Source of the DNA: Clostridia bacterium
GTDB taxonomy: Bacteria; Bacillota; Clostridia; UBA1212; UBA1255
Reading direction: 5' to 3'
Assembly: GCA_016287565.1 (NCBI GenBank)
Contig: JAEFAM010000020.1
Span: 1-32,929 of the forward strand
DNA: 32,929 nt
The notes beneath the pieces are model-generated. The model was not told where the DNA came from. It worked only from the letters and a program-made list of their open reading frames with translations, and ran no database searches. This document shows, piece by piece, positions 1 through 32,929 of this stretch (its first letter is position 1; each line of letters opens with the position of its first letter). Position numbers and translations under genes: made by a program.

Positions 1-1395
1 TACGGCCTTACAGGCGAGAAGAAGCTGCTCCGGTTCGCGGAACATATAGTGTCCTGCGGAGGCATCGACGGCGACAACATTTTCGAACTTGCCCGGCGGA
101 ACGAGATCGACCCGTACACTTATCCGGTGACGAAAGCTTACGAGATGATATCCTGCATGGAAGGATTGCTGGAATATGCCATCGTAACGAATAACGAGGG
201 ATACAAACAGGCTGTACACGATTTCGGCAAACGTGTGCTGACATCCGATTTCACAGTGATAGGCTCCGGGGGCATGACTCACGAACTGTTCGACCATTCA
301 TTCTTCCGCCAGAGCAGCATGGGCGTGTGCGAGATCGCCCAGGAGACCTGCGTCACCGTAACGATGATGAAATTCTTCGCACGGCTGTACGCCGAGTTCG
401 GAGATCCGGAGTTCGCCGACGCGTTGGAAAGGTCCTTCTTCAATGCATATCTGGGCGCCTTGAACACGGAAAAGCAGGTGGAGCCCAGGCTTAAAAAGAT
501 GGGCGGGAATATAATACCCGAATTCCTGCCTTTCGACAGCTACAGTCCCTTGACGCTGGGAAGGCGCGGAAGGCAGATAGGCGGTTTCATGGTATTCCCT
601 GAGGGCAATTATTACGGCTGCTGCGCCTGTATCGGCAGCCTGGGCGCCGCGGTCACCGGCCTGTCGTCGGTGAGGTGTCAAGAGGACAACGGGAAGTGTG
701 AATTATTCATAGATCATTTGATCCCCGGCGAAGCGCTCTTAGACCTTCCGGAAGGGCGGTTCGGTTTCAGGATCGAAACGGATTATCCTTACATCGGTAA
801 GGCGGACATCATTATCACGCTGCCGGTCGGGGAGAATGGCTGCTCCGGAGCGGATTGTCCGGCAGAGCCTCGGCCAGAGACCGTTATCAACGTGAGGATA
901 CCAGGCTGGTGCCGTAATTACCGCGTCGCGATAAACGGCAGCGCTAAGGAGCTGAAACAGGAGAAGGGACACGTTTCGCTGCGGGGAAGCTTCAAGGATG
1001 GAGACGTGATATCCGTTGAATTCGAGATAAGGCCCGAGATCGAACGCCCCGTGATATACGGGTCGGAGACAGTTGCCGGAGAGATTAGAGAACAGGATCC
1101 GCGGGCGAAAGAGCGGATATGCGTAAAATACGGAACGCTGGTATTGACCCCGGAACTTGAAGAGACGGCGGAAGGCTTTGACGCGCCGCTTCCTGCAGGT
1201 GCGTTCGATGAAGCTGCATTGTCTCGCTGCAACATACGCCCAGGCACTGTGGACAGGCTTCCCAAAGCGTCGGAACGTGCGCTTACGGCGGTCTTTAAAG
1301 ACAAAGACGGCAGGGAAGCCACGTTGTTTGACTATTCTTCCTGCGGCAAAAAATGGGACGGCAGACCGATAGGCCCCTGGTTCAGGATAAGATGA
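1..1395 (+). CDS. GH127-type (DUF1680) glycoside hydrolase, 5'-truncated by window edge
   Basis: The reading frame is open from base 1, so the N-terminus lies outside the window and 464 codons remain; family members usually have about 600-700 residues. GH127 enzymes include beta-L-arabinofuranosidases that use a zinc-bound cysteine as nucleophile. The expected landmarks are visible: an ETC motif at bases 343-351 (Glu and Cys zinc ligands) and a YYGCCACIG motif with adjacent cysteines at 619-624, matching the nucleophile/ligand Cys pair. The C-terminal half, from about base 680, looks like the beta-sandwich region, including a VNVRIPGWC-type stretch near 885. No signal peptide can be judged because the start is missing. 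The next gene has its own promoter, so this gene may end its transcript here. Family assignment is firm; the actual sugar substrate is inferred only. Confidence 0.85.
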   Translation, partial: YGLTGEKKLLRFAEHIVSCGGIDGDNIFELARRNEIDPYTYPVTKAYEMISCMEGLLEYAIVTNNEGYKQAVHDFGKRVLTSDFTVIGSGGMTHELFDHSFFRQSSMGVCEIAQETCVTVTMMKFFARLYAEFGDPEFADALERSFFNAYLGALNTEKQVEPRLKKMGGNIIPEFLPFDSYSPLTLGRRGRQIGGFMVFPEGNYYGCCACIGSLGAAVTGLSSVRCQEDNGKCELFIDHLIPGEALLDLPEGRFGFRIETDYPYIGKADIIITLPVGENGCSGADCPAEPRPETVINVRIPGWCRNYRVAINGSAKELKQEKGHVSLRGSFKDGDVISVEFEIRPEIERPVIYGSETVAGEIREQDPRAKERICVKYGTLVLTPELEETAEGFDAPLPAGAFDEAALSRCNIRPGTVDRLPKASERALTAVFKDKDGREATLFDYSSCGKKWDGRPIGPWFRIR

Positions 1396-1450
1396 CAACG
1401 CGGCGTCCCGAAAAAAGAGTTTGAAACGGTTTTCCGGTCGATTAACCGCC

Positions 1451-1479
1451 TTGCTAAAAACGCTCGATAATGTTACAAT
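1451..1479 (+). promoter_or_regulatory. Predicted SigA-type promoter for the ADP-ribosylglycohydrolase gene
   Basis: TTGCTA at 1451-1456, a 17-nt spacer and TACAAT at 1474-1479. TGT directly before the -10 box fits an extended -10. The start codon follows about 50 nt downstream. Confidence 0.6.
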
Positions 1480-1530
1480 AAAATATCAGATATCCGGCCT
1501 TTCGATCCGGATACGGAGGTTGAAACGGCA

Positions 1531-3492
1531 ATGGCTTACAGATGGAGAGATTTTACGGATAAAGTATACGGCTGCTGGCTGGGAAAATGCATTTGCGGCA
1601 CCATAGGAGCCCCTTACGAAGGGTACAAGGGCAGGATGGACGTGGATTTCACTCCCGAACTGTTCGCGGTGATGCTTCCCAACGACGACCTTGACCTTCA
1701 GGTGCTCTGGCTCAGCGTCATCGAGCAGGTAGGCCCCGATTTCTCGTCCCTGGATCTTGCCAAGGCGTTTTACGAAAAATATCCTCCTTCTCCCGGCGAG
1801 TATGCCACTTTCAAAAAGAATTTCGAGCTGGGTCTCAAACCGCCCTTTACGGGCAAGTTCAACAACGTTTTCTACCACGAGGGTATGGGCTGCCCGATAA
1901 GGTCCGAGATATGGGCCTGCATGGCGCCCCTGAACCCCAAAATGGCAGCGCAGCTGGCCGCAAAAGACGGTTGCCTCGACCACGACGGCGAATCCATCAT
2001 AGCAGAGCAATATCTCGCTGCAATGGAGTCTATGGCGTTCAACGACAAATATTCCCTGAGAGAGCTCGTGATCAAGTCTCTCAAGTACATCGACTCTTCG
2101 TCGAAATTCTATAAACTGGTAGGCGACGTGCTCCAGTGGTGCGAAGACTACGCCGATATCAACGCGGTATTCAGCCGCGTACTTCGCGACTACGGCCACA
2201 GCGACTGTACCAATATGTTCCAGAATATGGGCATCATCATAGCGGCGCTGTTGCTGGGCCACGAAGACCTTACCGCCACCACTATGCTGGCGCTGAACTG
2301 CGGCTTCGATACTGACTGCACCTGTGCCACCGTGGGAGCCATCATGGGCCTGCGGCTCGGCGGAGAAGCCATACTCGAAAAATACCAGATACCGGACCAG
2401 GAGTACAAACTGGGCGCGGAGATCACCAGGCGGTCGTACAGCGTGAAAGATCTGGCCGAGGACGTTGTCCGCGCGTCAATGCTTTTTGCCCCGAAAAACA
2501 ACAAATTCGACGTCAAGGACGTGCCGGAAGACATTCCTTCCGCCTTCGAACCCGCCGTGCCCCGTTTCCCTGTCAAAGTGGTTTTCACGTACCCCGACGG
2601 CAAACCGTCCGTACGCCCCGGCGACGTAAAGCAGATAAAGGTCAAACTTATCCCTTCCGGAAAGCAGATCGCAGAGGGAGGCACGGTCACGGTAACACCT
2701 CCCGAAGGATTTACGGTGAAACCTGCTGCTCAGAAGTTCAATTTCGGGTTGTTCAAGCCTGAACTGACGTTCACTCTCAGCGTTCCTAAAGACATCCCGG
2801 TGCTGATGGAAAAGAACATCCTCACCGTAAACGTGACTCTTAAGAAGGGCGAGACCCACGACTTCCAGTTCGGTTTCGTAGGAGACCAGGTCTGGAAAGT
2901 GTACGGACCTTTCTGGGAGAACGTCACGTACGTGGCTCCTCCCAAGGCAGGAGACAGCTATTACGCCGGGCTCGGCCCCGCCGCCACGGAGAATGAGGCG
3001 CTTACGAAGATGCGCCAGTTCCACCTGAATATGAAGGCGGATATGGATAAAGAATATCTGGAAGACCAGCTTCTGGGAGGCGGAGTGTTGTCAGAAGAGC
3101 TCCTGCAGGATCCCAAATACCAGGGCTTCCCGGCATATATCACCGGCGACCGGTTCAGTTTTTCGGATATCATGAAAAACACGATGCCCTGCGTGATCTA
3201 TATGGTGAAGGGACTGTTCGTGCCGGAGGACACGGTGGCGAACCTTCAGATAGGCCATTCCGACGCTTTTAAAATGTGGATCGACGGAGATCTGGTGGCA
3301 TACAGCGACGATACGGAGCACTGGACTCCCGAAAATATGCATATCAAGAACGTGCAGCTCCACAGAGGCAGCAACAGGATAGTTTTGAAGCTGGCCAGGA
3401 CTGCGGGCACCACCGATTTCAGCATCATCTTCACAAAAGGCGGTCCCTGCACGTCCCACTTCTCGGACTTCGGAAGCTTCCTGGGAGTTTGA
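1531..3492 (+). CDS. ADP-ribosylglycohydrolase-fold protein with C-terminal beta domains
   Basis: 653 residues. Residues 1 to about 310 form an ARH domain. There is an early acidic metal motif NDDLDLQ (D52, D53, D55), a DHDGES segment (D150-S155), and the family signature GFDTDCTCATVGA with D260 and D262, the site that binds two metal ions in ARH enzymes. ARH enzymes cleave glycosidic bonds to ADP-ribose or related groups. The remaining half is unusual. About residues 340-445 look like an Ig-like beta domain, and 450-653 resemble a PA14/galactose-binding-like sandwich, with a VIYMVKGLFVPEDT strand and a FKMWIDGDLVAY strand. There is no signal peptide, so it is probably cytoplasmic. The start is ATG with GGAGG at 1515-1519. 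Its neighbour is a GH127 glycosidase, which hints at a sugar substrate rather than ADP-ribosyl protein. The ARH fold is confident, the function is not. Confidence 0.8.
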   Translation: MAYRWRDFTDKVYGCWLGKCICGTIGAPYEGYKGRMDVDFTPELFAVMLPNDDLDLQVLWLSVIEQVGPDFSSLDLAKAFYEKYPPSPGEYATFKKNFELGLKPPFTGKFNNVFYHEGMGCPIRSEIWACMAPLNPKMAAQLAAKDGCLDHDGESIIAEQYLAAMESMAFNDKYSLRELVIKSLKYIDSSSKFYKLVGDVLQWCEDYADINAVFSRVLRDYGHSDCTNMFQNMGIIIAALLLGHEDLTATTMLALNCGFDTDCTCATVGAIMGLRLGGEAILEKYQIPDQEYKLGAEITRRSYSVKDLAEDVVRASMLFAPKNNKFDVKDVPEDIPSAFEPAVPRFPVKVVFTYPDGKPSVRPGDVKQIKVKLIPSGKQIAEGGTVTVTPPEGFTVKPAAQKFNFGLFKPELTFTLSVPKDIPVLMEKNILTVNVTLKKGETHDFQFGFVGDQVWKVYGPFWENVTYVAPPKAGDSYYAGLGPAATENEALTKMRQFHLNMKADMDKEYLEDQLLGGGVLSEELLQDPKYQGFPAYITGDRFSFSDIMKNTMPCVIYMVKGLFVPEDTVANLQIGHSDAFKMWIDGDLVAYSDDTEHWTPENMHIKNVQLHRGSNRIVLKLARTAGTTDFSIIFTKGGPCTSHFSDFGSFLGV

Positions 3493-3527
3493 CGGCAGGC
3501 GGCAGGCCATCGTACAGATCTGAATAA

Positions 3528-3544
3528 CGCGCGACGCGCGCGAC
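3528..3544. repeat. Alternating CG tract
   Basis: A 17-bp run of almost pure alternating CG (CGCGCGACGCGCGCGAC) lies 36 nt after the stop of the upstream gene and just before the next ribosome-binding site. It contains GACGCGCGCG, which recurs at 11937-11946. It could form a short hairpin or Z-DNA; no function is known. Confidence 0.4.
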
Positions 3545-3570
3545 AGAATATAAGAAAGGGGTATCTGAAT

Positions 3571-3798
3571 ATGGATATCAAAAAGATCGTAAGCGACATC
3601 GTAAACAAAGTTAAGAACGACCCTTCCATCGCGGCCAACTTCACCAAAGATCCGGTCAAGACGGTAGAAGGGCTCATCGGAGTCGATCTTCCTGCGGACC
3701 AGGTAAAATCCATTACCGAGAAAGTCCAGAAGGAGATCTCCGGCAAGGCCTCCGGACTGGGCGGCGTTGTAGACAAAGTGAAAGGTCTCTTCGGCTGA
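3571..3798 (+). CDS. 75-residue helical protein, leader-peptide-like
   Basis: A small protein with a good Shine-Dalgarno site (AAAGGGG at about 3555) and codon use like its neighbours, so it is probably expressed. Composition is rich in Lys, Asp, Val and Gly, with no Cys, Trp, Tyr, His or Arg. Residues 1-17 and 42-57 look like amphipathic helices. The centre, FTKDPVKTVEGLIGVDLP (24-41), resembles the helix-break pattern of Nif11/NHLP-type leader peptides of ribosomal natural products (a DP near the N-terminus and a GxxLP-like turn). A GLGG at 62-65 is followed by only ten residues. No modifying enzyme, peptidase or ABC exporter is nearby, so a bacteriocin role is not supported. It may simply belong to a short clostridial family of unknown role. 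It precedes the CNNM gene, with a structured 100-nt gap between. Confidence 0.6.
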   Translation: MDIKKIVSDIVNKVKNDPSIAANFTKDPVKTVEGLIGVDLPADQVKSITEKVQKEISGKASGLGGVVDKVKGLFG

Positions 3799-3822
3799 TA
3801 TGGACGTTTCTTCGGATGGAGA

Positions 3823-3862
3823 CGTTCCCGGACACCCTTATACGGGTGAAGCACGGGGAACG
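3823..3862 (+). promoter_or_regulatory. Two-tier RNA hairpin upstream of the CNNM gene
   Basis: The outer arms CGTTCCC (3823-3829) and GGGAACG (3856-3862) pair over 7 bp. Inside, CACCC (3833-3837) and GGGTG (3844-3848) pair over 5 bp around a TTATAC loop. No U-tract follows, so it is not a standard terminator. It may be a leader structure, a processing site or an RNA-stability element. Seen directly; role unknown. Confidence 0.4.
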
Positions 3863-3906
3863 GTCTTGAACAGAAAGGTCGAAAGACGCGGAAAGAGGTG
3901 CTGCAT

Positions 3907-5157
3907 ATGACCGAGATGATCATAATCATCTGTTGTCTCATTTGTTCGGCATTTTTTTCCGCTTCCGAGACCGCATATTCCACGTTGAACAAGAACCGCC
4001 TGAAGCTTATGGCAGAGGGAGGCAGGAAAGGCGCGTCAAGGGCTCTTAAGCTCTACGAGAACTACGACAGCCTGCTTTCCAGCATTCTGGTGGGGAACAA
4101 CATCGTCAATATCGCCCTGGCCTCCGCGGCTACGATCCTGTTTGTCCGGCTCATCGGAAACGCGGGCGCCAGCGTGTCGACGGCGGTGATCACCGTGGTG
4201 GTGCTGATATTCGGCGAGGTAACGCCCAAGAGCATTGCCAAGGACTACCCTGAAAGCTTTGCGGCCTTTGCCGCTCCGGCGCTCACCGTGCTGGTCGTAA
4301 TTCTGAAGCCGGTGAATTTCCTTTTCTCCGCCTGGAAGAAGCTTATCGGTAAGCTCTTCGGGTCCGACAGTTCCAAAAGCGTCACCCAGGAAGAACTGCT
4401 GCTGATGCTGGAGGAAGTGGAGAAAGAGGGCGCCATTGACCCAGGAGAGGGAGAACTCCTGGTGAACGCGCTGGAATTTGCCGAGAGCACCGCGGACGAG
4501 ATATTGACCCACCGGACGGAAATGAACGCGGTCAGCATCGACGAGGACAAAACCAGGATCGCCGAGATATTCGTAAGCAGCGGTTTTTCGAGGCTTCCGG
4601 TATACGAGGACGACCTGGACAACATCGTGGGCATCATCCACTATAAAGACTTTTTCACGCCCGAGGGCATCAGTCCCAAGCCCCTGGGAGAACTTATGAA
4701 GCCGCCCGTTTTCGTCAACGGCGGCGAAAAGATAGACGCGGTCCTGAAGCTTATGAAAAAGCACAAGACCCACATATGCGTGGTGGTAGACGAGTACGGC
4801 GGGACTTCCGGCATCGTCACCATGGAAGACATCATCGAAGAGCTGGTGGGCGAGATCTTAGACGAGCACGACGAGGAGACCCAGAATGTGCTGCCCGATC
4901 CCGAAGGCGGCTACATCGTCAACGGCCTTATGAACCTGGAAGATTTCGCGGACCGGTTCGGAGTCGAGCCAGATTCGGAGAACAATTCCGTGGGCGGCTG
5001 GGTAACGGAGATCCTGGGCCGTATACCTGAAAAGGGAGACGGATTCGAATTCGGCAAATTAAAGATCACCGTCGTCGAAACGGACGGCAGGAGAGTATCT
5101 AAAATAAAAGCAGAAATATCGGAAGATTTCAAGGAGGAAGAAGAAAATGAAAACTGA
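3907..5157 (+). CDS. CNNM/CorC-family (HlyC/CorC) membrane transport protein
   Basis: 416 residues. Domain order: an N-terminal DUF21 membrane region (residues 1 to about 150) with hydrophobic helices around 3-20, 60-80 and 92-110; a CBS pair at about 190-330, seen in HRTEMNAVSIDE, GFSRLPVYEDDLDNIVG and KTHICVVVDEYGGTSGIVT; and a C-terminal CorC/HlyC accessory domain (about 335-405, including NSVGGWVTEILGRIP). Family members transport, or regulate transport of, Mg2+ and other divalent cations across the plasma membrane. The start is taken at ATG 3907 because AGAGGTG (3894-3900) sits 6 nt upstream; an in-frame GTG at 3898 lies inside that site. The stop overlaps the next gene by 11 bp, implying co-translation with the lipoprotein. 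No promoter is obvious just upstream. Confidence 0.9.
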   Translation: MTEMIIIICCLICSAFFSASETAYSTLNKNRLKLMAEGGRKGASRALKLYENYDSLLSSILVGNNIVNIALASAATILFVRLIGNAGASVSTAVITVVVLIFGEVTPKSIAKDYPESFAAFAAPALTVLVVILKPVNFLFSAWKKLIGKLFGSDSSKSVTQEELLLMLEEVEKEGAIDPGEGELLVNALEFAESTADEILTHRTEMNAVSIDEDKTRIAEIFVSSGFSRLPVYEDDLDNIVGIIHYKDFFTPEGISPKPLGELMKPPVFVNGGEKIDAVLKLMKKHKTHICVVVDEYGGTSGIVTMEDIIEELVGEILDEHDEETQNVLPDPEGGYIVNGLMNLEDFADRFGVEPDSENNSVGGWVTEILGRIPEKGDGFEFGKLKITVVETDGRRVSKIKAEISEDFKEEEENEN

Positions 5158-5974
5158 ATTTAAGGCCGGAAAGGTAACGGCGGTCTGCCTTGCCCTGGTC
5201 ATGGCGGCCGCAATGCTGTGCTCCTGCGCCATCGGCGGAGGCAGCAAGTCCGGCAAGATCTCCAAGGACGACGCTTACGAACTTTATTTGAAAGCCATCG
5301 AAAACACGAAGGGCAACAGCTTCGAGATCGATTCCGTCAGCACAACGGATGCCGACGTAGATATGGGCTCCTACGGAAAAGTTCCCTCCAAGACCACCCA
5401 GACCGTAAAAGGCAAGATGGTAAAATATATGGATTCCGACATGGCCTTCGACGTCGATACCAAGATGACCGTCAACAGCAACGGATCCGTCACCGCTTCC
5501 ACCGCAAAAGTCGTCTTGACCAGGGACAAGGTCTACGTTAAGACCGACGGAGATACTGATTATACCGTTGCCGACAGAAACGATCCCAGCATGAGCTACG
5601 TCAACGACATCATCAAAGTCGGCGACGAGCAGATCACGAAGGACGTGTTCGAAGGCGCGACCATGGTCAAGTCCGCGGACGGCACCACCGCTATTTCTGT
5701 CCACATCGGCACACAGAAATATATCGAGCTCTTCAAAGACTCCGTTCAGAGCACGTTCAGCGCCATGGGCATCGACGGCCTGACTATCAAGACCGCCGAG
5801 ATGGACGTCACGTTCAAGATCGATAAAGAAGGCAGGATGATCTATTGCAAAGTTGACGGAAACGTTAAAATGGACGGCGAGATCTACGGCATTGCCGTAA
5901 AGATCGATTCCGATTCCGTAAATGAAGTTACTTATTCGAATTACGGCAGCGTTACCGTTACGGTACCCGGCTGA
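5147..5974 (+). CDS. DUF6612-like surface lipoprotein
   Basis: 275 residues. A basic N-terminus and hydrophobic stretch end in LCSC, a lipobox with the lipidated cysteine at C27. A Gly/Ser/Lys linker follows, then a beta-rich domain with repeated Lys-Asp-Tyr strands (for example KVVLTRDKVYVKTDG). This resembles clostridial DUF6612 lipoproteins and, more distantly, LolA/LppX-like lipid-carrier folds. The protein should be anchored on the outer face of the membrane. Its Shine-Dalgarno site AAGGAGG lies inside the end of the CNNM gene, and the two frames overlap by 11 bp, so the two proteins are likely made together. Function is unknown; an envelope stress or lipid/ligand-binding role is inference. 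Confidence 0.75.
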   Translation: MKTEFKAGKVTAVCLALVMAAAMLCSCAIGGGSKSGKISKDDAYELYLKAIENTKGNSFEIDSVSTTDADVDMGSYGKVPSKTTQTVKGKMVKYMDSDMAFDVDTKMTVNSNGSVTASTAKVVLTRDKVYVKTDGDTDYTVADRNDPSMSYVNDIIKVGDEQITKDVFEGATMVKSADGTTAISVHIGTQKYIELFKDSVQSTFSAMGIDGLTIKTAEMDVTFKIDKEGRMIYCKVDGNVKMDGEIYGIAVKIDSDSVNEVTYSNYGSVTVTVPG

Positions 5975-5984
5975 GAAGGTACCG
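5961..5984 (+). other. Inverted repeat around the lipoprotein stop codon
   Basis: CGGTACC (5961-5967) and GGTACCG (5978-5984) can pair over 7 bp, placing the stop codon in the loop. No U-tract follows. It may be a weak transcript-end or stability hairpin. Confidence 0.35.
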
Positions 5985-6005
5985 GATAATACGGGCCGGG
6001 ACCGC

Positions 6006-6060
6006 AGGCTTTATCGCCAAAGCGTTATCGCAAGGCTTTATCGCAACGGCGTTATTGCAA
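6006..6060 (+). repeat. Tandem TTATCGC repeats before the dehydrogenase-kinase operon
   Basis: Two 27-bp units, 6006-6032 and 6033-6059, share AGGCTTTATCGC and GCGTTATYGCA. Each splits into two 13-14-bp half units, giving four head-to-tail copies of a GsyTTATCGCaA-like core. The last copy (with TTATTGCAA) overlaps the -35 box of the predicted promoter. This is the arrangement expected for cooperative binding of a regulator, but no regulator is known. Confidence 0.7.
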
Positions 6061-6082
6061 TTTGATATGAAAGTGGTAAAAT
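6055..6082 (+). promoter_or_regulatory. Predicted promoter of the dehydrogenase-rhamnulokinase operon
   Basis: TTGCAA at 6055-6060, a 16-nt spacer and TAAAAT at 6077-6082. The start codon is at 6114 with GGAGG at 6102-6106. The -35 box is the end of the fourth upstream repeat, so a bound protein there would block or recruit polymerase. Confidence 0.55.
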
Positions 6083-6113
6083 ACGGCCAGAGATCAATTT
6101 TGGAGGTTGTTCT

Positions 6114-7376
6114 ATGAAAACGAAAGCAGTAAGAATGTATGGAAAAGAAGACCTGAGACTCGAAGAATTCGACCTTCCCGCCATTAAAGACGACGAGATA
6201 CTGGCGCATATCATCTCCGACAGCGTCTGTATGTCCACATATAAGGCAATGGAGCAGGGCACGGCTCACAAGCGCGTTCCCGACGATATCGCCGAAAAGC
6301 CTGTCATCGTTGGCCACGAATTCTGCGGTGAGATCGTGGAAGTGGGCAAGAAATGGGCCGACAAATTCAAGCCCGGCCAGAAGTTCTCCATCCAGCCCGC
6401 ACTCAACTACAAGGGCTCCCTGGCTGCTCCCGGTTATTCCTATCAGTACATCGGAGGCGACGCCACCTACGTAATTATCCCCAACGAAGTCATGGAGATG
6501 AACTGTCTCCTGAACTATACAGGCGAAGCTTTCTTCTACGGAAGCGTTGCCGAACCCATGTCCTGCATAGTCGGTACTTACCACGCCATGTACCACACCA
6601 CTCCCGGAAAGTACACCCATAAGATGGGCATCGTAAAGGGCGGAAACATGGCTATTCTTGCCGGCGTGGGACCTATGGGCATCGGCGCCATCGACTACGC
6701 CATGCATTGCCCCAGACGCCCCGGGCTGCTGGTGGTCACCGATATCGACCAGGCCAGACTCGACAGGGCCGCTTCCATCTATACTGTGGAAGAAGCCGCT
6801 AAAAACGGCGTGAAGCTGGTCTACGTGAACACCGCCACCACTCCCGACGCGGAAGCCTACATTATGGGCCTTACCGGCGGCAAGGGCTTCGACGACGTCA
6901 TGGTATTCGCTCCCGTCCGTCCCGTGGTCGAGATGGGCGACAGGCTCCTTGGAAGAGACGGCTGCCTGAACTTCTTCGCAGGCCCCAAAGCCGCTCCGTT
7001 TATGGCCGAGTTCAACTTCTACAACGTACACTACAACAGCTCTCACCTCGTGGGCACCAGCGGCGGCAACACCGCGGACATGATCGAATCCCTCGAGATG
7101 ATGAGCGACGGCAGACTGAACACCGCTTCCATGATCACCCACATCGGCGGCCTGAACGCGGTGGTGGATACCGTTATGAACCTGCCCAAGATCCCCGGCG
7201 GAAAGAAGCTCATCTACACCAACATCAACATGCCGCTTACCGCCATTGCCGATTTCGCCGAGCTGGGAAAGAAAAACAAACTCTTCAAGAAGCTTGACGA
7301 GATCTGCGCGAAACACAATTATCTCTGGAACGCCGAGGCCGAGAAGTACCTTCTGGCCAACGCGAAAGCCATCTGA
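6114..7376 (+). CDS. Zinc-type medium-chain alcohol/polyol dehydrogenase
   Basis: 420 residues. Typical medium-chain dehydrogenase layout: catalytic-zinc candidates C39 (in DSVCMSTYKA), H68-E69 (in VGHEFCGEIVEVG) and E147 (in AEPMSCI), then a Rossmann domain with GVGPMG at 184-189 for NAD(P). No CxxCxxC structural-zinc cluster is seen. It is longer than sorbitol dehydrogenase (about 350) and nearer in length to L-sorbose-1-phosphate reductase (SorE-like) proteins of about 410 residues. Such enzymes interconvert keto sugars or sugar phosphates with polyols. It starts 21 nt upstream of a rhamnulokinase and shares its promoter, so the substrate is probably a deoxy- or keto-sugar intermediate. 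The family is sure; the exact substrate is not. Confidence 0.85.
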   Translation: MKTKAVRMYGKEDLRLEEFDLPAIKDDEILAHIISDSVCMSTYKAMEQGTAHKRVPDDIAEKPVIVGHEFCGEIVEVGKKWADKFKPGQKFSIQPALNYKGSLAAPGYSYQYIGGDATYVIIPNEVMEMNCLLNYTGEAFFYGSVAEPMSCIVGTYHAMYHTTPGKYTHKMGIVKGGNMAILAGVGPMGIGAIDYAMHCPRRPGLLVVTDIDQARLDRAASIYTVEEAAKNGVKLVYVNTATTPDAEAYIMGLTGGKGFDDVMVFAPVRPVVEMGDRLLGRDGCLNFFAGPKAAPFMAEFNFYNVHYNSSHLVGTSGGNTADMIESLEMMSDGRLNTASMITHIGGLNAVVDTVMNLPKIPGGKKLIYTNINMPLTAIADFAELGKKNKLFKKLDEICAKHNYLWNAEAEKYLLANAKAI

Positions 7377-7397
7377 AATTATTGACCGGGAGGCCGA

Positions 7398-8873
7398 ATG
7401 ATGAAAATATTAGCGTTTGACTACGGTGCCAGCAGCGGCAGAGCCATACTGGGAAAGTTTGACGGCGAGAAACTCTCTCTCGAAGAGACCCACCGCTTTT
7501 CCAGCGACCCCGTTATGATGCGCGGCACCTTTACGTGGGACTTCTTAAGGCTGTTCCACGAGATGAAGACCGGTATCCTCAAGACCTACAATGCGGGGCA
7601 TAAGGACATCGCCGGCATGGGCGTCGACACCTGGGGCGTTGACTTCGGACTTCTGTCCAAGAAGGGCGACCTCCTGGGCAACCCAGTCCATTACCGCGAC
7701 AGCCGCACCGACGGAATGATCGAGACCGCCACTTCCCGCGTTTCCGCCAGAGACATATACGGGGCAACGGGCATCCAGTTCCAGAAGTTCAACACTCTGT
7801 TCCAGCTGCTTTCCATGGCGGAGAACAACGACCCGCTGCTGGAAGCCGCGGACAAGATGCTCTTCATACCCGATCTGTTCAACTACTTCCTGACGGGCGA
7901 GAAATACTGCGAATATACCATCACCAGCACCTCCATGCTCTTCGATCCCGTGGCCCAGAACTGGGCGTACGATATGATCCTGAAGGTCAACAACCGCATC
8001 AGGACCTCCATTTTCCCGGAGGTCATTCCCGCGGGCACGAAGCTGGGCAACATAAGCGGTTCCGTGGCTTCGGAGCTGGGCGTTCCCTCGATCCCGGTGA
8101 TCGCCGTTGCCGAGCACGATACCGGCTCCGCCGTGGTTTCCGTTCCGTTCAAGGACAGGAAGGCCGCCTACCTCAGCTCCGGCACCTGGTCTCTTCTGGG
8201 CGTGGAACTTGACAAGCCCATCATCAACGACACGACTTTCGAACTCAACTACACCAACGAAGGCGGCATCAACAAGACCGTCAGGTTGCTCAAGAACATC
8301 ATGGGCCTCTGGATCAACCAGGAGTGTCGCAGATACTGGCAGAAGAAAGGGGAGAACATCTCCTTCGACGAGCTGGAGCAGGGCGCTCTCACCGCCAAGC
8401 CCTTCAGGTCCATCATCGACGTTGACGCTCCCGATTTCTTCGAGCCCTACAATATGCCCGTTAAAGTCCAGGAGTATTGCGCCAGGACCGGGCAGCCCGT
8501 TCCCGAAACGAAAGGCGAGATCGTGCGCTGCGTTATGGAGAGCCTTGCCCTTAAATACCGCCAGGCCATCGAGGGACTGGAGCAGATCGTGGGTTACAAG
8601 ATCCCCGCGCTCCACATCGTAGGCGGCGGATGCAAGGAGAAGACGCTCTGCAGATTCACGGCCAGCGCCATCAACCGTCCCGTATACGCAGGACCTATAG
8701 AGGCCACCGCCATCGGAAACCTCTCCACACAGCTTATCTCTCTCGGGGAAGTGGCATCGCTTTCGGAAGCCAGGGAAGTGGTATCCAACTCCTTCCCGCT
8801 GGACGTCTACATGCCTCAGAATCCCTCCGACTGGGACGCCGCGTATGAGAAACTGCTGTCAATTCAAAAATAA
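7398..8873 (+). CDS. rhaB: Rhamnulokinase (FGGY kinase)
   Basis: 491 residues, close to E. coli RhaB (489). It phosphorylates L-rhamnulose at O1 using ATP. FGGY signatures are present: an N-terminal phosphate loop FDYGASSGR (7-15), the sugar-binding GVDTWGVDFGLL (75-86), an AEHDTGSAV segment with the likely catalytic base D241, and a C-terminal IVGGGCKEKTLCRFTA ATP-site motif. Two ATGs are adjacent; the first follows GGGAGG (7388-7393) by 4 nt and the second by 7 nt, so either may be used. It is the second gene of the operon with the zinc dehydrogenase. Neither rhamnose isomerase nor rhamnulose-1-phosphate aldolase is in the window, so the pathway is completed elsewhere or the substrate differs. 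Confidence 0.88.
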   Translation: MMKILAFDYGASSGRAILGKFDGEKLSLEETHRFSSDPVMMRGTFTWDFLRLFHEMKTGILKTYNAGHKDIAGMGVDTWGVDFGLLSKKGDLLGNPVHYRDSRTDGMIETATSRVSARDIYGATGIQFQKFNTLFQLLSMAENNDPLLEAADKMLFIPDLFNYFLTGEKYCEYTITSTSMLFDPVAQNWAYDMILKVNNRIRTSIFPEVIPAGTKLGNISGSVASELGVPSIPVIAVAEHDTGSAVVSVPFKDRKAAYLSSGTWSLLGVELDKPIINDTTFELNYTNEGGINKTVRLLKNIMGLWINQECRRYWQKKGENISFDELEQGALTAKPFRSIIDVDAPDFFEPYNMPVKVQEYCARTGQPVPETKGEIVRCVMESLALKYRQAIEGLEQIVGYKIPALHIVGGGCKEKTLCRFTASAINRPVYAGPIEATAIGNLSTQLISLGEVASLSEAREVVSNSFPLDVYMPQNPSDWDAAYEKLLSIQK

Positions 8874-8874
8874 G

Positions 8875-8903
8875 TTGTAATTCTGCTTCCGCAGTATTAT
8901 AAT
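8875..8903 (+). promoter_or_regulatory. Predicted promoter of the first solute-binding protein gene
   Basis: TTGTAA at 8875-8880, a 17-nt spacer and a perfect TATAAT at 8898-8903. It begins two bases after the rhamnulokinase stop codon and lies about 35 nt before the start codon. Confidence 0.7.
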
Positions 8904-8938
8904 ACTTCGTAGTTTTCACGAAAGGAAAGAATCGGACA

Positions 8939-10369
8939 ATGATCAACAAGAAAATGAATAAATCTCTGTTCATCAAAGCGGGAGTTATCGTGCTGTCTAT
9001 CATTCTGATCGCCGGCGTGTTCGGATGCAACAACCTCGGCAAGAAGCAGGGCGGCGACGTTGATGACGAAGGCAAACTGATCGAGACCCGTACCGAAGAC
9101 GAGATGCAGGAACGCGTAAGAGGAACGATCACGTTCACGGTCAATAACGAGAGCGGCACCGAGACCGAAGCCATGGCTCCCAAAGCCGTTGTCAACGCGT
9201 TTATGAGCAAATATCAGAACGCCAAGGTCGTTTACGAGGAAGCCAACCGTACCACCTACGCCACGCGTATTTCCGCAGGCGACATAGGCGACGTGTTCTG
9301 GTGCGACGCCGACGATACCAACAACTATCAGAGGAACCATGACGCGCTCATGCCTCTTGACTCTTATCTGAAGCCCCTCAATATCAACATGGGCGACATC
9401 TACACCGGCGCTCTCGACGCAGGCAGGATCCAGGGCAGGCTTTATATGGTCCCCAGAAAGATCGGCGAGCAGATCCTGATCTACAACGACTCCATGCTTA
9501 CCGAAGCAGGTATCGATTTCGATAACTCTTACGCTTATTCCTGGGAAGCTTTCAAGGAAGTCTGCAAGCAGCTCACCATCATCGAAGACGGCAAGGTAAT
9601 GAGATCCGGCGCCGCTTTCAAGATCTGGTGGAGCCCCATCTGGCAGATGTTCTTCCGCGGATTCGGCGGAGACTGGATCGACAGCATCAACCATGAAGTC
9701 CACATCGTTGACAGCAACGAAGTCATGATGGGCGTTAACGAGCTTGTTGCCGGCGTTCAGGAAGGCTGGCTCTATCCCGAGGATATGACGGGCAACATCA
9801 ACTCGATCAAGTACGACATTCCCGACGGCGACTCCAACATCTCCAAAGTCTGCTTCAAGACTTTCGGCGCCATGACCTGGCTCACCAGACTGGGCAATGC
9901 ATACGATAACCTTAAGATCGACTGGGATTTCTGTCCTTTCCCGGCTTTCCCGACCCATAACATTTCTACCGGCGCTACCGGATACGTGGTCTACAACAGG
10001 ACCAAGAATCCCGACACCGCAGCCGCCTTCGCGCTCTTCTTCCTCACTCCCGAGGGACAGACCGCTTACCACAGCCAGACCGGCGGTAACGTGCCGCTGC
10101 TTAAGTCCCTGGCCGATGAAGATTTCTGGAAAGGCGTAGGAACTCCCTGGGAAGACAAGAACTATGCGGCTTTCGTATCGTACCCCGATCAGACCGCTCC
10201 TTCCAACATCGTTACACAGGCTCCCACCGAGATCGCCGAGATCTTCTCCAACAACAATATGATCAACACCTTCGCACAGATCTTCAACGGCAAGGCTGAC
10301 GCCCAGACCGCGTTCAACCAGATGCAGACGAAGGCCAACGAGAAGTGGAAGACCATTATGAGCGACTGA
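8939..10369 (+). CDS. Extracellular sugar-type solute-binding lipoprotein, paralog 1
   Basis: 476 residues. A short basic start and hydrophobic helix end in VFGC, with C30 as the lipid anchor. The body is a family-1 ABC solute-binding protein: an ISAGDIGDVFWCD segment, MVPRKIG near the hinge, and a late NPDTAAAFALFFLT helix typical of sugar binders. It should capture a sugar or oligosaccharide outside the cell for an ABC importer. No permease or ATPase genes are in the window. It is followed by a strong terminator, so it is probably transcribed alone from its own promoter. The second paralog downstream matches it over nearly its whole length. The start is ATG 8939 with an AAAGGAAAG site upstream; ATG 8954 is an alternative. 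Confidence 0.88.
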   Translation: MINKKMNKSLFIKAGVIVLSIILIAGVFGCNNLGKKQGGDVDDEGKLIETRTEDEMQERVRGTITFTVNNESGTETEAMAPKAVVNAFMSKYQNAKVVYEEANRTTYATRISAGDIGDVFWCDADDTNNYQRNHDALMPLDSYLKPLNINMGDIYTGALDAGRIQGRLYMVPRKIGEQILIYNDSMLTEAGIDFDNSYAYSWEAFKEVCKQLTIIEDGKVMRSGAAFKIWWSPIWQMFFRGFGGDWIDSINHEVHIVDSNEVMMGVNELVAGVQEGWLYPEDMTGNINSIKYDIPDGDSNISKVCFKTFGAMTWLTRLGNAYDNLKIDWDFCPFPAFPTHNISTGATGYVVYNRTKNPDTAAAFALFFLTPEGQTAYHSQTGGNVPLLKSLADEDFWKGVGTPWEDKNYAAFVSYPDQTAPSNIVTQAPTEIAEIFSNNNMINTFAQIFNGKADAQTAFNQMQTKANEKWKTIMSD

Positions 10370-10406
10370 TGATCGTGAAAGGTCTTTGATCCAACAGTAT
10401 TAAAGG

Positions 10407-10443
10407 TTCCCGGAGGACTCAGGTCTTCCGGGAATTTCTTTTG
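10407..10443 (+). terminator. Rho-independent terminator after paralog 1
   Basis: A 12-bp stem from 10407-10418 and 10423-10434 (one G-U pair) around a TCAG loop, followed by TTTCTTTT. A very clear intrinsic terminator. Confidence 0.93.
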
Positions 10444-10472
10444 CCCTGCGGCCTTTTGAAAGCCGGGCGCTA

Positions 10473-10501
10473 TTGAAACGGAAGCGTCGTTGTGGTAGAA
10501 T
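10473..10501 (+). promoter_or_regulatory. Predicted promoter of the second solute-binding protein gene
   Basis: TTGAAA at 10473-10478, a 17-nt spacer and TAGAAT at 10496-10501, with TGG before the -10 box (extended -10). The start codon is 28 nt downstream. Confidence 0.68.
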
Positions 10502-10528
10502 GGCGGCAGAAAAGGGGTGCTATGCTGA

Positions 10529-11938
10529 ATGAAAAAAGTCTCCGAATCCGGTTTGATCCTGCGAGCTGCCGTACTGGTATTGTCCGTCGTTCTGAGCGTG
10601 GGCGTTCTGGGTTGCGCCAAACGTCCGGTTCAATCCGGCGACGTTGACCAGTCGAAGACCGTGGCGGACCTTGACATCCGCGGAACGATCACCTTCACCG
10701 TCAACAACGAGAGCGGCACCGAGGCGGAATCCATGGCTCCCAAGGGCGTTGTCAACGCTTTTATGAGGGAGTATCCCAACGCTAAAGTCATTTACGAAGA
10801 GGCCAGCAGATCCTCCTATCCCACCCGTATATCCGCCGGAGATATAGGCGACGTGTTCTGGTGCGACTCCAACGATACCAGCAACTACCACAACAACCAC
10901 AACGCGCTTATGCCGCTGGATTCGTATATCAAGCCTATGAACATCGATATGGGCAACGTTTACTCCGGCGCCATCGACGCGGGCAAGATCGACGGCAGGC
11001 TTTATATGGTCCCCAGAAAGATCGGTATCTCCGTACTTGTGTACAACTGCGATATGATCGAAGCGGCTGGTATCGATTTCGACAATACTATTGCCTACGA
11101 ATGGGAAGATTTCAAGACTATCTGCAGACAGCTTACCGTGGAAGAAAACGGTCTGATACTGCAGTGCGGCGCGTCGATGAAGATCGGCTGGTCTCCCATA
11201 TGGCAGATGTTCATGCGCGGCTACGGCGGCAAATGGATCGACAATATCGCCCATAAGGTCTCCATAACCGACAGTTTTGAAGTCATGCAGGGACTGCAGG
11301 AAATGATCAACGGCGTTATGGAAGGCTGGCTCTATCCCGAGGACGTGATGGGCAACATCTCCGGCAGCGTCAAGGACAAATTCCAGAAGATCCCCGACGG
11401 AGACAGCAACGTTTCCAAGGCCTGCTTCAAGACCTTCAACAATATGACCTGGCTCACCAGGTACGGAAAGAATTACGATTCCCTCAACATCAAGTGGGAT
11501 TTCTGTCCTTTCCCCGCGTTCCCGACCCACAACGTCTCTACCGACGCCACGGGGTACGTTGTCTACAACAGGACCGCCAATCCGGATACCGCTGCGGCAT
11601 TCGCGCTCTTCTTCCTTACCGAAGCCGGACAGTACGCCTACCACAGCCAGACCGGCAGCAGCGTGCCTCTACTTAAACAATATGCCGAAGATACGTTCTG
11701 GTACGGCCCCGGTACCGAATGGCAGGACAAGAACTATAAAGTATTTGTAACTTATACCGAGTGCACGCAGCCCTGCTTCGTGTCTACCCAGGCGCCTCTG
11801 GAGATCGCCGATGTGTTCTCCGACGCCAATATGAAGACCACGATAGGAAATGTATTGTCAGGCCGTATAGATCTCGAGAGCGCCTTCAACTCGCTCCAGA
11901 CCAAGGCCAACGAAAAGTGGCTTACTATAATGTCCTGA
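10529..11938 (+). CDS. Extracellular sugar-type solute-binding lipoprotein, paralog 2
   Basis: 469 residues. The signal peptide ends in VLGC with C29 lipidated. Large blocks are identical to the upstream paralog (for example SAGDIGDVFWCD, RLYMVPRKIG, GWLYPED, WDFCPFPAFPTHN and QTKANEKW); by eye about two thirds of residues match. It differs in the signal peptide and linker, in a few residues near the putative cleft, and by a four-residue insertion near 11370-11390. It has its own promoter and no terminator directly after it, so transcription may continue into the zinc-ribbon/TPM pair 37 nt downstream. As a lone SBP without permeases it may share a transporter encoded elsewhere or act as a sensor ligand-binding protein. 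ATG 10522 is out of frame and was rejected as the start. Confidence 0.88.
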   Translation: MKKVSESGLILRAAVLVLSVVLSVGVLGCAKRPVQSGDVDQSKTVADLDIRGTITFTVNNESGTEAESMAPKGVVNAFMREYPNAKVIYEEASRSSYPTRISAGDIGDVFWCDSNDTSNYHNNHNALMPLDSYIKPMNIDMGNVYSGAIDAGKIDGRLYMVPRKIGISVLVYNCDMIEAAGIDFDNTIAYEWEDFKTICRQLTVEENGLILQCGASMKIGWSPIWQMFMRGYGGKWIDNIAHKVSITDSFEVMQGLQEMINGVMEGWLYPEDVMGNISGSVKDKFQKIPDGDSNVSKACFKTFNNMTWLTRYGKNYDSLNIKWDFCPFPAFPTHNVSTDATGYVVYNRTANPDTAAAFALFFLTEAGQYAYHSQTGSSVPLLKQYAEDTFWYGPGTEWQDKNYKVFVTYTECTQPCFVSTQAPLEIADVFSDANMKTTIGNVLSGRIDLESAFNSLQTKANEKWLTIMS

Positions 11939-11948
11939 CGCGCGCGTC
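11937..11948. repeat. 12-bp CG palindrome after paralog 2
   Basis: GACGCGCGCGTC is a perfect palindrome at the stop codon of the gene. Its first ten bases recur at 3533-3542. Confidence 0.4.
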
Positions 11949-11975
11949 GTCCACACGGGAGGTGGATCATATAAA

Positions 11976-13142
11976 ATGAGCAGCGAAACGAACAATGTGC
12001 CGAGCGGCAAAATGTTTTTACATAAATGTCCAAACTGTAACGCCACCCTTGAATTCGATATCAGGAGCGGCAACGTGATCTGCAGCTATTGCGGCTCGAG
12101 CTACGACGTTGAAACTCTGCTTACAGAGAACGGAAGACCCGAACAGGGAACGGCTTCTCAGTCTTCTCAGGCGGCGCAAAATGCGCAGACGGCCCAGGAG
12201 AACGCGGACGCGCCTCTCAGGGAATTCGACTGGGGCGCCTACAAGAAGCATCTTAAAAGGGAAGACCTTTCCGGTACCAAGTCGTACTTGTGCCAGACCT
12301 GCGGCGCCGAAGTCATTCTTGACACCATAACGGCTTCCGCCCAGTGCCCATATTGCGGCAATTTCCTTATATTGACGGAGAACGTCATGGCGGGGCTCAG
12401 GCCTAACGGAATAATACCGTTCAAGATCCTGCCGGAGAAATTGTCCGACAGCGTAAAGAACTTTTATAAGAACAAGAAACTGCTGCCTTTCCACTTTTTC
12501 GACAAGAACAGGATGGAGAAGGTGAGAGGCCTTTACGTGCCTTTCTGGCTCTACGACTGCTCTTTGAGCGGCGGCATCACTTTCCTGGGTGACAAGGTCA
12601 GTTCTTTCAGAAGCGGAGACTATATCTGCACCGAGACCTCCGAATACAAGCTCTTCAGGTCCGGAGACATGACCTTCGCCAGGATACCCGTGGACGCCAG
12701 TATCAAGATGCCCAACGATCTGATGGACTCCATCGAGCCTTTCGATTATTCACAGCTCACCGAGTTCAACAGCGGCTACCTGACCGGATTCATCGCGGAC
12801 AGATTCGATTCCGATCCCGACGAGAACCTACCCAGAATGACCACCAGAGTGGGCAACAGCGCCGTTGAGATCCTGAGGCAGAACATACAGGGCTATTCCA
12901 ACGTGCGCGTTTCGGAAAACGGCCTTAATATGTCCGATTCCTCCGTCAAATACGTCATGCTGCCCGTGTACCTGTTCGACTGCACGTACGCCGGAAAGAC
13001 GTATCATTACGCGGCCAACGGCCAGACCGGTAAAGTGGTGGGAGAATTGCCCGTGAGCAAGGGCAAGAAGTGGCTGTACTTCGGCATCCCGTTCCTAATC
13101 GTGTTCGCGCTGATATTCGCGTTCCTGATGATGTTGTCCTGA
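11976..13142 (+). CDS. Zinc-ribbon membrane protein (TFIIB-type zinc ribbon family)
   Basis: 388 residues. Two zinc ribbons: C18/C21 with C36/C39 near the N-terminus, and a second CxxC...CPYCG pair around residues 107-128. Between them is a Gln/Ala-rich linker (about 58-75). The middle region, VRGLYVPFWLYDC to the VMLPVYLFDCTYAGKTYHY segment, is a conserved beta-rich domain of this family, and one transmembrane helix lies at about 368-386 near the C-terminus. The bulk of the protein therefore faces the cytoplasm. In many Clostridia this family sits beside a TPM-domain protein, as here (17 nt apart). The molecular role is unknown; membrane-protein quality control has been suggested for TPM partners but is inference here. 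GGGAGGTG precedes the ATG. A TATAAT at 11926-11931 without a clear -35 could be a weak promoter. Confidence 0.8.
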   Translation: MSSETNNVPSGKMFLHKCPNCNATLEFDIRSGNVICSYCGSSYDVETLLTENGRPEQGTASQSSQAAQNAQTAQENADAPLREFDWGAYKKHLKREDLSGTKSYLCQTCGAEVILDTITASAQCPYCGNFLILTENVMAGLRPNGIIPFKILPEKLSDSVKNFYKNKKLLPFHFFDKNRMEKVRGLYVPFWLYDCSLSGGITFLGDKVSSFRSGDYICTETSEYKLFRSGDMTFARIPVDASIKMPNDLMDSIEPFDYSQLTEFNSGYLTGFIADRFDSDPDENLPRMTTRVGNSAVEILRQNIQGYSNVRVSENGLNMSDSSVKYVMLPVYLFDCTYAGKTYHYAANGQTGKVVGELPVSKGKKWLYFGIPFLIVFALIFAFLMMLS

Positions 13143-13159
13143 AAGGCGGTGAGGAAGAT

Positions 13160-14026
13160 ATGAAAAACAAAAAGATCGCCGCAAGGCTCGTCATAGTGCT
13201 GTTTTCGATCTGCCTTCTGACCGCCGGGCTTGCCGTTACGGTCAGCGCCTATCCGGAATGGTACAGGTCGGATTTCACTTCTGACGATCTGTTCCACAAC
13301 GATCCTTCTACACCAAGGCTCATCGACAATGCCGGGATCCTTTCCGAGTCACAGTTCAGTTCGCTTTCCGATCAGCTTGCGCAGCTGAAAAGCAAGTTCG
13401 GTGCGGATTTCGTCGTGGTGACCGTGGATTCGCTGGAAGGACTGTATATTGAAGATTACGCCGCGGAATTTTACGATCAGAACGGATACGGCGTAGGGAA
13501 CAATTATTCCGGAGTAATCATGGTGGTGTCCTTCGAACCGGGCAACCGCCAGTGGTGGACTTTCGGCACCGGCGATTGTGAGAAATATTTTACCAAGGAC
13601 AACGTCAATACCATGGACGACGTTATGGAGCCCTATATGGTCGACGGGAACTACTACATGGGGATCAGCGAATATTTCAAAAAAGTAGACGTGCTGCTCA
13701 CCAACGGCAAATTCCCCAAGTCGTTTTCCGAGGTTTTCCGCTGCGTGATGTTTGCCGGGATCCCGGCGCTGATAGCGGGATTGATCTCCCTCGGCTCGGC
13801 CTCGGGTTCCATGAAGGCGGTCTCCACGGCCGTACAGGCTAATCAGTATCTGGTTCCCGAAAGGTCCAATATCGTCGGAAACGACGAGTTTATCAGGACT
13901 ACCATGACCAGGACGTACAGTCCTCCTTCGTCTTCATCCGGCCGCAGCGGAGGCGGTTCTTCCTACTCGGGAGGCCACCATTCATCCGGCGGCCACAGCT
14001 TCAGCGGAGGCGGCAGGCATTTCTGA
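13160..14026 (+). CDS. TPM-domain protein, secreted, with Gly/Ser/His-rich tail
   Basis: 288 residues from ATG 13160, chosen because GGTGAGGA lies 3-9 nt upstream; an earlier in-frame ATG at 13070 lies deep inside the previous gene. A signal peptide ends at VSA (about A30). The TPM domain (about 48-190) opens with LIDNAGILSE, contains KFGADFVVVTVDSLEG and ends around YFKKVDVLL. A hydrophobic segment at about 196-214 anchors it in the membrane, and the tail from 250 is rich in Ser, Gly and His (SGGHHSSGGHSFSGGG). TPM proteins include YgcG and Psb32-like proteins, with roles in membrane-protein repair or acid phosphatase activity in plants. The zinc-ribbon membrane protein upstream is its constant partner. 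Confidence 0.82.
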   Translation: MKNKKIAARLVIVLFSICLLTAGLAVTVSAYPEWYRSDFTSDDLFHNDPSTPRLIDNAGILSESQFSSLSDQLAQLKSKFGADFVVVTVDSLEGLYIEDYAAEFYDQNGYGVGNNYSGVIMVVSFEPGNRQWWTFGTGDCEKYFTKDNVNTMDDVMEPYMVDGNYYMGISEYFKKVDVLLTNGKFPKSFSEVFRCVMFAGIPALIAGLISLGSASGSMKAVSTAVQANQYLVPERSNIVGNDEFIRTTMTRTYSPPSSSSGRSGGGSSYSGGHHSSGGHSFSGGGRHF

Positions 14027-14045
14027 GGCCCCGATTTGAATTATG

Positions 14046-14064
14046 CGTTCCGCATGGCGGAACG
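14046..14064. other. Short hairpin in the gap after the TPM gene
   Basis: CGTTCCGC (14046-14053) and GCGGAACG (14057-14064) pair perfectly over 8 bp around a 3-nt loop. No U-run follows. The rest of the 190-nt gap (14027-14216) holds no gene; its other structure is the terminator at 14133-14185. Confidence 0.4.
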
Positions 14065-14132
14065 TGATGCGTCCTTCGAATATGATGCCTGGCTTTGCCA
14101 AATGATCTGCGCTTTGCGTATGGAGTTGCTGC

Positions 14133-14185
14133 AAAATAATACCGGCTGAGTTAAGTGATTTTCACTTTCTTCAGCCGGTATTTTT
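14133..14185. terminator. Bidirectional intrinsic terminator between convergent genes
   Basis: ATACCGGCTGA (14139-14149) pairs with TCAGCCGGTAT (14171-14181) over 11 bp. An inner AAGTGA/TCACTT stem fills the loop. On the plus strand TTTTT follows (14181-14185); on the minus strand the other flank reads ATTATTTTGC. It thus ends both the TPM transcript and the minus-strand lipid-kinase transcript. Confidence 0.9.
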
Positions 14186-14216
14186 GGCTTATTTTTGGTT
14201 ATGCTTTATTGACCCG

Positions 14217-15074
14217 TCAGAAATCTACGGTGTATTCCAGCACGTCCAGCACGGTCTCGCCGTCGATCTGCAGAGGAGACGGTTCGTTGAACTTAACGTT
14301 AACGTGCTTGCCCGTGATAACGGTAACGTTCTTATCGTGCTTGATATGTTCGCCTTTAAAAATGGAAGGGAAGATCATCAGCGTGTGGAGCCTGCTCTTG
14401 CCGTGCATTACCACTAAGGATACGGTCCTGTCTTCGCTGAGGCGGTCCTGGTTGGGAGCCGCGTTCATTCCGCCGCCGTAGAAGCGTCCCATCATAGTGG
14501 GAGCGATCCACACGTTCTTGAAACTGTAACTCTTGCCGTCCACGGTGATTTCCGCGATCTTGGACTTGAAATGGAACAGGAGGCCTTTAATGGCAATGGA
14601 AGTGTAGTTCACCGGTTTGTCGCTCCTGGCCTTCATTTCGTCGCCTACCTGGCAGCAATATCCGTCGATGCCGAATCCTATGCCATCGATGAATTTGTAC
14701 GTCCTGCCTTTAACTTCCACGGTGGGAAGGTCCTTCAGGTACTTGCTGATCTCGACAAGCCCTGCGGCGGGATCGTATCCGATGTCGCGGGCGAAATCGT
14801 TGCCGGTGCCGGCGGGGAAGTAATAAATCTCCCTTCCTGCGATCAGGTCTCCGGTGTCGTTGACGAACCTGTTGAGCGTTCCGTCTCCGCCGACCAATGT
14901 AAGCTTCGATCCTTCGGGAAGCTGCGCAAAGAAGTCACTGTAGGAAGCGATAGAAGTGATGTCGACGAATTCGGCTTCGCCCTTGTCCTTCAGGAACTCT
15001 TTAAGCGTGTTGACCGCATTGACCGCATTGGAAGAGCCTGAGAGCTTGTTGTAGAGAACTATGTACTTCTCCAT
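14217..15074 (-). CDS. Diacylglycerol/lipid kinase (DAGK catalytic domain)
   Basis: 285 residues. The catalytic loop GGDGT is at 62-66, followed by the family FPAGTGNDFARD motif at about 86-97. The C-terminal half is the beta-sandwich domain, with LQIDGE near the end as in DgkB/YegS-like kinases. These enzymes phosphorylate diacylglycerol or related lipids and recycle membrane lipid intermediates. There are no membrane segments; the protein is expected at the inner membrane face. It lies 17 nt downstream of the MutS-like gene on the same strand, whose stop codon runs straight into its AAAGGA site, so the two form an operon. The specific lipid substrate is not resolved. Confidence 0.87.
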   Translation of the reverse strand: MEKYIVLYNKLSGSSNAVNAVNTLKEFLKDKGEAEFVDITSIASYSDFFAQLPEGSKLTLVGGDGTLNRFVNDTGDLIAGREIYYFPAGTGNDFARDIGYDPAAGLVEISKYLKDLPTVEVKGRTYKFIDGIGFGIDGYCCQVGDEMKARSDKPVNYTSIAIKGLLFHFKSKIAEITVDGKSYSFKNVWIAPTMMGRFYGGGMNAAPNQDRLSEDRTVSLVVMHGKSRLHTLMIFPSIFKGEHIKHDKNVTVITGKHVNVKFNEPSPLQIDGETVLDVLEYTVDF

Positions 15075-15091
15075 AAGATTTCACGTTCCTT

Positions 15092-16840
15092 TCACTGAAT
15101 ATGGGCAGGATCATCGTTGCCCGAGAATTTTGTATCGTGGGTGTTCATAAGCTGGTCGAAACTGATGCCGTAGGTGCGGGCAATGTCAAGAGCGAAGCTC
15201 TTGCCCTGAGGCGGCATGGGCAATATCAGGTACGTTCTCTTGGATCCGGCGTATTTCTTGCGGCCTTCCTCCGTGAGCACTTCCATTTCGGTAGATTCGT
15301 CGACGCCTGCCACCAGGCTCACCAGGTCGCTCAGCGCCGGCTCCTTGTTGAGCTCCGGAATGTTCTCCGCCAGTTCGTGTATGTGGGTGGCGAAAACGCA
15401 GCGCGCGCCGACTTTGCGGAGGTATTTCATTATCTCTTCGGCAATGAACAGGCACTCCTGATGGCTGGTGCTGGAGAGCGACTCGTTCATCAGTATCATG
15501 CTGTATTTGGTGAGGCGCGGCAATATCTGCTCCAGGCGTATACATTCTTCTCCCAGCCTTCCTTCGCTGATGGAATTCTTCTCCAGCTCCGGGAAGTGGG
15601 TGTAGATGTTGTCAACGGGGCTTATCCTGCCTTCGGATCCGGGGATGGCGAAACCTGCCTGGTAGAGCAGCTGGGTGATGCCCACGGCTCTGGTGAAAGT
15701 GGTCTTGCCGCCCTGGTTGGCGCCGGTCAGTATGAAAATGCGACCGGCTTTGTCCGACATCTCCGCGTTGTTCAGCACCACCACGTTGGAAAGCTCGCTG
15801 AGGCCGATGTCGCTCTGGATCCTGATGGCAAAGCTGGCATCGTAAATGTCCTTGACGTAGAAGACTCTCTCGTCTTTCGGAGCGGGAGTGGGGAAGCACA
15901 CGGGCAAACCCGTTTTGATCAGGTTCCTCGCCAGCCTGCTGCCTCCGATGTAATAATAAACTTCGGGGATCAGGTCGAACAGGAACTGGGTCTCGATATA
16001 TTCGAACCGGGCAAGCACCGTTGCCAGATGCTTGAACGTGTCTCCCATGACGCTCTCAAGGTCGCGCATGATGGCAATGTCGAGAGTGTTGGCTCTGTTG
16101 TCCTTCAGGATCGAATAGAAGGAGCCGAGACCGAAATAAGTCTCGTCGTTCTTCTGGCGTCCCAGTATGGAAGTTACCAGCGCTTTGTTGCGGAAGGGCT
16201 TGGGCTCGATGGAAAGCAATACCGCCTCGATGGGGCGAAGTTCGTTGTCCAGATTAACGCCGATGGTGACGGAGGTCATCGTCTGGATCTTTTCAGAGAG
16301 GCTGGGAAGCTCGTGGCGCAGGTTGCGGTAATTGTCGCTGTCGTATATGCCGCTGATCATTTCCTGGAGCCGCTTCACGCCGGCGGAGAGGAAATCTCTG
16401 TCGGGAGAGCAGAACAGGGAATGGAGCACGTCTACGCACTGCATATACACTTCCAGCATATCGATGCGCCATGCGATGCGGCGCATATCGTCGTCGTGGG
16501 AAATGTTGGCCTTCTCCATCTTGCGGAGGTTGTTGGTGAGGGGCAGCAGCGTGGTGTCGAAAGACTCCTCAAGTTCGGGATAATCCATGAAATCCTGGAG
16601 TATATCCTGCCTGTATTTGATCACTTCTGCGTCCGGGATCATGTCCAGCATGCGCGCCCTGATGTAGGTGCGGCTGTCGTTCCTGATCTGCATGCCGTCC
16701 AGGATCATATCGAGGTTCATGTCACGCTCCAGCATGTCCTGGTTGAACAGCTTCCTGCGGCCGCTTTTCACCTCGCGCTCCGTGGCTCTGCCTCTTTCGT
16801 AATCCGGCCATAAAAGGCTGAATGCAAATTTTTCGTCCAT
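15092..16840 (-). CDS. MutS-family ATPase lacking the mismatch-binding domain
   Basis: 582 residues from ATG at 16838-16840, chosen because GAGGA lies about 6 nt upstream; an upstream ATG at 16859-16861 has no ribosome site and would sit only a few bases from the predicted transcription start. The C-terminal half is a MutS domain V: Walker A GANQGGKT at about 372, a LMNESLSSTSHQE segment with Walker B/D-loop features, and FATHIHELAENIP with the usual ATPase histidine. The N-terminal half is helical, like the lever/clamp region. The mismatch-recognition Phe-x-Glu domain of MutS1 and the Smr nuclease domain of MutS2 are both absent. Such short MutS homologs occur in Firmicutes and their DNA substrate is mostly unknown. 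Confidence 0.82.
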   Translation of the reverse strand: MDEKFAFSLLWPDYERGRATEREVKSGRRKLFNQDMLERDMNLDMILDGMQIRNDSRTYIRARMLDMIPDAEVIKYRQDILQDFMDYPELEESFDTTLLPLTNNLRKMEKANISHDDDMRRIAWRIDMLEVYMQCVDVLHSLFCSPDRDFLSAGVKRLQEMISGIYDSDNYRNLRHELPSLSEKIQTMTSVTIGVNLDNELRPIEAVLLSIEPKPFRNKALVTSILGRQKNDETYFGLGSFYSILKDNRANTLDIAIMRDLESVMGDTFKHLATVLARFEYIETQFLFDLIPEVYYYIGGSRLARNLIKTGLPVCFPTPAPKDERVFYVKDIYDASFAIRIQSDIGLSELSNVVVLNNAEMSDKAGRIFILTGANQGGKTTFTRAVGITQLLYQAGFAIPGSEGRISPVDNIYTHFPELEKNSISEGRLGEECIRLEQILPRLTKYSMILMNESLSSTSHQECLFIAEEIMKYLRKVGARCVFATHIHELAENIPELNKEPALSDLVSLVAGVDESTEMEVLTEEGRKKYAGSKRTYLILPMPPQGKSFALDIARTYGISFDQLMNTHDTKFSGNDDPAHIQ

Positions 16841-16872
16841 AGCGGATCCTCGCTTCGTCATTGATTATGACG

Positions 16873-16901
16873 ATTATACCATCTTCTCTTAAAATTGACA
16901 A
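16873..16901 (-). promoter_or_regulatory. Predicted promoter of the MutS-like/lipid-kinase operon
   Basis: On the minus strand: TTGTCA (16901-16896), a 17-nt spacer and TATAAT (16878-16873), preceded by TGG as an extended -10. Transcription should begin near 16866. Its -35 box is the complement of the glgB -35 box shifted by one base. Confidence 0.8.
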
Positions 16902-16923
16902 TAATCGGTGAAAGTGTTATTAT
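16895..16923 (+). promoter_or_regulatory. Predicted glgB operon promoter
   Basis: A perfect TTGACA at 16895-16900, a 17-nt spacer and TATTAT at 16918-16923. Transcription should begin near 16930, leaving a leader of about 100 nt before glgB. Its -35 bases overlap those of the divergent minus-strand promoter. Confidence 0.75.
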
Positions 16924-16935
16924 TGGCTCAGCGCT

Positions 16936-16947
16936 TTCGGATCCGAA
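16936..16947. promoter_or_regulatory. 12-bp palindrome just after the glgB start site
   Basis: TTCGGATCCGAA is a perfect palindrome about 6-17 bases after the predicted transcription start. GCG (16931-16933) and CGC (16951-16953) flank it and TTTTTT follows at 16955-16960. It could be an operator or a weak early terminator in the leader. Confidence 0.4.
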
Positions 16948-17031
16948 TATCGCATTTTTTAACGGCAATGTGGCTTCGAAGCAGTTTCGTATTATTTTTT
17001 GGCGAAAGGCGGTCGGCAGGGCGGATAAGCT

Positions 17032-19002
17032 ATGTTTTCCGATGCTTATTTAGAAGAACGGTTCGTAAACGGAGAACTATTTGACGCTTATAATTATTTC
17101 GGGAATCACAGGATAAGCCGCGGCGACGGGAACGATGCCGTGGACGGTGTGCTGTTTCGCGTTTTTGCGCCCAACGCCGGGAGCGTAAGAGTTGCCGGAG
17201 ATTTTAACGGCTGGGGAAATGACTGCGTTGACGGAGACATGCGTTCCGGCCTTATGGCCAGGTCCGACAGGGGCGTCTGGGAGGCATTCGTGCCCGGACG
17301 GATCGAGGGATCGCTGTACAAATACGAGATCACGGACAGGTCCGGAAATGTATTTTTTAAAAACGACCCCTTTGCCATCTCCGCCGAGTTGAGGCCCGGC
17401 ACCGCTTCCGTCGTCTGCGACATTCCGGACCGTCAATGGCAGGACGGGGACTGGCTGTCGCGCCGTGCTTCCGAAAATAAATACGAAAAGCCGGTCAATA
17501 TATATGAGCTCCATCTGGGTTCCTGGCGTCGCGGCAATATTCCCGGAATCGACTATAAAGAAAACTGGCAGGAGGCGGAGCGCAGGAAGAGCGAAGAACC
17601 GTTCCTGAACTACCGCGAGATAGCGGATCAGTTGTCCGTGTATCTGTCCTCGATGCACTATACCCACGTGGAGCTTATGCCCGTGTGCGAACATCCTCTC
17701 GACGGCTCCTGGGGTTACCAGACCGGCAGTTATTATGCGTTGACCTCCCGGTTCGGAACGCCGGAAGACTTTATGTATTTCGTCGACCGGATGCACACCT
17801 GCGGAATAGGCGTCATAATGGACTGGGTGCCGGGCCACTTCTGCAGGGACGTATCCTGGCTGTACCGTTTCGACGGGTCATATCTTTATGAGTATGAGCA
17901 GGAGAACAAGCGGGAAAATCCGCTCTGGGGCACGGCCAATTTCGATTATTCCAGGCCATGGTCCATGAATTTCATGGTCTCCAACGCGGTCTACTGGCTG
18001 AAAGAATACCATCTGGACGGTCTTCGCATCGACGCGGTGGCCAATATCATATATTTCGACTACAACGAGATGCATCCCGTAAGGCCCCGGAACGGGTACG
18101 GCGGGTTCGAGAATATAGAGGGGATACGCTTCCTCAAAAACGTGAATACCGCTGTACACCAGCTGTGCCCCGGAGCCGTCACCGTGGCTGAAGATTCCAG
18201 CACCTATCCGGGTATGACAGGTAAAGTTTCCGACGGCGGCGTGGGTTTCGATTTCAAGTGGAATATGGGCTGGATGAACGATACGCTTAAATATATGAGC
18301 GAATCTCCACAGAAACGGCATTCGGACCACAACAAGATGAATTTCGCCATGATGTACGCCCATACGGAGCGCTTTTTGCTGAGCCTCTCCCACGACGAAT
18401 CCGTGCACGGCAAAAAGACGTTGCTGGACAAGATGTACGGGAACCTGGAAGACAAATTCGCCCAGTTCAGATCGTTCCTGCTCTATATGATCTGCCATCC
18501 CGGCAAGAAGCTTTTGTTTATGGGCTCCGAGTTCGGCCAGATCATGGAATGGCGCTATTACGAGTCGCTGGAATGGAAGATGCTGCTGTATCCGCCCCAC
18601 GGGCTTCTGCACGAATACGTAAAGGCCCTGAACGGCTTCTATCTCGGTGAGAGGGCGCTGTATGCGGGAGACTATTCAGGCGGCGGATTCAGGTGGATCG
18701 ACGCGGACGACAGCAAAAGGAGCGTATATTCATTCGTGCGCTCGGATCCCGCGGACGACAGGAACTTCCTGGTGGTGGTATGCAACTTTTCGCCCGAGAC
18801 TTACAGGGATCTGCCGGTGGGAGTGCCTCGTTTTTGCGACTATAAGACTGTATTCGAATCATATGAGAGAGAAGACGAAGATCCCGTCGCTTCGGAGCTC
18901 GTCAGGCCTTCTCCCGAAGGGGCCGGAAGCTGTCCGTTCAGGATAAAGACGGACATAAAGGGTTACGGGGCAAAGATATTGAAGCCTGTTTTCAGGTTTT
19001 AG
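17032..19002 (+). CDS. glgB: 1,4-alpha-glucan branching enzyme
   Basis: 656 residues. It cuts alpha-1,4 chains and re-attaches them as alpha-1,6 branches on glycogen. The N-terminal CBM48-type domain is seen in VAGDFNGWGND (about 55-65). The GH13 core carries DGLRIDAV with nucleophile D334, VAEDSS with acid/base E387, SLSHDESVHGK with D455, and MGSEFGQ afterwards. The C-terminal beta domain ends at 656. There is no signal peptide, so it is cytosolic. It is the first gene of the glycogen operon, with a weak GGGCGGA ribosome site. A 128-nt gap with 12-bp repeats separates it from glgC, so output of glgB and of the later genes may differ. Confidence 0.95.
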   Translation: MFSDAYLEERFVNGELFDAYNYFGNHRISRGDGNDAVDGVLFRVFAPNAGSVRVAGDFNGWGNDCVDGDMRSGLMARSDRGVWEAFVPGRIEGSLYKYEITDRSGNVFFKNDPFAISAELRPGTASVVCDIPDRQWQDGDWLSRRASENKYEKPVNIYELHLGSWRRGNIPGIDYKENWQEAERRKSEEPFLNYREIADQLSVYLSSMHYTHVELMPVCEHPLDGSWGYQTGSYYALTSRFGTPEDFMYFVDRMHTCGIGVIMDWVPGHFCRDVSWLYRFDGSYLYEYEQENKRENPLWGTANFDYSRPWSMNFMVSNAVYWLKEYHLDGLRIDAVANIIYFDYNEMHPVRPRNGYGGFENIEGIRFLKNVNTAVHQLCPGAVTVAEDSSTYPGMTGKVSDGGVGFDFKWNMGWMNDTLKYMSESPQKRHSDHNKMNFAMMYAHTERFLLSLSHDESVHGKKTLLDKMYGNLEDKFAQFRSFLLYMICHPGKKLLFMGSEFGQIMEWRYYESLEWKMLLYPPHGLLHEYVKALNGFYLGERALYAGDYSGGGFRWIDADDSKRSVYSFVRSDPADDRNFLVVVCNFSPETYRDLPVGVPRFCDYKTVFESYEREDEDPVASELVRPSPEGAGSCPFRIKTDIKGYGAKILKPVFRF

Positions 19003-19011
19003 CCATAAAGG

Positions 19012-19071
19012 AACGGTAAAAGCAACGTTAAAAGTAACGTTAAAAGTAACGGTAACGATAACGAAAAAACG
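19012..19071 (+). repeat. Five 12-bp tandem repeats between glgB and glgC
   Basis: Units start at 19012, 19024, 19036, 19048 and 19060. Units 2 and 3 are identical (AACGTTAAAAGT) and the others differ by 1-5 bases. AACGTT is self-complementary, so neighbouring units can pair as small hairpins. The gap also holds a CCGCC/GGCGG stem at 19084-19099. Function is unknown; possible roles are a protein-binding array, an mRNA-stability element or a slippage-prone spacer. Confidence 0.75.
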
Positions 19072-19130
19072 ATCATCTCGTCTCCGCCGGAAGCGGCGGG
19101 ACAATGAATAAACAAAGGAGTGACCGGAAA

Positions 19131-20276
19131 ATGATTCACAAGAATATGGTGGCGCTGATATTGGCGGGAGGCCAGGGAAGCAGGCTGGGGGCAATGACGA
19201 AAAAAGTTGCCAAGCCCGCCGTGCCTTTCGGCGGAAAGTACCGCATCATCGACTTCGCGCTCAGCAACTGTTCCAATTCCGGAATAGACACGGTGGGAAT
19301 ATTGACCCAGTACCGGCCCCAGCAGCTGTCGACCCATATCGGGATCGGAACGCCCTGGGACCTGGACCGTATCCACGGAGGCGTGTCCATATTGCCCCCG
19401 TATATGAGCGAGGCCGGAGGCGACTGGTACCGCGGCACCGCCAACGCCGTGTATCAGAATCTGGGATTCCTTGACCAGTACGATCCTTCCTACGTGCTGA
19501 TATTGTCCGGCGACCACATATACAAGATGGACTACCGGAAGATGCTGTCGGAGCACATCGAGAAAAAGGCGGAGGCCACTATCGCGGTCATTGACGTGCC
19601 TTTAAGTGAAGCTTCCAGGTTCGGCATCATGAACACGGACGACGAGGGCAGGATCGTCAGTTTCGAAGAGAAGCCCGCGAAGCCCAAGAGCACGCTGGCG
19701 TCCATGGGAATATACATTTTCTCATACGCCAACCTTAAAAAGTTTCTGTCCCAGGACGCCAACGATCCGGATTCGGACAACGATTTCGGCAAGAACATAA
19801 TCCCGGCAATGATCGCATCCGGCCAGAAGCTGATCGCGTACAGGTTCGACGGCTACTGGAAAGACGTGGGGACCGTTCAGAGCTACTGGGAGGCCAATAT
19901 GGACCTTCTGAAGGCGGACAACGATGTCAAACTTTTCCAGAGCGACTGGAAACTCTATACGGAGACCGGTTCCATACCGTCCCAGTACATCGGGCCCGAC
20001 GCGGAACTCAAGGACAGCATTATTTCCGAGGGCTGCGTCATAGAGGGGCAGGTGGATCATTCGGTCATATTCCCGGGCGTGTATATCGGAAAGGACAGCC
20101 GGGTGGTGGATTCCATCGTGATGGCAGACTGCAGGATCGAGGAAAACGTCATCGTAAACAAGAGCATTCTGCTGGAAGGCGTGACCGTAAAGTCCAGCAA
20201 CGCGGTGGGAGACGGAAAAGAGATCGCCGTAATAGACGAGGGCAAGGTATTGTCCGGCGGCGGATTTATGGACTGA
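19131..20276 (+). CDS. glgC: Glucose-1-phosphate adenylyltransferase
   Basis: 381 residues from ATG 19131, chosen because AAAGGAG (19114-19120) lies upstream; ATG 19104 is in frame but precedes that site. It makes ADP-glucose from ATP and glucose-1-phosphate, the committed step of glycogen synthesis. The nucleotide loop [10 protein letters not shown] (11-20) is intact, followed by [34 protein letters not shown] and the sugar-phosphate region [11 protein letters not shown] left-handed beta-helix of hexapeptide repeats fills the C-terminus. GlgD follows 13 nt downstream. In related bacteria the GlgC/GlgD pair forms a heterotetramer whose allosteric control differs from GlgC alone; that is family knowledge and not visible here. 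Confidence 0.95.
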
Positions 20277-20289
20277 GAGGTGCGGCAAT

Positions 20290-21405
20290 ATGAAAGATTA
20301 CATGGCAATACTCAATCTGGCTGAAAACGAGAACAACATCCGTTCTCTTACCACCAACCGCCCCATAGCGTCGATACCCATCGGCAGCAGGTACAGGGTC
20401 ATCGACTTTATGCTGTCCAATCTGGTCAACGCCGGCATCGGCAACGTGGGCATCTTCACGGAGAGCAACTCCCGCTCTCTGGCGGACCATCTGGGCACCG
20501 GCAAGCCCTGGGATCTCAACCGGAAGAACGACGGCCTTTTCCTGTTCAATCATGGCCTGTGCAACCTGATGTATACCGATTCCAAGCTCATAAAGAACAA
20601 TATGGAATACATCTACAGGAGCAAGAGTAAAGACGTTATCCTCTGCTCCTCGTATATGGTGTGCAATATGGATTTCGCGGCAGTTGCCAGGGCTCACGAG
20701 GCCTCCGGCGCCGATATTACCGTGGTGTATACTCATACCGAGAAAGCCGACACGGAATTCTCCGACTGCTTTACCCTCGACGTGGATCCGGAGACCGGAA
20801 AGCTCAGGGGAGCCGGGAAGAACGTAGGCATCGGGAAAGTGGCTGACGTGTGCATGGAGATCTTCCTGATGCCCAAAAAGCTGCTTACAGACTTCATATA
20901 CAAGAGCACTTCGCTCACGTCTCTTTCCAACTTCTACAACCTGATATTCGACCAGATCGGGAACCTCAAGTTCAACACCTACAGATTCGACGGCTTCGTG
21001 TCCTGCATAAATACGGTCTCCTCCTATTTCAAGAGCAATATGGACATGCTGGATATCGGCGTCAGTTCCGAGCTTTTCAGATCAGTGGAGCGGCCCATAT
21101 TCACGAAGATCAAGGACGAGCCTCCCACGCTGTACGTAAAAGGGTGCAGTGTGTGCAACGCGCTGATCGCCGACGGCTGCAGGATAGAAGGCACGGTGAA
21201 AGACTCGGTGCTGGGCAGATACGTTGACGTGGAGAAGGGCGCGGTAGTGGAAAACAGCATAATCCTGCAGAACGTGAGGGTTCATAAGAACGCCAGATTG
21301 TCCCATGTTATTATTGACAAAAACGTGGATATAGACGAAAATACAGAGCTGAAGGGAAGCGAGTATTTCCCTCTGGTCATTGAAAAGAGAAATCTTCTTC
21401 GCTGA
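20290..21405 (+). CDS. glgD: GlgD, non-catalytic ADP-glucose pyrophosphorylase subunit
   Basis: 371 residues. The fold matches GlgC, seen in SIPIGSRYRVIDFMLSNLVN and the hexapeptide C-terminus (NSIILQNVRVHKNARL), but the GGQGSRL nucleotide loop is replaced by a NENNIRSL region. It is therefore the GlgD subunit, which modulates GlgC instead of catalysing the reaction. GAGAGGTG at 20275-20282 overlaps the glgC stop region and precedes ATG 20290 by 7 nt, giving near-coupled translation. Its presence with glgC is characteristic of Bacillota. Confidence 0.93.
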   Translation: MKDYMAILNLAENENNIRSLTTNRPIASIPIGSRYRVIDFMLSNLVNAGIGNVGIFTESNSRSLADHLGTGKPWDLNRKNDGLFLFNHGLCNLMYTDSKLIKNNMEYIYRSKSKDVILCSSYMVCNMDFAAVARAHEASGADITVVYTHTEKADTEFSDCFTLDVDPETGKLRGAGKNVGIGKVADVCMEIFLMPKKLLTDFIYKSTSLTSLSNFYNLIFDQIGNLKFNTYRFDGFVSCINTVSSYFKSNMDMLDIGVSSELFRSVERPIFTKIKDEPPTLYVKGCSVCNALIADGCRIEGTVKDSVLGRYVDVEKGAVVENSIILQNVRVHKNARLSHVIIDKNVDIDENTELKGSEYFPLVIEKRNLLR

Positions 21406-21438
21406 CGTTTTCGATTCTTTTCAGAAAGGATTTTTTAA

Positions 21439-22872
21439 ATGAAGGTTTTATTTGTTACCACTGAGGTAAGACCTTTCAGCAAAACAGGCGGTCTGGCCGA
21501 CGTTTCTCTGGAGCTCCCGAGAGCCCTGAAGAAAGCCGGCATCGACGTCCGCATAATCACTCCTGAATACAGCGACATACCTTACGTGTTCAGATCCTCC
21601 ATGATACCCCTTTCTACGTTCGGCGTGACGGTGGGATGGAGGAACCAGTATTGCGGCCTGAAATATATGCTCTACGACGATCTGCCGGTATATTTCATCG
21701 ACAACGAATATTATTTCAAGCGGCCGGGGTGCTACGGATTTTACGACGACGGAGAGCGTTTTGCCTATTTCTGCAGGGCGGTCATGGAGTCCGTTGTCCA
21801 TATGGACGATTTCTACCCGGACGTGATCCACTGCAACGACTGGCAGACGGGCATAATCCCGCTGTACCTCAGGGACGTTTATTATCAGCGCCCCGAATTC
21901 AAGAGAGCGGCTTCCATTTTCACGATCCATAATCTGAAATATCAGGGCGTGTTCGCGCCTTCCGTGCTGGAGGATCTGCTGGGCCTGAACTACGGCTACT
22001 ACAACGACGAGAAGCTTAAATTCAGAGACGGCGTTTCGTTTATGAAAGCGGGAATCGTTTTTGCGGACAAGGTAGTCACGGTTTCCGAGACATACGCCCG
22101 TGAGATCACCACGCCTTATTACGGCGAGGGCCTGGACGGGCTTCTGAACGCCAAGGCTTTCAAGCTTTCCGGCATAACCAACGGCATAGACTATACGCAC
22201 AACAATCCCGAAAACGACAGGAACATAAAGCTGAACTACGACGTTGCCACCAGGGAGAGGAAGAAGGACAATAAGCTTGCCCTCCAGAAAGAGCTGGGCC
22301 TTCCTCAGAACGCAGACGTGCCCGTTATCGCCATGGTCACGAGGCTGGTCAAGGAAAAGGGCATCGACCTGGTCACCTGCGTAATGGAGGACATCCTTAA
22401 GAACGATCTTCAGTTCGTGATGCTGGGCACCGGCGACAGGGACTATATGGATTTCTTCGAATATTACGCTTCCGCCTATCCCGGAAAGATTGCCGCCGTG
22501 ACCCGTTTCGACGGTGCGCTGGCTTCCAGGATATACGCCGGAGCCGATATTTTCCTGATGCCTTCAATGTTCGAGCCCTGCGGCCTGTCTCAGATAATCG
22601 CCATGAGATACGGCACCGTGCCCGTTGTCCGGGAGACCGGAGGCCTCAAAGATACCGTAAAGCCATACAACCAGTATACCGGTCACGGCAACGGCTTCTC
22701 CTTCGCGAATTTCAACGCCCACGAGATGCTGGGCGCATTGAGATACGCTCTTGAAAAGTATAAAGATCACGAGATCTGGGACAACATCGTGCTGGAGGCC
22801 ATGAACACCCGCATCGATTGGGAGACCCAGTCTAAGAAGTATATCGACTTATATAACGAGATAGCTATCTGA
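21439..22872 (+). CDS. glgA: Glycogen synthase (ADP-glucose dependent, GT5)
   Basis: 477 residues, the usual length for bacterial GlgA. It adds glucose from ADP-glucose to the non-reducing end of alpha-1,4 glucan. The ADP-glucose motif KTGGLADV begins at K15, HCNDWQTG lies at about 131-138, and the C-terminal GT-B domain has FEPCGLSQIIAMRYG and RETGGLKDTV. AAAGGA precedes the ATG. It is the fourth gene of the operon and 71 nt upstream of glgP. Confidence 0.95.
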   Translation: MKVLFVTTEVRPFSKTGGLADVSLELPRALKKAGIDVRIITPEYSDIPYVFRSSMIPLSTFGVTVGWRNQYCGLKYMLYDDLPVYFIDNEYYFKRPGCYGFYDDGERFAYFCRAVMESVVHMDDFYPDVIHCNDWQTGIIPLYLRDVYYQRPEFKRAASIFTIHNLKYQGVFAPSVLEDLLGLNYGYYNDEKLKFRDGVSFMKAGIVFADKVVTVSETYAREITTPYYGEGLDGLLNAKAFKLSGITNGIDYTHNNPENDRNIKLNYDVATRERKKDNKLALQKELGLPQNADVPVIAMVTRLVKEKGIDLVTCVMEDILKNDLQFVMLGTGDRDYMDFFEYYASAYPGKIAAVTRFDGALASRIYAGADIFLMPSMFEPCGLSQIIAMRYGTVPVVRETGGLKDTVKPYNQYTGHGNGFSFANFNAHEMLGALRYALEKYKDHEIWDNIVLEAMNTRIDWETQSKKYIDLYNEIAI

Positions 22873-22881
22873 CAATCCCGC

Positions 22882-22921
22882 GCCTCGCCAGGCCGGGTCT
22901 GCCGGCTGCGCGCTTCGAGGC
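22882..22921 (+). other. Two-tier GC-rich hairpin between glgA and glgP
   Basis: Outer arms GCCTCG (22882-22887) and CGAGGC (22916-22921); inner arms GCCGG (22892-22896) and CCGGC (22902-22906). No U-tract follows. It may be an mRNA processing or stability element inside the operon. AGGAGG lies after it, just before the glgP start. Confidence 0.4.
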
Positions 22922-22943
22922 CGCCTCACCGTCAGGAGGATTT

Positions 22944-25367
22944 ATGCAACTTGATAAAGAAGCTTTTATAAGGGATTATAAAAGCAAGATCGTGACTATG
23001 TTCAGGGAGAGTTTCGACGAAGCTTCTCCCGAGGAAAGATATCTGGCCTTGGGAGCCCTGATAAGAGATTATCTTGCCCCGGACTGGCTGTTTACGGAAA
23101 AATTAGATTCTTTAAAAGATAAAAAACACGTTTATTATTTCTCCATGGAATTCCTCATCGGCAGGCTGCTGGATTCGGCGCTGATCAATATGGGGATAAG
23201 GGACGTTGTCCGGGAAGGTATGGCCGAACTGGGCATGAACGTTTCCGATATAGAGTCTCACGAGCCCGACGCGGGCCTGGGCAACGGTGGCCTCGGACGC
23301 CTGGCCGCCTGTTTCATCGATTCCATGGCCTCTTTAGGCATCTCAGGCACCGGCATCGGCATAAGATACCGCTACGGACTGTTCCGCCAGCTTATCCAGA
23401 ACGGCTACCAGGTGGAGACGCCGGACAACTGGCTCAAGATCCCCAACGTGTGGGAGATCTGCAAGACCGAGGACGCCAGGATCGTCAGGTTCGGCGGCAC
23501 CGTCAATACGCGGTGGGAAGGCGACGGGCGGCTCTACGTGGAACTTACGGATTACGAACCGGTCCTGGCGGTGCCTTACGACATCCCGGTTCCGGGATAC
23601 GGCAACGGCCGTGTGAACACGCTGCGCCTCTGGAGCGCAGAGACCGAAAATTCCGGTTTCGACTTTAAGGAATTCAGCAAGGGCGACTACGACCGTGCGG
23701 TGGAGAACATCACAACGGCCCATTCCATATCCAACGTGCTCTATCCCGACGATTCCACTCCCAGGGGCAAGCTGCTGCGCCTGAAGCAGGAATATTTCTT
23801 CACCAGCGCCGGGCTTCAGGACATACTTGCCCGATACTTAAAGAGCGGCGGCAGCGTGCACGATTTCCACAAGTTCAACGCCATACAGATCAACGACACC
23901 CATCCGGCTCTGGCCATTCCGGAGCTTATGCGGCTGCTCATCGACGAGCAGGGGCTGGGCTGGGACGAAGCCTGGAACATCACCGTTGCCACCTTCGGCT
24001 ATACGAACCACACCATATTGGCGGAAGCGCTGGAAAAGTGGCCTCTCGATATGTTCAGGAAGCTGCTGCCCAGGGTGTATATGATCATCGAGGAGATCAA
24101 CCGCAGGTTCGTGGGAGAGCTTTCTTCCGCGCCCGACAACTCTTTCCGAAAGATCAGCCGCATGTCCGTCATCGCGGAGGGCAGCGTCAGGATGGCGAAC
24201 CTGGCCATCGTGGGCAGCCACAGCGTAAACGGCGTGGCGTACCTGCACACGGAGATATTGAAGAATAAGGAACTTAAGGATTTCCACGAATATTATCCCG
24301 GGAAGTTCAACAACAAGACCAACGGCATCACCCACAGGAGGTGGCTCATAGGGGCCAATCCCGGATTGACCGCGCTCATCGACCGGACCATCGGTACGGA
24401 CTGGCGGATGGAGCCGTCGGGGCTGGCGGGATTGAGAGAATATATTGACGCCGGTTTCGCCGCCGAGGCCGCGGAAGTGAAGCGCTGCAACAAAGCCAGG
24501 CTCGCGGCTTATATGAAAGAGGCGGTGAATATTGCCCCGGATCCGGATTCGCTGTTCGATATACAGGTGAAGCGCCTTCATATGTACAAGAGGCAGCTGC
24601 TGAACATCTTCGGCGTTATGGATATGTACAACAGGATCAAGTCCGGGAAGACTCAGGGCATGAGTCCCAGGACCGTGATCTTTTCCGCGAAGGCGTTTCC
24701 CGGGTACGGGCTTGCCAAAAACACCATCAAGCTTATCTGCACCGTTGCCGACAAGGTGAATTCGGATCCCCAGGCTTCTGACCTCCTGAAAGTCGTGTTT
24801 ATGCCCAACTACGACGTGAGCCTTGCGGAGATACTCATTCCCGCGGGCGAGATCAGCGAGCAGATATCTACCGCTTCTAAAGAGGCTTCGGGCACGGGCA
24901 ATATGAAATTTATGATGAACGGCGCCGTGACGCTGGCTACGCTGGACGGTGCCAACGTGGAGATCCGCGAGGCGGTGGGCGACGACAATATCGTGCTTTT
25001 CGGTATGAATTCCGACGAAGTCATCGCTTACGAGAACCGGGGCGGTTACGATCCGAACGCTTTTGCCGCTTCCGACGACAGGATCGCGCTGATCCTCTCT
25101 CAGCTTCGCAATGGCTATTTCGGTACGGCGTCCAAAGACGAGTTCCGGCCCGTGATCGACCATCTGCTGCGGGACGGCGACCCTTATTTCGTGCTCAAGG
25201 ATTTCGATTCTTACGTTAAGGCCAGGGACTTTACCTCTTCGCTCTTTGCGGACAAGGAGAGATTCTCCCGGATGTGCGCCGTCAATATCGCCATGTCCGG
25301 CCGTTTTTCCAGCGACAATACGATCCGCGCCTATGCGGACGATATCTGGAGCGTTGATCACAGATGA
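22944..25367 (+). CDS. glgP: Glycogen phosphorylase
   Basis: 807 residues. It releases glucose-1-phosphate from glycogen ends using a pyridoxal-phosphate cofactor. The PLP site EASGTGNMKF is present with the cofactor lysine at about K655, and upstream blocks YYFSMEFLIGRLL, PDAGLGNGGLGRLAACF and KFNAIQINDTHPAL are standard. The clear AGGAGG site gives start 22944. Its stop overlaps the next start as ATGA, so the GH13 gene is translationally coupled to it. This gives the operon both synthesis and breakdown enzymes. Confidence 0.96.
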   Translation: MQLDKEAFIRDYKSKIVTMFRESFDEASPEERYLALGALIRDYLAPDWLFTEKLDSLKDKKHVYYFSMEFLIGRLLDSALINMGIRDVVREGMAELGMNVSDIESHEPDAGLGNGGLGRLAACFIDSMASLGISGTGIGIRYRYGLFRQLIQNGYQVETPDNWLKIPNVWEICKTEDARIVRFGGTVNTRWEGDGRLYVELTDYEPVLAVPYDIPVPGYGNGRVNTLRLWSAETENSGFDFKEFSKGDYDRAVENITTAHSISNVLYPDDSTPRGKLLRLKQEYFFTSAGLQDILARYLKSGGSVHDFHKFNAIQINDTHPALAIPELMRLLIDEQGLGWDEAWNITVATFGYTNHTILAEALEKWPLDMFRKLLPRVYMIIEEINRRFVGELSSAPDNSFRKISRMSVIAEGSVRMANLAIVGSHSVNGVAYLHTEILKNKELKDFHEYYPGKFNNKTNGITHRRWLIGANPGLTALIDRTIGTDWRMEPSGLAGLREYIDAGFAAEAAEVKRCNKARLAAYMKEAVNIAPDPDSLFDIQVKRLHMYKRQLLNIFGVMDMYNRIKSGKTQGMSPRTVIFSAKAFPGYGLAKNTIKLICTVADKVNSDPQASDLLKVVFMPNYDVSLAEILIPAGEISEQISTASKEASGTGNMKFMMNGAVTLATLDGANVEIREAVGDDNIVLFGMNSDEVIAYENRGGYDPNAFAASDDRIALILSQLRNGYFGTASKDEFRPVIDHLLRDGDPYFVLKDFDSYVKARDFTSSLFADKERFSRMCAVNIAMSGRFSSDNTIRAYADDIWSVDHR

Positions 25368-27166
25368 TCTTTTCGCATGACCCCAGGGACAGCTTTTTCC
25401 GGGATCCTCCTTCCGCCGTGACGGTGGGGAGGGAGGTGACGCTGACCGTTTGCGTTTCGGACTTTACTGGCCGTGGCTGCGAAAGCGAATGCGGAGGCGG
25501 AGGCGGAGGTTTTGAACCGGCGGAAGGTGATATTGCCCTGCGCCTCGTACGGAAGTTCCGTGACGAGGTGGACGAGCTTGATTTGAGTCCTGCGGAAATA
25601 TGCTTCGACCCGGAAAACGATCGCATCGTTCTGCGTTTCGTTGTCGGAGGAGACGTGCTCGCAAGACCCGGCGTGTATTTTTACAGCGTTAAGGCGGGAG
25701 ACGAGGAGAGCCCCGAACTTGGCAGGATCACGGTCACAGACCGGAAGAGCAAAGTTCCGGACTGGTTCAAGGATACGGTCATTTATCAGATCTTCCCGGA
25801 CCGGTTCGCGGTGGGTGAGGACAGCCGGGTCGTTTTGAAGCATAATTCTTTTATGTACGCCACCAGGGATGATCGGCCTCTATACGTCAAGGACGACACG
25901 GGAGAGGTCATTCGCTGGGACTTTTTCGGCGGGAATCTCAAAGGCGTCCTGGACCGCATCGGTTACATCAAGCGGCTGGGCGCCGGGACCGTTTATTTAA
26001 ATCCCATATTCGAATCCGTTTCAAATCACAGGTACGACACGGGAGATTACGAACACGTTGACGGACTGCTGGGGGGCGACGGCGCCTTCCGGGACCTGGC
26101 GTCAGGGCTTTCGGAAAACGGAATGAGGCTTATCCTTGACGGCGTGTTCAGCCATACAGGCAGGGAGAGCAGGTATTTCAGGGCAGCGAAAGCCGGCGTC
26201 GAGCCTTACGTTAACTGGTATATTATCAGGGACGACGGCACTTACGAATGCTGGTGGGACGTGGACGACCTGCCCTGCGTCAACGAGACAGAACCGTCGT
26301 ATTTCGATTATACGGTCAAAGGGCCTGACAGCATCGTCAGGCGCTGGCTCAGGGCCGGAGCGTCGGGCTGGAGGCTCGACGTGGCGGACGAACTTCCGGA
26401 CGAGTACATCGAGGCCATCCGGGAGGCCGCTTCAGAGGCCAGGCCGGATTCGGTGATCATCGGCGAGGTTTGGGAGGACGGCACCGACAAGACGAGCTAC
26501 GGCGTTCACCGTTCGTATTATACGAAAGCCGAGCTTGATTCCCAGACCAATTATCCTTTCAGGAAAAGGCTTCTGGATTTCTTTTCCGGAAAAGCCGGTT
26601 CAGATGAGATCTCCGGAATGTTTTCGATGGATACGGTCAACTACCCCCGGGATATTTATTATTCGCTGGTCAATATGACAGGTTCCCACGACGTTCCCAG
26701 GCTGTTTTCCTGCCTTAAGGAGATCGCCCGGGGAAGCGGTGCGCTGGCAAAAGGGCTTTTAAAGGCCTATTCTCTGATCCAGTTCGCGTTTCCCGGCGTT
26801 CCGCTGATATATTACGGCGACGAAACGTGCATGGAAGGGGGACCCGACCCGGACAACCGCCGGTTCTTTACCGAAAAAAGTGATTCGGTAGATATCGTTT
26901 CCTGGTTTTCGGAGCTGGCGGCAATGCGGCGGGACGAGGCCGTTTTCAGGAGCGGCGGCATTCGGTTTATCGACACGGGCGACGTCAACGTGTTTGCTTT
27001 TTGCCGTTTCGACGGCGGCCGGGAAATGATTTGCGCCGTGGACCGGTTCGGCAGGGGCCCCGGATTCATTGCCGGAACTGTTGAAAAATCCGCCGGAATG
27101 AAGTATAATGTTAAAAAACAGGCTGACGGTTACGGTTTACTGCTTGAAAAAGCAGCCGGTAACTGA
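25364..27166 (+). CDS. Cytosolic GH13 alpha-amylase/neopullulanase-like enzyme
   Basis: 600 residues. A beta-sandwich N-domain (1 to about 125) precedes a GH13 barrel beginning DWFKDTVIYQIFPDRF. Catalytic residues are seen: nucleophile D339 in GWRLDVADE, acid/base E368 in IIGEVWED, and transition-state D443 in GSHDVPR (Val where Thr is common). CWWDVDDLPCVNETEP is typical of the neopullulanase/maltogenic group. There is no signal peptide, so it acts inside the cell, probably on maltodextrins or branched limit dextrins from GlgP. No glgX-type debranching gene or malQ is nearby, so it may fill that role (inference). An odd run of six glycines occurs near residue 45, from a GCGGAG repeat. The 3' end contains the nrdR promoter. 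Confidence 0.85.
   Translation: MIFSHDPRDSFFRDPPSAVTVGREVTLTVCVSDFTGRGCESECGGGGGGFEPAEGDIALRLVRKFRDEVDELDLSPAEICFDPENDRIVLRFVVGGDVLARPGVYFYSVKAGDEESPELGRITVTDRKSKVPDWFKDTVIYQIFPDRFAVGEDSRVVLKHNSFMYATRDDRPLYVKDDTGEVIRWDFFGGNLKGVLDRIGYIKRLGAGTVYLNPIFESVSNHRYDTGDYEHVDGLLGGDGAFRDLASGLSENGMRLILDGVFSHTGRESRYFRAAKAGVEPYVNWYIIRDDGTYECWWDVDDLPCVNETEPSYFDYTVKGPDSIVRRWLRAGASGWRLDVADELPDEYIEAIREAASEARPDSVIIGEVWEDGTDKTSYGVHRSYYTKAELDSQTNYPFRKRLLDFFSGKAGSDEISGMFSMDTVNYPRDIYYSLVNMTGSHDVPRLFSCLKEIARGSGALAKGLLKAYSLIQFAFPGVPLIYYGDETCMEGGPDPDNRRFFTEKSDSVDIVSWFSELAAMRRDEAVFRSGGIRFIDTGDVNVFAFCRFDGGREMICAVDRFGRGPGFIAGTVEKSAGMKYNVKKQADGYGLLLEKAAGN
25491..25508 (+). repeat. In-frame GCGGAG triplet repeat coding oligoglycine
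   Basis: Three exact copies of GCGGAG at 25491, 25497 and 25503 encode most of a six-glycine run in the N-domain loop of the GH13 enzyme. Six bases per unit keep the frame whatever the copy number. Confidence 0.6.
27081..27109 (+). promoter_or_regulatory. Predicted nrdR promoter inside the GH13 gene
   Basis: TTGAAA at 27081-27086, a 17-nt spacer and a perfect TATAAT at 27104-27109. The start should be near 27117, 70 nt before nrdR. It lies within the last 30 codons of the upstream gene. Confidence 0.7.
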
Positions 27167-27186
27167 TTTTGTACGGAGTTGCGTTT

Positions 27187-27657
27187 ATGAGATGCCCTTA
27201 CTGTTCACATACGGAAGATAAAGTTATCGATTCCAGACCCGCCGAAGATTTCGCGGCCGTCCGGAGAAGAAGAGAATGCCTTAAATGCGGTTCCCGCTTT
27301 ACTACTTATGAGAAGATCGAAGATACCCAGCTCATGGTAGTGAAAAAGGACGGCAGCAGGCAGCTTTTCGACAGGGACAAGATCACCAACTGCATCATGA
27401 AGGCCTGCGCCAAGAGGCCGGTCTCCATTATGCAGGCAGAAAGTATTTCCGCGGAAGTGGAGCAGCAGCTTCTGAACTCCATGAAACGCGAAGTCAGTTC
27501 CCAGGAGATCGGCGAACTTATAATGGCCAGGCTCAAGGAACTGGACGAAGTCGCTTACGTGCGTTTCGCTTCCGTTTACAAGCAGTTCAAGGACGTGGAC
27601 TCCTTTATGGAGGAACTCAAGGCTATGATAGACGTAAAGGATAAAAAGTCCGTCTGA
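27187..27657 (+). CDS. nrdR: Transcriptional repressor NrdR
   Basis: 156 residues from ATG 27187, the usual MRCPYC start; a TTG at 27169 in frame lacks support, while GGAG at 27174-27177 suits the ATG. A zinc ribbon with C3, C6, C31 and C34 is followed by an ATP-cone (about 48-138). NrdR senses dATP/ATP and represses ribonucleotide reductase genes by binding NrdR boxes. No nrd gene is in the window. It lies downstream of the glycogen operon, with its own promoter and a terminator after it, so it can be expressed alone or by read-through. Confidence 0.95.
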   Translation: MRCPYCSHTEDKVIDSRPAEDFAAVRRRRECLKCGSRFTTYEKIEDTQLMVVKKDGSRQLFDRDKITNCIMKACAKRPVSIMQAESISAEVEQQLLNSMKREVSSQEIGELIMARLKELDEVAYVRFASVYKQFKDVDSFMEELKAMIDVKDKKSV

Positions 27658-27700
27658 TCCTTTCGCTTCCTGATCCGTTTGACTGATACCAGATATGCGC

Positions 27701-27729
27701 GGTCCGGCTTTTTGGCCGGATCTTTTTTT
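27701..27729 (+). terminator. Rho-independent terminator after nrdR
   Basis: An 8-bp stem (27701-27708 with 27715-27722, one G-U pair) around a TTTTTG loop, followed by seven T. It ends the glg-nrdR transcripts. Confidence 0.92.
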
Positions 27730-27795
27730 GTGAAAACGCGTCTGCGGCCGAGGAGTCCGGCGTGCGTTCCGCCTTGATTTCGCTTTCGGGAAAAG

Positions 27796-27883
27796 CCGGG
27801 AAATAACCGTAAATTTACGAAAATTCCCATAATAAAACGTGATCGGGCCGGAAATATATTTCCCGGGAAATATCCGGGAAATA
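27796..27883 (+). repeat. CCGGGAAATA repeats and palindromes before yifB
   Basis: CCGGGAAATA occurs exactly at 27796-27805, 27863-27872 and 27874-27883, with a one-base-shorter copy at 27848-27856. The zone also contains three perfect palindromes: CGTAAATTTACG (27808-27819), GGAAATATATTTCC (27850-27863) and an 18-bp one at 27856-27873. No open frame of note lies in 27658-27999. Confidence 0.7.
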
Positions 27884-27897
27884 CGGCGTTTTTTTTT
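27847..27897 (+). terminator. Second terminator-like hairpin, with alternative pairings
   Basis: TATTTCCCGG (27857-27866) pairs with CCGGGAAATA (27874-27883). Below it GCCG (27847-27850) pairs with CGGC (27884-27887), with a six-base bulge between the two stems. One G and then nine T follow (27889-27897). The same bases can instead form GGAAA-TATA-TTTCC (27850-27863), which would break this stem. It is either a second terminator, the end of a short RNA, or an attenuator. Confidence 0.6.
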
Positions 27898-27925
27898 GCT
27901 TTCCTGCCGCCTGCTGCCGTATCAT
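27896..27925 (+). promoter_or_regulatory. Possible yifB promoter
   Basis: TTGCTT at 27896-27901, an 18-nt spacer and TATCAT at 27920-27925. It starts at the end of the T-run of the second terminator. The match is moderate. Confidence 0.4.
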
Positions 27926-27999
27926 TTTCACGGCGGTCCGACGGCGGCGCCCTCGTGCGCCGGAAGAACTGCCAAAATCCCGAAAGAAGGTCTTTTCCC

Positions 28000-29550
28000 A
28001 TGATAACCAAGATAAATTCATTGTGCGTAAGCGGAGTGAGCCCCCTTGTCACCAGCGTGGAAACTTTCATTACTCCCGGCATTAGGGAGTTCAACATCAT
28101 AGGCCTGGCAGGCACGTCGGTAAAGGAGTCTAAGAACCGTGTCTGCGCGGCGATCCGAAATTGCGGCTTCGAGATACCCAGAGGCAGGATCACGGTGAAT
28201 CTGGCGCCTTCGGACGTGAGAAAAGAAGGCACCGCATTCGACCTGGCCATTGCCGCGGGGATACTGTGCGTGGGAGGATATATCGACCCGGAGAGCCTTA
28301 GAGGTTTCGCGCTGATAGGCGAGCTGTCGCTGGAAGGGAACGTGAGGCCGGTCGCCGGAGCGTTCTCCATGTGCGCCTTCGCCATGAAGCAGGGATTGAC
28401 CGATATAGTCATTCCGGAAGACAGCTTTAAGGAGGTCTCCTGCATAGAAGGAGTCCGTTTCTGGCCCGTAGGAAAGCTGTCAGAGCTCACTGACGTTTCA
28501 AAACGCTTAAAAATGCCCTTAGAAGGCCGTTTAAGCGATTTTCCGCGGCAGGAGGAATTGTGTACCCTTTCTGACGTAAAGGGCCATAAAACGGCCAGGA
28601 GAGCCATTGAGATCGCAGTGTCCGGAGGCCACAACATCCTGATGATGGGCGCGGCGGGCAGCGGCAAGACCATGCTGGCTCACGGCATCAGGTCCGTGCT
28701 GCCTCCTCTCGATAAAGAAGACGTGTACGACGTGACTTCGATCTACAGCCTCTGCGGTATGCTCAGCACCGGCGATCCCGTGATCACCCACGCTCCGTTC
28801 CGGGAAGTTCATACCGGTATAACCAAAACGGCGCTCATAGGAGGAGGCAGGCCCGTGGTGCCGGGGGAGATATCGCTGGCGCACAGGGGAGTGCTGTTCC
28901 TGGATGAAGTGACTGAGATCGACAGGTGCGTGCTCGACGCGCTGAGGCAGCCTATGGATTCGGGAGAAATAACCGTTTCAAGAGTAGGGCACATAGAGAA
29001 GCTGCCTTCGAATTTTATGCTTGTGTGCGCCATGAATCCCTGCCGCTGCGGAAATCTCCTGGAAGGGCCCGAGAAATGCACCTGTACGCCTAAGATGATC
29101 AGCCATACGCTGGAGAAGCTGTCAAGGCCTATGCTCGACAGGATCGACATCCATATCGCCGTAAAAACGCCCGGTTATTCTGAATTATGCTCTGACGTTC
29201 CCGAGAGCGCAGAAGCGGTCAGGAAAAGGATAACCGCCGAGCGCGCGCTCCAGAAAGAAAAGATAAGAGCGGCCGGCCTCTCAGGCAGGACTTATTCGGA
29301 TCTTTCGGTAGAGGAACTGGCTCAGGTGTGCGAGATGACGGGCAGCGCCGAAAAGATTCTTTTGCATTTTGCGGAAAGCCTTTCTCTCAGCATAAGGGCG
29401 TTCAACAAACTAAAAGCGCTTTCATTGACCGTAGCGGATATGAACGGACATTCGGCGGTGAGGGACGACGATATAGGAGAGGCGGTGCAGTACAGGATCA
29501 TTGACAGAAAATTATTCTCAGAAGGAGGCTATGCAGACAATGCCGCGTGA
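28000..29550 (+). CDS. YifB/ComM-family Mg-chelatase-like AAA+ ATPase
   Basis: 516 residues from ATG 28000 (AAGAAGG at 27984-27990); a GTG at 27955 is in frame but has no site. The N-terminal ChlI/Lon-like domain contains VNLAPSDVRKEGTAFDLAIA. Walker A is GAAGSGKT at 217-224 and Walker B LFLDEV at about 299-304; then come MNPCRCGN and a C-terminal Mg-chelatase helical domain. ComM in Gram-negative bacteria is a branch-migration helicase that promotes recombination during natural transformation; YifB is the family name. It overlaps dprA by 11 bp, and dprA is also a transformation gene, so a joint role in DNA uptake or recombination is likely. Which biochemical step it performs here is inferred from the family. 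Confidence 0.9.
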   Translation: MITKINSLCVSGVSPLVTSVETFITPGIREFNIIGLAGTSVKESKNRVCAAIRNCGFEIPRGRITVNLAPSDVRKEGTAFDLAIAAGILCVGGYIDPESLRGFALIGELSLEGNVRPVAGAFSMCAFAMKQGLTDIVIPEDSFKEVSCIEGVRFWPVGKLSELTDVSKRLKMPLEGRLSDFPRQEELCTLSDVKGHKTARRAIEIAVSGGHNILMMGAAGSGKTMLAHGIRSVLPPLDKEDVYDVTSIYSLCGMLSTGDPVITHAPFREVHTGITKTALIGGGRPVVPGEISLAHRGVLFLDEVTEIDRCVLDALRQPMDSGEITVSRVGHIEKLPSNFMLVCAMNPCRCGNLLEGPEKCTCTPKMISHTLEKLSRPMLDRIDIHIAVKTPGYSELCSDVPESAEAVRKRITAERALQKEKIRAAGLSGRTYSDLSVEELAQVCEMTGSAEKILLHFAESLSLSIRAFNKLKALSLTVADMNGHSAVRDDDIGEAVQYRIIDRKLFSEGGYADNAA

Positions 29551-30691
29551 ACTTTCTGACAAGGCCTTTATGGTTTGGATCTCTCTGCTCGGCAGCAGCG
29601 GATATAACGTTTACAAAGCGCTTTACGAGGAGTTAGGCGATCCTCAAGGTATTTATGCTGCCTGCGCCGCCGGGAAGATACCGGATCGTTTTAGAGGGAA
29701 TCCTCTGCTGCTGAAGGATCTTGGCGACGCTGCGCTCAGGGAGAAAGCTGCGGATATATGCAGGGCGGCATATGAAGCGGGTATGGGCATAGTTACTCTG
29801 GAAGACCCGGAATATCCTGAAAAACTTAAAAATACTCCATATCCCTGCCCTCTGGCGCTTTATTATTACGGAGATATAGGTGCGTGCTCCGGAGGCAAGG
29901 AAACGGGTCTTAGCGTGGGTATAGTAGGCTCCAGGCACTGTTCCGTGTCGGGAGAGACGAACGCCAGGACTTATTCATACGAACTGGCTAAAAAGGGGAT
30001 AACGGTGATCTCCGGCATGGCAAGGGGCTGCGACGGCTGGGCGCACAGAGGGGCTATTAAGGCCGGTGGAACGACGGCGGCGGTACTGGCATCCGGCGCT
30101 GACGTGATATATCCTCCCGAACATAAAAAGCTGTATGGAGAAATAATTGCAAGAGGCGGGTGCGTATTGTCCGAATCACCGCCTGGGACGAGGCCCTTAA
30201 AGCAGCTGTTTCCCGCCAGGAACAGGATAATTGCCGGGCTCAGCGACGCCGTGATCGTGATAGAAGCGGCTAAAAAAAGCGGCGCGCTGATTACGGCGGA
30301 CAGAGCCATAGAAGCAGACAGGATCGTGTTCGCGCTGCCGGGAGACGTCAGGAATCCGATGGCTTACGGTTCAAACGAACTGATAAGGCAGGGAGCAATC
30401 TGTGCCACAGATATCGGCGTCATACTTGACGAACTGGGGGTAGAAGATGTAAAGCGGGAAGCGAAGAAGCCCTGGAACGGCTACGCCATAGGATTGCCCT
30501 TCCCGGAAAGTTCGGTGGTCAACGCCGTGATCCACGGCGCCGGTACGATCGACGAGATCGAAGCCGCCACTCATATAGGCATCGGGCAGATAGGAAGCGC
30601 GCTGACGATGCTGGAGCTCAGGGGCCTTATCAAGAGCAACGGCTTCGGAACGTACAGTCCCGTAACAGGCTATGAAGACCGCGGCAATTAA
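29540..30691 (+). CDS. dprA: DNA-processing protein DprA
   Basis: 383 residues. DprA loads RecA on incoming single-stranded DNA. The Rossmann-like core shows VGIVGSRHCSVSG, VISGMARGCDGWAHRGAI and LFPARNRIIAGLSDAVIVIEA. A C-terminal winged-helix-like region (about 300-383) is present. The start is uncertain: AAGGAGG (29522-29528) lies 11 nt before ATG 29540 but only 2 nt before ATG 29531, so 29540 is preferred; an upstream in-frame TTG at 29501 is unlikely. It overlaps yifB by 11 bp. The topA promoter begins only 8 nt after its stop. Confidence 0.92.
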   Translation: MPRELSDKAFMVWISLLGSSGYNVYKALYEELGDPQGIYAACAAGKIPDRFRGNPLLLKDLGDAALREKAADICRAAYEAGMGIVTLEDPEYPEKLKNTPYPCPLALYYYGDIGACSGGKETGLSVGIVGSRHCSVSGETNARTYSYELAKKGITVISGMARGCDGWAHRGAIKAGGTTAAVLASGADVIYPPEHKKLYGEIIARGGCVLSESPPGTRPLKQLFPARNRIIAGLSDAVIVIEAAKKSGALITADRAIEADRIVFALPGDVRNPMAYGSNELIRQGAICATDIGVILDELGVEDVKREAKKPWNGYAIGLPFPESSVVNAVIHGAGTIDEIEAATHIGIGQIGSALTMLELRGLIKSNGFGTYSPVTGYEDRGN

Positions 30692-30698
30692 ATTTCGC

Positions 30699-30727
30699 TT
30701 TACACCTTGTCTTTCAAAGTGTATTAT
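30699..30727 (+). promoter_or_regulatory. Predicted topA promoter
   Basis: TTTACA at 30699-30704, a 17-nt spacer and TATTAT at 30722-30727, about 34 nt before the topA start codon. Confidence 0.65.
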
Positions 30728-30760
30728 AGCCTTGTGAGAATAATTATGGAGTTGTGATAA

Positions 30761-32905
30761 ATGGCTGATTGTCTGGTTATAGTTGAATCTCCTTCAAAAG
30801 CGAAGAATATAGGGCGTTTCCTCGGTAAAAATTATAAAGTCGACGCGTGCGTAGGGCATCTCAGAGACCTTCCCGAGAAGAAACTTGCCATAGATATAGA
30901 GAACGATTTCGCGCCTCAATACGCGAATATCAAGGGCAAGAGCGACGTTATCAAGATGCTCAAGGAAGACGCCCAGGCGGCTAAGAAAGTGCTGATCGCA
31001 ACGGACCCCGACCGCGAGGGAGAGGCCATTGCATGGCATATCGAATATCTGCTCGGGATCGAAAACGAGAGAGTTTGCCGCGTCACTTTCCACGAGATAA
31101 CGAAAAACGTCGTTCAGAAAGCCGTGGAAGAGCCCAGAGCCGTTGACCTCAATCTGGTGGACGCGTATCAGGCCAGGCGCGTGCTTGACCGTCTTGTGGG
31201 TTACGAGATCAGTCCGGTGCTGTGGAGAAAGGTGAAAAAAGGCCTCAGCGCAGGACGCGTACAGTCAGTTGTCCTGAGGCTCATATGCGACAGGGAAGAA
31301 GAGATCGAAAATTTCAAGCCTAAAGAGTACTGGACAGTAGACGCGGAGCTTTCCAAGACCGTCGAAGGCAGGGAAGCCAGGTTCGTGGCCAAATATTACG
31401 GCACTCCCGACGGAAAAAAGAAGAATCTCGATAATAAAGAGGCCGCCGACAAGGTGCTGATCGATGTCAACGAAAAAGACTTTACAGTCGTTTCGGTGAA
31501 GAATTCCAAGAAGAAAAAGGCTCCGGCGCCTCCTTTCATCACCAGTACGCTCCAGCAGGAAGCTTCCAGAAGACTGAACTTCCCGTCTTCCAAGACTATG
31601 TCGGTGGTGCAGTCGCTCTATGAAGGCGTGGCGGTGGACGAATCCGGCGGCACCGGTCTCGTCACGTATATAAGAACGGACTCTACCAGGGTCGCCGACG
31701 AAGCCCAGGCCGCTGCAAGGGAATATATCAAAGAAACTTACGGTGAAAAATACGTTCCCGGCTTCAAGCGTGTCTACAAGAACAAAAACAGCGCCCAGGA
31801 CGCTCACGAAGCCATACGTCCCACTCATATGGAATACACTCCCGAGAAGATCAGAGCCAAGTTGACCAACGATCAGTACAGGCTTTACAAGCTGATCTTC
31901 GAAAGGTTCGTGGCGAGCCAGATGGCGGACGCCGTGTACGACGTGTGCAACGTCAATATCGTTGCCGGAAACAGCCTGTTCAAGGCTTCCGGATCCGTGC
32001 CGCTGTTCCCGGGATACACGAAACTGTACGAAGAACGCCAGGACAACGAGACCGAAGAAGACGTTTCGCTGCCGCCTCTTGCGGAAGGCGAGATACTTGC
32101 GCTGGCCGAGCTGAAGCCGGAGCAGCATTTCACCACGCCTCCCAGCAGGTACACCGAAGCTTCTCTTATCAAGACGCTTACCGAGTACGGCATAGGACGC
32201 CCCAGCACCTACGCCCAGATCATCTCGGTAGTATTCACGAGGGATTACGTGGTGCGGGATAAAAAGCTGCTGATACCCACCGAGCTCGGCAAGACTGTAA
32301 ACAAGTATCTGAACGGCGCGTTCCCCAACATCGTCGACGTGTCCTTCACCGCTGACGTGGAGGAGCAGCTGGATAAAGTGGCGCAGGGCGAAAAGGAATG
32401 GGTAGGAGTCATCAGGGATTTCCACCGCGGCCTTTCCGAAGAATTAAAGAAAGCCATGGGCGAGACCGAGCGCGTTAAGGTGCCTGACGAAGTGAGCGAC
32501 GTCAAATGTGACAAGTGCGGCAGGATGATGGTCTACAAGCAGGGCCGCTTCGGCAGGTTCCTGGCCTGTCCCGGATATCCCGAATGCAAGAACACCAAGG
32601 CGATCCAGGACAACGTAGGCGTGAACTGCCCCGATTGCGGAAAGCCGCTGGTTTACCGCAAGAGCAAGGCGGGCAAGAAATATATATCCTGCAGCGGCTA
32701 TCCCGAATGCAAGTTCATCTCCTGGAACGTGCCCACGGGAAAAAAGTGCCCCAAATGCTCTGCCCATCTGGAATACGTATATTCCAAAGCCGGCAAGCGC
32801 TTCGTTGCATGCAGCAATAAAGAATGCGATTATAAAGATTACGGAAGGCGTTCGTCCAAAGCATCTTCCGGCAAGGGTTCCGCAGATAATAAAGAGGCGG
32901 AATGA
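30761..32905 (+). CDS. topA: DNA topoisomerase I (type IA)
   Basis: 714 residues. It relaxes negative supercoils through a tyrosine-DNA intermediate. The Toprim domain has E9 in VESPSKAKN and D82/D84/E86 in ATDPDREGEAIAWH. The active-site tyrosine is Y303 in TYIRTDSTR. The C-terminus has three zinc-ribbon modules, each with four cysteines, beginning at about 583, 622 and 663 (for example CDKCGRMMVYKQGRFGRF). A Ser/Lys-rich tail ends the protein. GGAG at 30748-30751 suits ATG 30761. The order dprA-topA is common in Bacillota. The window ends 24 nt after its stop. Confidence 0.96.
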   Translation: MADCLVIVESPSKAKNIGRFLGKNYKVDACVGHLRDLPEKKLAIDIENDFAPQYANIKGKSDVIKMLKEDAQAAKKVLIATDPDREGEAIAWHIEYLLGIENERVCRVTFHEITKNVVQKAVEEPRAVDLNLVDAYQARRVLDRLVGYEISPVLWRKVKKGLSAGRVQSVVLRLICDREEEIENFKPKEYWTVDAELSKTVEGREARFVAKYYGTPDGKKKNLDNKEAADKVLIDVNEKDFTVVSVKNSKKKKAPAPPFITSTLQQEASRRLNFPSSKTMSVVQSLYEGVAVDESGGTGLVTYIRTDSTRVADEAQAAAREYIKETYGEKYVPGFKRVYKNKNSAQDAHEAIRPTHMEYTPEKIRAKLTNDQYRLYKLIFERFVASQMADAVYDVCNVNIVAGNSLFKASGSVPLFPGYTKLYEERQDNETEEDVSLPPLAEGEILALAELKPEQHFTTPPSRYTEASLIKTLTEYGIGRPSTYAQIISVVFTRDYVVRDKKLLIPTELGKTVNKYLNGAFPNIVDVSFTADVEEQLDKVAQGEKEWVGVIRDFHRGLSEELKKAMGETERVKVPDEVSDVKCDKCGRMMVYKQGRFGRFLACPGYPECKNTKAIQDNVGVNCPDCGKPLVYRKSKAGKKYISCSGYPECKFISWNVPTGKKCPKCSAHLEYVYSKAGKRFVACSNKECDYKDYGRRSSKASSGKGSADNKEAE

Positions 32906-32929
32906 TGCGCCGCTCCGGGAGCGTCGCTT

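Follow-up and report, generated by a model that had tools for sequence, protein, structure and literature searches.

The glycogen operon and a gene for a MutS-like ATPase in a Clostridia bacterium are predicted to be transcribed divergently from two promoters that have a single -35 element in common. The DNA analysed here, referred to below as the window, is a stretch of 32,929 bp, a single contig from an assembly of 143 contigs and 2.65 Mb. The locus is quite probably a compact divergent pair of housekeeping-sigma-type promoters that provides for joint expression of the two units rather than for a bistable toggle, and the glg block was probably inserted at a later time.

Organization of the locus

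The leftward unit, on the minus strand, would consist of the gene for the MutS-like ATPase (15092-16840) and a gene for a YegS/DAGK-type lipid kinase (14217-15074) located 17 bp downstream of it. The lipid kinase gene follows the MutS-like gene in all seven genomes of the genus, and searches at the cut-offs applied did not find it at the MutS-like loci from other genera. The MutS-like reading frame is open up to an ATG at 16861, but translation most likely starts at 16840, as all seven genus genomes have the sequence MDEKFAFSL there. Rightward transcription, on the plus strand, would begin with glgB (17032-19002), the first gene of the glycogen operon, and continue through glgC, glgD, glgA and the genes for glycogen phosphorylase and a GH13 amylase-family protein (19104-27166). 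It perhaps extends to nrdR (27169-27657), which encodes a repressor-type zinc ribbon and an ATP cone, starts 2 bp past the amylase-family gene and is possibly the last gene of the glg unit. The plus-strand region from 27169 to 32905 carries nrdR followed by a Mg-chelatase-domain gene, which we take to be ComM-like, and DprA and topoisomerase I-like genes, and the glycogen genes are thus embedded in a run of DNA-metabolism genes.

A -35 element read in both directions

The heptamer TTGACAA at 16895-16901 reads TTGACA on the plus strand and TTGTCA on the minus strand. The plus promoter, which would serve the glg genes, consists of TTGACA (16895-16900), a 17-bp spacer and TATTAT (16918-16923), and the minus promoter, which would serve the MutS-like gene, consists of TTGTCA (16901-16896), a 17-bp spacer and TATAAT (16878-16873). 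In both promoters a TG lies one base ahead of the -10 hexamer, giving the extended -10 elements TGTTATTAT on the plus strand (16915-16923) and TGGTATAAT on the minus strand (16873-16881). Each promoter matches the consensus at 11 of 12 positions, with the minus -35 accounting for five of its six, and the two are the top two matches in a consensus scan of 12000-22000. Each strand therefore has the -35/-10 pair at a spacing of 16 to 18 bp that is expected of a sigma-70-type promoter. The original prediction that TTGACAA forms a -35 element on both strands is borne out exactly by the sequence and by the scan, as are the two 17-bp spacers to TATTAT and TATAAT, and the heptamer is confirmed as the -35 element for predicted promoters in both directions.

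One 7-bp element could serve polymerases in both directions because the -35 consensus is close to its own reverse complement (TTG-A-CAA versus TTG-T-CAA). Transcription is predicted to start near 16930 on the plus strand and near 16866 on the minus strand, about 64 bp apart. With the minus start placed from the position of the -10 hexamer and translation beginning at 16840, the MutS-like transcript would have a leader of about 25 nt. Both promoters are expected to be active, and the geometry of the pair lends support to the earlier proposal that polymerases at the shared -35 exclude one another, such that a single polymerase would occupy the site at any time. The outcome would be joint expression at a roughly fixed ratio with, at most, competitive damping of one promoter by the other.

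Conservation in relatives

Alignment of the intergenic region in relatives, which had been proposed as a check on the original prediction, shows the shared -35 to be kept in 7 of 11 divergent loci and both 17-bp spacers in five of the seven genus genomes. The exact shared pattern occurs in those five genomes, counting the window's own; at the orthologous locus, all 19 pattern positions are matched in four of the six other genomes. A gap-free alignment of the five exact loci covers 51 bp. Their 19/19 identity is partly built in because the loci were found by the pattern, but the TG extensions lie outside the pattern, and hence are independent of it, and both are invariant in the five loci. Also invariant are a G beside the minus -10 and the triplets AAA, ahead of the -35, and AAG, ahead of the plus TG. 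The 28 spacer positions outside the elements and the TGs have a mean identity of 53% in the five loci, with eight positions invariant, and the 30-bp flanks have identities of 40% and 27%.

The -35 elements are split in the remaining 4 of the 11 divergent loci, where they stand 10 to 35 bp apart: 32 bp in G003 and 10 bp in G005, both from the genus, and 26 and 35 bp in G009 and G010 from a sister genus. In two of the five sister-genus genomes, G007 and G011, the -35 is shared and the minus spacer is 18 bp long. Regardless of how the -35s are arranged, all 11 divergent loci have a plus promoter matching at 11 of 12 positions and a minus promoter matching at 9 to 11 of 12 with the TG. In G004 the shared pair precedes glgC, and a search for glgB at E <= 1e-80 gave no match; either the first gene was lost while its promoter persisted, or the assembly lacks glgB.

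In a tree built from the DNA of the MutS-like gene, G003 and G005, the pair with split -35s, fall within genomes that share the -35, and G006, which shares it, is basal (these forks are starred); the protein tree gives no firm order for the deeper forks. Since the basal genome has the shared element and the split pair is nested, parsimony suggests that the genus began with a shared -35 and that a single loss followed.

Joint expression or a switch

The original prediction had the two units expressed as a toggle-like pair, and this part is not supported. A toggle also requires mutual feedback, and regulators in both units that would repress each other were not found: the only regulator found in the two units by Pfam is nrdR, which lies on the right side after the glg block, and the Pfam scan found no regulator in the leftward unit of MutS-like and lipid kinase genes. 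The shared -35 appears dispensable, since 4 of the 11 divergent loci hold both promoters with split -35s, and two genomes of the family have the genes in tandem. The window has no match to the NrdR box consensus at three mismatches or fewer, against 0.53 expected, and it has four matches to a CcpA-type cre consensus with one mismatch, against 3.83 expected, none of them in the intergenic region. A search of 16700-17200 for known RNAs gave only a match to snoR126, which was sub-threshold at 20.7 bits against a gathering score of 39. A dedicated toggle is rejected as the main reading based on the split -35s, the tandem layouts, the finding of nrdR as sole regulator and the lack of NrdR-box-like sites.

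Some competition between the two promoters is plausible given that both look strong, and two near-consensus extended -10 promoters could give anticorrelated output. There is a small chance that competition goes further and acts as a switch, in which strong binding in one direction silences the other so that the glycogen and the MutS-like/lipid-kinase units alternate. The near-consensus promoters and their shared -35, exact in five of the seven genus genomes and present with an 18-bp spacer in two of the five sister-genus genomes, are what such a switch would need, and a regulator gene, nrdR, closes the rightward block. The separated -35s, the tandem genomes and the lack of intergenic cre-like sites and of NrdR-box-like sites in the window nevertheless argue against a switch. 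Work on E. coli promoters with a common -10 element bears on both sides of the question. In that study (PMC12825309), strong activation in one direction repressed the other, as a switch would have it, but at their basal level all five promoters tested were too weakly active to compete, and noise fell. Joint expression from a compact promoter pair is the reading retained for the locus.

Relation to known bidirectional promoters

The locus belongs, as judged from its predicted elements, to the known class of overlapping divergent promoters, in this case a sigma-70-type pair with a shared and conserved core element, and it is a well conserved member of that class. It resembles the shared -10 bidirectional promoters described by Warman, Grainger and colleagues in that near-symmetry of a core element would allow transcription both ways and two polymerases could not bind simultaneously (PMC12825309 and PMC10268837). 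Starts in that class are 7 to 25 bp apart, most often 18 bp, according to PMC10268837. Unlike those promoters, the present pair shares the -35, has separate -10 elements and has predicted starts about 64 bp apart. Membership in the shared -10 class was rejected since the -10 hexamers occupy separate positions (16873-16878 and 16918-16923).

The E. coli fepA-fes promoters, termed overlapping in PMC4469952, are likewise two sigma-70-type promoters facing apart over the same DNA. They differ from the present pair, in which promoters that both have 17-bp spacers overlap by an entire -35 hexamer and no operator is known. No direct precedent for a shared -35 was found in the largely open-access literature searched, PMC11661796 included, and nothing joining MutS and glgB was found in the same material. 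The locus is a natural and conserved case in which to examine sharing through the -35 instead of the -10, and relatives with the same two promoters 10 to 35 bp apart allow a comparison of shared and split pairs that would gauge the effect of sharing.

The MutS-like protein

The original prediction described the MutS-like protein as a DNA-repair-type ATPase, a description that its profile scores do not sustain. The protein scores 75.4 bits against a cut-off of 480 and 65 bits against a cut-off of 641.7 for MutS, 50.4 bits against 400 for MutS2 and 64.7 bits against 300 for KamC. Its sole Pfam match at E <= 0.001 is MutS_V, and the mismatch-binding domain I was not found. The Walker B motif of MutS1 has DE followed by IGRGT. 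A further MutS-type protein encoded in the window's genome (L014) has LDEIGRGT, whereas the corresponding sequence in the MutS-like protein is LMNESLSSTS, with NE instead of DE. The N and E are invariant across the 14 MutS-like sequences of the family and occur in all six sampled loci of the order's other families as well as in the class-level relatives L098-L101; a second G078 protein, in L102, has no Walker B match among those listed. The protein therefore resembles MutS1, MutS2 and KamC in possessing the MutS domain V ATPase core, but differs from them in scoring far below all curated cut-offs, in that domain V was the only domain found and in its NE Walker B. Identity with each of the three was rejected for these reasons, and the protein is, by these profiles and motifs, not a canonical mismatch-repair MutS.

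Within the genus, the MutS-like proteins are 92-95% identical to that of the window, compared with 53-64% for GlgB and 83-86% for GlgC. The nearest named records (92-95% identical) come from metagenome-assembled genomes (MAGs) including Mageeibacillus sp. UBA1255, and other nearest records are 'Clostridia bacterium' MAGs from yak and water-buffalo rumen and 'uncultured Ruminococcus'. Across the class, a match at E <= 1e-60 was found in 11 of 245 genomes, eight of which belong to this order. The predicted structure has a mean pLDDT of 43.9. The MutS-like protein is best regarded as a well-conserved, uncharacterised putative ATPase, for which a role in DNA metabolism is possible given its neighbours nrdR, dprA and topA. 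The genome has two more stretches weakly similar to the protein (L025 and L031; G000:C34:6170-8358). In six of the seven genus genomes the two stretches fall inside about 2.2 kb, and in G004 they are on two contigs.

Origin of the pairing with glycogen genes

The MutS-like gene is encoded by 14 of the 16 family genomes searched, and is divergent from the glg genes in 11 of these, in tandem with them in two and apart from them in one. The expectation that relatives would keep the genes divergent and the hexamer in place thus stands for the most part, failing in the two tandem genomes and, for the common hexamer, in the four divergent loci with split -35s. In the tandem genomes (G014 and G015) the MutS-like gene immediately precedes glgB and is read in the same direction, an order that is no proof of co-transcription. 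The named loci matching these genomes, from another genus, are L082 (9989-21712) and L084 (2387-14100), in which the MutS-like gene, glgBCDAP, the amylase gene and nrdR are all on one strand. In the remaining genome, G008, the MutS-like gene has a different neighbour, with neither glg genes nor nrdR found around it, and the glgB match is on another contig. The nrdR gene follows the amylase gene in all 10 family loci that cover DNA past the amylase gene, a count that took in the window, G001, G002, G004, G006, G007, G009, G011, L082 and L084 and left out G003, G005 and G010.

Beyond the family, the MutS-like gene is encoded by 12 of the 15 other genomes searched in the order, and no glg gene was found within the 0.9-1.5 kb per side covered at these 12 loci. 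In three of the 12, both loci of family f3 and one of family f6, nrdR is divergent from the MutS-like gene at a distance of 0.4-0.5 kb in f3 and about 0.15 kb in f6; no nrdR was found in the flanks of any of the nine MutS-like loci of family f5. The three loci from the two other families are L061 (1501-3825), L059 (578-3222) and L060 (665-3219), with no glg genes between the divergent pair. The f3 minus promoters have a TG-extended TATAAT 17 bp from TTGATT. The f3/f6 genomes branch beside the window's family in the tree; searches for glgB at E <= 1e-80 gave no match in G017 and G018, and in G030 one on another contig.

We infer that the mutS-like gene and nrdR formed an older divergent pair between which the glg block was later placed; the evidence for this older pairing consists of three loci. 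The mutS-like side would have retained its promoter and the other side would have gained the glg promoter. Alternatively, the glg block was lost in f3/f6, which would give the same picture. Since the block was likely inserted secondarily, adjacency to the glycogen genes is by itself no evidence of joint function. The link between glycogen storage and a MutS-like ATPase, which had been put forward as unexpected, is real as an adjacency but has a plainer history through nrdR, which is divergent from the MutS-like gene without glg genes in 3 of 12 loci, and the partnership looks largely historical. A fuller reading, in which the MutS-type ATPase and nrdR are an old divergent pair in DNA and nucleotide metabolism, the glycogen block was captured between them and the shared -35, kept in most of the genus, couples expression of DNA maintenance to that of carbon storage and nrdR at a fixed ratio set by polymerase competition, is unlikely as a whole. 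The locus does draw attention to an uncharacterised MutS-type ATPase that accompanies nrdR and that, in one family, neighbours glycogen genes despite changes in gene orientation.

Frequency of the pattern

Among 100,000 dinucleotide shuffles of 16840-17031, none yielded a pair with a common -35 in which each promoter reached at least 11 of 12 (at 5/6 per hexamer and spacers of 16 to 18 bp), and 175 yielded at least one plus-strand promoter of 11/12. With the threshold lowered to at least 10 of 12, the real window has one shared pair and 40 window shuffles have none. The 19-position pattern has one occurrence in the 2.65-Mb assembly. In the seven genus genomes, which have 310 perfect TTGACA-17-TATWAT sites in total, the pattern is found at 23 distinct places when up to two mismatches are allowed and, with none allowed, solely at this locus in five genomes. 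Across the class, the exact pattern (with either -10 being TATAAT or TATTAT) has 30 matches in 28 of 245 genomes. The reversed pattern, used as a control in the genus and class scans, has no matches in the same 245 genomes, a control that is lenient because genomes are rich in true promoters. The exact arrangement is rare in the class, though not unique.

A longer common motif, TATTGACAATnnnCnATAnATAGnGTATAAT, is found at 5 of the 30 exact class sites (L117, L130, L131, L122 and L124), which come from two class families (f34 and f16), and is perhaps one conserved operator or promoter type. It could be taken, together with the AAA before the -35 and the AAG before the plus TG that are invariant in five genus genomes, to mean that the AAATTGACAA core is chiefly an operator for a common regulator and that the promoter match is partly a by-product. 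Such an operator is very unlikely, as the invariant positions are mostly promoter elements at canonical spacing (partly by selection) and the split relatives keep both promoters without a common core. It is hardly credible that one promoter is used and the other coincidental, for even though any TTGACAA yields a 5/6 -35 on the opposite strand owing to the symmetry that relates TTGACA and TTGTCA, both extended -10s and their spacers are retained in relatives and no shuffle reproduced the pair.

In G022 the exact pattern is flanked by a GntR-like/ABC-transporter unit on one side and a lipoprotein-like gene on the other, both named by eye. A second shared -35 site in the genus, with one mismatch, is present in G006 (L049 1501-1551; G006:C31:5398-5448), where it separates aldose-epimerase-like and membrane-protein-like genes, both also named by eye.
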